NCBI RefSeq assembly: GCF_002159665.1 | Contig: NZ_NFJC01000003.1 | Span: 62,001 to 126,000 of the forward strand | Length of the DNA stretch: 64,000 nt | Direction: 5' to 3' | Source of the DNA: Desulfovibrio sp. An276 | Lineage (GTDB): Bacteria > Desulfobacterota > Desulfovibrionia > Desulfovibrionales > Desulfovibrionaceae | Part shown: one piece after another, positions 1 through 64,000 of the stretch | Numbering within the stretch: the stretch's first letter is position 1 | How the letters are laid out: every line of letters starts with the position of its first letter | The notes under the pieces: model-generated | Databases searched by the model: none | What the model saw: only the letters and a program-made list of their open reading frames with translations | Told to the model about the DNA's origin: nothing | Program-made: the position numbers and the translations under genes

Positions 1-70
1 GGAGCAGACTGTCCCAGGTGTGGTATCAGGGCCGCACAAGGCCTGGGCTACGAGCAGGAGGTTTTTTGTC

Positions 71-1855
71 ATGCAGGCAGACAGGTTCCTTCCCTTCCTT
101 GGCGTTTTGCGCAACTACACGGTAAAGGACTTTCGAGCGGATCTCATGGGCGCTCTCACTGTCGCCCCCATGGCCATACCCCAGGCCATGGCCTACGCAC
201 TCATTGCCGGCGTGCACCCACAGTACGGCATCTACGCCTGCATCTTTCCGGTCATCGTGGCTGCCCTCATGGGCTCCTCGCGCTATCTTATCGCAGGACC
301 TACCAACGCCATCTCCATGGTGCTGCTCTCCTCGCTTGCCACAGTGAGCATAGGCGGCGTCATAGTGGCCGACATGCCCGCTGAGGTACGCATGCCCTAC
401 ATCTTCATGATAGCCATTCTCTGCGGCCTCATACAGATAGGCATGGGCCTTGCGCGCCTTGGCGAGCTCACAAACTTCATTTCCCATTCGGTCATGACAG
501 CCTTCGTGACCGGTGCAGCCCTGCTCATCGCTGCAGGCCAGCTTCCCACCATCCTGGGGATCAGCATTCCCAAGACCTCGGGATTCTTCCAGCAGATAGC
601 CACCATCTTTGCGCACATTGGTGAGACAAATGACTGGAGCCTTTGCATCTGCCTTGCCACCATGCTCCTCATCCTGCTCTTCAAGCGCATCTCGCGCCGC
701 TTCCCTGCCACTCTGGCAGGTCTTGCGGCAGCAGGGCTCCTCGCAGCCCTCACCGGAGCAGCAGAGCATGGGGTGCGCATGGTTGGTCCCATACCGAGCG
801 TTCTTCCGCCACTCTCCCTGCCCACAACCTTCGATCCTGCGGTTTTGCGCGAGCTCTTCCTGCCTGCCCTGGCAGTCGCCCTGCTCGGCACTGTGGAATC
901 CCTGACCATTGCGAAGCAGATGGCCACCATCAAGAGGGACGATTTCAACGGCTCCCAGGAGATGATAGCCCAGGGCCTTGGCAACGTCGTGGCTGGCCTG
1001 ACCTCTTCCCTGCCTGGCTGCGGATCCTTCACCCGCTCTGCCCTCATGTTTGCCTCCGGCGGCAAGACACGCCTTGGTGCTGTCTTCACAGGCCTTGCAG
1101 CCCTGCCCCTGCTCTTTGCGCTGGCTCCTCTGGTCAGCTGGCTGCCCATGCCTGCCTTAAGCGGTGTTTTGCTCCTTGCCTGCGCTCAGATGATAGATTT
1201 CGACTCCCTGCGCCTGAGCTTCAGGACAACACGCATAGATCGCATAGTCCTTGTGGTCACCCTGGCCTCGACCCTGCTCCTGGATCTCGAAAAGGCCATC
1301 TTCATAGGTGTGGTCATCTCCCTGGTCCTCTTCATCCGCGTGACCTCGCACCCACATGTGCGCAAGCTTCCCCACAACAGCCCGCTCTTGCGTTCCGTTC
1401 CGAACAGGCCCAAGGGACTTGTTGTCTACACCATCGAGGGAGCCCTCTACTTTGGCGCCATAAGCGAGCTTGAGAGAAAACTCCTCAAGCTGGAAAAAAT
1501 GCACGTCCGCCTCATTGTCCTGCATATCAACCGCGTCTTTTTCATCGACGCCTCCGGCGCCCATGCCCTGACCCTCTTCATCGAACGCTGCTACGCACGC
1601 TCCGTGCCTGTCATCCTTGTGGTGAGCAATCGCGAAATACGCGAGACCCTGCGCAAGGCAGGCATGCTCACCTATTTGAGCGAGGGCTTTCTCACCCACA
1701 GGCTTGAAGACGGCGTGCGCACTGGCATGGATCTTTTGAACCGCATTTCCTGCTGTGGGGACAGTTGCCCTGTGCCCGACACTGCCCAGGGCAATGTCGA
1801 AGCCAATCTTCAGAGCAATGAAGAAGCGAAAGAACGTACAGGAAACAAGGCCTGA
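71..1855 (+). CDS. SulP family inorganic anion permease with STAS domain
   Basis: This is a 594-residue inner-membrane permease of the SulP/SLC26 family, which moves sulfate or other small anions with a cation or by exchange. The N-terminal 400 residues are strongly hydrophobic with many membrane spans and carry the SulP signature PQAMAYA near residue 37. The C-terminal part (about 440-550) is a cytoplasmic STAS domain with a conserved D-A-S-G loop (FIDASGAHAL). I start at 71 because AGGAGG lies 9 bases upstream; the frame stays open to position 20 but has no good ribosome site there. The tail after the STAS domain is Cys-rich (CCGDSCP). In a sulfate reducer sulfate is a natural substrate, but bicarbonate or another oxyanion cannot be excluded from sequence alone. 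Confidence 0.88.
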   Translation: MQADRFLPFLGVLRNYTVKDFRADLMGALTVAPMAIPQAMAYALIAGVHPQYGIYACIFPVIVAALMGSSRYLIAGPTNAISMVLLSSLATVSIGGVIVADMPAEVRMPYIFMIAILCGLIQIGMGLARLGELTNFISHSVMTAFVTGAALLIAAGQLPTILGISIPKTSGFFQQIATIFAHIGETNDWSLCICLATMLLILLFKRISRRFPATLAGLAAAGLLAALTGAAEHGVRMVGPIPSVLPPLSLPTTFDPAVLRELFLPALAVALLGTVESLTIAKQMATIKRDDFNGSQEMIAQGLGNVVAGLTSSLPGCGSFTRSALMFASGGKTRLGAVFTGLAALPLLFALAPLVSWLPMPALSGVLLLACAQMIDFDSLRLSFRTTRIDRIVLVVTLASTLLLDLEKAIFIGVVISLVLFIRVTSHPHVRKLPHNSPLLRSVPNRPKGLVVYTIEGALYFGAISELERKLLKLEKMHVRLIVLHINRVFFIDASGAHALTLFIERCYARSVPVILVVSNREIRETLRKAGMLTYLSEGFLTHRLEDGVRTGMDLLNRISCCGDSCPVPDTAQGNVEANLQSNEEAKERTGNKA

Positions 1856-2030
1856 GTACGGATTTTTTCCGCACTTTCCAAATCCGGGGGAAAAGGGCTC
1901 ACAACGATCTTGCCAACAGGGGACATATTGGACAAAAATGCACCCTCCCATTTTTGTTCCATACAGTCCCTTTTCCTTCCTGCATTTCCCCCCACTCCCC
2001 CCTGGAAGGACCGGGCACGAAGGAGTCTTC

Positions 2031-2150
2031 ATGAGCAGCCTTGCAGTCCTTGCCAGGGCAGACCTTGCCGTTCTTTTGGCCGTCTTTTCCCTTCTTTTTT
2101 CCCTGCTCCTCTCCCTTGCCACACTGTGCCGCAGAGGAGGCAAGAGATGA
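2031..2150 (+). CDS. symporter small accessory protein (39 aa membrane peptide)
   Basis: A 39-residue protein made almost entirely of one hydrophobic helix followed by a positively charged tail (CRRGGKR). AAGGAG precedes the ATG at a good distance. Its stop codon overlaps the start of the downstream sodium/solute symporter as ATGA, so the two are translationally coupled. Small one-helix subunits of this kind are known directly upstream of some SSS-family symporters and are annotated as symporter small accessory proteins. I infer that it sits next to the symporter in the inner membrane and helps its assembly or activity. It is easily missed because of its size. Confidence 0.72.
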   Translation: MSSLAVLARADLAVLLAVFSLLFSLLLSLATLCRRGGKR

Positions 2151-3601
2151 TTGTCGCGGATATCCTTGTCTGGGTCCTCTACATAGGCGTCTTTTTCTGG
2201 CTCTCGCGCAAGGGGCAGGGACACGACGTCATGGTCACAGGTAAAGTGGGCTTTGCCGTGCAGGCCCTGGCCTATGTGGCAACCTACATTTCCGCTGTGG
2301 CCCTGGTGGGCTTTGGCGGTCTTGCCTACAAGTACGGCATGCAGATGCTCCTTGTGGCAGCCGGCAACGTCTGGCTCGGGACGTGGATCGTCTACCGCTT
2401 CCTCGCCTGGCCCACCCGCGTCTGCCAGCGCAATCTCGGTGCCCGCACACCAACCCAGCTCTTAGCAAAGGGGCACAGGTCTCCGCTGCTCGGGCGCTGT
2501 CTTGCCCTGATCTTCGCAGTCTTTCTCGGCGTCTACGCCTCTGCCGTGATCAAGGGCGCTGCCCTGCTCCTGGCCCAGATCCTGCCCATTCCCCTGTGGG
2601 TGCTCATCTGGCTTGTCGCACTTCTTGTGGCAGCGGCCATCTTCATGGGGGGCTTGAGGGGTGTTCTCTACACGGAAGCCATGCAGGGCCTTGTCATGAC
2701 AGTGGGCATTGTGATGCTCACTGTCGCAGTCTTTTCCGCAGTGGGCGGGCCGCTTACGGGCATGGAAAAACTTGCCGATCTTGCCCCCACGGATCTTGCA
2801 AACAACGGCTTCCTGGCTCTTTCCTCGGGGTCCGAGGGCTGGTTCATAGTCTCCCTTGTCATTGTCACCTCCGTGGCGGTCTGGTCCCAGCCGCAGATGA
2901 TACAGCGCCACTTTGCGCTGTCCTCGTCGGGCCAGGTCAATCGCATAACACCTCTCGCCATGCTGGTTTTGACTGTCCTTGTGGGCGGTGCCTATTACGT
3001 CGCCTGCCTGGCACAGGTAATCATGCCCGGCATTGCGAACCCCGACGAGGTGATGCCAACGCTCGTGAAGGCCCTTTTGCCGGACATTGGCCTGCAGATC
3101 TTCGTTTTGGCCATTGTCTCTGCCTCGCTTTCCACTGCCACGGCCATCTTCCATATTGCTGTCTCTGCCATTGCCGAAGACCTCCCTGCCCGCAAGGCAA
3201 CGCGTCCCATGTGGCTTTTTGCCATAGCCTTCTGCGTACTCCTCTCCGGTGGCTGCGCCCAGGTGAAGGGCGAAATCATAGCGATGCTCTGCACCACAAG
3301 CTGGAGTATCGTGGGATCCACAGTCCTTGTCGCCTACGTCGCCCTGGTCCGCTTTGGCAAGCGCAGCTGCCTTGCCGCCTGGTGCAGCGCAGTCCCGGGC
3401 TTTGTGGTCTGCCTTGCCTGGTATCTTTTCACGCATCCGCAGTTTGCCATCTTCCCCTCTCCATCGCCCGTACTGAACCAGATCCCGCCCTTCTTTGCCG
3501 GCTTTGCGGCTTCTCTGGCCGGATGGTTCCTTGGCTGGCTGTGCGACTTCGAGGGACGCAAACACTCCAATTTCTGGCCGGACACAAGCCCAAGAGCCTG
3601 A
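2147..3601 (+). CDS. sodium:solute symporter (SSS family)
   Basis: A 484-residue polytopic membrane protein of the sodium/solute symporter family (the PutP/PanF fold). Visible family features are the N-terminal GHDVMVTG-type loop, AYVATYISAVALVGFGGLAYKYG in the first helices (start at residue about 40), and WSQPQMIQRHFAL at about 245, typical of the SSS core. I place the start at the ATG overlapping the stop of the small upstream gene; the longer open frame to 1910 is not membrane-like and has no ribosome site. Substrate is unknown: short-chain carboxylates or amino acids are plausible for this clade. It ends about 100 bases before a tRNA gene. Confidence 0.85.
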   Translation: MIVADILVWVLYIGVFFWLSRKGQGHDVMVTGKVGFAVQALAYVATYISAVALVGFGGLAYKYGMQMLLVAAGNVWLGTWIVYRFLAWPTRVCQRNLGARTPTQLLAKGHRSPLLGRCLALIFAVFLGVYASAVIKGAALLLAQILPIPLWVLIWLVALLVAAAIFMGGLRGVLYTEAMQGLVMTVGIVMLTVAVFSAVGGPLTGMEKLADLAPTDLANNGFLALSSGSEGWFIVSLVIVTSVAVWSQPQMIQRHFALSSSGQVNRITPLAMLVLTVLVGGAYYVACLAQVIMPGIANPDEVMPTLVKALLPDIGLQIFVLAIVSASLSTATAIFHIAVSAIAEDLPARKATRPMWLFAIAFCVLLSGGCAQVKGEIIAMLCTTSWSIVGSTVLVAYVALVRFGKRSCLAAWCSAVPGFVVCLAWYLFTHPQFAIFPSPSPVLNQIPPFFAGFAASLAGWFLGWLCDFEGRKHSNFWPDTSPRA

Positions 3602-3699
3602 CGCAAAACAAGCTCAAGCAAAATTTTTTCGTCCGAATGCAATTTTCACGAAAAAAACACTTGCCATGCACGTCGCTTTAGCGTAGATACATCCCTCGC

Positions 3700-3783
3700 G
3701 TCGAGGTGGTGGAACTGGTAGACACGCTGTCTTGAGGGGGCAGTGGCTATGCCGTGCGGGTTCAAGTCCCGCCCTCGACACCA
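3700..3783 (+). tRNA. tRNA-Leu (GAG anticodon)
   Basis: An 84-base class II tRNA with encoded CCA. The acceptor stem pairs GTCGAGG (3700-3706) with CCTCGAC before discriminator A. The D-arm (GGTGGTGGAACTGGTAGACACGC), the anticodon loop CTTGAGGGG and a long variable arm fit tRNA-Leu, and the T-arm reads GCGGG TTCAAGT CCCGC. The anticodon is GAG, reading CUC/CUU leucine codons. It closely resembles the E. coli tRNA-Leu(GAG) layout. Confidence 0.95.
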
Positions 3784-3799
3784 TCGAGAAAACATCAAG

Positions 3800-3827
3800 G
3801 GTCTTCGAAAACGAAGGCCTTTTTTTT
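3800..3827 (+). terminator. rho-independent terminator after tRNA-Leu
   Basis: GGTCTTCG pairs with CGAAGGCC around an AAAA loop and is followed by eight T residues. It lies 17 bases after the tRNA CCA end and should end the tRNA transcript. Confidence 0.85.
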
Positions 3828-3909
3828 GCGGCTCAAAAACAGCCCAAAGGGCAAAAGCGAAAATTTTGTGCGAAAAAAACGTCCCTGCACTGTCTCGGGA
3901 CAGGAACAA

Positions 3910-4069
3910 ATGTGCCTTTTGTCACAAGAAAAAATCACTTTTTTTCTGTGAAAATTTGCTTTTTCCTCCAGTTTGCCCTGTCACAGTTTTCGTGTGACTC
4001 AAAAACATTGCGCAGAATTTTTTATAAAAATTTATTTTGCAATTTTTCACAATATTTATTTGTGAAAAA
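3910..4069. promoter_or_regulatory. AT-rich upstream region of split-Soret cytochrome with Crp/Fnr-like palindromes
   Basis: The 450-base gap between the tRNA and the cytochrome gene holds no gene I can see, but it is rich in TTGTGA/TCACAA half-sites. At 3910-3927 ATGTGC-N6-TCACAA resembles the HcpR/Crp-type TTGTGA-N6-TCACAA site. At 3980-3998 GTCACA and TGTGAC are 7 bases apart. At 4043-4069 a perfect 10-base inverted repeat (TTTTTCACAA / TTGTGAAAAA) has a 7-base spacer. A Crp/Fnr-family regulator of the next gene is inferred, not shown. Confidence 0.45.
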
Positions 4070-4236
4070 TATAATTACAACCTGCAAATTTCACAAGAAA
4101 GAACAGTTGCTCGCTCTATATTCCAATACAATACAATCCTGATCCATTGTTTGTCATTCCTATCCCTTTCGAGTAGTATTCCCATTGGTACAACCAGACG
4201 CAGAGTGCGTCATAATCGAAAGACAAGGAGTTTGCT

Positions 4237-5067
4237 ATGGATTTCTCGCGCAGACAGTGTTTGCTCGGTCTTGGCGGTGTCGCAGCCGGTTCGGCTCTTC
4301 TGAGCATGGTAGACAAGGCAGCGGCCCAGAATCCCCAGGCTGCCCCGAAACGTTTCGCGCAGATGAACGGCGAGTTCGGCTGGAAGCCGCACAAGCTTGA
4401 TCCCAAGGAAGTCGCAGCAGTTGCCTATGAAGGCTACTGGTACAAGGGCTACGCCTGTGGCTACGGCTGCTTCTATAGCCTGATCGGCCTCATGGCCGAG
4501 AAGTACGGCGCTCCCTACAATACCTTCCCCTTCACTATGCTCGAAGCCAACAAGGGCGGCATCTCCGATTGGGGAACAATCTGCGGTGCACTCTACGGCG
4601 CTGCTGCTGCCTATGCCCTCTTCTGGGGCAGGGACGAGCGTACCCCCATGGTGAACGAGCTGTACAGGTGGTACGAAATTACCAAACTGCCCGTCTACAA
4701 GCCTGCCAAGGCAATGGGTGTCGAGGGAGATATCCCGAGCAATGTGGCTGGTTCCGTCCTCTGCCACATCTCCGTCTCAAAGTGGTGCTACGCCAACCAG
4801 ATCGAAGCCACCAGCAAGAAGCGCAATGAACGCTGTGGCCGCCTTACCGCGGACGTGGCCGCCAAGGCCTGCGAGATCCTCAATGCAAAAATCGATGCTG
4901 GCAAGAACTTCAAGGGCGTTTTGGGCAAGCAGGAATCCGTGAAGGCCTGCGGCACCTGTCATCAGACCAAGGGCGAGGAAGCCAACTGGGCCAAGGGCGT
5001 GATGGACTGCACACCCTGCCATAACGGCAGCGAAGCCCTCATGAACAAGTTCAAGGATCATCCGTAG
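4237..5067 (+). CDS. split-Soret cytochrome c precursor (C_GCAxxG_C_C family)
   Basis: A 276-residue exported dihaem cytochrome. The N-terminus carries a twin-arginine-like signal (SRRQCLLGLGG, then a hydrophobic stretch ending near AQA), so it is probably folded with a cofactor before export to the periplasm. The middle part has the Cys-rich CGYGCFYS / CGALYGAA region characteristic of the C_GCAxxG_C_C family. Two haem-binding CXXCH motifs, CGTCH and CTPCH, lie near the C-terminus. Split-Soret cytochrome was described from Desulfovibrio desulfuricans, where it dimerises and stacks haem pairs; its exact redox role is still unsettled. AAGGAG precedes the ATG. It stands alone between its regulatory region and a strong terminator. 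Confidence 0.88.
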   Translation: MDFSRRQCLLGLGGVAAGSALLSMVDKAAAQNPQAAPKRFAQMNGEFGWKPHKLDPKEVAAVAYEGYWYKGYACGYGCFYSLIGLMAEKYGAPYNTFPFTMLEANKGGISDWGTICGALYGAAAAYALFWGRDERTPMVNELYRWYEITKLPVYKPAKAMGVEGDIPSNVAGSVLCHISVSKWCYANQIEATSKKRNERCGRLTADVAAKACEILNAKIDAGKNFKGVLGKQESVKACGTCHQTKGEEANWAKGVMDCTPCHNGSEALMNKFKDHP

Positions 5068-5220
5068 ATCTCTTTATTTCCATTGTTTTTGGCAGTTTTG
5101 CTGTCTAGGACAAAGAGTTTTCTTGTTCTATGTCTAAATCGATAAGTTGGCCTACTTATATCTAGTTGAAATTACTGAATTTCATTGTCTAGATGGCATG
5201 GCGTAATTTTGAAATTAGTA

Positions 5221-5254
5221 AAAGGCAGGACCCCTTTTCGGGTCCTGCCTTTTT
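5221..5254. terminator. bidirectional rho-independent terminator
   Basis: A 13-base stem (AAAGGCAGGACCC with GGGTCCTGCCTTT) closes a 6-base loop, with T runs on both strands. It separates the cytochrome gene (plus) from the glycyl-radical operon (minus) and can end both transcripts. Confidence 0.9.
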
Positions 5255-5286
5255 TGTTACAAAACTGAAAATACAAGCAGGGTACG

Positions 5287-6042
5287 CTATTTTCCCAAAT
5301 ATCCTCCATCCACAGGAATAACTGCGCCCGAAATATAGTCTGCTGCATCGCTTGCGAGAAAAACTGCAAGGCCGCACAAATCCTGCCCGGTTCCCCAGCG
5401 CTTCATGGGAATTCTTGACGTTATCTCCCTGTATTGCTCAGGATTCTTGTCTTTCATGTCAGCAGTCAGTTTTGTCGTCATATACCCCGGGGCTATAGCA
5501 TTGACGTGCACACCCCGACTTGCCCACTCATTGGAAAGCGCTTTTGTGAGCTGAGCAACTGCACCCTTGCTCGCAGTGTACGCAGGAATCATTTCGCTGC
5601 CAAAAAATGAAGTCATCGACGCCATATTGATAATACGTCCGAATCCATTGATAAGCATGTCTCGGCCAGCCAGTTGGGAGAGAGCAAAGATGGCATTGAT
5701 ATTGATGTCCATGATCTTTTTCCAGCGAGACAAGGGAAAATCCTCTGCTTTCTCCCTGTACTGAATACCAGCTCCATTGAAGAGGACATCAATTCTTCCT
5801 CCACACAGATCGCGTACTACCGAATATTCTTTATCAAGATTGTCTATATCGCTTAAATCGCATTGATGAAATTTTACACTACGATCTTTTTCAATACTCT
5901 TTGCTGAATCAGAAATATTTTGAGCAATATCCATTATGCATATATTGCCGCCAGCATCATAATATGCTTTTGCAATATCATAACATAATCCATTTGCTCC
6001 ACCTGTAATGATGATATTCTTATTTGTAAGATTAAGTTCCAT
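5287..6042 (-). CDS. short-chain dehydrogenase/reductase, KduD/gluconate-5-dehydrogenase-like
   Basis: A 251-residue classical SDR, the last gene of the glycyl-radical operon, 17 bases after the metallo-beta-lactamase gene. It shows the TGGANGLC nucleotide-binding turn at residues 13-20, the NGAG strand at 89-92, the catalytic YTASK (Tyr155, Lys159) and the C-terminal SGAVIPVDGGY. The third glycine of the usual TGxxxGxG turn is a cysteine (Cys20). Overall similarity is to sugar-acid dehydrogenases such as KduD or Gno, which oxidise or reduce a keto/hydroxy acid with NAD(P)H. In this operon it may reduce the carbonyl product of the glycyl-radical enzyme or prepare its substrate. I cannot choose between these from sequence. 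GC content is lower in the N-terminal half. Confidence 0.85.
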   Translation of the reverse strand: MELNLTNKNIIITGGANGLCYDIAKAYYDAGGNICIMDIAQNISDSAKSIEKDRSVKFHQCDLSDIDNLDKEYSVVRDLCGGRIDVLFNGAGIQYREKAEDFPLSRWKKIMDININAIFALSQLAGRDMLINGFGRIINMASMTSFFGSEMIPAYTASKGAVAQLTKALSNEWASRGVHVNAIAPGYMTTKLTADMKDKNPEQYREITSRIPMKRWGTGQDLCGLAVFLASDAADYISGAVIPVDGGYLGK

Positions 6043-6059
6043 AAATTACTCTCTATTTT

Positions 6060-6842
6060 TTATATTATTGTTCCTTTATTTATCCATTCTTTAATTTGAA
6101 TATTATCGTGACCAAATAACATTGTTGCGTTGTGTCTTTGTTTTAGAATTTTTAAAAATTCTATATTTTTAATAAAATCACTTGTATCTTTATTAATTGG
6201 TCCACCAGGAGGCAACATTTTTTCCCAATTTTCTCTAGTATACACTGCATCACTAGTGACAATTATATTTCCTTCAGATTTAGTTTTAATTATAAGCCCG
6301 ATTACTCCATTAGTATGTGATTTTTGAACAAAAATTGTTAAATCTGGTGCAAGTTCACATTTATCAGTAATTGGATGATAAATTGCACCATCAATATCAA
6401 ATAAAGATTTAATATATGCTCCAGTATCATTACTTGTAAATACATTTTTGCATGCATCTAGTAGCTCATTTTCGGACACTACAATATTTTTAATTGCTTT
6501 CGAATTTTTAAAAAATTTTAACCCACCAACATGATCAAAATGCAAGTGAGATAAAATAATCATATCAATATCAGAACAAGACAATCCTTTTGATTTAAGA
6601 GCTTCATCAACAGAAATATAATCACTAACTGGATAGATATTATTTATCTCTTCACCATACTCTATGCGATGATACGGGCTATTTCCAGTATCATACAAAA
6701 TGTTCCCCAGCGATGAGTGACGAATCAATAATGCACTAACTGGTGACTGATACATTACTTGTTCATCATATCCATCTACTATACGAAAATACTGGCACTT
6801 GAGATGGCCCAAAGGAAGTACATCCAATAACAATGAATTCAT
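6060..6842 (-). CDS. metallo-beta-lactamase-fold hydrolase, lactonase-like
   Basis: A 260-residue enzyme of the metallo-beta-lactamase fold close to the N-acyl-homoserine-lactonase group. The HxHxDH motif is SHLHFDH (His99, His101, Asp103, His104). The remaining expected metal ligands are also visible: His176 (SHTNG), Asp198 (TSDAVY) and His245 (FGHD), so a dinuclear zinc site should form. In related proteins this site opens lactones or cleaves thioesters. The gene is strikingly AT-rich and rich in AAT/AAA codons compared with the neighbouring radical enzyme, suggesting a different origin. It lies 17 bases after the amidohydrolase-fold gene. A role in opening a lactone or ester connected with the sulfonate substrate is inference only. 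Confidence 0.82.
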   Translation of the reverse strand: MNSLLLDVLPLGHLKCQYFRIVDGYDEQVMYQSPVSALLIRHSSLGNILYDTGNSPYHRIEYGEEINNIYPVSDYISVDEALKSKGLSCSDIDMIILSHLHFDHVGGLKFFKNSKAIKNIVVSENELLDACKNVFTSNDTGAYIKSLFDIDGAIYHPITDKCELAPDLTIFVQKSHTNGVIGLIIKTKSEGNIIVTSDAVYTRENWEKMLPPGGPINKDTSDFIKNIEFLKILKQRHNATMLFGHDNIQIKEWINKGTII

Positions 6843-6859
6843 AAAACAATACCTTGATT

Positions 6860-7705
6860 TTATTTAATATTTAACAGTTTGTATGCATTTTTATATAATA
6901 TTTTTTCCTCTTCTTCATTTGTAAAATTATAACTCTTTAAATCTATCACAGCATCTCGTATGTCGTAGCATGGATATGCAGATCCAAAAAGAATACGTTC
7001 ACACTGCATCCATCTGCATCCATTTTGATACATCTCTCTACCAGGTGTCATGGGATTGTGCATATATAAATCGGGAATGAGCCACACATTTGGCAGAAGC
7101 ATGGCGACATTAAAAATCTGAGGAATCCACGGATAACATGCATGGGCCACTACTATTTGCAGCCTGGGAAAATCGTTGGCAACATTCTGAATGTGTACTG
7201 GATTGCTGTATTCCAGATTGGGTCCCTGATACAGACTGGATGTGATGACTATGGGAATACCTGCCTGTTCACACATGGCATAAATTGGATAAAAAACAGC
7301 GTCGTCAGGGAATTTTGCAGGGTCATTCCAGCCAGGCTCCAGGGCGATACCCTTGAAACCATATTCCATACAGACATCCAACTCCTTGAGAGCAGCATAA
7401 ATCCCGGAAGAAAGATCTATGCCTCCAAAGGGAATGACCTGATCCGGATACAGATCCGCCAGTTCCTTGACATCTGCATTGGAAACAGAAGCTGCCTTGT
7501 TGCCAATGTTGCGGGCCATAACAACCCCTTTTTCAACACCAGCCTCCTTCATTTCCTGAAAAAAAAGATCCATGGATTTTTCATGGGCCGATGCAGTATG
7601 TGTGCCTCTCAGTCCCATTGGCCCAACGCTATTGCATACAGGATCAAAAATGGAAAGATTTTGAAATCCCTTGAACGGAGGACGGAGACGAAAATCGAAA
7701 ATCAT
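6860..7705 (-). CDS. amidohydrolase-2-fold protein lacking canonical metal ligands
   Basis: A 281-residue TIM-barrel protein of the amidohydrolase-2 (PF04909-like) group. Fold features are clear: the start MIFDFRLRPP, a central GFKGIALEPGW strand, VVAHACYPW (His188) and the terminal FGSAYP strand. However, the N-terminal HxH metal motif is replaced by Arg-Leu-Arg (residues 6-8), and the final catalytic Asp of the usual GSDxP is Ala243. The classical zinc centre therefore cannot form as in decarboxylases or lactonases of this group. It could use another metal set, act without metal, or bind rather than cleave its ligand. It lies between the activase and the lactonase-like gene and is the hardest member of the operon to explain. 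Confidence 0.75.
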   Translation of the reverse strand: MIFDFRLRPPFKGFQNLSIFDPVCNSVGPMGLRGTHTASAHEKSMDLFFQEMKEAGVEKGVVMARNIGNKAASVSNADVKELADLYPDQVIPFGGIDLSSGIYAALKELDVCMEYGFKGIALEPGWNDPAKFPDDAVFYPIYAMCEQAGIPIVITSSLYQGPNLEYSNPVHIQNVANDFPRLQIVVAHACYPWIPQIFNVAMLLPNVWLIPDLYMHNPMTPGREMYQNGCRWMQCERILFGSAYPCYDIRDAVIDLKSYNFTNEEEEKILYKNAYKLLNIK

Positions 7706-7790
7706 GTCTTGCTTCCTTCAATCTTTTGGCAATAGTACCAGAAAAGACTTTTATGCCCTATGTTACAAGAAAACCCGTCTATCTATCCAC

Positions 7791-8735
7791 TTATGAGACA
7801 AATTTCTCACCAAGACGAGAGGCTGCAACTTTCTGAAGATGTTCCATGAGATGCTTGTCCAGCGCGACTGACCCCATGGGATACGTTCTGTCCAATTGCT
7901 GATATTTCTGTGTTCCCAGGCGATGGTATGCAAGAAGCTCATAGGAAATATTGTGCGCAGGCAAGCTCTCTATAAAGTCACAAATATTTATTATTGCCTC
8001 TTCTGAATTATTGAATCCCGGAATGACAGGTGTGCGCAATAAAATCGGCAACTCTCTGAAGTTGGAAGACAATCTTTTAATATTGCTCAAAATTTGACTG
8101 TTATCTACGCCGGTAAATTTCTTATGCTGTTCTGGCTCAAGATGCTTGATGTCATAAATGAGCGTGTCCAGATACTGAGCTGCCTCAGACAAAACATCGT
8201 ATGAAGCCAGGCCACATGTTTCCATGGCAACATTCAGATACCTTCGTTCTGCCTCGCGAAGGAGTGCCAAGAGAAATTCTGGCTGAAAACACGGTTCACC
8301 ACCTGAAACTGTAAGCCCGCCTGAGCTTCTCTGGTAAAAGACAGCGTCCTTTTCGACTTCTCTCAGAGCATCTTCTACTGAAATTTTTCTTCCAAAAACT
8401 TTCAATGCACCAGCATGGCAACGAAGTGTGCATTCTCTATTACAGCTTAAAATCGTACACTTTTTTCTATCGATTATTGGAATATTTTTTTCACTTGAAA
8501 ATGAAATTGCCTTATTTGGACAGTCACTCTCACAATATGTGCACTTGTCTTTTGTCAAACATCTTGTTTCATTAAAAGCTAACTCATCAAATTGTGATTG
8601 TGATTCCGGATTGCTACACCATCGACAACGCAGAGGACATCCTTTAAAAAAAAGTATTGTACGTATTCCAGGTCCGTCATGCACGCTATACTTTTGAATA
8701 TTAAAAATATGCCCTGTAACAAGTTTATCATGCAT
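7791..8735 (-). CDS. glycyl-radical enzyme activating enzyme (radical SAM)
   Basis: A 314-residue radical-SAM activase. The cluster motif CPLRCRWC (Cys33, Cys37, Cys40) follows the typical YSVHDGPGIRT segment. An inserted ferredoxin-like domain (about residues 55-110) has two Cys clusters (CTYCESDC and CNRECTLRC region) for auxiliary [4Fe-4S] centres, as in activases of the dehydratase/lyase group of glycyl-radical enzymes. TVSGGEP is the SAM-binding GGE motif. It installs the glycyl radical on the neighbouring 838-residue enzyme using S-adenosylmethionine. AGGAGA precedes the ATG and sits directly against a strong hairpin that separates it from the enzyme gene. The closest named counterpart would be IslB/IseH if the partner is a sulfite-lyase. 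Confidence 0.9.
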   Translation of the reverse strand: MHDKLVTGHIFNIQKYSVHDGPGIRTILFFKGCPLRCRWCSNPESQSQFDELAFNETRCLTKDKCTYCESDCPNKAISFSSEKNIPIIDRKKCTILSCNRECTLRCHAGALKVFGRKISVEDALREVEKDAVFYQRSSGGLTVSGGEPCFQPEFLLALLREAERRYLNVAMETCGLASYDVLSEAAQYLDTLIYDIKHLEPEQHKKFTGVDNSQILSNIKRLSSNFRELPILLRTPVIPGFNNSEEAIINICDFIESLPAHNISYELLAYHRLGTQKYQQLDRTYPMGSVALDKHLMEHLQKVAASRLGEKFVS

Positions 8736-8746
8736 AAGTATCTCCT

Positions 8747-8779
8747 GGAGGGAGACTCTTTATAAAAAGAGCTCCCTCC
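8747..8779 (-). other. intercistronic hairpin between radical enzyme and activase genes
   Basis: GGAGGGAG pairs with CTCCCTCC, and inside it CTCTTT pairs with AAAGAG, giving a nested hairpin that ends just before the activase ribosome site. No T-run follows. It probably stabilises the upstream mRNA or lowers activase expression relative to the enzyme. Confidence 0.6.
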
Positions 8780-8804
8780 CTTTACATTATTACATGTTAC
8801 ACTG

Positions 8805-11321
8805 CTACATTCCAGAATGTTCTGTTCTGGCGATCAAGTCATCCTGAAGGTCCTGAGTTAGATCAACAAAATAAGCGCTGTAGCCGGCTACACGAACAAT
8901 CAGACTCCTGTATTTTTTGGGATCCTTTTGTGCTGCAACCAGAGTTTTGCGATTGATGATGTTGAACTGAACATGCCAGAGCTTGAGATCAATAAAAGAG
9001 CGTATGAAGTCTACCAGGCGACGAGTTCCCTGCTTGCCTTCAACAACCTTGGGGCTGAACTTCAGATTCAGCATACGGGATGCCCTGTTGATCTTGTCAC
9101 GGTTTTTGGATGCGTCATTGCTGAGCAATACGCAGGTAGGTCCGTGCATATCTGCACCATGGGAGGCAGACGTTCCGTCTGAAAGAGGTGTCCATGCCTT
9201 TCTGCCATTTGCAGAGGCGCTCACTACGCGGCCAAAGGGCACATGCGCTGTCACCGGCACATAGCGGGTATCGACGTAGATACCAAGTTCCTTGCCATAT
9301 TTCTCAAAGAACTCCATTGTGTGGCGCTCAACAGCGTGTCCTATGGAGTCAGCGTAGGGATCGTTGTTCCCGTAGCAAGGGCAGCTCTTCAGCAGTTCCT
9401 GCACGTCTTCAAACCCTTCAAAGTCTGCATCAAGGGCCTGAATGAGCTGATCCATGGTCAACGACTTGTCCTCGTACACAGTCTTTTTGATTGCAGCGAG
9501 ACTGTCTATCAGGGTACCGTAACCAATAAAATCTGCAAGACCACTTTCGTAGCCTCCGGGAATATGTTCCTTGTGGAGATCCAGACAGTACTTCATACAC
9601 AGGTCATGAAGGCTGGAACTCATGGGCACTGCAAAGAACTTCTCCCTCATCTTGTTGGTGATGTACTGGATATCCAGAGTCACTCGCAAATAATTGGTCT
9701 GCTGCACAAGGAAGGCATTCCAGAATTCATCCCATGTCTTCAGATTTCTGGGATCACCAGTCTCCACGCCGAGGCACATGTCGCCATACTTCTTCATGCG
9801 TCCGTTGTGCAGAACCAGTTCCAGTTCTGCAGGCATGTTGATGTACAGGCCGCCGGAAGTATACGTATCCAAATTGGGCATGCGGGTCTCAGTGCAACCG
9901 CTGGCAGCATAGTCATATGCCTGATTGAGAGGTGCACCCTTGGCGGTCATGATGGGTATTATTTCCTCATCATTGAACAGCTTGGGGTACCCTGTGCCAA
10001 ACTTTATTGTTTCTGCAATGTCTGCCAAGAAACGTTCTGGTGAACGGGTGTGCACACGTGCAGCCAGATCAGGATAATGAAGAGGAAATTCTCTCTTCGA
10101 TTTCAGGAACAGATAAGAAAGTTCATTGGTGGCATCTTCTCCTTCCGGAGTGAGCCCTCCGATTGTCACAGCTTCCCAGTGGGCATAGCCCTGGTTGAAG
10201 GATGTTCCCTGAGCTGAAATATACATTTCGATGAACTGAGCCATGCCGCACCATACACATTCCAGAAGTTCCAGGGCCTGTGTATCGGTAAGCGTCCCAT
10301 TTTCCTTATCCTGCTTGTAGAGCGGGTACAGATACTGATCCATGCGTCCATTGGAAATGGTTGTTCCCGTACGCTGTTCAAGCCTCGAAAACATCTGTAC
10401 AAAATACTGGCTCTGCACTGCCTGATGGAAGGTCTTGGCCGGATAGGCAGGCACCTGGCGGCAGTTTTGCGCAATAAGCAAAAGCTCAGCCTTTCTTTTG
10501 GGATCCTGCTCAACTGCGGCCATCTCTTCCGCTTTCTCTGCATGGCGTCTTGCCCACAGCATGATTGCATCGCTGACTATGATGACAGCTTCCAGGAAGG
10601 GGCGCTTTTCATGGTAATCTGTAGGACTGTTGGGATCCAAGGCATCAAGCCTTTCCTGAGCTTCCCTGCGGATATCCATGAAGCCCCTCTGGATCACCTT
10701 GCCATAATCATGCACCCACTGGAGAGATGAGCGCCATGAAGCCGTCTCGTTGACAAGATACCTTGGTGTTGTTCCGGCATCGTCAAGAAAGAGGATATCG
10801 TGCAGTTCCTTGGGTACGGCTGCGTTGAAGTTTTCGTGGTAGGTTTTTCCCTTCCAGTAGGGACCTATCTCTTCCTTGATAATTTTCATGTTCTCGGGAG
10901 AAATGTAGGCTGTGCCTCCTTCGCGCTCCCCGAGCTTTTCAAGAAAGGTTTCGTAGAAGTCTCCCTCGATTTCAGGATACAGGATCCCGTAACGCCCCTT
11001 GCAGCCAAGACGACCAGCAAGCAGTTGAAAATCGTCAATGTAAATCGTGATATTGCTCGCGATATTGTAAAGAGCCTTTGCCCAGCGGAGATTCAGAGGT
11101 TGTCCCTCTGTCTCCCTCATGCTCCTGGTGAAATACAGAGCTCTTTCTATATCAAGAGCAGGCTCCATTCCATCAAATGTCTGGATAATTTTGTAAATCC
11201 TTGGGCGATTTGCAGCAAAATCATCATTGCTGATTCCCAGAATACGTTTTTCCTGACCGGAATATGTGACCTCTTCCTGTTCTTCACAGCAGCAGGTATC
11301 GCAAACAGGTGCGTTCAACAT
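8805..11321 (-). CDS. glycyl-radical enzyme, isethionate sulfite-lyase-like (sulfonate C-S lyase)
   Basis: An 838-residue glycyl-radical enzyme. The radical site is Gly813 in RVAGYSAYF, and the thiyl/acid pair is Cys476 and Glu478 in ASGCTETR. This is not a pyruvate formate-lyase, which has a Cys-Cys pair. Residues I recall as forming the sulfonate pocket and active site of Bilophila IslA (Arg189, Gln193, Trp374, Cys468, Glu470, Arg678, Gly805) all have identical counterparts here at a constant +8 offset: Arg197, Gln201, Trp382, Cys476, Glu478, Arg686, Gly813. This supports C-S cleavage of a hydroxyalkyl sulfonate with sulfite release, which would feed dissimilatory sulfite reduction. Position 688 is Val where I recall Phe, so substrate range may differ. 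The N-terminus has an odd Cys-rich run (CDTCCCEE). Confidence 0.78.
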   Translation of the reverse strand: MLNAPVCDTCCCEEQEEVTYSGQEKRILGISNDDFAANRPRIYKIIQTFDGMEPALDIERALYFTRSMRETEGQPLNLRWAKALYNIASNITIYIDDFQLLAGRLGCKGRYGILYPEIEGDFYETFLEKLGEREGGTAYISPENMKIIKEEIGPYWKGKTYHENFNAAVPKELHDILFLDDAGTTPRYLVNETASWRSSLQWVHDYGKVIQRGFMDIRREAQERLDALDPNSPTDYHEKRPFLEAVIIVSDAIMLWARRHAEKAEEMAAVEQDPKRKAELLLIAQNCRQVPAYPAKTFHQAVQSQYFVQMFSRLEQRTGTTISNGRMDQYLYPLYKQDKENGTLTDTQALELLECVWCGMAQFIEMYISAQGTSFNQGYAHWEAVTIGGLTPEGEDATNELSYLFLKSKREFPLHYPDLAARVHTRSPERFLADIAETIKFGTGYPKLFNDEEIIPIMTAKGAPLNQAYDYAASGCTETRMPNLDTYTSGGLYINMPAELELVLHNGRMKKYGDMCLGVETGDPRNLKTWDEFWNAFLVQQTNYLRVTLDIQYITNKMREKFFAVPMSSSLHDLCMKYCLDLHKEHIPGGYESGLADFIGYGTLIDSLAAIKKTVYEDKSLTMDQLIQALDADFEGFEDVQELLKSCPCYGNNDPYADSIGHAVERHTMEFFEKYGKELGIYVDTRYVPVTAHVPFGRVVSASANGRKAWTPLSDGTSASHGADMHGPTCVLLSNDASKNRDKINRASRMLNLKFSPKVVEGKQGTRRLVDFIRSFIDLKLWHVQFNIINRKTLVAAQKDPKKYRSLIVRVAGYSAYFVDLTQDLQDDLIARTEHSGM

Positions 11322-11342
11322 ATATCATGCTCCTTTGTTGTC

Positions 11343-13250
11343 CTAGATAAGATTCGGGAGGAACAAAGAAATTGCGGGTATAAAGGTGACAAGAACCTGA
11401 CAGATAAGAAGTGCAATCAGGAAGGGGAAGCATGCCTTTGCAAGACTTTCAACAGAGACATCACCTATGGACGAGCCCACAAAGAGATTGACACCGATGG
11501 GAGGAGTGATGAAGCCAATGGCCAGATTGACCGTCATCATGACACCGAAGTGAATGGGATCGATACCGAAATCAACAACGATGGGAAGCAGGAGGGGAGT
11601 CAGAATGAGAATGGCTGCCAGAGCTTCCATGAACGTGCCGATTATAAGGAGGATGATGTTCAGGAGAATCAGCAGAGTAAACTTGCTGTGCGTGAAGCCT
11701 GTGATGAACTCTGCCAGCATTTCCGGAATGGATTCAATGGTGATGATATTACCGAAGATGCCAGCCATGGCGAAGATAAACAGGATGTTGCCACTGGTGA
11801 CACAGCTTTCGATACTGCAGTCGAACAGCTTCTTGAAACTGATCTCCTTGTAGACAAACATGCCCACGTACATGCCGTAGAAGGCTCCGACTGCTGCGGC
11901 CTCTGTAGGTGTCATGATGCCACCGTAGATGCCGCCAAGAATGATAACCGGGACCATCAACGCCCATCTGGCTTCCACAAAAGCCTTGACCTTTTCCTTC
12001 GACCCGGCAATGGTGTTGCCTCTCCAGTTGTTCTTCTTGGATATCCACCAGGCAACTATCATAAGAGCAAAACCACACAGCAGTCCGGGCATGACACCAC
12101 CGGCAAACAGCTTTGCAATGCTCTCCTGAGAAGAAATACCGTAGATAAGCAGAGGATTGCTTGGTGGGATCATCACACCAATGATGCCAGCACACGTTAC
12201 AATTGCGACACTGAAGGTTTTGTCATAACCTCGCTCGATCATCGCCGGGATAGTGACGCATCCGATGGCAGCCACAGTAGCCGGGCCAGAGCCGCTGATA
12301 GCAGCAAAAAACATGCAGGTGGCTATTGTTGCCAGGGCCAGTCCACCGGTCTTGTCTCCTAGAAAAGCATCGGCAAGCTTAAGCAGTCTTCTGCTGAGCC
12401 CTCCTTCGCCCATGAATACGCCAGTAGCAACGAAGAAAGGAATGGCCATGATTGCAGAATTGTCCAAGCCGGTATACGCAATCTGTGCAACATAGTCGGA
12501 AGGAATCGTATCACAGGTCCAGATGACTGCCAGACAAGCGCCGGCTATGCTGACAGCAATGGGTGCGCTAAATGCCAGGAAGAAGGCAAAATATCCGAGC
12601 AGAACTGCCGGAGCGTTTTCCCAGCCATCGTACAGAAAGAGTGGAGCTACAATTGCAGCTGCAAGTGCAATACCTATTATTGCTGGAAGTATACCAAATT
12701 CACGACATGATCTGTATAGTCTCTGAATCAATCTGACAATTACTAATCCAAATCCTACAGGAAGAATGGAATATGGAAGAGCATAGGAAATGTGAAGAGC
12801 TGCCGATGTTTGGGGGAAACGTTGTATCATCGAAATATGATCCAATCCCTCAAAGACAATTACTCCTGAAATTAATATAAACAATAATGTATTTGCATTA
12901 TCTATTACTGCTTTTCCAAAATCATTAAAAAAGTCATAAACTATAGTAACACGAATATCCTTTGTTGTTTTAATGACTATCGGAATGGCCAAATATGTAA
13001 TCCATACAAAAATAAATCTAGATAATTCTTCTGTCCATACTACTGAGTTTGCATCTCCAGAAAATACATTTATTACTATATATCTATAAACAGTCTGAAA
13101 AAATATTGCATGTATTATAATAAGAAGACCAATAAACAAAAATATTTTTTCTGCATTATTATCAAGCCATGAAACAATATTTCTTGGTGAAATAGTATTG
13201 GTCATTGTGTACCCAGATTCATTGACAGTTGCATCCATTTTTTCCTCCAT
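11343..13250 (-). CDS. TRAP transporter fused permease (DctQM)
   Basis: A 635-residue inner-membrane permease in which the small DctQ part (about residues 1-190, four spans) is fused to the large DctM part (about 200-635, with PPSNPLLIYG and GFITPPIGVN motifs of TRAP large subunits). It takes substrate from the upstream binding protein and imports it with sodium. It lies 21 bases before the radical enzyme gene. The DctQ part is clearly AT-rich, while the DctM part has normal GC, as if two segments of different origin were joined. Bilophila and Desulfovibrio isethionate loci also carry TRAP transporters, so a sulfonate is the likely cargo. The start is the ATG after a GGAGG-like site at 13253-13258. 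Confidence 0.9.
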   Translation of the reverse strand: MEEKMDATVNESGYTMTNTISPRNIVSWLDNNAEKIFLFIGLLIIIHAIFFQTVYRYIVINVFSGDANSVVWTEELSRFIFVWITYLAIPIVIKTTKDIRVTIVYDFFNDFGKAVIDNANTLLFILISGVIVFEGLDHISMIQRFPQTSAALHISYALPYSILPVGFGLVIVRLIQRLYRSCREFGILPAIIGIALAAAIVAPLFLYDGWENAPAVLLGYFAFFLAFSAPIAVSIAGACLAVIWTCDTIPSDYVAQIAYTGLDNSAIMAIPFFVATGVFMGEGGLSRRLLKLADAFLGDKTGGLALATIATCMFFAAISGSGPATVAAIGCVTIPAMIERGYDKTFSVAIVTCAGIIGVMIPPSNPLLIYGISSQESIAKLFAGGVMPGLLCGFALMIVAWWISKKNNWRGNTIAGSKEKVKAFVEARWALMVPVIILGGIYGGIMTPTEAAAVGAFYGMYVGMFVYKEISFKKLFDCSIESCVTSGNILFIFAMAGIFGNIITIESIPEMLAEFITGFTHSKFTLLILLNIILLIIGTFMEALAAILILTPLLLPIVVDFGIDPIHFGVMMTVNLAIGFITPPIGVNLFVGSSIGDVSVESLAKACFPFLIALLICQVLVTFIPAISLFLPNLI

Positions 13251-13332
13251 TTCCTATCAGTATTCCTTCCACTAAATTCTGATAAGAGGCCAAAAACAAG
13301 ATTTCGCTGTTTTTCTGAGATTGCTCTCTAGG

Positions 13333-13370
13333 CCACACGCACAAATGCCGGCTGGAATTTGTGCGTGTGG
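13333..13370 (-). other. stable hairpin between TRAP binding protein and permease genes
   Basis: A perfect 14-base stem (CCACACGCACAAAT with ATTTGTGCGTGTGG) and a 10-base loop lie directly after the binding-protein stop codon. No T-run follows it on the minus strand. Such hairpins commonly protect the binding-protein mRNA and give it an excess over the permease. Confidence 0.7.
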
Positions 13371-13396
13371 AGGAGGCATGGCACGCTAGCAGAGAG

Positions 13397-14422
13397 CTAC
13401 TTCATAGCTTCCATAAACAAATTGTATGCTTCAGGAGAAATCTTGGTGCGGAATTCGTCCCACACAGGCTTGGTCAGTTCCTTCAGCTTTGCGTAATCGG
13501 CATCCGAACACATGTTGATTGTGACACCCTTGGACTTCATCAAAGCGTAGGATTCCTCGTTGAGCTTCTTGCTGAGAGCGCGCTCATATTCCACTGCCTC
13601 AGCTGCGGCTTCCTTGATTATGGCGCGTTGTTCATCTGTCAGAGAATTCCAGAGCTCAAGGTTCATGACAACGACATGCCCATAGTAGTTGTGCTTTGTA
13701 TCAAGGGCATAAGCTGCGACATCACCAATATCGCCCAGGGCTCCAATAGAGGCATTATTCAGAGCCATGGCATCCACGGTTCCCTGACGCATGGCAGTGA
13801 TGGTTTCACCCCAGGGCATGGGAACAGGGTACATTCCAAGAGCCTTGGCTACGGCAATTTCGACAACCGAGTCAGTTACACGTACCTTGACGTTTCTAAG
13901 TCCATCAACAGTTGTAACGTTCTTCTTGCTAAACTGAAAATCGCGATAGCCCACATCACCAAAATACACCATCTTCAGATTAATCTTGTTCAGAACCTTT
14001 TCATAGTACTGTCCAAGAGGCCCGTTATCCATGGCAGCAAACAGCTTGTCCAGGGCCTTTGGATTCATTGGATCAACGATATACGGCAAGTCAAACAGCA
14101 GAAAATCAGGAGCAAACAGGGACAAATTGCCTGTTGAAATGGAACTCATGGAAAGGCTGCCTTTCTGGGCACCTTCAGTTGTCACACGGTCGCTTCCCAA
14201 TATGCAGTCACCAAAGACCTTAAGCCTGATCTTGCCACCAGACTTTTCTTTCAAAAGCTCACTGAACTTCAGACACCCCATGGAAACCTGATCACCCTTG
14301 TTCATAGGATGTCCAAGCCTGAGGTTGAGCTTTTTATCTGCAGCATAGGATTGCCCTATTGCAAGAAAACCTACCAATACAAGACAAAGAGCCATCAAGC
14401 CAAATCGAACGAGCGATCTCAT
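13397..14422 (-). CDS. TRAP transporter substrate-binding protein (DctP family)
   Basis: A 341-residue periplasmic binding protein, first gene of the operon. A Sec signal (about residues 1-27, ending QSYAAD) is followed by the DctP fold: LRLGHPMNKGDQVSMG near the mature N-terminus, DLPYIVDP, the ligand-contact segment KVRVTDSVVEI where an Arg normally holds the ligand acid group, and PMPWGETITAMRQGTVDAM. AGGAG stands 6-7 bases before the ATG. It delivers an organic anion, here most likely a sulfonate, to the fused QM permease. The promoter region upstream has two perfect palindromes. Confidence 0.9.
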   Translation of the reverse strand: MRSLVRFGLMALCLVLVGFLAIGQSYAADKKLNLRLGHPMNKGDQVSMGCLKFSELLKEKSGGKIRLKVFGDCILGSDRVTTEGAQKGSLSMSSISTGNLSLFAPDFLLFDLPYIVDPMNPKALDKLFAAMDNGPLGQYYEKVLNKINLKMVYFGDVGYRDFQFSKKNVTTVDGLRNVKVRVTDSVVEIAVAKALGMYPVPMPWGETITAMRQGTVDAMALNNASIGALGDIGDVAAYALDTKHNYYGHVVVMNLELWNSLTDEQRAIIKEAAAEAVEYERALSKKLNEESYALMKSKGVTINMCSDADYAKLKELTKPVWDEFRTKISPEAYNLFMEAMK

Positions 14423-14464
14423 GATAATCTCCTGCTAAGATATTTTTAATAGATAACTACCACT

Positions 14465-14493
14465 GAATTTCATGTATCAAATACATGAAATTC
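14465..14493. promoter_or_regulatory. perfect 13-bp palindrome upstream of the TRAP/glycyl-radical operon
   Basis: GAATTTCATGTAT and ATACATGAAATTC flank a 3-base spacer, 43-71 bases before the binding-protein start. No T-run follows on either strand, so an operator is more likely than a terminator. The ATTTCA...TGAAAT core is shared with a second palindrome upstream. Confidence 0.6.
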
Positions 14494-14629
14494 ATATTCC
14501 CTTATTTTTATAAATAATTTTATAAGAAAATAATTTTTTTATTTTTATTCCTTTAAAAATATATTGACTTTTATAAATTAAAATTTTTTGTCAGGAATAA
14601 AAACTAATTTTTTATTTTCTTCATATACA

Positions 14630-14648
14630 TTATTTCACGATGAAATAA
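14630..14648. promoter_or_regulatory. second ATTTCA/TGAAAT palindrome
   Basis: TTATTTCA and TGAAATAA flank CGA. It shares the ATTTCA half-site and 3-base spacing with the palindrome at 14465-14493, suggesting two sites for the same regulator. Confidence 0.5.
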
Positions 14649-15282
14649 ACTCTATTTATTAGAAACTTGCTAAGAATTTCCTGGGAATTCTTCATCCTGT
14701 AAAATTCTTGTGCCTTTCTTCACTTGGTTTTATTCAATACCCACCAGAAAAATAAGTTCAATAACAGGTGCTATCGATAGGACCTTTTTTTGAAAAAAAG
14801 CGAGGAAAGCCATCCAATCCAAGCGCTTTATAAAATAATTTCATAAACTTATGAACATCAAAAAAAATTTCCCCCCTTAGTCCTGCGCTCAATGTTTCCC
14901 GGGAGTCCGCGAACTGCCCATAGCTCACGGACTTGCCCCTTTTTATCTGGTATGCCAAGCAACACTCTTCACAAGGATTAAACAGTCGCAGCTCAACGGA
15001 ATTTTTGCCTTTCTGGCTCTTGTATGCTAACTATTTGCTGCGGAAACAGGCCGAGCCCAATCAGCTTGTGAATTGTTGCGGATTGCCCTTCCTCCGGAGT
15101 TGCGCAGGAATGCCTGTAAAGACAAGCAGTATCTCCGCCCTGACAATCTCTTGGCTGGTTGCCTTACTGGGTGTACACCCAAGCTTACTATTATACTTCT
15201 GTCTTCATAAGCTGCTCAATCCAGTCTTTTATACCACAAAATAATTCATCTATTATCTTTTTGGCTTCCTAGCAATTTCAAC
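14649..15282. other. intergenic stretch with no convincing gene
   Basis: The flanks are AT-rich, but about 14880-15200 is more GC-rich. On the minus strand short frames look protein-like in pieces (for example KRGKSVSYGQFADSRETL around 14870-14960) but are broken by stops and frame changes. It may be a decayed insertion or gene remnant. I recognise no family. Confidence 0.3.
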
Positions 15283-15304
15283 TTGTTATTCTATTTGATA
15301 ACAA
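15283..15304. promoter_or_regulatory. inverted repeat before the Crp/Fnr-type regulator
   Basis: TTGTTAT and ATAACAA are separated by 8 bases, ending 16 bases before the regulator start. Size and symmetry suit a Crp/Fnr-family dimer, so autoregulation is possible. The sequence differs from the ATTTCA palindromes near the operon. Confidence 0.45.
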
Positions 15305-15320
15305 TTTATAGGAAAGCTCT

Positions 15321-15968
15321 ATGGATAAAATATATGATTTTAATCAATTAATTGTTCCCCATTTTTTTGATGTTTCCAATGCGCCAAGTATTCCCGAAAA
15401 ATTTTTTGCACTGGGAAAAAAATCTCTTTATCATAAAGATACAGTAATAATAAAATATGGAGAAAAATTAAATTGCATATATTATATTCATAGTGGTTCC
15501 ATATTGGGATTCCGTCAAGACAATGAAGAAAAAATGAGTCTTGCCTATATAATTAAAAATGGATTCTTTGGAGAAGGATGGTTCTTTTCTCAGCGTAATA
15601 GCAGAGACGAAGTTATTATAGGCGATGACAGTATAATTACCATGTTCCCCAAGGATGTAGTAGATCACTTGATTACGTATCCTGAAGTAGTAAAAAATTT
15701 CTTGTTTACTTTAGGCGTAAAAACAACAAGTGTTGAAACAAAATTTGAAAATTTCAAAAACAAATCTGTCAAAGATCGATTAAAAATTTTTATAACAAAT
15801 CAATTTTCTCTTTTTGGTGATAGCAACAAAATAGAATTAAAATTGAATCAAAAAGACATTGCAAATATTATTAGTGCTCACCCTGTTTCAATAAGTCGGG
15901 CTTTTTCTGAGCTAAAAAAGGAAATGGACATTGAAATTTCTAGAAACAAAATAATTATTTCTAAATAG
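15321..15968 (+). CDS. Crp/Fnr-family transcriptional regulator
   Basis: A 215-residue regulator with an N-terminal cyclic-nucleotide-binding-type beta barrel (about 25-125; GEKLNCIYYIHSGSILGF, GFFGEGWFF) and a C-terminal winged helix-turn-helix (about 165-215; LNQKDIANIISAHPVSISRAFSEL). It has no Fnr-type N-terminal cysteine cluster, so it senses a small molecule rather than oxygen through iron-sulfur. It is divergent from the TRAP/glycyl-radical operon and is its likely local regulator, responding to the substrate or a product. The gene is very AT-rich compared with core genes and is likely acquired together with part of the locus. Confidence 0.85.
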   Translation: MDKIYDFNQLIVPHFFDVSNAPSIPEKFFALGKKSLYHKDTVIIKYGEKLNCIYYIHSGSILGFRQDNEEKMSLAYIIKNGFFGEGWFFSQRNSRDEVIIGDDSIITMFPKDVVDHLITYPEVVKNFLFTLGVKTTSVETKFENFKNKSVKDRLKIFITNQFSLFGDSNKIELKLNQKDIANIISAHPVSISRAFSELKKEMDIEISRNKIIISK

Positions 15969-15979
15969 CATAATTTTCC

Positions 15980-16071
15980 CAGAGTGGTAGAGGCCGTCGT
16001 ATATGGCTTGTCCAACTGATTGATTTCTTTGGGGGCCCTCATTGGAGTATCCGCCGACATCTACCACTCTG
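15980..16071. repeat. 92-bp element bounded by 12-bp inverted repeats (MITE-like)
   Basis: CAGAGTGGTAGA at 15980-15991 and its exact complement TCTACCACTCTG at 16060-16071 bound a short stretch with no gene. Beyond 12 bases the ends still match partly (CCGTCG and CGCCGAC). It could be a miniature inverted-repeat element or the ends of a deleted insertion sequence. A long-stem RNA structure after the regulator gene is the alternative. Confidence 0.4.
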
Positions 16072-16140
16072 AAATTTCCTAAATAGGAGGAAGCGTTTTC
16101 CTGTTTCTAAGAATACAGGAATATTCGCGCCAGCATTTCC

Positions 16141-16611
16141 ATGAAGATAGGTGAACTCGCAAAGAAGGCCGGCTGCCAGGTAGTCACGATCAGGTACTAC
16201 GAAAAGGAGGGCCTGCTCGAAACGCCTGAGCGCAGCGAAGGCAACTACCGCATCTACACAAGCGAGGATCTGGACAAGCTGCGCTTTATCCGCCACTGCA
16301 GACTGCACGGCATCAATCTGTCCGAAATCCGGGAACTTTTGGCCTTCCGCAAAAAGCCCACGCAAAACTGCGAGTGGATCAACACTCTCATTGACAAGCA
16401 CATAAAAAATCTGGACGAGCAGATAGCCTCCCTGCAGCACTTGCGCTCCCATCTTCAGGAGCTTGCCCACAAGTGCGAGGGAGGCAAGGGCGGCCACTGC
16501 GGCATCCTCCGCTCCCTTGAAGAGGCGCACGAGTGCCCCTACTGCCACGATTTCCAGTGCCAGCTCAAGGCTGCCCAGGAATCTTCACCACGCAAAAGAA
16601 AGCAGGCATAG
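16141..16611 (+). CDS. MerR-family regulator, CadR/PbrR-like (Cd/Pb-responsive type)
   Basis: A 156-residue MerR protein. The N-terminal winged helix (MKIGELAKKAGCQVVTIRYYEKEGLL) is followed by the dimerisation helix (about 80-110) and a Cys-rich tail. Cys77, Cys112 and Cys120 match the three thiolate ligands of CadR/PbrR-type Cd(II)/Pb(II) sensors. A further ECPYCHDFQC segment (130-140) may add metal sites. It would twist a 19-20-base-spaced promoter to switch on efflux genes, but no metal pump is adjacent, so the target is probably elsewhere. No clear ribosome site precedes the ATG. Confidence 0.85.
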   Translation: MKIGELAKKAGCQVVTIRYYEKEGLLETPERSEGNYRIYTSEDLDKLRFIRHCRLHGINLSEIRELLAFRKKPTQNCEWINTLIDKHIKNLDEQIASLQHLRSHLQELAHKCEGGKGGHCGILRSLEEAHECPYCHDFQCQLKAAQESSPRKRKQA

Positions 16612-16724
16612 CCAGCCTTTGCAAACACAGTCCAGGGACAGGGATGTATACGGAAACATCCGCTCTTCCCTTCTCTTTTGATTCCCTCAAAACCGACAGT
16701 ATTTCCCACATTGCGGAGAACCAC

Positions 16725-17348
16725 ATGCACCCATACGTCAAACTCTTGTCTTCCCTTGTTGCAAGCCTCTTTATCTTCTGCCTCGTGACCACTGCCCAGG
16801 CAGCGCCCACGTCAAGGCAGGTCCTTGAAGGAACCATCGATCATGTGCTGCAGCTTCTTGCAGACCCGGCCTTTGCCAATCCCGCAACCACCAAGGCGCA
16901 GCGTGCCCGCATCGAAGTGGAAGTGCGCAAGGTGTTCGACTTCGAGGAATTTTCCGCGCGTACGGCAGGCCAGCGCTGGCGCTCCTTCACAAGGGATCAG
17001 CAAAAGCGTTTTGCCGAGGCTTTTGCCCAGCTGCTCATTTCCACCTACCTTGGCCAGCTCAAGGACTACAATGGCGAAAAGGTGGCCTATGTGAGCGAGC
17101 GCGCCAACGCCAAGGGCACACGCGTGGAGCAGCTGACCAATCTCAAGCTCTCCGACGGGCGCACTATTCCCGTGGCCTACCGCATGATGGCCAAGAACGG
17201 CTCCTGGGTTGTCTACGACGTTCTGGTTGAGGGCGTCAGCCTTGTGAAGAACTACCGTACCCAGTTCCAGGACATCCTGGCTACCGATTCTCCGGACGAT
17301 CTCATTGCCCGCATCGAACAAAAGGCAAGGGAACCCAAGGCCAAGTAG
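16725..17348 (+). CDS. MlaC/Ttg2D-family phospholipid-binding periplasmic protein
   Basis: A 207-residue exported protein with a Sec signal ending near TTAQA (residue 25). The mature part fits the MlaC family: KAQRARIEVEVRKVFDFEEFSARTAGQRW, then QQKRFAEAFAQLLISTYLGQLKDYNGE, and a C-terminal RTQFQDILATDSPDDLIARIE helix. MlaC proteins shuttle phospholipid between outer- and inner-membrane complexes to keep outer-membrane asymmetry. The other Mla genes are not in this window. I start at 16725 because GGAG precedes it and the signal peptide begins there; the open frame extends further upstream without sense. Confidence 0.82.
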   Translation: MHPYVKLLSSLVASLFIFCLVTTAQAAPTSRQVLEGTIDHVLQLLADPAFANPATTKAQRARIEVEVRKVFDFEEFSARTAGQRWRSFTRDQQKRFAEAFAQLLISTYLGQLKDYNGEKVAYVSERANAKGTRVEQLTNLKLSDGRTIPVAYRMMAKNGSWVVYDVLVEGVSLVKNYRTQFQDILATDSPDDLIARIEQKAREPKAK

Positions 17349-17392
17349 TTTCAGGATCAATATCTGCCCCGAGGCCGGGGCGACTCTTTTCC

Positions 17393-17422
17393 AAAGGCGG
17401 CTACAGCTCTGCAGCCGCCTTT
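17393..17422. terminator. convergent hairpin between MlaC-like and lipoprotein genes
   Basis: AAAGGCGGCT pairs with AGCCGCCTTT around a 10-base loop. It overlaps the stop codon of the minus-strand gene and lies 45 bases after the plus-strand gene. T-runs are short, so its efficiency is uncertain. Confidence 0.5.
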
Positions 17423-18249
17423 GCTGTTTCCTCAATGCGACGCAGCCTCTCCTCTATGTCGCGGCTTGTGTCCTGCTTCTGCCCTTGCGCAGACGATGGC
17501 TTTGCCCTGGCAGCACTGCCCTTCCCCTTTGCCGAGGCTGTCTGTCCCTGCCCCGGGAAGGGTGTCGGGGGCTTTGACGGATCAATGACCCTGCCTGCCG
17601 GTGCACCCGCGCTTGTGTCCGGAATTGCGGACTGTGGAGTTGCACTTGTGCCTTGTGCGCCAGCATCCTGCCCTTCCCGCCTTTCCGGCTGCCAGTCCGC
17701 AGGACACAGCTGCATGATTTCCCCAAGGAATTCCCTGTCCAGCACCGGTTCCATGGTGATGGTGGCAGGCTTTTCCTCGTCTGCGCCTATGCGAAGCTCA
17801 AGGTTTGTGGCGTCCCCCACAAAGTCCAGGAAGGACAGGGGATTTTCCACAGTCAGCACCTTGGGACTGTAGCTGGTGACACAGGCCCTTGTGACCGTGG
17901 TCCTTGCCATGGGGCTTGTGACGCTTGCCTCAAGGCGCATGCAGCGCTCCCTGGACTCCAGGGGCTTTTCCGTGACCAGCATGACCTCCAGCGTCCCGTC
18001 CAGACACTGCACCCAGAACCGTGCCGGCTCACCCTGTATATCCTGCGAGGCAGCCCGCACGCTCATGCGCAAAGCCTCAGTACCATCCCCGCTCCTGCCC
18101 CTGACAAGCTGTATGCTGTCCGAGGTCCTGGAAGGGACAGCCTCATCGAAATCCACATTGGGAAAGCCCATGTAGTGTATGAAGGTGCAGCCGCAAAAAA
18201 GCGCTGCCATGGCCGCAAGGCCGCAATTGAGGACTTTTGTCCTGTGCAT
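17401..18249 (-). CDS. predicted lipoprotein of unknown function
   Basis: A 282-residue protein starting at 18249, where GGGAGG precedes the ATG; the longer frame to 18369 is not signal-like. The N-terminus (MHRTKVLNCGLAAMAALFCGC) is a short signal with a lipobox-like LFCGC, so lipid attachment at Cys22 is likely though the box is not perfect. The middle region is mostly beta-like with several cysteines. The last 90 residues are low-complexity, rich in Pro, Ala, Gly, Ser and Lys, and end in a short charged helix (RDIEERLRRIEETAKAAAEL) that could be a coiled coil. I recognise no family. It is probably an envelope protein. Confidence 0.6.
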   Translation of the reverse strand: MHRTKVLNCGLAAMAALFCGCTFIHYMGFPNVDFDEAVPSRTSDSIQLVRGRSGDGTEALRMSVRAASQDIQGEPARFWVQCLDGTLEVMLVTEKPLESRERCMRLEASVTSPMARTTVTRACVTSYSPKVLTVENPLSFLDFVGDATNLELRIGADEEKPATITMEPVLDREFLGEIMQLCPADWQPERREGQDAGAQGTSATPQSAIPDTSAGAPAGRVIDPSKPPTPFPGQGQTASAKGKGSAARAKPSSAQGQKQDTSRDIEERLRRIEETAKAAAEL

Positions 18250-18504
18250 GGTCTTTTCCTCCCGAATATGGAAACAGGCCCTTTGGCCCTGTCCGCATCT
18301 TGCCAAAAACCCTGCCAAAGGAAAAGGCACAGAATCAGGCCGCTGTTCCTGTTCCGGATTTCCGGACATTTTTTGGGCGCGCCCCCCTTCGTCGGGAAGG
18401 CATGCATGTACTTGACGTGAAAAGCCTTGTCGTTATCTTTTTTTGCATGCGGCCCTATGCCGCCCTTTCCCAAAGCCATGATCAATATCAAGGAGAACCC
18501 TGTT

Positions 18505-19347
18505 ATGGATATTCGCGCAACCCTCGATCAACTGAACAAACTCCTTCAGCAGGGAGACTTTGAAAGTCTCCTGCAGCGCTGTTCCGACCTTCTGGAAAAT
18601 CCTGCCCTGGAAGAAAACCACCGCGTCCTGCTCCTGGACCAGAAGGTCAAGGCCCTGACTGGTCTGAATCGCCTTGAGGAAGCAACAGAGGCAACTCTTG
18701 AGGAACTGCCCCTGCTTGAGAAGATCCTTGGTAGCGAGCACATGCACATTGCCAATCTTCTGCACAATCTCAATATGTTCCTTGGCGCCAGCGACAAGCA
18801 CGCAGAGGCCATCCCCTATTCCGAAAGGGAGCTTGCCATTGTGCGCAAGCTTGCCCCGGGAACGAGCCGCGAGGCGGACGCCCTTGTCAGCATGGCCGAA
18901 CACTACTACGAACAGAGCCTCTTTGCCGATGCGGGCAAACTCCTTTTCGAGGCCCTGGCCCTGTACGAAAAGAACGATGGACGCCGCAGCCTTGGCGTGT
19001 CCACCTGCCTGAACAACCTCGGCCGCTCCAGCGAAAACCAGAACGATATGGAAAAGGGCGCTGTCTACCTTGAGGAAGCAGCCAGCATCCGCGAGGAGCT
19101 TTTGGGTGTCCATCCAGACTCCGCTTTCACCCTTCTCAACTACGGCACCTGCCTGGCTGCCCTTGGCCAGTACCTGAAGGCTGCCCAGACCCTCGCCCAC
19201 TGCGCAGCTGTCTACGAGGCCCTGGACATGTCCGATTCTCCCTTTGCTGCAGCTGCCCGCAAGAACCTTGAGCTGTGCTCCAGCGCCCTGGAACCCAAGG
19301 AAGCCTCAAGCTGCCTTGCCGCTGGTGGCTGCTGCTGCAGAAACTAG
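18505..19347 (+). CDS. tetratricopeptide-repeat protein
   Basis: A 280-residue cytoplasmic protein made of helical repeats of the TPR/Kinesin-light-chain type (for example NLLHNLNMFLGASDKHAEAI, STCLNNLGRSSENQNDMEKG, TLLNYGTCLAALGQYLKAAQ). It ends in a Cys-rich tail (CLAAGGCCCRN). AAGGAG lies 9 bases before the ATG at 18505. Such proteins are scaffolds for protein contacts; the partner is unknown. The gene is followed after 4 bases by a phosphopantetheinyl transferase, so the pair is likely cotranscribed. Confidence 0.8.
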   Translation: MDIRATLDQLNKLLQQGDFESLLQRCSDLLENPALEENHRVLLLDQKVKALTGLNRLEEATEATLEELPLLEKILGSEHMHIANLLHNLNMFLGASDKHAEAIPYSERELAIVRKLAPGTSREADALVSMAEHYYEQSLFADAGKLLFEALALYEKNDGRRSLGVSTCLNNLGRSSENQNDMEKGAVYLEEAASIREELLGVHPDSAFTLLNYGTCLAALGQYLKAAQTLAHCAAVYEALDMSDSPFAAAARKNLELCSSALEPKEASSCLAAGGCCCRN

Positions 19348-19351
19348 GGAT

Positions 19352-20008
19352 ATGGCAGCAAGGCTTTTGCTGCTCACCGCAAACGCCCGCACCCCGGCCG
19401 CCACAGGACTCGGGGTGCGGGACGAGGAGCGTCTTTGCCGTTACACGGCTGAACGCCTTCTCCACCGCCAGGCCCGCTTCCTTGTACAGCATGGCCTGAC
19501 CCTTCTTCGCGTCCCCTTCCTGCCAGAACTTCTCTCTTCCGACACTGGCAAGCCCTTCCTTTCCCTGCCAGGACTCTCCCTCTCCCTTTCCTACACGCAC
19601 AAACCCTTTTGCCTGCTCTGCCAGACAGACAGTGGTACGGCCCCGGCCATCGGCCTGGACTGTCTTTCCCTGCGCGCGGACTTTCTGCCACCTGCGCGCT
19701 TTTTTTCGGCTGCGGAGCAGGACATCCTGGATCGCCTTGCCATCCTCTCCCCCATGGCTCTTGGAAGGGAACTTTTGCGACGCTTTTGCATCTACGAGGC
19801 CATACTCAAGGCCCATGGTTCGGGCCTTGCGCGTATTCCGGCAGACCTTGACGCTGGAAAAACCTGGAAGCGCCAAGGATTCGCCAGGGCATGGGGCAAG
19901 GATTATGCCTGGCGTCTTCTTGCCCTGGAGCACACCTATGTGTGCCTTGCCGTGGAAAAAGAGCATGAAGCAGCCTTGCGCAAAGCGGAGGTGCGCACGG
20001 CATCCTGA
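19352..20008 (+). CDS. 4'-phosphopantetheinyl transferase (Sfp/AcpT-like)
   Basis: A 218-residue transferase that would move the phosphopantetheine arm of CoA to a carrier-protein serine. Motifs are visible though diverged: SLSYTHKPF in the N-half, AIGLDC for the metal-binding GxD region, FFSAAEQD for the F-S-x-x-E motif, and RRFCIYEAILKAHGSGL for the K-E-A-x-x-K-A-x-G-x-G helix, where Tyr-Glu-Ala-Ile-Leu-Lys is retained. The start lies 4 bases after the TPR gene stop, with an AGGGA sequence too close to be a standard site, suggesting coupled translation. No polyketide or peptide synthase is nearby, so it may act on fatty-acid acyl carrier protein. Confidence 0.75.
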   Translation: MAARLLLLTANARTPAATGLGVRDEERLCRYTAERLLHRQARFLVQHGLTLLRVPFLPELLSSDTGKPFLSLPGLSLSLSYTHKPFCLLCQTDSGTAPAIGLDCLSLRADFLPPARFFSAAEQDILDRLAILSPMALGRELLRRFCIYEAILKAHGSGLARIPADLDAGKTWKRQGFARAWGKDYAWRLLALEHTYVCLAVEKEHEAALRKAEVRTAS

Positions 20009-20053
20009 AAGTGCCTGCGAATCATGGTCCAGGTGTATGCTGCCCTGTTTTCC

Positions 20054-21112
20054 CTAGCCCTCACCCACAAGCTCGTCGTGCGCGCGTTTGGAAATCCGGA
20101 CAATTTCGGAAAGAAGCCTCTCCCTCTGTCTCCGGCCCATGCGTTCAAGCACATCCCTTGTGCGCACAACCGAATCTGGATTGCGCTCTTTGGAAAGCGC
20201 TATCCCTTGCAGAAATTCCCTGCGCACCATGGAAAGCACCTCGTCCTCCACTGGCCCCTGCAGGGTCATGCACACAAGTGTTTCCGCCTGGAGACTTCTT
20301 GGCAAAAGGCCAAGGACCTGCGCTGCATCCTGTGCTGCAAGCTGCATGAGCACCACAGCACGCGCCTGGGGTCTCTCGCCCCGCAGTCTGTCCGCCAACC
20401 GCGCCAGTGCATCGTCCGATGCTGCACGCTTTGAATCTGTCAGATTCCTGACTCTTTTTTCGCTCGTTGTGTCAATTTTTTGACGATTTTTTCTGCCAAG
20501 CAAAAGACAGACGATTCCCCCAAGGAGAACGACTACGCCCGCAAGGCCGCACATCAGATACTGCTCGCTGCCCTTTTCCCCGGAAAAGAGAAGGAAGCTG
20601 ATGGCTATCGCGTCCCCGCGGGCTGACTTCAATCCTGCGGCATGGCTTATGAGCGAGGCCAGGCGCTCCTGTTCTGCCCTGACTCCCTCGGGACTGGTGG
20701 GAAAGCCCGGCACGACAGAGGTGTCTATGATGACTGCCAGGGAGACAGGCGGCCTTGCGCCCTCCTTTCCCTCGCCAATGCTCGCCTGTACCACAACGTG
20801 TTCTGCCCCGTAGACAGGGGCGAGAAGGGCGGACACCCTTTTTTCAAGGCTGTGAAGCCAGACGTCGTTGTACCTTTTGGGCTCAAGCTCCTCGGCAAAA
20901 ACAAGGCCCGGCCCCACAGCCCCGCCATACCACATGGATACTGCCGGGTTGTGTGCAGAAGGCAATATGCCGCTCGCAAGGAAGAGCAATACCGTCAGGA
21001 TGAATACGCGCAAAGTCCCCGCTGCTGCTCCAAGGCAGGCGGGACACTGTGTCGCGCGCCTCACGCGCGTCCCTGTCTTTTCCCCGACAGAAATGTGACG
21101 CACTTCACCCAT
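20054..21112 (-). CDS. FliF/SctJ-like plus FliG-N-like two-span membrane protein
   Basis: A 352-residue protein. A first membrane span (about 34-50) is followed by a periplasmic part (about 75-175) resembling the third ring-building domain of FliF (YNDVWLHSLEKRVSALLAPVYG; later LISHAAGLKSARGDAIAISF). A second span lies at about 186-205. The cytoplasmic C-terminus (about 250-352) resembles the FliG N-terminal helices (RAVVLMQLAAQDAAQVLGLLPRSLQAE). So it looks like a shortened M-ring subunit fused to a FliG-type segment. No flagellar or type III secretion gene is near. GGAGG precedes the ATG at 21112. It may nucleate a ring complex of unknown type. The homology is by eye and needs profile confirmation. 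Confidence 0.6.
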   Translation of the reverse strand: MGEVRHISVGEKTGTRVRRATQCPACLGAAAGTLRVFILTVLLFLASGILPSAHNPAVSMWYGGAVGPGLVFAEELEPKRYNDVWLHSLEKRVSALLAPVYGAEHVVVQASIGEGKEGARPPVSLAVIIDTSVVPGFPTSPEGVRAEQERLASLISHAAGLKSARGDAIAISFLLFSGEKGSEQYLMCGLAGVVVLLGGIVCLLLGRKNRQKIDTTSEKRVRNLTDSKRAASDDALARLADRLRGERPQARAVVLMQLAAQDAAQVLGLLPRSLQAETLVCMTLQGPVEDEVLSMVRREFLQGIALSKERNPDSVVRTRDVLERMGRRQRERLLSEIVRISKRAHDELVGEG

Positions 21113-21207
21113 CAATGCATGCCTCCTCCCCTGCCGATACGAGCCGACAGGAACTCCTGCAGGAAATTTTGCAAAAGGCATGCCACAATCGTCTGTTTTT
21201 CCGCTTT

Positions 21208-21756
21208 TCAGGAACAGCGGCACTTTTTCCTTGCCGGGGGATTCAGGCGCATCCTTTCTACGTCAAGACCCCTGCGGCCAAGTTCCAGGAAGATGGCAGC
21301 GCAGCCCAGGGCGTCGCTCAGGGCCTCGTGGTGGTTCAGGGGGATCCCCAGGGACGAGCAGACAATGTTCAGACGGTAGGACGACAGATTCAGGGTTGCC
21401 CTGGAGCCCTTCAGAGTGCAGTAGAAGGGGAGATTCGGGTCCGGAAGCCCGAAGGTTTCGCAGCAGCTGCGCCAGACCGAGCGGTCAAAGGAGGCATTGT
21501 GCGCTACAAACCCGTCACAGCCCTGCACAAAGTCCGCTATGACAGGCCACAGTTCGGGATAGGTTGGCTGGTTGCACAGATCCCGCCAGGTGAGGCCGTG
21601 CACGTCGGTGAAAAGCACCCTGCGCGACGGCGGACGGATGAGGTGCACGAAACTTTTGCCAAGGCGGCCGTTTTCGATGCGCACAAGCCCTATGGAGCAG
21701 GCAGCGTAGCGCTCCGGTCCGCATGTTTCGTAATCTATGGCGCAAAAGACACTCAC
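21208..21756 (-). CDS. DnaQ-like DEDDh 3'-5' exonuclease
   Basis: A 182-residue exonuclease of the DNA polymerase III epsilon type. ExoI is AIDYET (Asp8, Glu10), ExoII is VAHNASFD, and ExoIII is NHHEALSDA with the His and Asp expected for a DEDDh active site. It starts with GTG after GAGGG. It would remove nucleotides from DNA or RNA 3' ends with two metal ions; a role separate from the replicative epsilon subunit is likely because it stands alone. Confidence 0.82.
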   Translation of the reverse strand: MSVFCAIDYETCGPERYAACSIGLVRIENGRLGKSFVHLIRPPSRRVLFTDVHGLTWRDLCNQPTYPELWPVIADFVQGCDGFVAHNASFDRSVWRSCCETFGLPDPNLPFYCTLKGSRATLNLSSYRLNIVCSSLGIPLNHHEALSDALGCAAIFLELGRRGLDVERMRLNPPARKKCRCS

Positions 21757-21784
21757 AGCATTCCCTCATTCGTCCGCCTGCACC

Positions 21785-22213
21785 CTACTTTGCGTCAGCC
21801 ATGCAGGCGCTTTCGGCACCTTCCTTCAGGCGTTCCGCTATATAGGCCTCCATCTCGGCGCTTTCCTCGTCGTAGTTGAAGCAGTTGGCGTCCTCGCCAA
21901 ACAGGCCTTCGGGAACCCAGTCGCCCTTCTCGTCCACGTCCTTGATCATGTCCGCGTAGAAGCAGACGGACAGCCAGCGGTTTTGCGGATCGTCGTCCAC
22001 AACATCCACCAGGACAAAGAGGTCGCGCTTCTTCTGGGCTGTTCCGCGGGCGCGGATGGAGTAGCTCACGCCCGGACGGCAGTGGTACACGAGGCTTATG
22101 CCTTCGAGGGACAGCAAAAGCTGGCGGAAACGCTCAAGCACGGGCTTTGCGTTGCAGGGGTCTTCTGTCCAGGACGAAAGAAAGTTTTCAAAATCCTGCT
22201 GTTCCTTATCCAT
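21785..22213 (-). CDS. conserved hypothetical protein, 142 aa
   Basis: I do not recognise a family. The start at 22213 has AAGGAG in front; the longer frame to 22384 lacks one. The protein is acidic, soluble and mixed alpha/beta: an N-terminal helical half (DKEQQDFENFLSSW, LERFRQLLLSLEGI), a beta part with SYSIRARGTAQKKRDLFVLVDVVDDD, and a C-terminal acidic helix. It has no signal or membrane span. It follows the exonuclease with a 28-base gap on the same strand order. Confidence 0.6.
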   Translation of the reverse strand: MDKEQQDFENFLSSWTEDPCNAKPVLERFRQLLLSLEGISLVYHCRPGVSYSIRARGTAQKKRDLFVLVDVVDDDPQNRWLSVCFYADMIKDVDEKGDWVPEGLFGEDANCFNYDEESAEMEAYIAERLKEGAESACMADAK

Positions 22214-22635
22214 GGCCGTATCTCCTTGAATAGCGCAGACTTGTTCTGCGGGCTTTGGATCTTGGCGCACCTTGGGCGCCGGGTTTAGCCTTCCCCGAAG
22301 GGTTTGGCGCTTCATCTTAGGCCTATCCCATGCCAAATGGCAAGATTGCGATCGCTTCTTGCGCACCAAATGCCTGCACAACATTCCTCGACACTACACA
22401 CTATTGGACAAGATGCCATTCAGGTCTTATCTCTTTGGGGCCTTCGCGCTTTCAGGGTCGCTTGGCAAAAACACGTTGCCCCTGCCCTGCAAAAAAGGTA
22501 CCTTCCGACAGACATTCATGCCCGGCATTCTGCCTGCCTTTTCCCTGCATCGGGTTTATCTTGGGGCAAAGGGCACGGTTTCACAAGCATATACAGGAGG
22601 ACAGTCCCGGGATATCTCCCTGCGGACACGCCACT

Positions 22636-24456
22636 ATGAATACTTCCATGCGCAACATCGTGTTGTGGGCCCTCATCTTTGTCGGCCTCTTCATGGTCTT
22701 CGACTCGCAGCAGCAGACCTCTTCTACAGCCATCTCCTATTCCGATCTGCTCTCCAGAGTGGACAACGGGCAGATTTCCCAGGTGACCATACAGGGGCAG
22801 GAGCTTCACGCCCTCACAAACGACGGCCATACCATCACCGCCTACGCGCCCAGGGACAATTCCATGATTTCCCACCTTCTGGAAAAGAAGGTGGCCATCA
22901 AGGCACAGCCCGTGGAGGGCGATTCCCTGTTCATGCGTCTCATGATCTCTACCCTGCCCTTCATAGTGCTTGTCATCCTGTGGTTCTACCTCATGCGTCA
23001 GGCCCAGGGTGGCATGGGAGGCGGTGGCCGCATATTCAGTTTCGGGCGCTCCAAGGCAAGGCTGCTCAAGCAGGAGGACGCCCAGCACAGGGTGACCTTT
23101 GCCGACGTGGCGGGTGTTGACGAGGCCAAGGACGAGCTCAAGGAAGTGGTCGAGTTCCTCTCCAATCCCAAGAAGTTTACACGCCTTGGCGCCCGCATTC
23201 CCAAGGGGGTGCTCCTTGTCGGCCCTCCAGGAACAGGCAAGACCCTGCTTGCCCGCGCAGTGGCTGGCGAGGCTGGCGCTCCCTTCTTCTCCATTTCCGG
23301 CTCGGACTTTGTGGAGATGTTCGTGGGCGTTGGCGCGTCCCGCGTGCGCGACCTCTTTGAACAGGGCAAGAAGAACGCACCCTGCATCATCTTCATAGAC
23401 GAAATCGATGCTGTGGGCCGCAAGCGTGGCGCTGGCCTTGGCGGCGGCCACGACGAGCGCGAGCAGACACTGAACCAGCTTCTGGTGGAAATGGACGGCT
23501 TCGAGGCCAACGAGGGCGTCATCCTCATTGCCGCAACCAACCGTCCGGATGTTCTCGATCCCGCCCTTTTGCGCCCGGGGCGCTTTGACAGGCAGGTTGT
23601 GGTCTCCACCCCGGACAAGGCTGGCAGAGTCCAGATTCTCCTTGTGCACACAAAGAAGATCCCGCTTGACAGGGACGTCAACGTCGAAAGCCTGGCAGCC
23701 GGAACTCCGGGCTTTTCCGGAGCGGATCTGGAAAACCTTGTCAACGAGGCAGCCCTGCAGGCGGCCCGCCAGAACAAGGATATGGTCACCATGGCCGAAT
23801 TCGAGTTCGCCAAGGACAAGATCCTCATGGGCCGCGAGCGCAGATCCATGGTCCTCTCGGACGAGCAAAAGCGCATCACTGCCTATCACGAGGGCGGCCA
23901 CGCCCTGGCGGCAAGACTTTTGCCCAAGGCTGACCCCGTGCACAAGGTGAGCATTATCCCCAGAGGCAGAGCCCTTGGCATCACCATGCAGCTGCCCGAA
24001 GAGGACCGCCACGGCTACTCCAAAACCTTTTTGCGCAACATGCTGGTCATGCTCCTCGGCGGCCGCGTGGCAGAGGAAATCATCTTCAAGAACGTGACCA
24101 CTGGTGCTTCCAACGACATCGAGAGGGTCACGAGCATTGCCCGCAAGATGGTCTGCCAGTGGGGCATGAACGACGCCATAGGCACTGTGTGCATTGGCGA
24201 GACCGGCCAGGAAGTCTTCATTGGCCGCGAGTGGGTGCAGAACAAGAACTACAGCGAGGCCACTGCCCGCAGGGTGGACGCAGAGGTGAAGGCCATTGTG
24301 GAAGAGGCCCACAGCCGCTGCCTGAAGCTACTCACGGACAATCTTGCCATTTTGCACAACATAGCCGCAGCCCTCATCGAAAAGGAAACCATCACCGGCG
24401 AGGAGCTGGACCAAATCATAGCCGAGGGCCCCAAGCCCGTACCCGTAGCGGACTAG
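22636..24456 (+). CDS. ftsH: ATP-dependent zinc metalloprotease FtsH
   Basis: A 606-residue membrane-anchored AAA protease that degrades misfolded membrane proteins and regulatory proteins. Two N-terminal spans (residues about 5-22 and 98-118) flank a periplasmic domain. The AAA module shows Walker A GPPGTGKT at 196-203, Walker [12 protein letters not shown], and the second region of homology with RPGRFDRQ. The zinc site is HEGGH (His418, Glu419, His422). I start at MNTSMRN because it matches the usual FtsH N-terminus; the upstream open frame is long but not conserved in type, and no strong ribosome site is seen. It is monocistronic, with a terminator 22 bases after the stop. Confidence 0.96.
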
Positions 24457-24478
24457 CCCAAGGGACACTGGACATCAA

Positions 24479-24514
24479 GGGCGCCACCTCCTGTGGAGAT
24501 GGCGCCCATTTTTT
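24479..24514 (+). terminator. rho-independent terminator after ftsH
   Basis: GGGCGCCA pairs with TGGCGCCC, with further pairing inside (CTCC/GGAG), followed by ATTTTTTC. Confidence 0.88.
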
Positions 24515-24562
24515 CGTGACTTTTTTCTGGCAGGTCCCTTTCGGATAGGAGGAAAATGACGG

Positions 24563-25315
24563 CTACTTCTTCTTTGCCCTGATGTGCATCCAGGCATTGT
24601 CCTCGTTTACGGAATACTGGGGGATGTACTGGGAAAGCCTTGTGTGGGCAAGGATAGCGTTGGACACATTGTCCAGGATGTAGACCCTGCCTCCTTCCTC
24701 CACGCCAAGGACCGCGTGGGCCAGATTGCGGAAAGTGTCGCGGACAACAAGGATGCGCATCCTGTCTGCGCTTACTCCCAGCTTGCGCAGCGTCATGTAC
24801 TTTACGATGGCGTAGTCCTCGCAGTCACCGGACTTGTCCAGAAATTCGTACGGCGCTGCCCAGTAGTCCTCCTTTTTCCAGTTCACTATATCCTCTATAT
24901 AGGGATAGCGGTTCCAGAAGGTGTTGACGTAGGTCAGAAGATCCAGCCCCCTGAGGGTTGAGGCCTTTTCACGCATCTTCGCCCAGGAGACCCCGCGAAA
25001 ATCCTTCTGCTCGGAAAAAACCGGATGTTTGGCATTTTTGTCCAGCACGCTGACCCAGAAGGGAAAGACCTTCATGGGCCTGCGCAGGGAAACCGTGTTG
25101 AACACATGGGCAAAGGCCCTGGAATCCGCCACATCGGCCAAAACAGCCTCGGGAGCAAGACACAGAATGGTCAGAAGAAGGGCTGCCAAAAGTCTTCCTG
25201 CCCGGAATACTCCGATCCGTGCAAAGGCACCTGTGCTCCCGGGCGCGGCAGACGCGCGGGATGCACAAGCTTCTTGTGCCTTCACGGCAATCAGGGGTGA
25301 TATGCTATCCGGCAT
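24563..25315 (-). CDS. transglutaminase-like cysteine peptidase (BTLCP, LapG-like)
   Basis: A 250-residue exported peptidase. A long N-terminal segment with a hydrophobic signal ends near EAVLA (about residue 60). The catalytic triad of the bacterial transglutaminase-like family is present: Cys165 in KSGDCEDYA, His200 in NLAHAVL and Asp215 in YILDN. In Pseudomonas, LapG of this family cuts giant surface adhesins and is held by the c-di-GMP receptor LapD. Neither an adhesin nor LapD is in this window. The start codon is not certain: 25315 is the first ATG that leaves a reasonable signal, but no strong ribosome site precedes it. Confidence 0.8.
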   Translation of the reverse strand: MPDSISPLIAVKAQEACASRASAAPGSTGAFARIGVFRAGRLLAALLLTILCLAPEAVLADVADSRAFAHVFNTVSLRRPMKVFPFWVSVLDKNAKHPVFSEQKDFRGVSWAKMREKASTLRGLDLLTYVNTFWNRYPYIEDIVNWKKEDYWAAPYEFLDKSGDCEDYAIVKYMTLRKLGVSADRMRILVVRDTFRNLAHAVLGVEEGGRVYILDNVSNAILAHTRLSQYIPQYSVNEDNAWMHIRAKKK

Positions 25316-25406
25316 GTGGGGTATCCGATGGCAGGGGCACGAAAGGGAGGAGAACAGGACGCATTGTACGAAAAACGGGAAGGAAACTCTAGCGTACGGC
25401 GGGCAT

Positions 25407-25445
25407 GAAAAAAACAGGACCCGCATATGTCAAGGCCCTGTTTTT
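25407..25445 (-). terminator. terminator of the trp operon
   Basis: On the minus strand AAAACAGG and CCTGTTTT form the base of a hairpin with further G-C pairs (GGCC/GGTC side), followed by a run of T residues. It lies about 33 bases after the trpA stop. Confidence 0.8.
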
Positions 25446-25477
25446 CCTGTATAAATCACCTTGTTTTTTTGTGCACC

Positions 25478-26272
25478 CTAGCCGTGCCTGCGTCTTGCCT
25501 TGTCGCCTTCCCAGCGCTGCATGAATGAGATGGCGTCGTTTCCTTCGGCCAGATGTTTCACAAGTGCCGAGCCGAAGACCACGGCGTCAGGCTGCGCATC
25601 CTCGGGCAAAACGTCGAGCTGTTCGGGATGGGAGAGGCCAAAGCCCATGGCAATGGGCAGTTTGAACACGCTCTTCGCGCGCCTCAGGGTTGTCGCCACC
25701 ATGGGCGCCACGCTTTCGCGCTCGCCCGTGGTGCCGAGCACAGAAATGACATAGGCGTAGCCCTCGCTCACGTCTGCGTAGAGCTGCATGCGCTCTTCGG
25801 AGGTGTTGGGGCCGACCAGGGCTATGAGGGCAATGCCCTGGGCCTTCATGATTTCCCTGTAGGGGCCTGCCTCCTCGAAGGGCAAGTCGGGAATGATGAT
25901 GCCGCTTATCCCTGCGTCCTTCATGTCTTTTGCAAGCTTTTCCCAGCCGTACTGCATAAAGGGATTGAAGTAGCCCATGAGCACTATGGAGGCCTTCAGA
26001 AAATCGCGGCGCAGCTTGAAGTTTTCCAGAATGCCGGCAAGGCTTGTGCCATCCGCCAGAACCTGCCTGCTGGCAGCCTCGATGACAGGGCCGTCCGCAA
26101 CCGGATCCGAGAAAGGCACGCCAACCTCGATGATGTCCGCCCCGTGCTGGTCCATGTCTGCTATGGCCTTCCAGAAGGTTTCCTCGTCCGGGTAGCCTGC
26201 AGTGAGGAAGGGAATGACAGCATACCTGTCCTCCGCCATGGCCTGACGTACTTTCTGTTCGAGAATATGCAT
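25478..26272 (-). CDS. trpA: tryptophan synthase alpha chain
   Basis: A 264-residue TIM-barrel subunit that splits indole-3-glycerol phosphate into indole and glyceraldehyde 3-phosphate. Family signatures are clear: FLTAGYPDEETF near residue 23, DIIEVGVPFSDPVADGPVI with the catalytic Glu49-type residue, and the Asp region GISGIIIPDLPFEE. It starts 3 bases after trpB, so the two synthase subunits are made together. It is the last gene of the operon before the terminator. Confidence 0.97.
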   Translation of the reverse strand: MHILEQKVRQAMAEDRYAVIPFLTAGYPDEETFWKAIADMDQHGADIIEVGVPFSDPVADGPVIEAASRQVLADGTSLAGILENFKLRRDFLKASIVLMGYFNPFMQYGWEKLAKDMKDAGISGIIIPDLPFEEAGPYREIMKAQGIALIALVGPNTSEERMQLYADVSEGYAYVISVLGTTGERESVAPMVATTLRRAKSVFKLPIAMGFGLSHPEQLDVLPEDAQPDAVVFGSALVKHLAEGNDAISFMQRWEGDKARRRHG

Positions 26273-26275
26273 GAC

Positions 26276-27478
26276 TTAGGCCTCCTCTGTGAGGGCGTCA
26301 AAGCCCAGTTCCCTGCCAAGGTACTTCTTGATGATGGTCATGTCCTTGTCGCCCCTGCCGGAGAGGTTCACAAGGATGTTGCCGCCCTTGGGCAGCTCGT
26401 CTGCATGGTCGAAGACCCAGGCGAGTGCATGGGAGGATTCCATGGCAGGCAAAATGCCCTCGGCACGCGAGAGGCGCTGGAAGGCGGAAAGGGCGTTTGC
26501 ATCACGCACCATGCCCACAAGCTCCCTGCCAGTGTCGCGCAAATAGGCGTGCTCCGGGCCAACGCCTGGGTAGTCCAGGCCTGCGGCAATGGAGTGCGAG
26601 GGCTCGATCTGCCCGTCCTCGGTCTGCAAAAGCACTGTGCGGTTGCCGTGCAGGACACCGGGGCTTCCGAGATTCAAGGGAGCAGAGTTGAAGGAGCCCG
26701 GCTCGCCAGTGCCTGCTGCCTCGACACCCATGAGCTTCACATCCTTGTCATCGAGAAAGCCCCTGAAGATGCCTATGGCGTTGGATCCGCCGCCCACGCA
26801 GGCCACCACGTAGTCCGGCAGAGCGCCGAAGGTGGCAAGGCACTGCTTTCTGGCCTCGCGGCCAATGACGCTCTGGAAGGTGGCCACCAGTTCCGGGAAG
26901 GGATGGGGGCCTGCCGCAGTGCCAAAGCAGTAGTGGGTTGTCTCCATGTTGACAATCCAGTAGCGCAAGGCCTCGTTGATGGCGTCCTTCAGGGTGCGGG
27001 TGCCGTTGTCCACTGCGTGCACCTCGGCTCCGAAGACGCGCATGCGCATGACGTTCATGATCTGGCGCTCGACGTCCTCTGCGCCCATGAAGACAACGCA
27101 CTTGAGTCCCAGGCGGGCAGCTGCCGCGGCAGTGGCAACGCCGTGCTGGCCTGCACCTGTCTCGGCAAGCAGTGTTGTCTTGCCCATGCGCTTTGCAAGC
27201 AGGGCCTGACCCAGGGTATTGTTCATCTTGTGGGCGCCTGTGTGCACAAGGTCTTCGCGCTTGAGCCAGAGGTTGAAGCCCAGTTCCTTCGAGAGCGTGG
27301 GGCAGAAGGTAATGGGGGTTTCGCGGCCTGCGTAGTTGGTGAGCAGGTCATTGAACTCGTTCTGGAAATCGACCGTGGGCATGATTTCCTCCATGGCCCT
27401 TTCCACCTCTATGAGCGGCGGCATGAGGATTTCCGGTACAAAACAGCCGCCGTATTCGCCATAGTATTTTATGTTCAT
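26276..27478 (-). CDS. trpB: tryptophan synthase beta chain
   Basis: A 400-residue PLP enzyme that condenses indole with serine to tryptophan. The PLP lysine lies in LKREDLVHTGAHKMNN, and the glycine-rich phosphate loop is CVGGGSNAIG. Length and motifs fit TrpB1. It forms the alpha2beta2 complex with the adjacent TrpA. A 187-base gap separates it from trpF; I see no gene or clear terminator there, so the operon probably continues. Confidence 0.97.
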   Translation of the reverse strand: MNIKYYGEYGGCFVPEILMPPLIEVERAMEEIMPTVDFQNEFNDLLTNYAGRETPITFCPTLSKELGFNLWLKREDLVHTGAHKMNNTLGQALLAKRMGKTTLLAETGAGQHGVATAAAAARLGLKCVVFMGAEDVERQIMNVMRMRVFGAEVHAVDNGTRTLKDAINEALRYWIVNMETTHYCFGTAAGPHPFPELVATFQSVIGREARKQCLATFGALPDYVVACVGGGSNAIGIFRGFLDDKDVKLMGVEAAGTGEPGSFNSAPLNLGSPGVLHGNRTVLLQTEDGQIEPSHSIAAGLDYPGVGPEHAYLRDTGRELVGMVRDANALSAFQRLSRAEGILPAMESSHALAWVFDHADELPKGGNILVNLSGRGDKDMTIIKKYLGRELGFDALTEEA

Positions 27479-27665
27479 ATGTTGTCTTCGTGCCCTTTGG
27501 CGCAGACCCCATGGTCCGGGAAAATCCCGCCCCCGGTCTTGCGCAGCGCACGCCCTCCTTGGAAGTCAATAGTGGTTGTGTTTGGATTGTGCATTTTTTT
27601 GTCTGTGCAGGCAATGGGCCAATCGATTGAACGCCCCATGCCCAAAAGCCTCAAACAGTCCGATT

Positions 27666-28346
27666 CTATCCGGATTTTCGAAAAAGACCTTCTGCCCCAT
27701 CCGGGCCAAGGTGAAGTTCTTGTGCCCTTGCAATCACCTCTTTCATGAGCCTTGCGTCCTTTTTGCCCGGGGCTCTCTCAAGGCGCGAGTTGAAGTCAAG
27801 ACCCTTTGGGCGCAGATGCGCAGGAAGCCTTGCCACCCTGTCGAGACTTTGGGCATTGAGCCCGCCTGCCAAAAGCCAGGGTCTGGGAAAAACGACCCTG
27901 CCCACAAAGTCCAGGGAAAGGGAGATCCCGTGTCCGCCGCCACTTTGTCCTGCGTCCAGCAAGAAGGCTGCGCAATGGGGGGCCAAAAGTTCCATGTCCC
28001 TTTGAAGGTCCGTTACGTCCTTGTAGCTTGCGGGCCAGAGCACACGGATGAGGCGCTCACCTCCCAGGCGCCTTCCAAGCTCCTGCATGGTTGCCACATC
28101 CTGATTTCCGTGCAGCTGTACAAGATCCACCCCTGCCTTTTGGGCGCAGTCCGCGATGTAGTCCGCATCCTTGCTTGCGAGAACACCTACACGCAGCATG
28201 GATCTCGTGCGAAGAGTTCGCACAATCTCCGGGTCCATGTGGCGCGGAGATTTTTCGCAGAAGATGAAACCTGCCATGGAAAAGCCAAGCTGTGCCGCAA
28301 GGTCGAGATCCTCCTGGCAGCGCATGCCGCATACCTTGAAAAGCAT
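27666..28346 (-). CDS. trpF: phosphoribosylanthranilate isomerase
   Basis: A 226-residue TIM-barrel isomerase (Amadori rearrangement step). Signatures are KVCGMRCQEDL at the N-terminus (catalytic Cys7), GFIFCEKSPRHM, VQLHGNQ and LLAGGLNAQ near the C-terminus. It starts 8 bases after trpC. It is a separate protein here rather than fused to TrpC as in enterobacteria. The C-terminal 20 residues (ELHLGPDGAEGLFRKSG) extend slightly past the usual family end. Confidence 0.95.
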   Translation of the reverse strand: MLFKVCGMRCQEDLDLAAQLGFSMAGFIFCEKSPRHMDPEIVRTLRTRSMLRVGVLASKDADYIADCAQKAGVDLVQLHGNQDVATMQELGRRLGGERLIRVLWPASYKDVTDLQRDMELLAPHCAAFLLDAGQSGGGHGISLSLDFVGRVVFPRPWLLAGGLNAQSLDRVARLPAHLRPKGLDFNSRLERAPGKKDARLMKEVIARAQELHLGPDGAEGLFRKSG

Positions 28347-28354
28347 GTTCCCCC

Positions 28355-29176
28355 CTATCTTGTCGCTGCCTCTGACTGCAGCAGGGACCTTAAGTTTTGC
28401 TCAAGGGCCCCGTCCTGCATGAGCGCTGTGCCCACAAGGGCAGCATGAAAGCCTGCGTCCCTGGCAGCAACAAGATGCTCGTGGCATTCCATTCCGGAAG
28501 CGGCTATCCAGATTTCTCCAGACCTTTGCCCTGCCTCTCGCACAAGCTCAAGGCAGGCCTTTCTGTCCACTGCAAAGGTCTCGAGATCCCTGGCGTTCAC
28601 CTGGATGATGCGCGCGCCGCTTTTTCTGGCAAGCTCAAGATCCTCCAGATCAAAGACTTCCACCACAGCCTCAAGGCCATATTTTTCCCCCAGTTCGCGC
28701 AAGGATCGCAGCTCCCCGGAGTCCGGGGTCTGGCGCACGATGAGCAAAAAGGCCGAGGCAGGCGTTGCTGCCGTTGCCTCTATCTGCAGAGGATCAAAGA
28801 GAAAGTCCTTGCGCAGCAGGGGGAGGGCATTTTTCGAGCTGTCATCAAGGGCCTTTCTCGCCCTGAAAAGGTAGTCGATGTTCCCAAGAAAGTACTGCTC
28901 CTCTGTCAGGATGGAAAGAGCGCCTGCCCCTGCTCTCGCATACGCCAGAACAGCATCCTCAACGCTCACACTCTCGCAGATAACACCCCTTGAGGGGGAG
29001 GCCCGCTTGTATTCGGCCATGACAGCAGGGATATCGCCCTGCCCAGTCATCAGGGCCCGGGACATGGAGGGCCTTCCTCCAATAAAGGGCTTTGGCATGG
29101 GCGTTGCGCGCAACCGTGCAAGCTCCGCTTCCTTGGCCTTGCGAAAACGTATCAGGCGCCCCTGTTCCTGGTTCAT
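28355..29176 (-). CDS. trpC: indole-3-glycerol-phosphate synthase
   Basis: A 273-residue TIM-barrel enzyme that closes the indole ring with loss of CO2. Signatures are VMAEYKRASPSRG (catalytic Lys region), LSILTEEQYFLG, PLLRKDFLFDPLQI and VNARDLETF. Catalytic Lys and Glu positions appear intact. It lies 53 bases after the trpG/D fusion and 8 bases before trpF. Confidence 0.96.
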   Translation of the reverse strand: MNQEQGRLIRFRKAKEAELARLRATPMPKPFIGGRPSMSRALMTGQGDIPAVMAEYKRASPSRGVICESVSVEDAVLAYARAGAGALSILTEEQYFLGNIDYLFRARKALDDSSKNALPLLRKDFLFDPLQIEATAATPASAFLLIVRQTPDSGELRSLRELGEKYGLEAVVEVFDLEDLELARKSGARIIQVNARDLETFAVDRKACLELVREAGQRSGEIWIAASGMECHEHLVAARDAGFHAALVGTALMQDGALEQNLRSLLQSEAATR

Positions 29177-29229
29177 GTCTCTCTCCTTCTAGGGCAAAAA
29201 ACTGCCCGCAGTATCCGCAACTTTCCTGT

Positions 29230-30873
29230 CTATTCCTGCTCCATTTGCAGAGCCTTGAGGACGTTTGCGCCGGCTCCGCCCTCAACGCCCTCCCTGGCAA
29301 GTGCCATGCACTGTGCAAGGCTTCTTTCGGGCTCGACCAGGCGTATGGCAAGGGCCACGTTCAGGGCCACCATGTCCTTCATGTGCTGCGATCCCCTGCC
29401 CTGCACGATTTCCTGCAGGACATTCAGCGCCTCTTCCCTGGAGTGCACAGCCAGATCCTCTTCTGTGCAGGGCTTGATGCCAAAGTCTGCCGGATCAAGG
29501 GCCAGGGGAGACTGGCGGCCGTTTTCGATAAGCACTATTGTGGCAGGGCCCATGGGGCTCACCTCGTCGTAGCCGCCGGCACCGAAGACAATTGCGGCCC
29601 TTTTCAGTGTGGGCGACTGACAGAGTGTGTCCGCCACAAGGCGCACAATCTCCGGCCTGGCAACACCCATGAGCAGATAGGGAGGCTTTGCAGGGTTGAT
29701 CATGGGCCCAAGGATATTGAAGAGGGTGCGTATGCCAAGCTCGCGCCTGGCCTCGCCCACGTATTTGAAGGCAGGGTGGAAATTGGGCGCAAAGAAAAAG
29801 CCGAAATTGGTCCTTTTGATGTTGTCTATGATTTTTTCCGGATCCTTTTCCCTGGGAACGCCAAGAAGCTGCAAAACGTCCGCTGCACCGCTTGTGGAGG
29901 AGGCTGCACGGTTGCCGTGCTTTGCAATACGGTAGCCCATGCCGGCCAGGGTGAGGCAGGCAGCTGTCGAGCAATTGAAGGAGGAGCGGCCGTCTCCGCC
30001 TGTTCCCACCACATCTATGCAGTTTTCCGGCAGAGGAGGAACCGGGATGGCACGGGCAATGGCAGCGCGCACGGCGCAGGCAAGCTCCTGGGCAGTCTCC
30101 CCCTTGGCTCTCAGGCCCATGAGAAAGGCCCCTGCCTGGGAGGGTGCAAGCTTTCCGTCAAAGAGCATCTCGAATCCGGCCCGCGCCATGTTGGCGTCCA
30201 GATCCTGATGGCAGGCAAGGCGCTCCATCATGGTCTTCAAAAGGATTGCTGCAGACTCGCTCTCGGGAAGATCCGCCTCGTCAAGCCTTTGGGCAGTGCC
30301 TGTCAGGCGGCCAGGGAAGTTTGCCAGAAGGCGCATGCCATCCGGAGTGAGCACGGATTCCGGGTGGAACTGCACGCCTGCCCAGGGCCTGTCCTTAAAC
30401 TCCAGGGCCATGACCTCGCCCAGTGGCGCCCTTGCGGTCACCCTGAAGGGGAGATTCTCATCGTCACTTGCCTCGACAATGAGCGAGTGGTAGCGCCCAA
30501 CGCGCATGGGGGCCGGTATCTTGTCAAAAAGGCCTGTGCCCTCGTGGGTGATGTCGCTTTGCATGCCGTGCATGATGACAGGGGCAATGCCAATCTTCGC
30601 CCCGGCAAAGAGCCCCAGGATCTCGTGGCCCAGGCACACGCCAAGCACAGGTATCTTCGGGGAGAGGCGTTTCAGAAATTCAAGGCAAAAGCCCGCCTTT
30701 TCCGGACGGCTGGGCCCGGGCGAGATGACCACCTTTTCGATACTTTCCGATGCGGCAAGCTCAATAAGCCTCGGGTCATCGTTGCAGACTACGTACGGAT
30801 CCTCGCCAAGGCTTTGGAAATACTGGACCAGATTGTAGGTGAAGGAATCGTAGTTATCGATGAGCAGAAACAT
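29230..30873 (-). CDS. trpGD: bifunctional anthranilate synthase glutaminase / anthranilate phosphoribosyltransferase (TrpG-TrpD fusion)
   Basis: A 547-residue fusion. Residues 1-190 are a class I glutamine amidotransferase (LLIDNYDSFTYNLVQYF; nucleophile Cys in VLGVCLGHE; catalytic GVQFHPESV). Residues about 215-547 are anthranilate phosphoribosyltransferase (VVGTGGDGRSSFNCSTA for PRPP binding, KHGNRAASSTSGAADVL). The first domain gives ammonia to TrpE, the second uses the anthranilate made. I start at 30873, where a GGAGGGTGA site stands before the ATG; the longer frame to 31191 runs inside trpE. The start overlaps the end of trpE by 20 bases, so translation is coupled. The same fusion is known in enterobacteria. 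Confidence 0.95.
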   Translation of the reverse strand: MFLLIDNYDSFTYNLVQYFQSLGEDPYVVCNDDPRLIELAASESIEKVVISPGPSRPEKAGFCLEFLKRLSPKIPVLGVCLGHEILGLFAGAKIGIAPVIMHGMQSDITHEGTGLFDKIPAPMRVGRYHSLIVEASDDENLPFRVTARAPLGEVMALEFKDRPWAGVQFHPESVLTPDGMRLLANFPGRLTGTAQRLDEADLPESESAAILLKTMMERLACHQDLDANMARAGFEMLFDGKLAPSQAGAFLMGLRAKGETAQELACAVRAAIARAIPVPPLPENCIDVVGTGGDGRSSFNCSTAACLTLAGMGYRIAKHGNRAASSTSGAADVLQLLGVPREKDPEKIIDNIKRTNFGFFFAPNFHPAFKYVGEARRELGIRTLFNILGPMINPAKPPYLLMGVARPEIVRLVADTLCQSPTLKRAAIVFGAGGYDEVSPMGPATIVLIENGRQSPLALDPADFGIKPCTEEDLAVHSREEALNVLQEIVQGRGSQHMKDMVALNVALAIRLVEPERSLAQCMALAREGVEGGAGANVLKALQMEQE

Positions 30874-32302
30874 TTTCTTCACCCTCCCCGCTTTCGAGAA
30901 CCAGACGCATGATCGCGGACTTGTTGCAGACTTCCTTCCATTCGTTTTCAGGCACAGAATCGTGGACAATGCCTGCCCCTGCCTGCCAGAAGAGCCTGCC
31001 ATTTCGTATCCACATGCTGCGTATGGTGATGCCCATGTCGAGATTGACGCTGTCCCTGTCAAGGCCAATCCAGCCAATGGAGCCCGCGTAGGGGCCCCTT
31101 GGCCCATCCTCCATCTCGCGTATGATCTCCATGGCGCGCACCTTGGGTGCACCGGAAACAGTTCCTGCCGGGAAGGTGGCTGCCAGAACATCCACTGCGT
31201 CCAGGCCTCCTTTAAGCCTTGCGGAAACCTGGCTTGTAAGGTGCATGACGTGGGAGAAGCGCTCTATCTGCATGAGCCTTTCCACACGCACAGTACCCTT
31301 TTCCGCAATGCGGCCAAGGTCGTTTCTGCCAAGGTCCACCAGCATGACGTGTTCGGCCCGTTCCTTGGGATCCGAGAGCAGATCCAGCTCCAGCTGATGG
31401 TCCTCGAAATCGTCCCTGCCGCGCCTGCGCGTACCGGCAATGGGGGCGAGGTGCAAATCGTTTTTTGTGCAGCGGACCATGACCTCGGGCGAGGAGCCAA
31501 AGAGGCAGATGGAGGGAAAGTGCATATAGAACATGTAGGGAGAGGCATTCATGCGCCGCATGCGGCGATACAGTGCAAAGCCGTCTGCCCGCATGGGAAG
31601 GGAAAAGCGCACCGAGGGAACTACCTGTATGGCCTCGCCCTGCTGCAGCATGACCCGTACCTTGCGAACAACTTCCTCGTACCCCTCCTGTCCCGGCTCT
31701 GCCAGGGGCTCCTGTGCTGCCTTTTCCCTTGTCCCCTTGAAAAGGCTTGCCTCGTGGGCAGAGCGCACGTCCGAGAATTCGTCCAGGGTTATCTGGCAGA
31801 GCCTGTTGTAGACATGATCCAGCACAAGGATTGTGCCTGGCAGAGCAAGCTGGCACTCTGCCTCGGAGGCTGGCAAAACACTTGCAAGGTGGGGATTGAA
31901 GATGCTTGCCATCTCGTAGCCAAGATAGCCGTAGAGCGCGCGGGTGATGGGCGGAAGATCCAGGCCCTTTTCCTTCGGCGCCTCCACGTGGAGCATCTTC
32001 ATGAGCGCGCGCAGGCCTTCCGCAAAGGGCATGCCGGAAAGCTCGTTCAGGGGGCTTAGGCGATCGTCGCGAATGTCGAGAGAAAGTGCCCCGTCCCTGC
32101 AGGAGATATAGAGCAGCATATCGCAGGCCAGGATGCTGTAGCGGCCCCAGCGCCCGTCAACTGCAGCACTTTCCAGAAGGATGCCGTCGCCTGCCCCTGC
32201 CATGCCCATGAAAAGGCTTATGGGTGTATCCATGTCCGCTGGCAAGAGTCTTGCCTTTTGCCTCAAGTGTATGCCAGCGTAGGCTTGATGTGTCTGACTC
32301 AT
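30854..32302 (-). CDS. trpE: anthranilate synthase component I
   Basis: A 482-residue chorismate-using enzyme making anthranilate with the TrpG domain. Visible are the N-terminal inhibitor-binding part with LLESA (the usual feedback-site LLES) at about residue 45, the catalytic IAGTRRRG segment, LVDLGRNDLGRIAE, and GAPKVRAMEII near the C-terminus. The start at 32302 has GAGGAC in front; the first in-frame ATG at 32320 lies inside the T-run of the attenuator and is unlikely. Tryptophan feedback inhibition is expected from the LLES site. Confidence 0.96.
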   Translation of the reverse strand: MSQTHQAYAGIHLRQKARLLPADMDTPISLFMGMAGAGDGILLESAAVDGRWGRYSILACDMLLYISCRDGALSLDIRDDRLSPLNELSGMPFAEGLRALMKMLHVEAPKEKGLDLPPITRALYGYLGYEMASIFNPHLASVLPASEAECQLALPGTILVLDHVYNRLCQITLDEFSDVRSAHEASLFKGTREKAAQEPLAEPGQEGYEEVVRKVRVMLQQGEAIQVVPSVRFSLPMRADGFALYRRMRRMNASPYMFYMHFPSICLFGSSPEVMVRCTKNDLHLAPIAGTRRRGRDDFEDHQLELDLLSDPKERAEHVMLVDLGRNDLGRIAEKGTVRVERLMQIERFSHVMHLTSQVSARLKGGLDAVDVLAATFPAGTVSGAPKVRAMEIIREMEDGPRGPYAGSIGWIGLDRDSVNLDMGITIRSMWIRNGRLFWQAGAGIVHDSVPENEWKEVCNKSAIMRLVLESGEGEENVSAHR

Positions 32303-32320
32303 GGTTGTCCTCGAATGCAT

Positions 32321-32365
32321 AAAAAAAGGGCGCCGTCCTTATCCATCGCTGGAAGGGACGGCGCC
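32321..32365 (-). terminator. trp attenuator terminator
   Basis: On the minus strand GGCGCCGTCC and GGACGGCGCC make a perfect 10-base stem followed by C and seven T residues. It stands between the leader peptide and trpE. It should form when tryptophan is plentiful and stop transcription early. Confidence 0.92.
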
Positions 32366-32393
32366 TTGAAATATGGCTTGCCATGCGTGCAGG

Positions 32394-32495
32394 CTAGAGA
32401 GCCTGCCCAACTCCCTTCCTTGCACAATGCCACCACCAGAAGCCGGCGAAGCCGGTTTCTGCGAGCATGTTGTATGTGAAGGAAGTGGAGTACAT
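32394..32495 (-). CDS. trpL: trp operon leader peptide with Trp-Trp-Trp
   Basis: A 33-residue peptide, missed by length filters: MYSTSFTYNMLAE, then TGFAGFWWWHCARKG, ending GVGQAL. Three consecutive tryptophan codons (TGG) lie at residues 20-22. The stop codon is 28 bases before the attenuator stem. A GCCGGC-type hairpin inside the leader (ACCGGCTTCGCCGGCT) precedes the Trp codons. Ribosome stalling at the Trp run under tryptophan shortage would let an antiterminator form and allow trpE expression, as in the E. coli scheme. Confidence 0.9.
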   Translation of the reverse strand: MYSTSFTYNMLAETGFAGFWWWHCARKGVGQAL

Positions 32496-32558
32496 GGTTG
32501 TTTTCCTGATTTGAAATAGGGTTGCGGTGCGACCTTTTGCACCAAACGCAGGAGTCAA

Positions 32559-32586
32559 ACTAGACAAGGAATGGCAAAACTGTCAA
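32559..32586 (-). promoter_or_regulatory. putative trp promoter
   Basis: On the minus strand a perfect TTGACA (32586-32581) is followed after 16 bases by TCTAGT (32564-32559), a weak -10. The -10 region (CTAGTTTGACT) partly resembles a TrpR operator half (CTAGTT), but the symmetry is incomplete, so repressor control is only a possibility. Confidence 0.5.
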
Positions 32587-32680
32587 GCCCAATTTTGGGA
32601 AAAATGTGACAAGGGGGACGCACAAGGAAACAAGATCCGGATAGTGCGTCATATTTTTTTCTCGCATCCTGTCGGGTGAG

Positions 32681-33637
32681 CTATTTGCCAAGGGCCTTGT
32701 GCAAGGCTGCCACGTTGGCCTCCATGGTCGCAAGATAATGGGATGCGCAAGCGTCCACGGGGCCCGAGACCAGGGTGTCCAGGAGGACTATTGTTCCCCC
32801 GCTCTCTTTTGCGAGCAGATCAAGCACATCCGTGGGAAACTGCTTGTCGCCCACAAGGAGATGGGAATTTCCGCTTTTTTTCATCGTTTGAGCAAGCGAG
32901 AGCAGAAGGGCTGCCGAGGGACTTTGGGCATCCCCTTCCTGCAGGATCGCATCCACCGGGAAAGCGGTTCCTGCAAAGAACCAGGAGAGAGTGTCGTGCT
33001 GCAGGATAAGATGCGTGTCCCCTCCCCTGTCTCTGGAAAGCGAGACAAGCTCGTTTTCAAGCAGGGATGCCTTCTCGCCAAATGCTTTGGCGTTTGCTGC
33101 AAGCTTTTGGGAAGCCTCGGGGAAGCGTTCGGAAAGCTCCTTCGCTATTGTCTCAACCATGAGGGCAAAGCAGGCGGGATTAGCGAAGTGGTGGGGATTG
33201 GTGTCGCCATGGGCGTGCGCGTGGTTGTGCGAGGAGAGAGCCTTCCCTTTTTCCAAAGGTGGGACATTTTTTCCTGCGTCTATGACAAGCCCCTTCAGGC
33301 CAGCGAGAAGCCGGGCATCAAGAAAGGCCTCATAGCCCTTTCCGCTTAAAATCAAAACGTCAGCGCTCTCGAGCTTCATGCGCTCCTGTGGGGTCATGGC
33401 GTAATCGTGGGGGCAGCCCATTTGCGCGTCCGTCAAAAGGCTGCACTCGAAGTTGTCTACGCCTTCGAGAGCCGTACGCGCTGCCAAAAGAGCAGGATAG
33501 GACGCTGCAAGAACCCGGATTGTGTCTGCGGCATGGGCTATCGATGGCGCAAGAAAGGGTGCAGGAATTGCGGCAATTGCCAGGGCTGCAAGAGACTTGA
33601 GCGCAGTTCTGCGCGAAAGGAGTTTTGTCTGGGACAT
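32681..33637 (-). CDS. ZnuA-like metal ABC transporter substrate-binding protein
   Basis: A 318-residue periplasmic binding protein of the zinc/manganese (TroA/ZnuA) family. The signal begins SRRTALKSLAALAIAAIPAP and has a twin-arginine-like motif, unusual for this family. CPHDYAMTP holds a ligand His, and an acidic/His-rich loop (SHNHAHAHGDTNPHH) suits a zinc-binding ZnuA. QHDTLSWFF and a final Asp-bearing strand (LLDTLVSG) complete the site. No ABC permease or ATPase gene is adjacent, so the transporter core must lie elsewhere or the protein acts as a zinc chaperone. No good ribosome site is visible before 33637. Confidence 0.75.
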   Translation of the reverse strand: MSQTKLLSRRTALKSLAALAIAAIPAPFLAPSIAHAADTIRVLAASYPALLAARTALEGVDNFECSLLTDAQMGCPHDYAMTPQERMKLESADVLILSGKGYEAFLDARLLAGLKGLVIDAGKNVPPLEKGKALSSHNHAHAHGDTNPHHFANPACFALMVETIAKELSERFPEASQKLAANAKAFGEKASLLENELVSLSRDRGGDTHLILQHDTLSWFFAGTAFPVDAILQEGDAQSPSAALLLSLAQTMKKSGNSHLLVGDKQFPTDVLDLLAKESGGTIVLLDTLVSGPVDACASHYLATMEANVAALHKALGK

Positions 33638-33746
33638 GATGTTTTGCTGGCTGGAGGCCTTTTTTGGGGGATACGCGTTGGGAGAAAGGGGGGCGCTCCC
33701 TGCATGCCGGGAGCGCCTGAATGTGTGAAGATAACTGCAGGCAAGA

Positions 33747-34262
33747 TTATCCCTGCAACTCTCCTTCGGGAAGCTCTTTAATGAGGTTCTCAAGGCTGAA
33801 AGTTGTCAGGAGCAGGCTCGGAACGCAGTCCATGAGGGAATCCGGCAGAGGAGCTTCCTGCTCGAAGAAATCCCGCAGATTCTCCTCTTCCCCCTGGGGA
33901 CCAGAGATTTTCGGCATCTTGCGCCACAATTCGGTCATGTTCAACATGGCTTTCAATGCACAAAGAGGTGCTGGCTGTTCTTCGCGCTCGAAAAGAGCAT
34001 ACACATATGCAGTCACGCCCTCCCTTGTGGTGCAGCTGAACACGAGGTCGGAAAAAGCCTCCTTTGATTCTTCGTCGACAAAGCTTTCCTTGAGCAGCCT
34101 GAGACTGTCGAGAGCAAGCGCCTCGCAGACTTCGGCCGGCAGGCGTTGGTGAAGCAAGTCCGCCATATGCTCTGGAACTGCAAAAAACTCTCTCGCCCTG
34201 TCGTGCAGGTCTTTTATGGAGAATGCCGGGGTCGCGGGTTCAGTGGATGTTGCTGGATTCAT
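33747..34262 (-). CDS. Rpn/YhgA-like nuclease-family protein, shortened
   Basis: A 171-residue protein resembling the N-terminal half of Rpn family recombination-promoting nucleases: the order LPAEVCEALALDSLRLLKESFVDEESKEAFSDLVF, then GVTAYVYALFEREE follows the PD-(D/E)xK core of that family. Full-length members are around 300 residues, so this is a short or truncated form. AAGGAAG precedes the ATG at 34262. Rpn proteins cut DNA and are often mobile or multicopy. Whether this one is active is doubtful: the final catalytic Q/K positions are not clearly present. Confidence 0.55.
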   Translation of the reverse strand: MNPATSTEPATPAFSIKDLHDRAREFFAVPEHMADLLHQRLPAEVCEALALDSLRLLKESFVDEESKEAFSDLVFSCTTREGVTAYVYALFEREEQPAPLCALKAMLNMTELWRKMPKISGPQGEEENLRDFFEQEAPLPDSLMDCVPSLLLTTFSLENLIKELPEGELQG

Positions 34263-34483
34263 CGTTGTCTTCCTTGATGTTGCAGGTTTGTCTGACCAAG
34301 AGTGGCACGATCCGACTGGAGCTTTCAACACCTTGACATCATGTGATGTCCGCACAGTATAGGCCAGATTTGGGCCACTCGCCTCTGTCTCTTCACGGAG
34401 ACACGAAAAATGCCTCCAAACGTCGTTGCAAAAGCCGGATAGCACAAGGTTAGACACAAGATCAACAGCATCGCGAGCATGCG

Positions 34484-34515
34484 AAAAAGGGGAAGAAACA
34501 AAACGTCTCTTCCCC
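34484..34515 (-). terminator. terminator downstream of the molbindin gene
   Basis: On the minus strand GGGGAAGA pairs with TCTTCCCC over an 11-base loop, followed by five T residues. A second hairpin with a GGCGCTTTCC arm lies just before it (34521-34556), so termination is probably strong. Confidence 0.82.
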
Positions 34516-34571
34516 AATCAAAGGCGCTTTTCCAAGGCTCAACAGGGAAAGCGCCAGATATTTTGCAAGAA

Positions 34572-35000
34572 CTACTTCTTCACAGCCAGGATAACCTGGG
34601 ATGCCTTGACTGCGGCGCTCACCTTGGAGCCCTTGGCAAGGTTCATGCGCTCTGCGCTCACCACGGTGATGGTGGAGGTGAGGGCAAGGCCGGAAGCGGT
34701 CTCGATGTCCACCTCGGTGGCCACCTGGCCGTTGCGCACGTCGGTCACAGTGCCGGTGAAGATGTTGCGGGTGGAGAAGACATAGTCGTCGGCATCGGCC
34801 AGAAGAATGACAAAGCTTGCCTTGATGAGGGCCATCACATCTCTGCCTTCGGCAATGCCCAGCTTGGCAGTGCTTTCCTTGGTGATGGTGGCAACAATCT
34901 CCTCGCCGGATGCGAGAGCGATGACGACCTCGTCGTTGATGGCACCGGGAATAACCTTGGAAACCTTGCCTTCAAAACGGTTGCGAGCGCTGGTAAGCAT
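34572..35000 (-). CDS. molybdopterin/molybdate-binding protein with two TOBE (Mop) domains
   Basis: A 142-residue molbindin. Two copies of the about 68-residue Mop/TOBE domain are visible: SARNRFEGKVSKVIPGAIND (first) and STRNIFTGTVTDVRNGQVAT (second), each ending in a KASFVILL / KASQVILAV strand. Such proteins assemble into small rings that bind and store molybdate or tungstate in the cytoplasm. It sits beside moaA and near moaC and moeA, which supports a molybdenum role. Confidence 0.9.
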   Translation of the reverse strand: MLTSARNRFEGKVSKVIPGAINDEVVIALASGEEIVATITKESTAKLGIAEGRDVMALIKASFVILLADADDYVFSTRNIFTGTVTDVRNGQVATEVDIETASGLALTSTITVVSAERMNLAKGSKVSAAVKASQVILAVKK

Positions 35001-35072
35001 GATAAAAACCTCAAAATTGTTGTATATTTTGTGAGTTTGAATTTGTGTTTGCGTGTCTGGTTCGGATCGGGA

Positions 35073-36089
35073 TCAGCCCCCGATGCTGTCCATGGTCATG
35101 GCTGCCACTGCAGCCTTGCGCCTCTGACGCAAAAGTTCCGCGCCAACAGGCTTGTTTGCAAGGGCCCCGCGTATGACCTCTGCCACGTCCTCATCGGAAA
35201 TTTTCGGATTGCGCAAAAGATCCCGCAGGGGCGTCATGGCGTCGGCAAAAAGACAGGTGCGCAAATTGCCGTCGCTTGTGATGCGCAGTCTGTTGCAACT
35301 GTCGCAAAAATGATTGGACAGGGCAGAGATAACGCCTATGCGGCCGGGATGTCCCTCCACGCTGAACATGCGGGCAGGGCCGTGATCCTTGCGTGCGTTC
35401 TCGACAGGAGTGAGATGGCCCATGGTTCCCAGTGTCTGGAGGATATCTCCTGCAGACAAAAAGCGGTCCGTTTCCCAGATGGTCTGTGCTCCCATGGGCA
35501 TGAACTCTATGAAGCGCACGTCGATGGGCCAGCGTGCAGTAGCTTCAAGAAAGGCTGGAAGCTCAAGATCCGTAACTCCCTTCATGGCTACGGCGTTGAT
35601 TTTCACGCGCATGCCCCTTGCGACAAGCTCGTCTATCACGGCAAGGACAGTGGCAAGCTTGTCGCTTCCGGTAATGCGCCGAAAGGTCTCGGGACTGAAG
35701 CTGTCCAGGGAAATGTTGACCGCATCCACTCTTGCACGAAAGAGCGTGTCCATGTGGGCCCCTAGAAGCGTCCCGTTTGTCGTAATCCGCAGATTGAGAT
35801 CCGGAAACTCTTCCCTGAGTCCCATGATGAGGGCGTCACAGTCACGCCTTGCGAAGGGCTCGCCGCCAGTGAGGCGCACCTTGTTGATGCCAAGCCCCAC
35901 AGCAATGCGCACAAGGCGGATGATTTCCTCATAACGCAAAAGCTCATTGTGATGCAGAACGGGTGTGTCTCCCAGGCCCCGGCAGTAGACGCAGTGCAGA
36001 TTACAGCGATCCGTGACCGAGAAGCGCAGGTAGCTCACCGCGCGGCTTAATGAATCGGCAAGTGGCCGTGTTTTTTCCTGAACGTTCAT
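35073..36089 (-). CDS. moaA: GTP 3',8-cyclase MoaA
   Basis: A 338-residue radical-SAM enzyme for the first step of molybdenum cofactor synthesis. The N-terminal cluster motif is CNLHCVYC, the SAM-binding motif TGGEPFAR, and the second cluster is bound by CDSCNRLRITSDGNLRTC. The C-terminus ends in the conserved Gly-Gly tail (MDSIGG) needed for catalysis. I prefer the ATG at 36089; an upstream TTG start at 36140 is possible and neither has a strong ribosome site. It works with MoaC, encoded 2 kb away on the other strand. Confidence 0.94.
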   Translation of the reverse strand: MNVQEKTRPLADSLSRAVSYLRFSVTDRCNLHCVYCRGLGDTPVLHHNELLRYEEIIRLVRIAVGLGINKVRLTGGEPFARRDCDALIMGLREEFPDLNLRITTNGTLLGAHMDTLFRARVDAVNISLDSFSPETFRRITGSDKLATVLAVIDELVARGMRVKINAVAMKGVTDLELPAFLEATARWPIDVRFIEFMPMGAQTIWETDRFLSAGDILQTLGTMGHLTPVENARKDHGPARMFSVEGHPGRIGVISALSNHFCDSCNRLRITSDGNLRTCLFADAMTPLRDLLRNPKISDEDVAEVIRGALANKPVGAELLRQRRKAAVAAMTMDSIGG

Positions 36090-36408
36090 AGCAACGGCAA
36101 GGATAGCTCTTTTCCCATTCTTGTCAAGAATCGTGACCAATTTTTTTTGAGAATACAGTGAAGATTATAAAATAAACCATTAAAATATATAGTTAATTTA
36201 TTTGTCACTTTTTTGATAAAAATCGTGTCCCAATCTTCAAAAATGATGGTCATTGAGATTATTCCCCAATCAGGATGGTGTGCCGTACCTGTGTCACGAG
36301 GCATAGTCTTGCGCATGTTCGATTCTGCCCATTTGCCTTGCCCCTTTGCTCCGCTGTTATCTTTCCTTGCCATCCTCCCCCATGTCTGCCATAGTACCCC
36401 AATATCAC

Positions 36409-36480
36409 GCCCTTGTGACAACCATCTGTGACGCTCCCCCGGGCAAGGGAAATTTTCTCGCGCATGGTTGTCACAAGGGC
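36409..36480. repeat. 17-bp perfect inverted repeat upstream of the NhaC-type antiporter
   Basis: GCCCTTGTGACAACCAT (36409-36425) and its exact complement (36464-36480) flank 38 bases. The right arm ends about 9 bases before the ribosome site of the antiporter gene. In RNA this would be a long stem in the 5' leader; in DNA the TTGTGACAA part resembles Crp-type half-sites. The rest of 36090-36503 is AT-rich and carries no gene I can see. Confidence 0.6.
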
Positions 36481-36503
36481 ATCACAAAGGAAGGGTTTAC
36501 TTT

Positions 36504-38051
36504 ATGGAAGCGTACAATGCCGGATGGCTCTCCATTCTTCCCCCGGTCATAGCCATTGTCCTGGCACTGGTCACCAAGGAAGTCTTTTTTTCGCTCATGC
36601 TTGGTGTCCTGAGCGGCACCTTCATCTACGCTGTTGGCACAGGTGCCGAAAACGTTGTCATGAGCACGGTCGAGGTCGCCTTCGAGACCATGACGAAAAA
36701 GGTCGACTTCAATATCATCATCTTCTGCTCGCTGTTGGGCGCCCTTGTCTACGTGGTTTTCCTGGCAGGAGGATCGCGAGCCTATGGGCGATGGGCCAGC
36801 AAACGCATCAAGACCAAGCGGGCAGCACTCCTCTCCACCTCCGGTCTTGGCATCACCATCTTTATTGATGACTACTTCAACTGCCTGACCATCGGCACGG
36901 TCATGACCCCCGTGACGGATACCCTGAAGGTGTCCCGCGCAAAGCTCGCCTATATTATTGATGCGACCGCTGCGCCCGTGTGCATCATTGCCCCTGTCTC
37001 AAGCTGGGCAGCTGCAGTGGGCAGCTCCCTTGCTTCCACAGGCGCCTTCGAGAGCGATTTCGCTGCCTTTGTCTCGACCATTCCCTACAACTTCTACGCC
37101 CTGCTCTCCATCATCATGGTGTTTGCAGTCTGCTGTCTCAACATAGACTTTGGCCCCATGGCGAGGTCCGAGGCCAGGGCCGAACAGGGTAATCTCGGCA
37201 ATGTGGGAAATTCTGCCCAAGCCGAGGCTGAAGTCTCCCAGAAGGGCACCATAGCCGAAATGGTTGTACCCATTGTCTCCCTGGTCATCTTCGCCTGTCT
37301 TGGCTTCCTCTACAACGGCGGCTACTGGGGCGATGATCCCAAGTACCACACCATAGCCGCAGCCCTTGGCAACTGCACAGCCTCCAAGGGCCTTGTGTGG
37401 GCAAGCTTTGGCGCCCTGACTGTCGCCTTCATCCAGTTTGTGCCGAGAGGCCTTGTCTCCATGAAGGCCTTCCTGGACGGCTGCATCGAGGGCATGAAGG
37501 CCATGCTGCCCGCAAACGTCATCCTGGTTCTTGCCTGGACCATCAGTGGTGTCTGCCGTGACCTTCTCTCCACCCCTGTGTTTGTGGAGCAGGCAGTCAC
37601 TGGCGGTGGCCTTTCCGCAGGATTCCTCCCTGCCATTGTCTTCCTGGTGGCTGCCTTCCTGAGCTTCTCCACAGGCACTGCCTGGGGCACCTTCGGTATC
37701 CTCATTCCCATTGTGGTGCCTGTCGCCCAGGCCCTGGATCCCCAGCTTTTGGTCGTGACCCTGTCCGCCACCCTGGCAGGCTCCGTCTTTGGCGACCACA
37801 GCTCCCCCATTTCCGACACCACCATTCTTTCCAGCGCCGGTGCTGGCTGCGATCACATCGAGCACGTCTCGACGCAGCTGCCCTACGCCCTGGTCGTGGC
37901 AATCAGCTGCTTTGTGGGCTACGGCGTAGCCGGTCTCACCCAGGGAAGCCTCTTGCCCAGTTTCCTGGCAGCCCTTGTCACCCTGGCCGTGGCAGTCTTT
38001 GTCCTGCACAAGATTAGCGTGAACCGCATGCGCACAGCAGCCAACGGCTAA
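36504..38051 (+). CDS. NhaC-family Na+/H+ antiporter
   Basis: A 515-residue polytopic inner-membrane protein with about 11-12 spans. NhaC features include TIFIDDYFNCLTIG near residue 115, VCIIAPVSSWAAAVGS and the late FSTGTAWGTFGILIPI and VFGDHSSPISDTTILSS motifs with charged residues inside the membrane. It would exchange sodium for protons, or an organic ion, to maintain pH and sodium balance. AAGGAAGG precedes the ATG at 36504. It separates moaA and moaC and is probably unrelated to molybdenum. A 17-base inverted repeat directly upstream suggests regulation of its leader. Confidence 0.88.
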   Translation: MEAYNAGWLSILPPVIAIVLALVTKEVFFSLMLGVLSGTFIYAVGTGAENVVMSTVEVAFETMTKKVDFNIIIFCSLLGALVYVVFLAGGSRAYGRWASKRIKTKRAALLSTSGLGITIFIDDYFNCLTIGTVMTPVTDTLKVSRAKLAYIIDATAAPVCIIAPVSSWAAAVGSSLASTGAFESDFAAFVSTIPYNFYALLSIIMVFAVCCLNIDFGPMARSEARAEQGNLGNVGNSAQAEAEVSQKGTIAEMVVPIVSLVIFACLGFLYNGGYWGDDPKYHTIAAALGNCTASKGLVWASFGALTVAFIQFVPRGLVSMKAFLDGCIEGMKAMLPANVILVLAWTISGVCRDLLSTPVFVEQAVTGGGLSAGFLPAIVFLVAAFLSFSTGTAWGTFGILIPIVVPVAQALDPQLLVVTLSATLAGSVFGDHSSPISDTTILSSAGAGCDHIEHVSTQLPYALVVAISCFVGYGVAGLTQGSLLPSFLAALVTLAVAVFVLHKISVNRMRTAANG

Positions 38052-38298
38052 TCCGCATCCCGCAAGTGCCCTTGGGCCTTCGCGCTGGGGCAATATCTGC
38101 AATCCATCCGGGACCTTCCTCAGTTCATCTGGGGAAGGGCCTTTTTGTCTGGACTTGGGGACAATGTCAGGGGTATTCCTTTCTGTGCGGAACACGGAAG
38201 TTTATTTTCCGGAAGCGAACGCAAAGCAGTGTTCCCGCATCCGGACGTTCCCGGACTGCCGAACAATTCAGCTACATACAGCATACGGAGTTCTATCA

Positions 38299-38823
38299 AT
38301 GGACAACACCCTGAACAGCACACAGGAGAGTGTTCGCGACACGCACTTTTCCCACATGGACGAGAGCGGCAATGTGCAGATGGTGGACGTAGGCGCCAAG
38401 GCCAGCACCGAGCGCAAGGCCATTGCCGAGGCCATAGTCTGCCTCAACGAGCACACCATGGCACTTTTGCGCAAAAGTGCCCTTCCCAAGGGCGATGTAC
38501 TCACCTGTGCCAAGATTGCCGGCATCATGGCTGCCAAGAAGACTTCCGACGTCATCCCCATGTGCCATCCGCTCTCCCTCTCTTATGCGGACATTCGCTT
38601 TCACATTGAGGGTCTGAACATACAGATCGAGTGCGAGACCAGAACCACAGGCCCGACAGGCGTGGAAATGGAGGCCATTGTGGGAGTGCAGGCTGCGGCT
38701 GCCACCATCTACGACATGTGCAAGGCTGTCCAGCGCGACATCGTGATTCGCAGGGTGCGCCTTTTGCGCAAGGAAGGCGGAAGATCCGGTATCTTCACGG
38801 CACCTGATCTTCCTCTCGACTAG
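38299..38823 (+). CDS. moaC: cyclic pyranopterin monophosphate synthase MoaC
   Basis: A 174-residue enzyme acting after MoaA to form the pyranopterin ring. Signatures are the FSHMDESGNVQMVDVGAK start, AAKKTSDVIPMCHPL with catalytic His, and TGVEMEAIVGVQAAAATIYDM, KAVQRDI. Length fits the family. ACGGAG precedes the ATG at 38299. It is followed after about 70 bases by a methyltransferase and then moeA. Confidence 0.95.
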   Translation: MDNTLNSTQESVRDTHFSHMDESGNVQMVDVGAKASTERKAIAEAIVCLNEHTMALLRKSALPKGDVLTCAKIAGIMAAKKTSDVIPMCHPLSLSYADIRFHIEGLNIQIECETRTTGPTGVEMEAIVGVQAAAATIYDMCKAVQRDIVIRRVRLLRKEGGRSGIFTAPDLPLD

Positions 38824-38892
38824 CCAGGCCCTTTCCCTTTCTTCTTACCCTGGGCCGTACCCCATACTGGATTGGGCAAAAGGAGATATTCC

Positions 38893-39588
38893 ATGTTTGT
38901 CTGGAGTGAACAGTCGCGCGCCTGGTATATAGACGCTGCGAGATCTTCTTCCTACCACAGGGAACAGGCAGCGCTTTGCGCATCCTTTCTGCACGGTCCC
39001 ACCACTGTTGCCGAATTTGGCTGCGGGCCAGGTTTTCTTTCCATGGAGCTGGCAAAGCTTGGCTTTGCCACGACAGGCCTTGACACGGACGCCGGCTGCA
39101 TGGACTTTGCGCGCAGGGAATCCGCCCAAAGGCATCTCGCAAACATCGTCTTTGAGGAGCGCGACGCCCTGGCTCTTGACGCAGACGCTTCCTGGGACTG
39201 TGTTGTCTGCTGCCACTTCGGGGATCTCGCTACGGATCTGGAGACGCTCCTCTCCCATACAAGGAACATCCTGCTTGCCTTTGTGCGTCGCCCGGAAGAA
39301 GAGCCCCTTGTTCCCGGACGGGAAAAGCGCAGCAAGCAGGACGCATCCTCAGTGACAGAGAGTCTTCGACAACGCGGGGCAGGTTTTGTTCGCACGGACT
39401 GCGACTTCGAGTTCGGCCAGCCCTTCGCAAGCTCGGGCGAAGCAAGGAACTTTGTGCGACACTATACGAAGAACGCCTTGTCCGACTCCGAAGCAGAAGC
39501 CTTTCTTGCGCCGCGCCTTGTCCAGACACCCTCAGGCTTCTATCTGCCCCACAAAAAAAGGCTCGCCCTCTTTGCCATCAAACCCTGA
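38893..39588 (+). CDS. SAM-dependent methyltransferase (class I)
   Basis: A 231-residue protein with the Rossmann methyltransferase core: motif I VAEFGCGPGFLSMELAK near residue 45, acidic motif II GLDTDAGC, and ERDALALDADASWDCVVCC. AGGAGA precedes the ATG at 38893. Its position between moaC and moeA suggests a link to molybdenum cofactor or cosubstrate metabolism, as seen for several unnamed methyltransferases in sulfate reducers, but the substrate is unknown. Confidence 0.78.
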   Translation: MFVWSEQSRAWYIDAARSSSYHREQAALCASFLHGPTTVAEFGCGPGFLSMELAKLGFATTGLDTDAGCMDFARRESAQRHLANIVFEERDALALDADASWDCVVCCHFGDLATDLETLLSHTRNILLAFVRRPEEEPLVPGREKRSKQDASSVTESLRQRGAGFVRTDCDFEFGQPFASSGEARNFVRHYTKNALSDSEAEAFLAPRLVQTPSGFYLPHKKRLALFAIKP

Positions 39589-39825
39589 TTCCGGTTATGA
39601 GCAAGACCGTGCCTTTCCTTGGATCTGGCCTCTTTCCCGGCTTTTTCCGGCAATTGACAAGGTCTGATGCTTGGCGCAAAAAAGGACAACGTACCTTCTG
39701 TTCTTTCCCGATGCGTGCGCTTTTCGTGACCTGTCGGTCTCGCGACAAACGCTCGAGCCCCTCGGAAAGATATCCCTGTCGTTTCCAGACACCCGATACG
39801 CAATGCCCACAACCGAGGCTCATCT

Positions 39826-41064
39826 ATGACTACGCCCTACGTTGCCCACTCTCTCATTGAGGCCATGAGTGTCATAGACACTCTGCCCATCTCCATGCCG
39901 GCAGTGCACACCTTTCCCCTCACGCGCGTCATGGGCAGGGTGCTGGCCCAGAACTTCTACGCGCCTTTTGCTGTTCCGGGCTTTGTCCGCTCCCGCCTTG
40001 ACGGTTTTGCTGTCCGTGTAGAGGATCTGCAGGCAGCCACTCCGGACGCCCCGGTTGGCCTCAGGGTCATAGCCACTGCCCCTGCCGGCACTTGGCCGGT
40101 TCCTCCCGTGCACTCGGGCGAGTGTGTACGCATCATGACAGGAGCCCCCATGCCGGAAGGCGCCTCTGCGGTTGTGGGCTTTGAGGACGCGAAGGTCGAC
40201 GCGGACATGACGCTCTTCTCCTCCCCTGTGCAGGAAGGGTATGGCGTAGGGCAGGCCAACATCACAGCCGAGGAAGGGGAACTTCTGGCAGGACGCGGAG
40301 CCAGGGTGGACGCGGTTCTTTGTGGACGCCTGGCAAGCATAGGCACCATCAATGTTCCCGTCTTTTCTCGTCCTCGAGTGGCTGTCTTAAGCACTGGCAG
40401 CGAGCTTCTCATAAGCGGCATGCCACCGAGCCCCGGAAAAATCTACAATTCCGGACAGAGCATTCTCTGCTCCCTGCTCTACTCGGCTGGAGCCATTCCC
40501 CTGCCCTGCGGCATAGCCAGGGACGATGTGAACGCCATTGCCGAGACCATGGTTCTGGCCCTGCGCGACAACACCATGCTTGTCACCACAGGCGGTGTTG
40601 GCCATGGGGACTACGACTGCATACGCCCCGCCATGGAAAAGGCGGGAGCGCAGGTTCTCCTTGGCGGAGGCGAATTCAAGCCCGGCGGAACCTTTGCGCT
40701 GGCAAGCCTCAATGGCAAATACATCCTTTCCCTGTCCGGTTCCCCGGGATCCGCGCTCATCATCATGCATCTTCTGGGCCTGCCCCTGGTCAGACGCCTG
40801 ACCTTCGACAGCAACTGGCAGGTCAGGGAAGTGGAGGTCATCCTGGCTACCCTTCCAAAGAAAAAACCACAGGGTCTGCTTACTGGTCACCTTTCCCTTG
40901 AGGGAGGCAAGGCCCTCTTCCGTCCCATGGCCATGGGCGAGCTGGAGCGCAGACCCATGGATCTGGTCATCCCCCTTTCCGGATACGAGGATCTCGAGAC
41001 CATATGGGCAGAACAGCGTCCCATGCCGGCCTTCTACTGCCCCGTGTCCAATGTGCAGGCCTAA
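39826..41064 (+). CDS. moeA: molybdopterin molybdenumtransferase MoeA
   Basis: A 412-residue enzyme that inserts molybdate into adenylated molybdopterin. Visible family segments are MGRVLAQNFYAPFAVPGF and SRLDGFAV at the N-terminus, MTGAPMPEGASAVV, the VAVLSTGSEL and TTGGVGHGDYDCI motifs of the MogA-like domain, and a C-terminal beta domain. GAGG precedes the ATG. It completes the moaC-methyltransferase-moeA series on the plus strand. Confidence 0.93.
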   Translation: MTTPYVAHSLIEAMSVIDTLPISMPAVHTFPLTRVMGRVLAQNFYAPFAVPGFVRSRLDGFAVRVEDLQAATPDAPVGLRVIATAPAGTWPVPPVHSGECVRIMTGAPMPEGASAVVGFEDAKVDADMTLFSSPVQEGYGVGQANITAEEGELLAGRGARVDAVLCGRLASIGTINVPVFSRPRVAVLSTGSELLISGMPPSPGKIYNSGQSILCSLLYSAGAIPLPCGIARDDVNAIAETMVLALRDNTMLVTTGGVGHGDYDCIRPAMEKAGAQVLLGGGEFKPGGTFALASLNGKYILSLSGSPGSALIIMHLLGLPLVRRLTFDSNWQVREVEVILATLPKKKPQGLLTGHLSLEGGKALFRPMAMGELERRPMDLVIPLSGYEDLETIWAEQRPMPAFYCPVSNVQA

Positions 41065-41617
41065 GACGCTTCCCCAATACCCGGATTTCCGGAAATCCTC
41101 GTCTGCAGAGATCAGATTTGGGTGCGGTCTCTCTCGCAAGAGGCAAGGCTCCTCACATAACCCTGCGCCAATGGAACGAGTAACACGTCCCTCATGCCGG
41201 ACGTGAATTCCTGCAATGCATCCGCTGTGCTCCTGCAGGATTGCTCAAGATCAAGAGCTTGGACTGTTGTCGAGAGCATATGGTCTGCGCGCAAACGGAA
41301 TGCACTCCCAAGACTGAAAGCTCTGCTCTACAGCATGGGGACATCGGCAACTTTCTGCTCATCCCGCGTGCTCGCCTTGGGAGTAGTCTTGCTCAAGATT
41401 TTCAACCTTGCGGTTGGAGAGACTGCTCCCTCACTGTACGCGTGAAAACGCCTGCGCCATTGACTGTGGCCACAAGGCAAAATGCCGAAAGCCTCTTGAG
41501 CGCAAGGCTCCCAAGGCATGACTTTTGCTACGCCCTCTCATATGGCGAATTGGACAGACAGCTGCTGACCAATTCAGATCGTCTCACGCCATCTTTCTCT
41601 TGGACGCCAAATACGGC
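41065..41617. other. gene-free stretch
   Basis: No convincing coding frame is visible on either strand. Short open frames read as low-complexity Ser/Arg/Cys-rich text without a ribosome site. The region may be a decayed gene, but I recognise no remnant. Confidence 0.4.
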
Positions 41618-41654
41618 AAATCCTCCCCTCGGGCATATCCCAAGGGGAGGATTT
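41618..41654. terminator. hairpin downstream of the amino-acid binding protein gene
   Basis: AAATCCTCCCCT and AGGGGAGGATTT form a perfect 12-base stem with a 13-base loop. No long T-run follows, but its place 41 bases after the minus-strand stop suits transcript end or protection. Confidence 0.65.
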
Positions 41655-41694
41655 GTGTATTCAGGCAGCCTGAAAAGCTACTGTCTGCTGTTTA

Positions 41695-42444
41695 TTAGTC
41701 GCCCATCCACTTCTTGACGAGCTCATCGTACTTGCCATTGGCCTTCACCTTGGCAAGACCCTCGTTCAGAATCTTCACGATGTCGGGATCCTTCTTGTTG
41801 AGGCAGAAGGCAAGCTGTTCCACTTCCTTGGTGCTGTAGGCCACGTGGAAGAGGTTTTCAAACCCCTTCTTCTTGTTGGCGTAGTAGGCAGCCACGTTGC
41901 TGTCGCAAATGACGGCGTCGATGCGGTCATTGCGCAGATCTTCCATGGCGAGACCCACATCCTCGTACTCCTTGATCTTTGCGCCAACCTTGGCCTTGTC
42001 GATAACAAAGATACCGGTGGTGCCAATCTGGCCGCCAACCTTCTTGCCCTTCAGATCAGCGAGGGAGGAGATTTTCTTGCCCCTGGGCATAACTACGGAC
42101 TGGGTCACCTCATACATGGGCTCGGAGAAGATGTAGACCTTTTTCCTGTCCTCGGTGATGGTCACGGAAGAGGACACAACCTCGTACTTTCCAGCTGCAA
42201 CGCCGGCAAAGATGCCGTCCCAGGCAATGTTCTGGATGTTGAACTTGATACCGGGAAGAACCTTTTCCATTTCGCGAAGCAGGTCAACGGAGAAGCCCGT
42301 GGGCTGTTTGTTGTCGTCCAGAAATTCCATGGGCGGCCACATGCAGTCGCTGGCAACGGAAATGACCCTAGTCTGCTGAGCCTGGGCCTGACCAAGGCCA
42401 AGAACCAGCACAAGACAGGTGAGAAGAAGGATTTTACGAAGCAT
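41695..42444 (-). CDS. amino-acid ABC transporter substrate-binding protein
   Basis: A 249-residue periplasmic binding protein of the PF00497 type. A Sec signal ends near AQAQ (residue 22). The mature part begins VISVASDCMWPPMEFLDD and has GFSVDLLREM, VVSSSVTITEDRKKVYIFSEPM, the LKGKKVGGQIGTTG and RIDAVICDSNVAAYY strands typical of polar amino-acid binders. AGGAG precedes the ATG at 42444. The Asp-Cys-Met-Trp entry of the ligand site is unlike plain glutamine binders, so ligand identity is open. No permease or ATPase gene is next to it. Its upstream region holds the duplicated AT-rich repeats. Confidence 0.88.
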   Translation of the reverse strand: MLRKILLLTCLVLVLGLGQAQAQQTRVISVASDCMWPPMEFLDDNKQPTGFSVDLLREMEKVLPGIKFNIQNIAWDGIFAGVAAGKYEVVSSSVTITEDRKKVYIFSEPMYEVTQSVVMPRGKKISSLADLKGKKVGGQIGTTGIFVIDKAKVGAKIKEYEDVGLAMEDLRNDRIDAVICDSNVAAYYANKKKGFENLFHVAYSTKEVEQLAFCLNKKDPDIVKILNEGLAKVKANGKYDELVKKWMGD

Positions 42445-42627
42445 TTCGCAAGCTCCTGTTGTAAAATTGTCACAGGGAAAAGCACGTCCTTGCCGGACAT
42501 GCCCTCCGGGGCTTTTGCCGCAAAACCCGAAAAGAGCCGTTGGCCTTCCCAAAAACACGCGACGCTGGCTGTATGCCCCCAAAAGGCACAGATTCCCGGA
42601 GCTTCAGACGTCCTCACTTGTACAGAA

Positions 42628-42806
42628 CTGCAGCCGCAAAAACAAGGATCTGTTCTGATGACCCATATTGCTACCACAGCCGTTTGCCCCCGATTCGACT
42701 AAATTTTGCAGATTATTCGACTAAATTTTTCGACATTAACATATTGATTTTATGTTATTTTTATCTTTTTAAACGACTAAATCTGCAAATTATTCGACTA
42801 ATTTCG
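42628..42806. repeat. AT-rich repeat module, copy A
   Basis: It begins with GCAGCCGCAAAAACAAGGA and, after 64 bases, GATTCGACTAAATTTTGC. The core (42695-42806) is bounded by two related 30-base motifs of the type CGACTAAAT-TGCAAATTATTCGACTAA, with an AT-rich middle (TATTGATTTTATGT). It lies upstream of the amino-acid-binding-protein gene. A second copy follows about 310 bases later. Confidence 0.75.
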
Positions 42807-42930
42807 ACCATGTGCGCTACTCCTCGTGTTAGAGGTGCATTGGCCTAAAGTTCTCCCGCATGGCGACCCTTCTCCATCTTTCTTCCCAATAACAGTACTT
42901 TCAAATAGTTAAGCTTCTTATCCAGAAAAA

Positions 42931-43119
42931 CAGCAGCCGCAAAAAACAAGGAGCTCTATCGAAACCGAAACAGTACTCTGCCGTACGCAGTCTGATTCGA
43001 CTAACTATTTGACTAAATTTTGCAAATTATTCGACTAAATTTTTTAGACTCAATATACTGATTTTATGTAATTTTCACCTTTTTAAACGACTAAATTTGC
43101 AAATTATTCGACTAATTTG
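42931..43119. repeat. AT-rich repeat module, copy B
   Basis: Near-copy of the module at 42628-42806: the same GCAGCCGCAAAAAACAAGGA start, GATTCGACTAA after 63 bases and the same bounded core (43009-43119) with roughly one mismatch per ten bases. Copy B has an extra CTATTTGACTAA. It ends 27 bases before the stop of the minus-strand AlbA-domain gene. The 124 bases between the copies hold no gene. Confidence 0.75.
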
Positions 43120-43145
43120 TAGCAACGCCGCCCTATTCTGCGTCG

Positions 43146-44828
43146 TCACTTCTGCGAAGAGGATACCTTGCCTTGAACAAGCTCCCATATGGCAGCTTTT
43201 CCCATACCTCGGCATCTAATTTTATTTTTTGTCTTAAGAGATATCAACATGTTTCCAATTTTCCGCCTCTTTTGTTCTGCCGACAAAACTGTGCTTAGTT
43301 GTTTCAATAGTAAATCCTCTATTTCATGACGAGGTGATGGTTTAAGGCGTAGAAAGTCAATTATTTGCTGTTCATAGAATGATATTTTCTGCCCTTTTAC
43401 ATGCACATACTGTGCTCTATTTTCAGAAGGCGAAACTCGAGCTATCGTTTCTGAAATATGAAAATGAGGTTTTCTCCCTTCGATTAATTTTTCCTGTCGT
43501 AGATATCGTATAATTTTTTCATCATCAAAAGATAGACCTTTTTGAATACGGTTAAGAGCAAGAATATCAGATATATTAAGATCAGTTTTTTGGATTAATA
43601 AATTTGTATATGCAGAATCGATTATTTTTCCATAAATTGTCAATTTTACAGAAGAATCTGTCAGTTCATAATCTGGAAGAGGAAAATATCGTTTTGCCTG
43701 TGTCTTGTATATCTGTGATATGCCTATACCCATACTGTCTACCATATTCAATTCTGTCATTGCTTGAGAAAGGCAAGTGTTACGATATTTTCTCGGTGTG
43801 CAATTTCCTTCTATATAGTCTTTAGGCTCTCCCTCAAAAAACTCACCTTCACTATACATTTCAATTTTATCAACATACTCAGTTACTATTATTCTACTTA
43901 ACAGCCGATAATTTTGATGCATAATGCAATTGTGAAGACCTTCCATAATTACATTCTTGTCATATTTGGATATTTCTATTGGCACAAGAGTGTCATTGGG
44001 AAGTATGCGCAACTGTATATTGCGAATTCTCTTGTAGAGTTCTGAGGATGTGAGATAAAATGGCAGACCAAAGTGTTCATAGGCTCTTTTCTCTCCCATT
44101 AACCTCCATGTCAATTGTGCTGGATGTGGGCTAAGATAACCAGAGACTTCCTGTTTGCCAAAAAGAAGTATTGCTGCACGTGTCAGTTGTTTTTTATGCA
44201 TCAGGCGCAGTCTTCCGAGGAAATTTTCTTCAGACCAGCCCATTACTTCATCGGCATCAATTCTGTTGGCATGTTTCTGGATGAAGTCCTGACGATCCTT
44301 TTGCAGTGCGGCTGGATCCAGATCTTCAATGGAAGCTCCTTCAACGATCTGAGCAGACCAATCTTCGCCAATCGTTTGATTCCGTATTGCGTCCAGCTGA
44401 TACAAATCCAGAGCTTTCAGGCTTTCTCCAGCCCGCGCATATGCATGGCCGTTTGCCAATACCGGTATCCCTTGTGGTGCCGGAGGAATTTCAAAAAGAA
44501 GAACACGATTTCCTTCTTCGCGAACTTCATAAATTTCTCTGAAGCTTATTGAACCAGTAGACTGTTTGACCTGATGTTTTAGAGAGTGCAGTTGATCATG
44601 CTGCAGACGAAAGTCTGTCCCTACGATTTGCCTGTCCTTGTTTCTTACACCAAAAACAAGCCATGCGCTCTTTACTCCCCGCAAGTTTGCCTCATTGGAA
44701 AGGGCGGAAAAATAACGATAGATTTCTGAAATCTTGTAATCCTTTGAGGCTTCCTTGAACTCGACGACCTCACTCTCCCAAGAATCAACAAGTTTATGGA
44801 GTATTTTACGCATATCTACCGATTCCAT
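43146..44828 (-). CDS. AlbA_2/Schlafen-type ATP-binding DNA-related protein
   Basis: A 560-residue protein with an N-terminal Schlafen/AlbA_2 domain (about 10-130; SWESEVVEFKEASKDYKISEIYRYFSALSNEA and AWLVFGVRNKDRQIVG). The middle part resembles the RecG-like ATPase group COG2865 (NVIMEGLHNCIMHQNY, a GHKL-like N-box, and DSMGIGISQIYKTQA). The C-terminus is likely a winged helix for DNA binding. Such proteins are accessory regulators or defence-related; no function is proven. The gene is AT-rich and rich in AAA/ATT codons, unlike its neighbour downstream. A GGGAGAGG site lies close to the ATG. A second member of the same group follows upstream. Confidence 0.75.
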   Translation of the reverse strand: MESVDMRKILHKLVDSWESEVVEFKEASKDYKISEIYRYFSALSNEANLRGVKSAWLVFGVRNKDRQIVGTDFRLQHDQLHSLKHQVKQSTGSISFREIYEVREEGNRVLLFEIPPAPQGIPVLANGHAYARAGESLKALDLYQLDAIRNQTIGEDWSAQIVEGASIEDLDPAALQKDRQDFIQKHANRIDADEVMGWSEENFLGRLRLMHKKQLTRAAILLFGKQEVSGYLSPHPAQLTWRLMGEKRAYEHFGLPFYLTSSELYKRIRNIQLRILPNDTLVPIEISKYDKNVIMEGLHNCIMHQNYRLLSRIIVTEYVDKIEMYSEGEFFEGEPKDYIEGNCTPRKYRNTCLSQAMTELNMVDSMGIGISQIYKTQAKRYFPLPDYELTDSSVKLTIYGKIIDSAYTNLLIQKTDLNISDILALNRIQKGLSFDDEKIIRYLRQEKLIEGRKPHFHISETIARVSPSENRAQYVHVKGQKISFYEQQIIDFLRLKPSPRHEIEDLLLKQLSTVLSAEQKRRKIGNMLISLKTKNKIRCRGMGKAAIWELVQGKVSSSQK

Positions 44829-44965
44829 ATCCTCTCCCTACAAACAATGTATTCCCTAAGACGAGACTGCTTTATGCTGTTTTTCGAGATGCACAGTACA
44901 GCCATGTATTGGCATGACATCACAAGCCCAAGAGCTCTGCCAGCGGCGACAGCATCTGCAAAAAA

Positions 44966-46306
44966 TCATCCTGACACATCCCAGTGTCCATTGCGCTTTG
45001 CGCCAACGCGTTTGATGAGCCCAGCTTCCTTCAACTTTTTCAGTCCTACAGCAACTGTTTTCCTGCTGACCGCCAAGAGCTCAGACAGTTGCGTAACCGT
45101 ATAGCCAGGATCTTCCGCCAACAACTTCATAAGTTCCTGTTCCCGATCATTCACCTTTATATTCACCTTTATATTCACCTTTTTATTCACCCGAACAACC
45201 CTGTCTTCCGGGGCGGTGAACTGTATCATAATGTCGCCCGGGTGGACCGTATATTTTGGCTGTGGCACTCCATCCTTTTGGCAGGCGGAGCAGATCTTCT
45301 CTATTCCCCGTCCCCAACTCTCGATAAAGCCCGCCAGATAGAACACATGGGCAATGTTGGGATTGTAGGGCCTTGAGGCGTGCTTGCCCATCAGGTTTTC
45401 CAGAGTCCAGTTTTCCGGCAGGCAGCCGCAGTTGGCGATATACAGCCTGTCTTCGTACACACTGACCTGTATTGGCACACCGGACTCGTACTTCTTGTGA
45501 CACAGGGCGTTCAGCAGGGCTTCCCGAAGCGCTTCTTCCGGCACAAAGTAGCGTTCAATGCGCTGCATCCCCTGATAGGTGATCCTGGCCCTCATGTATT
45601 TCAGGTACACAAGCTCCACGATCCTGTCGATCTGTTCCAGAATTGAGCCATGGATCTCGTCCTGATACAGCAAGTCGGCGTCCGTCTCGAAATAGCCAAT
45701 CTTTGTATAGGCGCCCAGCTGCCATTTCTCCGGATCCTTGCTGAACAGGAGCATGGCAGCGTTTGTCAGATACTCCCCGTTTGTCAGATGCAGCTTGTCC
45801 AGCAGCACATCCTTGGGCTCATCGAGAACGCTTTGCTCAATGCGTCCCTTCTTGGCTGCCCACTCCTTGAAATGCGCGACAACACTATCGTCCACATTTG
45901 CCAGTGAGAATGCAGGAAGAGGAAGATTATCCCAGGTTACACCCCGCTTGCGCAAAAGAAAGCCCTCAAGCGCAGGCCCTGTCAAAACTTGCCTCGTGCT
46001 GCCGCTGCGGTAGTAGTAGACGCCTTTGCAGGAAATGCCGATTGGGTAGGCTGGAACGTCTATTTCAATGTATTCCTTGCCATCCGCTTCCAGAAGATTG
46101 ACTGCGACAACAATGCCCATGGTTTGGCGAACCTTGTTGGGAATGTCCTCCAGCAGCTTGCGGGCATTTGGAAGGCCTGTGACGTTTCCTTCGTCGTCAC
46201 AGCCGAGATAGAGTTTGCCTCCCTGCGCGTTGGCGTAGCCACAGATCCATTCCAGATACACGTCCTTCCACTGGCTTTTCCACTCTACGTTCTGGCTTTC
46301 GGGCAT
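44966..46306 (-). CDS. AlbA_2-domain ATP-binding protein with C-terminal winged helix
   Basis: A 446-residue relative of the COG2865 group. N-terminal AlbA_2: ESQNVEWKSQWKDVYLEWICGYANAQGGKLYLGCDDEG. The ATP-binding part has EALREALLNALCHKKYES and, later, GRGIEKICSACQ. The last 60 residues form a helix-turn-helix (YTVTQLSELLAVSRKTVAVGLKKLKEAGLI). Just before it a Lys-Val-Asn-Ile repeat (KVNIKVNIKVN) is encoded by 12-base tandem repeats at about 45150-45190. I start at 46306, where AGGAC precedes the ATG. GC content is normal, so it and the neighbour of the same family probably arrived separately. Confidence 0.78.
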   Translation of the reverse strand: MPESQNVEWKSQWKDVYLEWICGYANAQGGKLYLGCDDEGNVTGLPNARKLLEDIPNKVRQTMGIVVAVNLLEADGKEYIEIDVPAYPIGISCKGVYYYRSGSTRQVLTGPALEGFLLRKRGVTWDNLPLPAFSLANVDDSVVAHFKEWAAKKGRIEQSVLDEPKDVLLDKLHLTNGEYLTNAAMLLFSKDPEKWQLGAYTKIGYFETDADLLYQDEIHGSILEQIDRIVELVYLKYMRARITYQGMQRIERYFVPEEALREALLNALCHKKYESGVPIQVSVYEDRLYIANCGCLPENWTLENLMGKHASRPYNPNIAHVFYLAGFIESWGRGIEKICSACQKDGVPQPKYTVHPGDIMIQFTAPEDRVVRVNKKVNIKVNIKVNDREQELMKLLAEDPGYTVTQLSELLAVSRKTVAVGLKKLKEAGLIKRVGAKRNGHWDVSG

Positions 46307-46367
46307 TTGTGACCGTCCTGTTCTGCATCCCGGGAACTGGCTTCTTGCAGGCCCCAAACCACGTTTC

Positions 46368-47315
46368 TCAGCCCTGCGTCTTATTCAGGCCCTGGCCAGG
46401 CTTGAGCATGCCGGTCACAAGGCCGATCATGCTGCCAACACTGGCTGCGTCCGCGGGAATGATCATGGTATTGTTCTTCGCGGCAAGCTTTCCGAACTCC
46501 GCTATGTAGGCCTCAGCCAAACGAAGCTGGGCTGCGGCCACTGCGTCCCCGTCCAGCTGATCCTTGATCTTCTGCAGCCCCTCGGCCGTTGCCTGGGCTA
46601 TGCGTAAAATCTGCTGTGCCTCGCCTTCAGCGCGGTTGATCTGGGCCATCTTGTCTCCCTCGGAAAGGGCAATGGCCGAGGCTCTCTGACCTTCTGCAAT
46701 GTTGATGGCGCTCTGCTTCTCGCCCTCGGACTGCAAAATGACTGCCCTTTTCTCCCTCTCTGCCTTCACCTGACGCTCCATGGCCTCCATGATGCTTGAG
46801 GGCGGAGTGAGATCGCGTATCTCGTAGCGCAAGATTTTCACGCCCCAGGAGCCAGTGGCAGCATTCAAATCCGAGCAAACCTCGCTGTTGATGTGCTCCC
46901 TGCTCTCGAAGGTCTTGTCCAGGGGCATGCGGCCTATGCTGGATCTGAGCGATGTCTGGGCCAGCTGCACAGCGCCCTGGACATAGTCCGAAATGCCATA
47001 GGCGGACTTTTGCGCGTCCACAACCTGCATGTAGATGACACCGTCTATGCTCACGGACACGTTGTCCGAGGTGATGCAGGTCTGGGCAGGCACGTCCAGC
47101 ACTGTTTCCTTCAGGGAGCGCACATAGGCCTTCCTGTCTATAATGGGAATGATGACGTGGAATCCGGCCAGAAGCGTTGTCCTGTACTTGCCAAGACGCT
47201 CAATGATGACGGCCTTCTGGTTGGGGACAATGACGATGCCTTTTACGAAGAAGGCTACGACAAACAGGGCCAAAAGCACAACGGTCAGGGTATCGAGAAT
47301 CTGCTGCGGATCCAT
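46368..47315 (-). CDS. SPFH/band-7 (stomatin-like, QmcA) membrane protein
   Basis: A 315-residue protein with one N-terminal membrane span (about 8-30) and an SPFH domain: VPNQKAVIIERLGKYRTTLLAGFHVIIPIID and LRYEIRDLTPP. A long coiled coil (AMERQVKAEREKRAVILQSEGEKQSA and after) supports ring assembly. These proteins organise membrane microdomains and help FtsH-type proteases or membrane quality control. They are usually paired with NfeD; here NfeD is present but separated by selD, all on the same strand. AAGGAG precedes the ATG. Confidence 0.9.
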   Translation of the reverse strand: MDPQQILDTLTVVLLALFVVAFFVKGIVIVPNQKAVIIERLGKYRTTLLAGFHVIIPIIDRKAYVRSLKETVLDVPAQTCITSDNVSVSIDGVIYMQVVDAQKSAYGISDYVQGAVQLAQTSLRSSIGRMPLDKTFESREHINSEVCSDLNAATGSWGVKILRYEIRDLTPPSSIMEAMERQVKAEREKRAVILQSEGEKQSAINIAEGQRASAIALSEGDKMAQINRAEGEAQQILRIAQATAEGLQKIKDQLDGDAVAAAQLRLAEAYIAEFGKLAAKNNTMIIPADAASVGSMIGLVTGMLKPGQGLNKTQG

Positions 47316-47381
47316 ACATCACTCTCCTTATAGCACTGTGCCAGGCCCAGTGGCCCGGCACACACTTGTCCAATACGTTTG

Positions 47382-48434
47382 TCAGACGATATAGAGGGGC
47401 GCCTCTTTCTTCTCAAGGACGCTTCCCACCTCGCAGGCGAGATCGCCTCCTTCGAGCAGGAAGGCTTTCACCTCGTCCAGCTTGTCCCTGTCCACTGCCA
47501 GGAGAAGTCCCCCGGATGTCTGCGCGTCAAAAAGGACGTTTTCCAGATCCTCGTCCTTTTCGCACAGCCAACGCGTGCGGCAGGCGCAGTAGAGCTTGTT
47601 GTTGATGCTTCCACCGGGAACCAGGCCTTCGGAGGCGTATTCAATCACCTCGCCCATGAGGGGCAGGTCGTGTATGGCAAGCTCGATGGAAACGCCCGAC
47701 GCCCTAGCCATTTCCAGGGCATGGCCGCCAAGGCCAAAGCCGGTGATGTCCGTGGCGCCCGAAAGCGCAAATTTCGCTATGGCCTCGCCCCCCACCCTGT
47801 TGAGCCTGCCGGACCATTTGCGGATGAGTTCCTCGGCCTCCAGGGCTCCTTCCCAGTTGGCCTTGACCGCAGTGGAAAGGATGCCCGTGCCAAGGGGCTT
47901 TGTGAGAAGCAGGCGCTGCCCCGGGCGAAGGCCTGCGTTTGTGGCAATGCGCGAGGGATCGATGACGCCGGTGACAGCTAGGCCGAACTTCATCTCGTTG
48001 TCGCGCACTGTGTGCCCGCCAGCGCTGACGCATTCGGCCTCGATCATGGCCTCCAGAGCCCCTTTGAGGACAGATTGCAAGACCTCGGGCTCGTTTGCCG
48101 CCATGTCTTCCGGAAAACAGGCTATGGACATGGCGCTCCAAGGCTTTCCGCCCATGGCGTACACGTCCGAGAGGGCATTGCAGGCAGCTATGCGGCCAAA
48201 GGAATAGCCGTCGTTGACTACGGGAGCCAAGATGTCCACTGTCTGCACAAGTGCCTTGCCGGCAGGGCAGGACACCACCACCGCATCCTCGTTGTGGGCA
48301 CGCCCGGCCAATACCCTGTTTTCCAGGCTTTGCGGCATCATGTGCGCCAGGGGACTCAAAAGTTGCTCCAGACCCGCTGGAGGAAGCTTGGCTGCTCAGC
48401 CGGCAGCTGTGGCGCGCTGAAGAAGATTTTCCAT
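47382..48434 (-). CDS. selD: selenide, water dikinase SelD, a selenocysteine protein
   Basis: A 350-residue enzyme that makes selenophosphate from selenide and ATP, the selenium donor for selenocysteine. The usual reading starts at 48359, but in the same frame upstream runs ATG (48434), then MENLLQRATAAG, a TGA at 48398-48396, and AAKLPPAGLEQLL. That matches the SelD N-terminal motif in which Cys or selenocysteine precedes A-A-K-L-x-P. So residue 13 is selenocysteine. Later motifs fit SelD: AHNEDAVVV, DILAPVVNDGYSFGRIAACNALSDVYAMGG and DITGFGLGGHALEMA. No strong ribosome site is seen before the ATG. It lies between nfeD and the SPFH gene. Confidence 0.92.
48366..48398 (-). promoter_or_regulatory. 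selenocysteine UGA codon with bacterial SECIS hairpin
   Basis: On the minus strand the TGA at 48398-48396 is followed after 13 bases by CTCCAG-CGGGT-CTGGAG, a 6-base stem with a 5-base loop carrying G and U. Place and size suit a SelB-binding SECIS inside the coding region. Confidence 0.8.
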
Positions 48435-48511
48435 GGCAAAATCTGGCGCACGCCTGGGGCACGCGCCACTCCTCCCTGAAAGCTGTTCTATTTGTTCCGG
48501 GTTGCGGACTC

Positions 48512-48967
48512 CTACCGGTTTTGTGTCTTCACACAAGGAAGTACACGCAAAAGCTGTGTGTCACTGGGATCGATCCCTGCGACGCGTATCTCTTCCCCTT
48601 CGCCAAGGTCTCCACCGTCGCTCACGGCCCGCCAGTAGCTGCCGGCAACGTATGCCTGTCCTTCAATCCCGTTCAGGATCGCAACTGTGACCCTGCCTGT
48701 GGCTCCAACAAGGGGAGAAGCCGCAGTGTCCTTATCCTGTTTTCCGGAAAAAACCCTTGTCAGCCTGCGACGCAGCACAAGAAGGGAGAGAATGCAGATG
48801 CATACGGCAATCAGTATCTGCGCAGTGAGTCCTGTGCCGGCAAGAGCTGCCAGCCAGCCTGCAAGGCATCCGGCTGCAAAGAAGAGAAAGGCGCCCGCGG
48901 GAACGAGCATTTCCAGAACGAAGAAAACGACTGCCGCGGCAAACCAGAGAACTGGGGCTGTGAACAT
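48512..48967 (-). CDS. NfeD-family membrane protein
   Basis: A 151-residue protein with two or three N-terminal membrane spans (FTAPVLWFAAAVVFFVLEMLV and after, to about residue 63), followed by the beta-barrel NfeD domain (ASPLVGATGRVTVAI and GSYWRAVSDGGDLGEGEEIRVAGID). NfeD partners SPFH proteins, and the SPFH gene lies 1.2 kb downstream after selD. AAGGAT precedes the ATG at 48967. I infer that the three genes are one transcript. Confidence 0.88.
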   Translation of the reverse strand: MFTAPVLWFAAAVVFFVLEMLVPAGAFLFFAAGCLAGWLAALAGTGLTAQILIAVCICILSLLVLRRRLTRVFSGKQDKDTAASPLVGATGRVTVAILNGIEGQAYVAGSYWRAVSDGGDLGEGEEIRVAGIDPSDTQLLRVLPCVKTQNR

Positions 48968-49183
48968 GGCGTGACATCCTTGGATGTGAGATTTTCGATA
49001 CCGTTTTTCCTGACGCGTTGTGCCCTCATCGGGACTACCATCGGAACTTTCTGGCCCTTGGGTATACAATGAGTTTGCATTGCCCTGCAATACGGATATT
49101 TGCCCGCGCTTTTTTCCCACAGCCTTGTGACAGGATGCGGACAATGGGAGCGAGACTGTCCTCCTTGCCGGACATTTTGTCAG

Positions 49184-49876
49184 TCAGGCTCTCATTCCAG
49201 CCAACCCGCCACACGCGTCGCTGGCAAGCCTTTTCCGGATTTCCTGCCACTCCTGGGGAGTATTGGCGTTGGCAAGCAGGACATCTTCCTCTGGAGCAAG
49301 GACAAGTGTCCGCCAGTACTTCCCATCCACCGCCCTGCGCAGGGAATAGTCTCCGCTGACAAGAGCCTTGCGCACAAAGGGAAGAGCCTCAACGCTCCAT
49401 ACGGCCGAGAGGGGATACACACGCCCGGAAGATTCCTCAAGGGCAGTTACCAATGTCTCCGGGGCTTCGTGCCAAAAGCCTGTCAGCCTTGCCAGCAGTC
49501 CTTCAGTGATGAGGGGCATGTCGCAGGGAAGGACAAGGACACCGGCAAAATGCTCTCTTTCCGCCTTTCCAAGGGCGCTTGCGATGCCACCCAGGGGGCC
49601 GACCTCGTCCGTCTCGTCAGGCAAAAGGCGCACTCTCCCGCAGGCAGTCAGCCTCTTTTGCAGGAACGCATAGTTCCTGTCGCGTACGGAAAGAACCACT
49701 TCCGGGACAAGTGACGAAAGCCTGCGCAGCTGACACTCCAACAGTGTTGTGCCATCTAAAAGCTCAAGCAGGGCCTTGTCCTGCCCCATGCGGCTCGATC
49801 TGCCTCCGGCAAGGACTACTCCGAGGAGGGTCTTCTCGCTGCCCGTGCCATGGTCCATCGTTGTGCCAACGTATTC
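49184..49876 (-). CDS. mobA: molybdenum cofactor guanylyltransferase MobA
   Basis: A 230-residue nucleotidyltransferase attaching GMP to molybdopterin. The N-terminal GTP motif is VVLAGGRSSRMGQDKALLEL; LLPDETDEVGPLGGIASAL and VLPCDMPL complete the family pattern. I start at 49876 (MEYVGTT), which has AGGGG in front and begins 5 bases after the stop of the AAA ATPase gene, so translation is coupled; a later ATG is possible. It complements moaA, moaC and moeA in the window and suits molybdopterin-guanine-dinucleotide enzymes such as formate dehydrogenase. Confidence 0.9.
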   Translation of the reverse strand, partial: EYVGTTMDHGTGSEKTLLGVVLAGGRSSRMGQDKALLELLDGTTLLECQLRRLSSLVPEVVLSVRDRNYAFLQKRLTACGRVRLLPDETDEVGPLGGIASALGKAEREHFAGVLVLPCDMPLITEGLLARLTGFWHEAPETLVTALEESSGRVYPLSAVWSVEALPFVRKALVSGDYSLRRAVDGKYWRTLVLAPEEDVLLANANTPQEWQEIRKRLASDACGGLAGMRA

Positions 49877-49881
49877 CATGG

Positions 49882-51192
49882 TCACCACCCCTTGCTGCGC
49901 AGAAACATTCGCCGCCGTATCCACAGGGGATCCACCTCGGAAAGGGTTGCGAGCATCCTTTGCTCCAACTGCAGGGCTTCGTTTCGGGTAAGTCCAGGGT
50001 CTCTTACTCTGCTTCCGAGCTCCTCAAACAACTTTTCCTTGGACAAGCTGAAATCTGTCGGCAAATCAAAGGCTTCACTGGTCAGCCAATTGCCAAAGCA
50101 TCCTTGTTTCATGAAATCACAGCGATCAATGCGAACTGAACGCTCAATCAAATCGATATCAAACCAGGCATCCCTGGCATTGTTCCCAACTGCAAAAATG
50201 TCTTCCAGCGAGCCAAGCACAATGGGCGAAAGTGTTGTGAAAAAATACTGTGTGTGCCCCGCAAGCTCCTGCAAGGCAAAGACCAGGGACGGCACAAGGC
50301 TGCGCTGCCATACGGGATGCATGTGAGCCTCAACGTAGTCGTACAGTATTGTGACAGCAGGGGACTGATCCCCGCGACACTGCCTCTTGTATTCCTCAAT
50401 ACTCCAGACAAGCAGGTAGGCGAAAGACAGGACCCGACGCACGGCCTGTGACGCGAGGCAAAAAGGAACAGGCTCTCCGTACCCCATACTGATGGTGAGC
50501 AGCGCATGTCCAAATCTGTCAGCTGCCAGGTCACATGGGACCAGAGGCTCTCTTCCTTCTGGCGACAAACGCCTCATGAGTTCTTTGAAGGCAGCAAAGG
50601 CTTCCCTGTTTTTCTCCTGCCAGCGGACCAAATCGCGCACAAGCCCGTCGCAGGGAGCGTTACCAGGACCATCCAGGATATCCCTTTGTGTGAACACATA
50701 TGCCTGTGGCTTTTCCCGCGGATTGCTGTCTGCCAGCCTGCCAATCCCGTGAAAGACCGCAAAACTTCCGTCTTCCATGGCGTATACGACAATGCCCGCT
50801 TCCTGCACTCTTTCCCCAAGGCCTGTCCAGGCCCGGGTCTTGTCGTCGAAGCTCGCACTGCAGGCTGATTTTGCAAAAAAATCATTCAGGGAAAAGGAAA
50901 TGGTGGCCGACTTCCCCTTGCCTGGGCGCGCCGCAAAGCCCCTGTTCAGATTTCCGTTCAGCCTGCAAGGCCAGGTATCCGTCAGGGCCCACCAGATAAC
51001 GTCCAGAAGAAAGCTTTTGCCAAGGCCGTTGCCACCGGTAATGACATTCAGCCTCTCGGCAAAAGTCAGCTCTGCAGTAGAAAAAGGGCCTGTATTTTCG
51101 CTTTTGAGATATTCCAGCACAGGTTCTGCTCCTGATCTTCTGAGAAGAAAGAACGATACGTACAATAGGTCCTTCTTGCTGCCTATTCCCAC
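49882..51192 (-). CDS. AAA-family ATPase (SMC/OLD-like)
   Basis: A 436-residue ATPase. Walker A is GGNGLGKSFLLD near residue 52, preceded by the ENTGPFSTAELTFAERLNVI strand typical of SMC/RecF-like ATPases. Walker B is VTILYDYVEAHMHP, with Asp and Glu in the expected D-x-x-E-A-H-x-H-P arrangement. The start is GTG at 51192, overlapping the stop of the upstream ATPase by 10 bases; a GTG about 25 residues later is possible. Pairs of such ATPases are often found in defence systems, but no nuclease or toxin domain is recognised here. It lies directly before mobA. Confidence 0.72.
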   Translation of the reverse strand: MGIGSKKDLLYVSFFLLRRSGAEPVLEYLKSENTGPFSTAELTFAERLNVITGGNGLGKSFLLDVIWWALTDTWPCRLNGNLNRGFAARPGKGKSATISFSLNDFFAKSACSASFDDKTRAWTGLGERVQEAGIVVYAMEDGSFAVFHGIGRLADSNPREKPQAYVFTQRDILDGPGNAPCDGLVRDLVRWQEKNREAFAAFKELMRRLSPEGREPLVPCDLAADRFGHALLTISMGYGEPVPFCLASQAVRRVLSFAYLLVWSIEEYKRQCRGDQSPAVTILYDYVEAHMHPVWQRSLVPSLVFALQELAGHTQYFFTTLSPIVLGSLEDIFAVGNNARDAWFDIDLIERSVRIDRCDFMKQGCFGNWLTSEAFDLPTDFSLSKEKLFEELGSRVRDPGLTRNEALQLEQRMLATLSEVDPLWIRRRMFLRSKGW

Positions 51193-52421
51193 TCACTCAA
51201 GGTCGGAACGCCACCCACAAGGCCATTCATATAGATTTTGGCAAAATCTGTTTCCCTTGATCGCCTGAATTCTGCAAGAGAGTACAGATTTGATGAAAGG
51301 TCGCTATGTCTCTCCACAAACCATATCTGATCACGCCTTAATATCTGAGGATCGTTTCGTAAAAGAGATATATCATAAGTTGAGAACAGAAGCTGTGCTC
51401 CATAAGGATTTCTTTTTCTCATTTGAAAAGTATACACAAGACGCTCCATCAGTATTGGATGCAGACCAGAATCCAGATTGTCTATGCAAATCACACTTCC
51501 TTTCTCCAACGCATTCAATATTTCAGGAAGATACTTATATAGTTGTATAATACCGTAAGATTCATCTTTTTCAGTGATAAAAAATTTATTATCATTTTTT
51601 TCATATTTAAATAAAGCAATATAATTTTCATTATTTGTATTGATTTATATATCTTTTATCGGAATATCCGAGGAATAAAAAAATGAGCATATCCTGTCTT
51701 TTAATATTTTATCAGTTAAAATATTTTTATTTACTGTTTTATTATCTGGAAAATTTTTCTTTGTTATTACTGTTGAAAGAGAAATAAGCTTTGACCATAC
51801 AGAAAACAGCTGATTGTTTTTCTTTGCAGCAATACAAAGAAATGTATTTTTTTCATTTGTCAATGTGCATAAAGTATTTTTCTTGCCATGAAGATATTTG
51901 CCAAACTTATACACATATGTATCATTTATTTTATCATAATGTCTATCAAATATTGTTTGTCTTCTTGTTTTTGCATAGCAAAAAAGATATTCATCAAGTA
52001 TTCTATCTTCTGTACAGCTGAATCCATACTGATATTGATATCCTTCATGCAAAAAACGTATTTCAAATTCTGTGGGATTTATTATGCTTTCCTCATCAAA
52101 CAAAAATTGTTTTACAGGAATTTTGTACATTGTATCTGATTCTTCTGCGAACAAAGAAATTGCAAGCATACTTTGCAATGCTGATAGCAGTGTTGATTTT
52201 CCTCCACCATTTGCTCCATAGACAACAGCAACAAACAAGAGTTCTTGTATATCAATACATCCGGTTTTGTAGATATTCTCCTCTTGAAGGGGCTTCTCTC
52301 TTACAGGAACAAAACTCAAAACCTGCTCATCACGAAAGCAGCCATAATTTTTGACACGAAACTCCACAAGCATGCTCTTTTCCTCAATTTCCCCCGTGTA
52401 GTCGTACATTGTCATGTACAA
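51183..52421 (-). pseudogene. AAA ATPase (COG1106-like) interrupted by one in-frame TAA
   Basis: The frame encodes a 412-residue ATPase: MLVEFRVKNYGCFRDEQVLSF at the start, Walker A YGANGGGKSTLLSAL, and a C-terminus with IDNLDSGLHPILMERLV (Walker B/D-loop), GAQLLFSTYDISLL and RRDQIWFVERHSDLSSNLYSLAEF, the usual end of this family. A single TAA at 51645-51647 (after SSDIPIKDI) breaks it, and the reading continues in the same frame (INTNNENYIALFKYEKN) to 51183. So only one nonsense codon, no frameshift, separates the two halves. It may be a recent loss, a sequencing error or a read-through. The gene is very AT-rich up to about 51530. Confidence 0.82.
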
Positions 52422-52734
52422 TCGACACTGTTTAATAATCTTTCAGACTCACAATTTTTCAGACTTTTTCTTCCAGTTCTGAAGTCAATATGCTTCCTCT
52501 CGCAATAGAGAATCCAGTTGCCACACTCCTGCCTCTTTCATCCCGTGTTGGAAGCTGTCCGACTTCGCCCTTTGTGGCAAAGCCCACAAAGAGTCTGTCC
52601 CAAGCATACACCTCCTTGCACCCAAAGTCCACATCCATATTTTCAACCATTTGTTATTTCAGCAAAAAAGAGGACGTTTGCCATCCTGCTTGACATGCTC
52701 ACCCCGCTCCGTACAATGCCCCTTCAGCAGGGTT
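52422..52734. other. intergenic stretch before the cobalamin riboswitch
   Basis: No gene is supported. A 63-codon minus-strand frame (52459-52650) has no ribosome site or recognisable family. The region should hold the promoter of the cobalamin operon on the plus strand. Confidence 0.4.
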
Positions 52735-52890
52735 GAAGATGCCCACCCTGGCATTTTCCGGGAAGCCGGTGCAAGTCCGGCACGGACCCGCCGCCGTGAT
52801 CGGGGACAAGGCCCGCACATTTGTCACTGCCCAAAGGGGTGGGAAGACGCGTGGCCGAGAATGATCCGAGAGTCGGAAGACCGACCCTGC
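52735..52890 (+). promoter_or_regulatory. cobalamin (B12) riboswitch
   Basis: Class I cobalamin riboswitch elements appear in the right order: GCCGGTGCAAGTCCGGCACGG, then CCGCCGCCGTGATCGGGGAC, GTCACTG, GGTGGGAAGACGCG and, near the end, GAATGATCCGAGAGTCGGAA followed by GACCGACC. It lies 165 bases before cbiK. Adenosylcobalamin binding should lower expression of the cbiK-cbiL-membrane protein genes. Confidence 0.92.
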
Positions 52891-53054
52891 TCTGTCCATA
52901 TTGTATGCGCACCCACGGGTACCTGGGCCGCAGCACTCACCAGTCCGCCTTTTCCCAAAAAATGGCGGTCCTGCTCTTGTGCACTCGCGCGACCACAGGG
53001 CAAAGCCTTTAGGGTGCCTCATCACATCCTTCCTGTCCTATCCTGGAGAGAGTC

Positions 53055-53963
53055 ATGAGACATCTGCGTTTGCCCAAACCTTCTTCCCTCCTGCAGGGCC
53101 TTGTTCTGGCCCTTCTTCTCCTCTCCCTGCCTGGCCTGGCCCAGGCTGCCTCCCCTTCCGGAATTCTCCTTGTCGCATTTGGCACCAGCATGGAAGAGGC
53201 CAGGGCTTCCCTTGACGATGTAGGCAAGGCCTATGAAAAAGCCTACCCCGACAAGCCTGTCATCTGGGCCTACACCTCCGATATCATCCGCAAGAAGCTC
53301 GCATCAGAGGGAAAAACCATTTTCAGCGTGCGCGAGGCCCTGGACGAATGCGTCAGGAGAGGCATTGTTGACTTGCGTGTGCAGAGTCTGCACGTGAGCC
53401 CCGGCGAGGAGTACTCCATGCTCGAACGCATGCTTGCGCGCTACCTTGCCGAACATCCAGGTATCTTCCAGCATTTATGGCTGGGACACCCCCTGCTTGA
53501 GTCCGTACAGGATCTCAACGAGGTCATTTCCGCTGTCACGGCCTCCCTGCCCAGCTCCCGCACATCCAGGGACGCAGTGATTCTCATGGGCCACGGCAAT
53601 GACAGAGGCCCCGGAGACCTGACCCTTGCCTGTGTCGCCATGACCATGAACGCCCGCGATCCCCTGATGTATCTTGCCAGCGTCGAGGGCGGCAACTCCT
53701 TTGACAAGGTTCTGCCCAATCTTGAAAAGGCAGAGGTGAAGAAGGTCTACCTCATGCCCTTCATGATGGTAGCCGGCGATCACGCAAACAACGATCTGGC
53801 TGGCCCCGAGGAGGACAGCTGGGCATCCATGGTGAAGGCCAAGGGCATGCAGGTCGAGGCAAAGCTCACCGGCCTTGGCAGCATCAAGGGCGTACAGAAC
53901 GTCTTCCTGCGCCACACGAAGGACACAAGGGACGATCTGGCCAATCCCGGGAAGGCCTTCTAA
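53055..53963 (+). CDS. cbiK: periplasmic sirohydrochlorin cobaltochelatase CbiK
   Basis: A 302-residue chelatase inserting cobalt (or iron) into sirohydrochlorin. Unlike the cytoplasmic form it carries a Sec signal (LLLLSLPGLAQA, about residues 1-31), as in the periplasmic CbiK described for Desulfovibrio vulgaris. The metal and catalytic residues are visible: His180 in LMGHGNDR, Glu211 in ASVEGG and His243 in GDHANND. GGAGAG precedes the ATG. Being exported, it may serve haem or metal handling in the periplasm rather than B12 synthesis itself, yet it is the first gene after a B12 riboswitch. A hairpin lies between it and cbiL. Confidence 0.9.
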   Translation: MRHLRLPKPSSLLQGLVLALLLLSLPGLAQAASPSGILLVAFGTSMEEARASLDDVGKAYEKAYPDKPVIWAYTSDIIRKKLASEGKTIFSVREALDECVRRGIVDLRVQSLHVSPGEEYSMLERMLARYLAEHPGIFQHLWLGHPLLESVQDLNEVISAVTASLPSSRTSRDAVILMGHGNDRGPGDLTLACVAMTMNARDPLMYLASVEGGNSFDKVLPNLEKAEVKKVYLMPFMMVAGDHANNDLAGPEEDSWASMVKAKGMQVEAKLTGLGSIKGVQNVFLRHTKDTRDDLANPGKAF

Positions 53964-53987
53964 TCACCAGCCATACTAACATCTGCC

Positions 53988-54020
53988 CGGGAAGACGGCC
54001 TTCCCAAGCCGGTCTTCCCG
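53988..54020 (+). other. intercistronic hairpin between cbiK and cbiL
   Basis: CGGGAAGAC pairs with GTCTTCCCG, with GGCC inside. No T-run follows. It may protect the cbiK mRNA end or moderate downstream expression. Confidence 0.5.
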
Positions 54021-54039
54021 AGCTTTCTCAGGAAATTCT

Positions 54040-54741
54040 ATGAAATTGTACGGTATTGGCCTTGGTCCCGGAGATCCGGAACTTCTGACTGTGAAGGCCG
54101 CCCGCATCCTTTCCTCATGCCCGGTCATTTTCACCGTGGTCTCTGCACACGTAACCGACAGTGTCTCGGAGGGCATAGTCTCGTCCCTGAATCCCAAGGG
54201 CCGCATCATTCGCCTTGTCTTTTCCATGTCCAGGGACAGGAAAATTCGCGAGGAGCAGGTTCTGGCAAACGCCAAAACCATCATTGCTGAACTGTCCAGG
54301 GGACAGGACTGCGCCTACACGACACTGGGGGACACCCTCTCCTACTCGACCTTCGGCTACATCCTGCCCCTGGTGAAGAAGGCCTTGCCAGAAGTCTGCG
54401 TGGACATTGTGCCTGGCATCACCTCCTGGTCGACGCTTGCGGCACAGAGCGGCTCTGTCCTTGTGGAGAACCGTGACATTCTCAAGGTTGTCCCTTCCTT
54501 TAGCGAGGACATGGCAGAAAAAATCGTCTTCGAAAAGAACACCTCAACCGTTCTTCTGAAAACCTACAGGAGCAGGAACAGGCTTATTGAGCGCCTGAAA
54601 AACGAGGACAACGTGGACTTTGTCTACGGGGAAAACCTCACGCGCGAGGGCGAATACGTCACAAGCGATCTCAACGAGGTGGCAAAGCGTCCAGAAAACT
54701 ATCTCTCCCTCATGCTGGTGCGCAAGAAGGGACGCTCCTGA
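54040..54741 (+). CDS. cbiL: precorrin-2/cobalt-factor II C20-methyltransferase
   Basis: A 233-residue SAM-dependent methyltransferase of corrin synthesis. The CobI/CbiL pattern is clear: MKLYGIGLGPGDPELLTVKA at the start, the TLGDTLSYSTFGYI segment, VPGITSWSTLAA, and ENLTREGEYVTS near the end. It adds the C20 methyl group to cobalt-sirohydrochlorin, the product of CbiK-type chelation. TCAGGAAA precedes the ATG weakly. The next gene starts in its stop codon. Confidence 0.93.
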   Translation: MKLYGIGLGPGDPELLTVKAARILSSCPVIFTVVSAHVTDSVSEGIVSSLNPKGRIIRLVFSMSRDRKIREEQVLANAKTIIAELSRGQDCAYTTLGDTLSYSTFGYILPLVKKALPEVCVDIVPGITSWSTLAAQSGSVLVENRDILKVVPSFSEDMAEKIVFEKNTSTVLLKTYRSRNRLIERLKNEDNVDFVYGENLTREGEYVTSDLNEVAKRPENYLSLMLVRKKGRS

Positions 54742-55994
54742 TGGAGAACTCTGTACAAAATACGGGCATGGGCAGGCACAGGCGGCGCAAGGCTCCCTGG
54801 AAAAGCCCGTTCTGGTGCGCCTGGCTTGTCCTCTCCCTTGTCCTTTCTGCCTGGATGACAGTGCAGATGCCCCAAAAGGCAACAAGGCAGGCAAGCCAGC
54901 AAGCCCAGACACAGCAGATGGCAAAATCCCGGGACCTCGTCCCGAATGTGGTCAAGAATGCGGTCCCCCATGCGTCAGATCCCTCGGCGCCCATTGCAAA
55001 AAAACACGCCCGTGCCCCGCATGGGGAGCGCACGACCCTGCAAAAGCTTGAGCAAAGGGGCCTTCTTTTTGCGCGCCTCTTTGCCCTGGTAGGCCTTGGG
55101 GCCATGCTCGGCAGCATTATCGAGGGGCGACGCTGGTACCGCGTGCTGGCAAAAAGCCTTGGGCGCCTGACACGTGCCGCTCGCCTGCCAGACATCGTGG
55201 GATACGCCATGCCGGCTGCACTCGCCTCAAGCGCAGCCGCGGACAGCATGCTCGTGGCAAGCCACAACAGGGGAGAGATTTCGGCATCCGCGCTCATTGC
55301 CGGAGGCATGCTGAACAGCTTTCTCGCCCACTTTTCGCACAGCATGCGCGTGGCCTATCCGGTCATTGCCGCCATAGGACTTCCGGGGCTTTTGTACTTT
55401 GTCATCCAGTTTTTCGGAGGAGCCCTCATCATTGCCTGCGTGCTCTTCTGGAACAGGCTAACGCACAGAAAGGCTCCCGAAAGTTCCACAAAGGGAAACG
55501 AGTTTGACGAGGGAACATCCGCTGTGCTTCCCTGGAAGGAGACCCTGCAAAAGGGCGTGTTCAGGGCACTCTCCCTGCTCTTTCGCCTGGCCTGCATCTC
55601 TATTCCCCTCATCCTCGCCATGGAGTGGGTGATACGTTCCGGCCTTCTGGATTTTTGGGACAGGCTCGTTCCGGCTGCCATAAGCAGGCACTTTCCGGAA
55701 GAACTGCTTACCATTACGGCTGCACAGATGGGTGGCCTCATCTCCTCTGCCACTGTGTCTGCCTCGCTCATGGCCCAGGGCCTGATCACTGGCCCGCAGG
55801 TTCTGCTTGCCATGCTTATCTCGAGCGCCGTAGGCAACCCTGTGCGCACCCTGCGCCGCAACCTTCCGACAGCGCTCGGCATCTTTCCTCCGAAGATTGC
55901 CTGCATCATTGTGTTCGGCATGCAGCTCTCGCGCCTTCTTGTCATGGTGGCTGGTGCCGCAATTCTTGTTGCCTGGATGCAGGCTCAGGGGTAG
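54741..55994 (+). CDS. Gate-domain (nucleoside-recognition-like) membrane protein
   Basis: A 417-residue inner-membrane protein whose start overlaps the cbiL stop (TGATG). One N-terminal span is followed by a soluble Gln/Ala-rich segment (about 45-100). Two Gate-like halves with several spans each follow (LFALVGLGAMLGSIIEG ... ALASSAAADSMLVASHNRGEIS and ITAAQMGGLISSATVSASLMAQGLITG). Gate-domain proteins lack a settled function; some are transporters. Place in a riboswitch-controlled cobalamin operon makes a role in cobalt or corrinoid transport plausible but unproven. Confidence 0.7.
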   Translation: MENSVQNTGMGRHRRRKAPWKSPFWCAWLVLSLVLSAWMTVQMPQKATRQASQQAQTQQMAKSRDLVPNVVKNAVPHASDPSAPIAKKHARAPHGERTTLQKLEQRGLLFARLFALVGLGAMLGSIIEGRRWYRVLAKSLGRLTRAARLPDIVGYAMPAALASSAAADSMLVASHNRGEISASALIAGGMLNSFLAHFSHSMRVAYPVIAAIGLPGLLYFVIQFFGGALIIACVLFWNRLTHRKAPESSTKGNEFDEGTSAVLPWKETLQKGVFRALSLLFRLACISIPLILAMEWVIRSGLLDFWDRLVPAAISRHFPEELLTITAAQMGGLISSATVSASLMAQGLITGPQVLLAMLISSAVGNPVRTLRRNLPTALGIFPPKIACIIVFGMQLSRLLVMVAGAAILVAWMQAQG

Positions 55995-56129
55995 GAAAAG
56001 CCAAATGCACAAGGGACAGGACATGTGTGAGAGCTTTGAGCAAGCTTTTTGCCGTTTTCGCTCTTGAAGGGGCTCTTGCCTTGTGCCAAAGACATGGGCA
56101 GATACACCTTGTTGCCCAAGAGAGATCCC

Positions 56130-56831
56130 ATGTCCAGCCACATCTTTTTCGATCATGCCCGCACTGCCCGCATAGGCCTTCCCGAGGCCGTGTACTGCCA
56201 GGGCAAGGCCTTCGAATCCCTGCTTGAACTTTTGCATCGCTTTGGCCGCAGTTCACAGCGCCCCATCCTCTTCACACGCCTGGCACCAGAGGTCTTTGCC
56301 CGCGTGCCGGAGGATCTGCAAAAGGAATACGACTACCATCCCCTTTCGCGCACGGCCTATGGCATGCGCATGCCGGACTACCCCCATGGCTCCGTGGCCG
56401 TGGTCTCTGCCGGCACTGCGGACGGTTTCGTCACCTGGGAAGCTGCCCGCACCCTAGAATACCTTGGGATTGCCTGCGACGTCTACGAGGACTGCGGTGT
56501 GGCAGGGCTCTGGCGCCTGGAAAAACGTCTTCCCGAAATCAACGCCCACGATGCAGTCATAGTGGTGGCAGGCCTTGATGCGGCCCTTGCGAGCGTTCTT
56601 GGCGGCCTGACACCCAAGCCCCTCTTTGCCGTTCCTTCTTCCGTGGGCTATGGCACTGCCTCGGGCGGCATGACAGCCCTGAACAGCATGCTGGCCTCCT
56701 GCGCACCCGGCCTTGGCATCTTCAATATAGACAATGGCTATGGCGCTGCCTGCGCTGCAGCCCGCGTGCTACACGCCATCTACGGATTGCCAAGGCTTCC
56801 CGATTCCGAGCTTGCGGAAAAGGACAGCTAG
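56130..56831 (+). CDS. larB: LarB, nickel-pincer cofactor biosynthesis
   Basis: A 233-residue protein of the LarB family, the carboxylase/hydrolase that makes pyridinium-3,5-biscarboxylic acid mononucleotide from nicotinic acid adenine dinucleotide for lactate racemase-type enzymes. The signature at the N-terminus is ARIGLPEAVYCQGKAFE; then VAVVSAGTADGFVTWEAARTLEYLG, VYEDCGVAGLWRL, and VAGLDAALASVLGGL with the late PSSVGYGTASGGMTAL. AGAGAG precedes the ATG at 56130. LarC and LarE are not in the window. The 135-base gap to the membrane protein makes operon membership uncertain. Confidence 0.88.
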   Translation: MSSHIFFDHARTARIGLPEAVYCQGKAFESLLELLHRFGRSSQRPILFTRLAPEVFARVPEDLQKEYDYHPLSRTAYGMRMPDYPHGSVAVVSAGTADGFVTWEAARTLEYLGIACDVYEDCGVAGLWRLEKRLPEINAHDAVIVVAGLDAALASVLGGLTPKPLFAVPSSVGYGTASGGMTALNSMLASCAPGLGIFNIDNGYGAACAAARVLHAIYGLPRLPDSELAEKDS

Positions 56832-56931
56832 ACAACTTCCTGACAATATAGAGAAAGGCCCCTGTGACTCACGACAATGCGTGTGCCACGGGGGTCTTCT
56901 GTATCAGAAAATTTTCCCAAAACCACATCGG
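56832..56931. other. short intergenic stretch with weak hairpin after larB
   Basis: GGCCCCTGTG (56857-56866) can pair imperfectly with CACGGGGGTC (from 56887), followed by TTCT; a weak terminator of larB is possible. No gene is seen. Confidence 0.4.
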
Positions 56932-57222
56932 TTAGAAACCGAGCCAGCCAAAGCCCTTTGCCATGATGCCACCCAGAATACCAACACCAGTTACCGCAAT
57001 CCCAACCTGCTATCTGAGAAGACACATCCCGGTATTCCTGATTTCAGAGCGCACCTTTTCGGTTTCAGACCTGACCTGCTCTGTCTTGAGCTCCAAGGCT
57101 GCCCTTGTTGTCAGCAAATCTCTCGGCAGCAAGCTCTCTGCGCATGGCCTCGTCTTTTGCGGCAAGAGAGACGAAGCCCCCGCCAAAGCAGGGGCATTTG
57201 CATTTCCTTGCGTACGATTCCC
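56932..57222 (-). pseudogene. decayed small coiled-coil membrane protein gene
   Basis: On the minus strand the pieces of a DUF1640/Bdr-like small protein can be read: FVSLAAKDEAMRRELAAERF, then, in another frame, LLTTRAALELKTEQVRSETEKVRSE as a coiled coil. A TAG at 57012-57010 follows, and in the same frame QVGIAVTGVGILGGIMAKGF, a single membrane span, ends at TAA 56934-56932. One frameshift and one in-frame amber stop have broken it. The family assignment is by pattern (charged heptads then one membrane span), not by search. Confidence 0.5.
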
Positions 57223-58050
57223 CTACTTTGCCACAGCGTTGACGCACCCGAGTGCGTTCAGGGTACGGGGGAAGCCAATGTAGGGATTCATGACTGCCAG
57301 AACTTCCACAAGCTGCTGCCTTGTGTTGCCAACGTTGAGGTTGCCCTGGACATGGCTCTTCACCTGGGGCTCACAGCCTCCAAGAGCGCTGATGGCCACA
57401 AAGGTCAGCAATTCCCTGGTCTTCAGATCCAGAACCTTGCGGGTATAAGTGTCGCCAAAGCACCAGGCGGAAAGATAGTCTATGGAGATATGTTCCTGCC
57501 CCTTGGGGGTATTCTTGTGCATGGCGTCTATGCCTGCGCTGCCAAAGATGCGCTTTTGCATGGCAACCCCTTCCTTGAAGCGCGTCTCCTCGGTCACGGT
57601 ACCCTGCCCTTCCAGGGGAAGCCTGATACCCCTTTCTTCGAACACGGTATTGATCTGTGCAAGCGCGTCCTCTGCCCTGGGGTAGCCGATATAGGGTGTT
57701 GCCTGGTAGATGGCCTCCTTGATCTTCACAGGATCCACCTTCAGATTCAGGGCTGCCTCTGTGGTCGAAGCAACTGTAGAGGAACCAAGGGCTGCCTTGG
57801 TGACTATGGTCACAAGCACGCGCAGCTCTTCGGAAAGCTCGCCGCGCTGCCAGATCTGCCCGAGGATGAGGTTGTCCCTGGTTTTGGCAAATTCCGGATC
57901 TGTTGCGCTTAAGGGGCTCTTGCCATCCGTGTAGAGCCTCGCCCTTTCCCTTGCTGCGGCATCGTCCCTGTCCTGGGCAAGGGCAGCGCAGGGAATGGAG
58001 AGAGCGACGAAAAGGGTGAGAAGAAGACTTGTTGCTTTTGCTGCTTTCAT
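57223..58050 (-). CDS. exported carboxymuconolactone-decarboxylase-like protein (double domain)
   Basis: A 275-residue protein with a Sec signal (MKAAKATSLLLTLFVALSIPCAALAQ). Two copies of the AhpD/CMD fold follow, about 60-140 and 180-270; both have the conserved GY/GF-P-R helix end (PYIGYPRAEDAL and PYIGFPRTLNAL). The Cys-X-X-Cys pair of peroxidase-type AhpD is absent, so decarboxylase or unknown chemistry is more likely. It is the last gene of an oxidoreductase cluster, 85 bases after the aldo/keto reductase gene. Confidence 0.8.
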   Translation of the reverse strand: MKAAKATSLLLTLFVALSIPCAALAQDRDDAAARERARLYTDGKSPLSATDPEFAKTRDNLILGQIWQRGELSEELRVLVTIVTKAALGSSTVASTTEAALNLKVDPVKIKEAIYQATPYIGYPRAEDALAQINTVFEERGIRLPLEGQGTVTEETRFKEGVAMQKRIFGSAGIDAMHKNTPKGQEHISIDYLSAWCFGDTYTRKVLDLKTRELLTFVAISALGGCEPQVKSHVQGNLNVGNTRQQLVEVLAVMNPYIGFPRTLNALGCVNAVAK

Positions 58051-58100
58051 GATTTTTTCGGGGGCGCCGTGTGCGGAGCTGCCCCGCCTCCTTGTCCTGA

Positions 58101-59370
<1,270 letters not shown>

Positions 59371-59378
59371 GTGTCCTC

Positions 59379-59819
59379 CTACTCGGCCCGCTCGATGCGC
59401 ACTGAAAAGTCCCCCTTCTGCCCGGCAAAAAGGTCCATGCCCCGAACAACACTGCCCAAGGGAACGAGATTGCGCGAGGGGCGAAAGTCCCTGTAGAAGA
59501 CCGCGATATTCCCCCAGGGGATGTAGTAGGTGAAGCTTCCCTTCTCGGGGTCGCAGCTTGTAGGGGAAGAGCCAAGGGAAAGCTTTTGCGGTAGGGTGGC
59601 GATCTTTTCCGTGCTGTTGAAATCCTCGAAGGACAGCTTGAGGGGCAGCATGGCGTAGAAGTTGCGGGCAGCGTCATTGTCGTCGAGATGGACAATGGCC
59701 TCTCCTGCCTTGCCAAAGTCCACCCTCACCCGCAGGGGATCTGCCTTTGCGGCGCTCGGCCCGGCACACATCAGAAGCGGAAGACAGAAAAGCAGGGGAA
59801 GAAGAGCGCGTCCTTTCAT
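59379..59819 (-). CDS. exported cyclophilin-like-fold protein
   Basis: A 146-residue protein with a Sec signal (LLPLLFCLPLLMCAGPSAAKA). The mature part fits the cyclophilin-like (cyclophil_like2) beta barrel: LRVRVDFGKAGEAIVHLDDNDAARNFYAMLPL, DFNSTEKIATLPQKL and YIPWGNIAVFYRDF. Function in this group is unknown; it is not a standard prolyl isomerase. It lies 8 bases after the SDR gene. Confidence 0.78.
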   Translation of the reverse strand: MKGRALLPLLFCLPLLMCAGPSAAKADPLRVRVDFGKAGEAIVHLDDNDAARNFYAMLPLKLSFEDFNSTEKIATLPQKLSLGSSPTSCDPEKGSFTYYIPWGNIAVFYRDFRPSRNLVPLGSVVRGMDLFAGQKGDFSVRIERAE

Positions 59820-59827
59820 ATGCCCCC

Positions 59828-60580
59828 CTAGCCTGCCGTGTAGCCGCCGTCCATGACAATGCTCTGGCCAGTGACAAAGCCTGCCCCCTTTGAGCAGAGG
59901 AAGAGCACGCAGGAAGCGACCTCGTCCGGGGTACCCATGCGGCCAATGGGCTCAATGACATCGGTGATGGCGCCGGTTTCCATCATGCGCTCCACAAGGG
60001 GCGTCACAATGGTGCCAGGGCAGACAGAGTTTATGCGTATGCCGCGCTTCGCGTACTCCAGGGCCGCACATTTGGTCATGCCGATGATGGCGTGCTTTGA
60101 GGCGTGGTAGGCCACGCGCCCGGGCATGCCCACGACGCCGCCTATGGAGGAGCAGTTCACGATTGCATAGCCATCACCGCCCTGGGCAAGCATCTGCCCA
60201 AGCTCGTACTTCATGCAGAGAAAAACACTGCGCATGTTGGTGTTCACAATGCGGTCGAATTCGGAGCTTGCAAGCCTGGCTGTCTCGATGTCGTCGCCCA
60301 TGATGCCGGCGTTGTTGTAGGCATAGTCCAGTCTGCCGAAAGTCTTGACAGTAGCTTCGACCATGTTTTTCACTGCGTCCTCGTCCGTCACGTCGCACAC
60401 GACATAGGCAGCACTTTGTCCCTTGCCCGAAATATCAGCACAAATCTCCTGCAACAGGCTTTCGCGCCTGCCAGCCAGCATGACGCGGGCGCCCTCCCTG
60501 GCAAACATGCGTGCCGTTGCCTCGCCTATGCCACTGGTGGCTCCGGCCACCAGAGCAACCTTGTCCTGCATGTCGAACAT
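59828..60580 (-). CDS. short-chain dehydrogenase/reductase
   Basis: A 250-residue classical SDR, first gene of a five-gene cluster. Motifs: GATSGIGEAT for the nucleotide turn, NNAGI, catalytic Ser and YHASKHA, and the end TGQSIVMDGGYTAG. It reduces or oxidises a small carbonyl/alcohol with NAD(P)H. The tight order SDR, cyclophilin-like, tautomerase, aldo/keto reductase, CMD-like suggests one transcript. A GGAGGAAC-type site lies before the first ATG. Confidence 0.9.
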   Translation of the reverse strand: MFDMQDKVALVAGATSGIGEATARMFAREGARVMLAGRRESLLQEICADISGKGQSAAYVVCDVTDEDAVKNMVEATVKTFGRLDYAYNNAGIMGDDIETARLASSEFDRIVNTNMRSVFLCMKYELGQMLAQGGDGYAIVNCSSIGGVVGMPGRVAYHASKHAIIGMTKCAALEYAKRGIRINSVCPGTIVTPLVERMMETGAITDVIEPIGRMGTPDEVASCVLFLCSKGAGFVTGQSIVMDGGYTAG

Positions 60581-60837
60581 CTGTTCCTCCCGAAGTATGA
60601 CTGAAATTGCCTGTGCTCTACCTTATGTTCCCACTTGTGCGGAAACGGGGCAGAGCCTTTCTTCGGGAAAAACAATAGCTCTCGTGCTGTCCGGGGTGGC
60701 AGACATTTTCCCTCAAAAAACTTGCCCAAAAATGCCAGAGAGCTCATGCGAAAAAAGGGCAATAGGACAGACATCCAAACAATGTTCGGGACTATTTTTT
60801 CCAATGTCGCAGTATCTTTGATAATTTCATGTATCCA
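60581..60837. other. intergenic region
   Basis: No gene is seen. It should hold the promoter of the SDR cluster (minus strand, reading left). Its T-rich right end belongs to the terminator of the next gene. Confidence 0.4.
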
Positions 60838-60858
60838 AAAACGTCCGTTTTCGCGGAC
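60838..60858 (-). terminator. terminator after the single-span membrane protein gene
   Basis: On the minus strand GTCCG pairs with CGGAC over a 6-base loop and is followed by G and a run of six T residues. It lies 27 bases after the stop at 60885. Confidence 0.78.
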
Positions 60859-60884
60859 ATTGTTTTTGGGTATCGGGGATATGC

Positions 60885-61454
60885 CTATTGCTCCCCTGGC
60901 TGGCTGCTCGCCGCTTCGGACTCCAGAACAGGCTGTTCGCCTGCCCGCTCTTCCATACCCGCTCCAGCCGAATCCGGCCTGTCCGTGAGCTCTATATAGT
61001 AGACGTATTTCGGAGGCTTGGGTCTGTCGAGATGCATGACAAGGGCCAGGACAAGACCGAGGACAATATTGACAATTATTGCCAGGAGGATGGCCTGCCG
61101 CGAAAAAAGCGTACCCTTTAGGGCGGCTGCACCCTCATTCAAATCCCCTCCCGGCAGGGGAACAGATTCATCCTTCATGTCATCCTTATTGTCTGTCCCG
61201 CTGGAATCGTGCCGGCTGCAGGCCTTGTCGGCGCAATCATCTCCCCTGGTGTGCGTTGCCTCGCGCATGTCTTCGGCGCGCAGGCTCTCCTGCAGGGTTT
61301 CACCCGCTGCCCTTTCCCTGGCTTCGGCAAGGGATGGCACGCGATCAAAGCCTTCGGCAGAGGGATTTTCCGAGAGTATGCCCTCCTGGGCCCTTGAGAC
61401 ATAGGCACGAAACTGCTTCATCACAAATACTGGCGTGGATACCCCTGCATTCAT
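60885..61454 (-). CDS. single-span membrane protein of unknown function
   Basis: A 189-residue protein. The first 115 residues are hydrophilic and acidic (SLAEARERAAGETLQESLRAED; later Asp-rich). One membrane span lies at about 120-142 (ILLAIIVNIVLGLVLALVM). A short tail follows (DRPKPPKYVYYIELTD and on). No family is recognised. The ATG at 61454 overlaps the TGA stop of iscB (ATGA arrangement), so the start seen may be an accident of the IscB element; Met12 at 61421 is an alternative. Confidence 0.55.
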   Translation of the reverse strand: MNAGVSTPVFVMKQFRAYVSRAQEGILSENPSAEGFDRVPSLAEARERAAGETLQESLRAEDMREATHTRGDDCADKACSRHDSSGTDNKDDMKDESVPLPGGDLNEGAAALKGTLFSRQAILLAIIVNIVLGLVLALVMHLDRPKPPKYVYYIELTDRPDSAGAGMEERAGEQPVLESEAASSQPGEQ

Positions 61455-62716
61455 GCTGGGGAGGAAACGCCTTCCTCCTTTCTGATTTCCGTAAGATATG
61501 TTTTGCGTCTTTCTATGAGGCGCAGTTTTCTGAAACTGATGCTTGCAGAAATTCGCGTGCCGTCGAGTCTGCGAACGTCAAAATATCCGGAAGTTCTCCG
61601 TCCAAAGATGAAGCCTGCCTCGCCGTTGCAGAGCACCTTGTCATAGAGCCTGAAGCCATAGACTTCGTAGGGTGCCTGATTGAGCTTGCGGATACCCCCT
61701 TTGAGGATCTTCATCTTGTGGATCTGTCGATTGTGACGGCGGATCTGCTTCTGATAGAGACAGCAGTCGAGTCTTTGGGCATGCAGATTGCCGGCTATGC
61801 AGAAAGCGTCTGCGCGATGTGTCTTCTCAAGGCCGAGGCTGATACGGGTATGCTTCGTGATGTAGCCGTATGTATGCTGGATCTCAAGCTCCTTGTGAGC
61901 AACCTTCAGCCGCTCAAGGACAGTCCACCTCATGATGTTCATGAAGGTCTCTGCTCTGAAAGACCGACCTCGCTTTGCCTTGAGTTCGATCTTGCCCCGA
62001 TGCAGCGCTTCATGGCAGGTTTTGCACAGGGTAATGAGATTGTTGGGGGCGTCTCCACCTGTGCGTCTGCTCTCAAGGTGATGAACCTGAAGTATCTGAT
62101 CTTTGCTTTTGCCATGGCAGTGCTGACACGTGTGGCCGTCACGACAGAGCACGTATTCGCGCGTGTTCCAAGAGCCGAGCTGTTCTCCCTGCTGATACTG
62201 GGCACCCGAGATCTCGGGATTCCTGATGAGCTGGATGTCAAAGGAAGCCGTTTCAATGACTATCCTTGTGACTGGCAGGAGTTTCAGCACATCCTCAATG
62301 CGGGAGATATGTGCGGCAATGATGTTTTCGACCGAGGGAGCAAGCCAGCCCTTGTGCTTGCTGTGTACACGGTTGTTGAAACGTGGCGCGCGATAGCGTG
62401 TCTTGCGATTACGCCTTCCCCGACGGCATTGCCGTCTTGTGGACAGAAGCGCGCTCACGTCCGCGCGAGTCTCTATTTCGGACGCATACAATTCCTCCTT
62501 TTCTGTTGTTGCCGAGAGGCCAATATGCCTGTAGCCGGCATCGACACCCAGAGTGATGGGGTACAGTTTTTCCTTGACGGGAATGGTGAGTTGAATGGTA
62601 AAGGGGGTCTTCCTCTTCACAAATGCCTTCTTCTCCTTGAGCAGTATGCGTACTTTGCCAGGATGATACGGCATTAAAGGCTTTCCGAATTGGTTCAGGA
62701 CAAAAACTTTGTTCAT
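61451..62716 (-). CDS. iscB: IscB-type RNA-guided HNH/RuvC nuclease
   Basis: A 421-residue transposon-borne nuclease ancestral to Cas9. In order: an N-terminal PLMP domain (FGKPLMPYHPGK, residues 11-20), RuvC-I GVDAGYRHIG (Asp59), the Arg-rich bridge helix STRRQCRRGRRNRKTRYRAP, RuvC-II VIETASFD (Glu155), an HNH domain with zinc Cys pairs CQHC/CKTC and VHHLES, NNLITL (His212 or His213, Asn226), and RuvC-III THRADAF (Asp303). All catalytic groups are present, so it should cut double-stranded DNA under omega-RNA guidance. GAGG precedes the ATG at 62716. The matching RNA lies directly upstream. No TnpA transposase is in the window. Confidence 0.92.
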   Translation of the reverse strand: MNKVFVLNQFGKPLMPYHPGKVRILLKEKKAFVKRKTPFTIQLTIPVKEKLYPITLGVDAGYRHIGLSATTEKEELYASEIETRADVSALLSTRRQCRRGRRNRKTRYRAPRFNNRVHSKHKGWLAPSVENIIAAHISRIEDVLKLLPVTRIVIETASFDIQLIRNPEISGAQYQQGEQLGSWNTREYVLCRDGHTCQHCHGKSKDQILQVHHLESRRTGGDAPNNLITLCKTCHEALHRGKIELKAKRGRSFRAETFMNIMRWTVLERLKVAHKELEIQHTYGYITKHTRISLGLEKTHRADAFCIAGNLHAQRLDCCLYQKQIRRHNRQIHKMKILKGGIRKLNQAPYEVYGFRLYDKVLCNGEAGFIFGRRTSGYFDVRRLDGTRISASISFRKLRLIERRKTYLTEIRKEEGVSSPA

Positions 62717-62719
62717 ATA

Positions 62720-62955
62720 AACCTCGGCCAGATGGTCGGTTAAAGTCTCCTTCGCCAATGTTGGAAGGGGTTTTGTATGTCAGCCGCACAGCCCACAACC
62801 CTTAGGGCATTTAACGACTGACCGCAGCGCGCCGGACTAGAAGTAACATCCTGCGGTGCCTACATGTTCCCAACCAACGTAGTCGCCTTTCGGCAGACTG
62901 AGGCTAGTCAACCAGGCTTTTGCAAGCCTCGGCCTTTGAGGCCGGGGTAGTTGAC
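62720..62955 (-). ncRNA. IscB omega RNA (HEARO)
   Basis: The 236 bases upstream of iscB on the minus strand are gene-free and highly structured. The 5' end shows GTCAAC...GTTGAC closing a stem (62955-62950 with 62912-62907) around the typical TACCCCGGCC / GGCCGAGG and GCTTGCAAAAGCC hairpins. This is the HEARO/omega-RNA layout. The guide would be the roughly 16 bases just 5' of it, about 62956-62972, that is, flanking host DNA. The 3' end near the iscB start is estimated. Confidence 0.82.
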
Positions 62956-63144
62956 GAAAAAATCCGGGCGCTTTTGCGCCGCCTCCTTGATGCTGATTCT
63001 ATTGATTCCTTCTGTCCCTTGTCCAGACAGTTTCTGTTTCAGGAAATTTTGCAAAATTTGAAATCTGATTTCTTTTTCAGTATCAACAACACATTCCCTG
63101 CTTTCGGGAACAAACATCCGGATCTTTCCGGCAAGGAGACATGA
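62956..63144. other. flank of the IscB element
   Basis: No supported gene. It includes the presumed guide-determining flank (62956-62972) and the ribosome site of the next gene. A 74-codon plus-strand frame at 62920-63144 overlaps the omega RNA and has no ribosome site. Confidence 0.4.
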
Positions 63145-63456
63145 ATGGCAAGTTTGTTCGGCAGTTCCAGCGATATGGTGATTCAACCCGTGGCCGAGAA
63201 CGGCTGCGAGTATCTGCTCGCCATAGACGAAAAGGGCCTCTATCTCACCACCAGCAAATACGTGGACACCAACATGGCGGATCCCAATCGCTACACAGGC
63301 GCCAGAGTCGGCATGGACAAGCGTCTTGCCGCCCTGGGGCTTAATGCTGCGGAGTTGACATCCGCCAACCAGCATAGGGTGAAGAAGCTGGGCGAAGGCG
63401 AGATGAAGAAGAAGGTCAACCCGCTGAAGGCCTCGAAAAGAGCCATGCGTGGCTAA
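63145..63456 (+). CDS. conserved hypothetical protein, 103 aa
   Basis: A small soluble protein. AAGGAG stands about 8 bases before the ATG at 63145 (an ATG in another frame lies 4 bases upstream). The N-half is beta-like (DMVIQPVAENGCEYLLAIDEKGLYL), the C-half is basic and helical (VKKLGEGEMKKKVNPLKASKRAMRG). I recognise no family. A terminator follows, so it is probably monocistronic. Confidence 0.65.
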   Translation: MASLFGSSSDMVIQPVAENGCEYLLAIDEKGLYLTTSKYVDTNMADPNRYTGARVGMDKRLAALGLNAAELTSANQHRVKKLGEGEMKKKVNPLKASKRAMRG

Positions 63457-63478
63457 AGCCCCAAGGGGCCAAAGCCGG

Positions 63479-63515
63479 CAAGGGCAGCCCGCGACACGCA
63501 GGCTGCCCTTGTCTT
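63479..63515. terminator. rho-independent terminator
   Basis: CAAGGGCAGCC pairs with GGCTGCCCTTG over an 11-base loop and is followed by TCTTTT on the plus strand. It lies between the small gene and queC, which converge on it. Confidence 0.8.
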
Positions 63516-63546
63516 TTGGAATATGCCGAAAAGGCGGATATGCGCA

Positions 63547-64000
63547 CTATTTGAGGCCAAGCCTTGCCGCCCGAACAAGGAGCGGATCCTCAACGCCTGC
63601 CTCGGCAAAGCCGTGGGCCCTGAGTACGCAGGAATGGCATTTGCCGCAGGGAGGGAAGACGCCTGCGTAGCAGGTGTGGGTATAGGCCATGGCTTCCATG
63701 CACCCCGGCAGGGACTGGGCAAGCGCTATGGTCTCGGCCTTGGACTTGTGAATGAGGGGGGTATGCAAGCGAAAGGCGCCAGCGTCTCCCTTTTCCAGAC
63801 CCAGGGCCAGATTGATAGTGTCTTCCTGAGACCTTACAAAGGCTTCGCGGCAGTCCGGGTAGTTGGCGTTGTCTTCCTCGTCCACCCCGGTCACAAGGTT
63901 GTTGCAGCCCTTGGCAAAGGCTATGTTTGCGGCAAGGGTCAGGAAAAAGGCGTTGCGCATGGGCACAAAGGTCGTTTCTATGCGTTTGCCAACCTCTTTT
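63547..64000 (-). CDS. queC: 7-cyano-7-deazaguanine synthase QueC (C-terminal part)
   Basis: The last 151 residues of QueC; the N-terminus lies beyond the window edge. Visible are FVPMRNAFFLTLAANIAFAKG, TGVDEEDNANYPDCREAFV, and the zinc-site cysteines in HTCYAGVFPPCGKCHSCVLR. QueC converts 7-carboxy-7-deazaguanine to preQ0 for queuosine synthesis, using ATP and ammonia. The frame runs open to 64000. Confidence 0.94.
   Translation of the reverse strand, partial: KEVGKRIETTFVPMRNAFFLTLAANIAFAKGCNNLVTGVDEEDNANYPDCREAFVRSQEDTINLALGLEKGDAGAFRLHTPLIHKSKAETIALAQSLPGCMEAMAYTHTCYAGVFPPCGKCHSCVLRAHGFAEAGVEDPLLVRAARLGLK

Follow-up and report, generated by a model that had tools for sequence, protein, structure and literature searches.

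A low-GC island in Desulfovibrio sp. An276 carries a candidate third type of radical C-S lyase and an amidohydrolase-fold partner without metal ligands

Among the glycyl-radical enzymes (GREs) acting on sulfonates, the excerpted text of a 2026 review (PMC12890257) names only IseG/IslA, HpsG and HpfG. The formation of hydrogen sulfide from sulfonates in the gut is tracked through islA and hpsG (e.g., PMC8397734), and a sulfonate triad, together with a Cys, a Glu, a Trp and a Gly residue, has been linked to sulfonate GREs and their catalysis (PMC6453916, PMC8473560). Concerning transport, the available sections of PMC11668362 give the ligand contacts of the receptor IseP and describe that it closes over isethionate and does not do so with HEPES or MES.

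The window, that is, the whole stretch of 64,000 nucleotides that was analyzed, comes from a sulfate reducer of the gut and contains at 5287-15968 a locus related to these systems. ORF, Pfam and NCBIfam analyses showed seven minus-strand genes in one order, encoding the TRAP solute-binding protein DctP (13397-14422), a fused DctQM TRAP permease (11343-13250), the GRE (8805-11321), its radical SAM activase (7791-8735, above the cut-off of TIGR02494), an amidohydrolase-fold protein (AH, 6860-7705), a lactonase-type metallo-beta-lactamase-fold protein (MBL, 6060-6842, with 29.8% GC) and a short-chain dehydrogenase (SDR, 5287-6042). A Crp/Fnr-family regulator, recognized by Pfam, is encoded divergently on the plus strand (15321-15968). 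The first-pass annotation had described these genes in the same order, and this was confirmed, including the gaps of 85 bases between AH and activase and of 17 bases between MBL and AH and between SDR and MBL.

A hairpin with 17-base arms (94% complementary) lies at 13333-13370 on the minus strand, within the 146-base gap between DctP and DctQM, and it is a possible attenuator. Another hairpin, at 5220-5253, has perfect 14-base arms and T runs at its end on each strand, and is likely the terminator for the operon and the facing gene. Single promoter or terminator sites mean little here, since their numbers are about those of shuffled sequences (32 promoter-like sites vs. 25.0, sd 4.6; 9 terminator-like sites vs. 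9.0). The promoter scan found no minus-strand site in the 85-base AH-activase gap, and one 9-of-12 promoter-like site within the AH gene, ahead of MBL, is at chance level. A shared regulator site was searched for upstream of the operon, and none was convincing.

The entire unit sits in a low-GC island of about 11 kb (5068-16140, not assigned to a strand) that has no counterpart at the same site in the near relative G029; the longest direct repeat common to both edges is 8 bases. In the relatives, the genes at each locus were picked by tblastn and codon scoring. A Mailhella locus (L087) holds in one cluster the GRE (86%), activase (71%), AH (86%), MBL (68%), SDR (84%) and regulator (47%), with a TRAP system that differs from that of the window, and locus L086 keeps the regulator (53%), DctP, DctQM, the GRE (89%), the activase and AH as far as the contig end. 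The regulator lies upstream on the operon strand in both loci, whereas it is divergent in the window. As one relative keeps AH, MBL and SDR together and the island is absent with everything on it from a near relative, the proposal that these three genes belong to the GRE unit is supported. The opposite pattern, also considered beforehand, was a GRE within the IslA clade and three last genes with their own promoter that appear elsewhere without it. This pattern was not what emerged: the core IslA clade does not include the GRE, and the promoter scan lists no minus-strand site in the 85-base gap. Orthologs of MBL and SDR, however, are also seen at locus L122, where they adjoin a different GRE that lacks the sulfonate triad. 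Hence, MBL and SDR need not act on the desulfonation product.

The GRE presents the glycine loop RVAGYSAYF and the active-site motif GCTE, and matches PF01228 and PF02901. In the alignment, R197, Q201 and R686 correspond to the IslA triad R189, Q193 and R678, which is complete in the window, L086, L087 and L131, and the Cys, Glu, Trp and Gly residues tested in IslA and HpsG are also kept. In the pocket, V690 and A692 occupy IslA positions 682 and 684. Phe at 682 is shared by the core IslA rows and the C32-type GREs, and Val at this position is not exclusive to the window clade, being present in L089, L126, L127, L129, L130 and L136 as well as in several GREs that are more distant.

The window GRE and its orthologs form their own clade with an SH-aLRT of 100 in trees of 64 and 39 rows, the latter built after removing 25 rows as distant, off-group or redundant. 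The core IslA clade (14 rows, support 92; 13 rows, 99) does not include the window GRE, nor does the HpsG clade of the 39-row tree (9 rows, support 100). Residues and trees thus support the earlier assignment as a sulfite-lyase-type enzyme, and by its sequence it would be neither IslA nor HpsG. Support (SH-aLRT) for the clade as sister to HpsG was 92 with 64 rows and 50 with 39 rows, and the alternative topology uniting the clade with IslA was not rejected (p-AU 0.118). Moreover, of the 56 columns that distinguish IslA and HpsG, 28 are IslA-like in the window clade and 8 are HpsG-like. Considering these column counts and the p-AU value, the GRE could possibly be a shifted isethionate enzyme. 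At the same time, 46 positions fixed in the three orthologs differ from both IslA and HpsG. The HpsG model NF048011 (cut-off 1000) does not discriminate, since IslA (1507 bits) and HpsG (1502) both score high on it; the window GRE reached 1358 bits, and its activase remained just below the cut-off of the HpsH model (419.3 of 430 bits). An IslA-type GRE is encoded elsewhere in the genome, on C1, so the window GRE would be an extra activity.

The first-pass annotation had also pointed out the lack of acetaldehyde-processing genes. Indeed, no aldehyde dehydrogenase (PF00171) was found at the window locus, but neither was one found near the IslA locus of the same genome (C1:292320), so this absence carries little weight. 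The Aldedh matches of the genome, at C36, C12 and C1:58826-59920, are near neither locus, and the absence was dropped as a clue to the substrate.

The nearest solved relative of DctP is the isethionate receptor OaIseP (PDB 8t9t; E 1.3e-83, 41% identity). DctP keeps 11 of the 15 site positions, among them the sulfonate contacts R156, R177, N217, S95 and N98 and the hydroxyl contacts D77 and H244, and the changes are A40N, Y153V, L221I and S242Y. Tyr153, another sulfonate contact, is therefore lost, and the receptors of all eight IslA loci have Y/F153, S242 and L221 where DctP has Val, Tyr and Ile. This conservation of contacts, with four changes in 15 sites, suggests that the transported substrate may be a small hydroxysulfonate and not a large masked one.

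AH belongs to PF04909 (94.9 bits vs. a cut-off of 26.4), and its metal ligands are gone, with RxR (R6, R8) in place of HxH and Ala (A243) in place of the last Asp; its ordinary paralog L065 has HTH and GTDWP. Both Arg are invariant in the 29 aligned sequences and the Ala is present in at least 90% of them. From its residues, AH is not a normal metal hydrolase, and given the loss of these ligands, a role in opening an amide or ester is doubtful. Within the genus, the AH family was found in 53 of the 55 genomes that encode GREs of this sulfite-lyase type and in none of the 24 that do not. A wider search gave matches in 99 of 395 phylum genomes, many of them partial, perhaps ordinary amidohydrolases, and not sorted by RxR, which is why the tight AH-GRE link is put forward at the genus level alone. 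Outside the taxonomic family, AH matches were found in 8 of 11 GRE-bearing genomes. In G103, G143, G178 and G272 the match is partial, and none was detected in G357, G371 and G468.

The metal site of MBL is complete, with HxHxDH (HLHFDH), the later His, Asp and His ligands, and a Tyr, so a lactone step is possible for this protein. SDR scored best with the KduD models, below both cut-offs (253.7 and 236.4 bits vs. 369 and 339), and gluconate 5-dehydrogenase models were among the next-best ones.

Taken together, we slightly favor the reading that the island provides a complete system for desulfonating a C3-C4 hydroxysulfonate other than isethionate. The TRAP transporter would import a small sulfonate with a neighboring hydroxyl, as the receptor site indicates, and the activase would set the radical on Gly813 of the GRE, as in its family. 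By analogy with IslA, R197, Q201 and R686 would hold the sulfonate, C476 would abstract hydrogen at the hydroxyl-bearing carbon and E478 would accept the hydroxyl proton, after which sulfite would depart, leaving a ketone or aldehyde. V690 and A692, replacing the Phe and Ser of IslA, could give room for a group beyond isethionate, and for this reason the substrate is probably larger by one or two carbons. Sulfite would then enter Dsr respiration (dsrA is present in the genome, above its profile cut-off), SDR would probably reduce or oxidize a carbonyl or hydroxyl, and MBL would probably hydrolyze a lactone or ester of the carbon part. AH, which would be a dedicated partner of this GRE family and has two arginines where the metal site used to be, might, speculatively, handle sulfite, sulfonate or a carbonyl-bisulfite adduct. 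A bolder and more tentative version is that the island encodes a radical C-S lyase of a third kind, acting on a sulfonate that is not known so far to be respired, along with a lactonase and a dehydrogenase that process the carbon part. In this version, such lyases of the genus, among them IslA and HpsG, would share a conserved AH partner without metal, which binds sulfite, sulfonate or the adduct through RxR.

Alternatively, the GRE could have been gained by transfer as a second lyase for a substrate already known, either isethionate or DHPS (possibly its R enantiomer), and SDR and MBL would then process hydroxyacetone or some side product. This is a possible but less probable explanation. The closeness of DctP to the isethionate receptor, the IslA-like T320 and the 28 IslA-like columns agree with it, and AH is nearest to the AH group co-occurring with HpsG (12 of 14 genomes with an AH match of at least 50% have HpsG, vs. 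13 of 65 others). However, the genome already has an IslA-type GRE, the pocket and the 46 fixed positions are unlike both known lyases, and we know of no requirement for a lactonase or SDR in the established isethionate and DHPS routes. The larger or masked sulfonate of the first-pass annotation could be, for example, a lactone, an ester or a sugar acid, sulfogluconate being one candidate. Its opening by MBL and AH around C-S cleavage, with the KduD-like SDR acting on the C5 keto group left by that cleavage, would fit the full lactonase-type site of MBL and the ranking of the SDR models. This reading did not hold up well and is now considered unlikely, as DctP keeps most of the contacts that close over isethionate, the pocket changes are only small, AH has no metal site and SDR is below the KduD cut-offs.

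GRE eliminases differ by small changes, so the enzyme might take off water instead of sulfite, like the dehydratase HpfG, which acts on DHPS (PMC12890257, in part); yet the residues match the C-S lyases and the score on the HpfG model NF048009 was 456 bits where its cut-off asks for 1000, which makes this highly improbable. There is equally little reason to expect that the GRE is not a sulfonate enzyme: at L122, the same MBL-SDR pair adjoins a wider-group GRE in which the triad has been lost, but the triad is intact in the window and its three counterparts, and DctP is a sulfonate-type receptor. If the preferred reading of a C3-C4 hydroxysulfonate unit does involve a further enzyme type, a respired dietary or host sulfonate is being misnamed at present, since the current NCBI model would name this GRE HpsG. 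Furthermore, since nearly all genomes of the genus with these GREs also carry the RxR AH, a neglected pathway gene becomes directly testable.

Compared with IslA/IseG (PDB 7kq3, 5ymr), the GRE is 60-64% identical to most Mailhella IslA-type rows and shares, besides the triad, C468, E470, W374, G805 and T312 (IslA numbering), whereas F682 is replaced by Val, S684 by Ala and I192 by Leu. Identity to the HpsG rows (PDB 6lon) is about 57-60%, with a common catalytic set and L192; the differences are I682 to Val, S684 to Ala, A312 to Thr and RSALQW to RSSLQW. MBL shares the HLHFDH motif and the later His, Asp and Tyr with N-acyl homoserine lactonases of the AiiA/AhlS type, but is well below their NCBIfam equivalog cut-offs (107 of 475 bits for AhlS). 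AH has the same fold as the TIM barrel BB4693 (PDB 3irs; Z 39.4, 37% identity) and shares its DFRLRPP motif; that protein comes from Bordetella, unlike AH, is uncharacterized and to our knowledge has no known role. With respect to the IslA operon, the window operon adds MBL and SDR. Finally, by annotation only, AH recalls gene 00649 of the Bilophila islAB cluster, listed with a "predicted amidohydrolase function" in Table 1 of PMC8667426 (seen as an excerpt), which lies at the end of that IslA cluster.

The reading frames, gene order and gaps of the first-pass annotation all match the genes found in the window. The genes encoding DctP, the fused DctQM, the glycyl-radical enzyme (GRE), its activase, the amidohydrolase-fold protein (AH), the lactonase-like metallo-beta-lactamase (MBL) and the KduD-like dehydrogenase (SDR) occupy 14422-5287 of the minus strand in this order, and the Crp/Fnr regulator (15321-15968) is on the opposite strand. 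A perfect hairpin with T runs on its flanks is located at 5220-5253 and another one, with 17-base arms, in the gap between DctP and DctQM. A short hairpin was also spotted by eye between the GRE and the activase (8750-8785), which could lower activase expression.

The locus is a real unit, carried on one island. Its eight genes form a low-GC stretch, with a GC content per kb of 29-51% (5001-16000) versus 53-62% on either side, to 24000; the MBL gene has 29.8% and the regulator 28.4%. In the related genome G029, the flanking genes encoding a split-Soret cytochrome (88%) and a MerR protein (78%) are adjacent, with about 420 bases between them, where the window carries 11.07 kb. None of the seven flank proteins compared with the nearest orthologous loci, L086 and L087, has a match in them, so the locus is at another genomic site there. 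Directly past the regulator, at the island edge, an imperfect inverted repeat (15980-16071, 24-base arms, 83%) may be a terminator or else what is left of the inserting element.

Among solved structures, the GRE scored 1179 bits with IslA 5ymr and 1175 with 7kq3, slightly above HpsG 6lon (1102); we take 5ymr to be IslA and 6lon to be HpsG, the database entries bearing general names. The NCBI model NF048011, titled (2S)-3-sulfopropanediol dehydratase (HpsG), accepts the window GRE with 1358 bits (cut-off 1000). Nevertheless, this model also passes seven of the ten other GREs tested, including a Mailhella IslA (1507), an HpsG (1502) and, at 1174-1330, four further proteins. Since IslA and four or more other GRE types pass it, its HpsG label decides nothing for the window GRE, and automatic names within the sulfite-lyase-type group are unreliable. 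Trees, as suggested by the first-pass annotation, group the GREs of the window, L086, L087 and L131 into a single clade (SH-aLRT 100 in the 64-row and 39-row trees), which is excluded from the core IslA clade (14 rows, 92; 13 rows, 99) and left out of the HpsG clade (9 rows, 100). HpsG is its sister at 92 in the 64-row tree but at 50 in the 39-row tree, and the AU test does not reject a union of the window clade with IslA (p-AU 0.118).

Residues were compared across 70 aligned GRE rows, partial ones among them, in Bilophila IslA numbering. The window GRE and its two orthologs retain the sulfonate triad (R189, Q193, R678) as well as C468, E470, W374, T312 and G805. According to two earlier studies, IslA loses activity in the tested variants of R189, Q193, C468, E470, R678 and G805 (PMC8473560), and the triad is conserved across the IseG cluster and missing from other GREs (PMC6453916). 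Position 682, F in IslA and I in HpsG, is V in the window clade, and S684 is A, in 4/4 rows (window, L086, L087 and L131); V682 is also present in other divergent GRE types and is not private to this clade. The three orthologs share 46 fixed positions unlike both the IslA and the HpsG majorities (one being a gap in those), and over the 56 columns separating IslA from HpsG they are IslA-like in 28 and HpsG-like in 8, the rest being neither or not fixed.

The window's genome (98 contigs, 3.2 Mb) also encodes an IslA-type GRE on contig C1 and a second triad-bearing GRE at C32:15665. Four further distinct GRE types were seen in the genus (loci L129/L130/L136; L067 15662/L121/L128 8730; L126/L127; and L089), three with the triad intact, L089 having T at Q193. 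At L131 (7585-14864), the window-clade GRE (61%) is followed by an aldehyde dehydrogenase (Pfam) and preceded by an apparent tripartite tricarboxylate transporter, judged by eye alone; no activase match was found within the locus. Two GRE-like proteins with an adjoining activase, 40-42% to the window GRE (L067 9119-11530, on C32 of the same genome, and L128 2756-5161), carry Ser or Tyr at the catalytic Cys position, and their glycyl loops are degraded (MPFAGFTPLP, MPFEGYAALP); both are possibly radical-free or altered-radical enzymes. Related matches appear in genomes G090 and G096. Loci from Binatota and cyanobacteria (L091, L092, L097) encode GREs of 42-44%, with N at Q193 and F at W374, and, placed between GRE and activase, an SDR.

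Proteins with a lactonase fold, dehydrogenases and RxR proteins (the latter being AHs with the metal HxH turned into RxR) recur next to GREs of this wider group. L087 keeps GRE, activase, AH, MBL and SDR, all at 55-57% GC, with a TRAP transporter of another kind between AH and MBL. L086 keeps the regulator, TRAP, GRE, activase and AH and stops there, hence it is silent on MBL and SDR. Looser sets are found at L126 (GRE 49%, DASS-like transporter, FMN reductase, MBL 22%, epimerase, AH 53%) and in the Lachnospiraceae locus L090 (AH 36%, GRE 45%, two MBLs, TRAP). The MBL retains the entire metal site and the Asp-x-x-Tyr of lactonases, and the top models of the SDR are KduD, with gluconate 5-dehydrogenase among the next, all below cut-offs. 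At 60% or more, the MBL is present in 2/79 genus genomes (the window's and G096), adjoining a GRE in both. The addition of three extra genes to the unit by the first-pass annotation holds in L087; however, at L122 (G096) the MBL (61%) and the SDR (72%, truncated where the contig ends) stand beside a GRE without the triad (N, N, K), so their step need not follow desulfonation and may act on something other than its product. Besides this GRE and the SDR, the L122 cluster (2-10304) holds two MBLs, an activase, a DASS-like transporter and a gene of the ALAD (HemB) family.

The AH belongs to PF04909 by family score. Its predicted model (pLDDT 92.8) has the uncharacterised 3irs as its nearest structure (Z 39.4); the next ones, at Z 26 and less, are further entries of the amidohydrolase fold, metal-dependent decarboxylases among them. 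Whereas the ordinary paralog L065 has DIHTH and GTDWP, the AH has DFRLR and GSAYP, the metal pair HxH becoming RxR and the last Asp becoming Ala; all 29 aligned family members share D4, R6, R8, R65 and H188. With these substitutions, the AH probably does not act as an ordinary metal hydrolase. RxR AHs also lie directly 3' of the GRE in L129 and L130. In the 79 genus genomes, the GRE (E<=1e-200 to the window GRE) was counted in 55 and the AH (E<=1e-20) in 53, all within those 55; G071 (71% complete) and G003 (93%) have the GRE alone, and none of the 24 GRE-less genomes has the AH (Fisher p 3e-18, the genomes being related and not independent). The AH lies within 15 kb at 37/47 IslA places, picked by score band of the GRE search with a few partial or odd rows excluded, the remaining 10 having none on that contig, and at 9/24 HpsG places. 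AH clades mostly track the GRE type; HpsG-linked rows and outlying IslA-like ones are mixed to some extent. The sister of the window-type AH is a group whose members mostly stand alone yet co-occur with HpsG, which is present in 12/14 genomes with an AH of at least 50% (the window's included) versus 13/65 others (p 6e-6).

In titles and abstract openings of the literature searched, no role is proposed for the AH; the sole trace found is a 'hypothetical protein, predicted amidohydrolase function' ending the Bilophila islAB cluster (PMC8667426, Table 1). In a wider set of such titles and openings, mostly from papers outside subscription, none names a C-S-cleaving GRE beyond IslA/IseG and HpsG, and the available text of a rumen study mentions hpsGH and islAB homologs in Mailhella and no further type (PMC13219744). 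We infer C-S cleavage by the window GRE, and likewise the substrate size, the step order and the roles of SDR, MBL and AH. Most likely, a C3-C4 hydroxysulfonate would be imported and lose sulfite by radical chemistry, the sulfite would be respired (dsrA is present in the window's genome) and the carbonyl product would then be processed.

The first-pass annotation suggested that the substrate may be a larger or masked sulfonate, a reading that the receptor does not support. OaIseP, the isethionate receptor and best solved relative of the window DctP (E 1.3e-83), contacts the sulfonate through R156, R177, N217, S95, N98 and Y153 and the hydroxyl through residue 77 and H244; it binds HEPES and MES yet stays unclosed (PMC11668362), which counts against large ligands for a receptor retaining most of these contacts. 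Among 21 receptor rows, the whole OaIseP site (Y or F at 153) is kept in 8/8 IslA-locus receptors. The L087 receptor (29% to IseP) is without D77, W200, N217 and H244, and the import step there is therefore different. The L086 receptor resembles the window DctP, except for T40 and M221. The window DctP can be read, from its site residues, as binding a small hydroxysulfonate similar to, but other than, isethionate: it is like OaIseP in 11/15 site positions, including R156, R177, N217, S95, N98, D77, H244 and W200, and unlike it in V153, Y242, N40 and I221.
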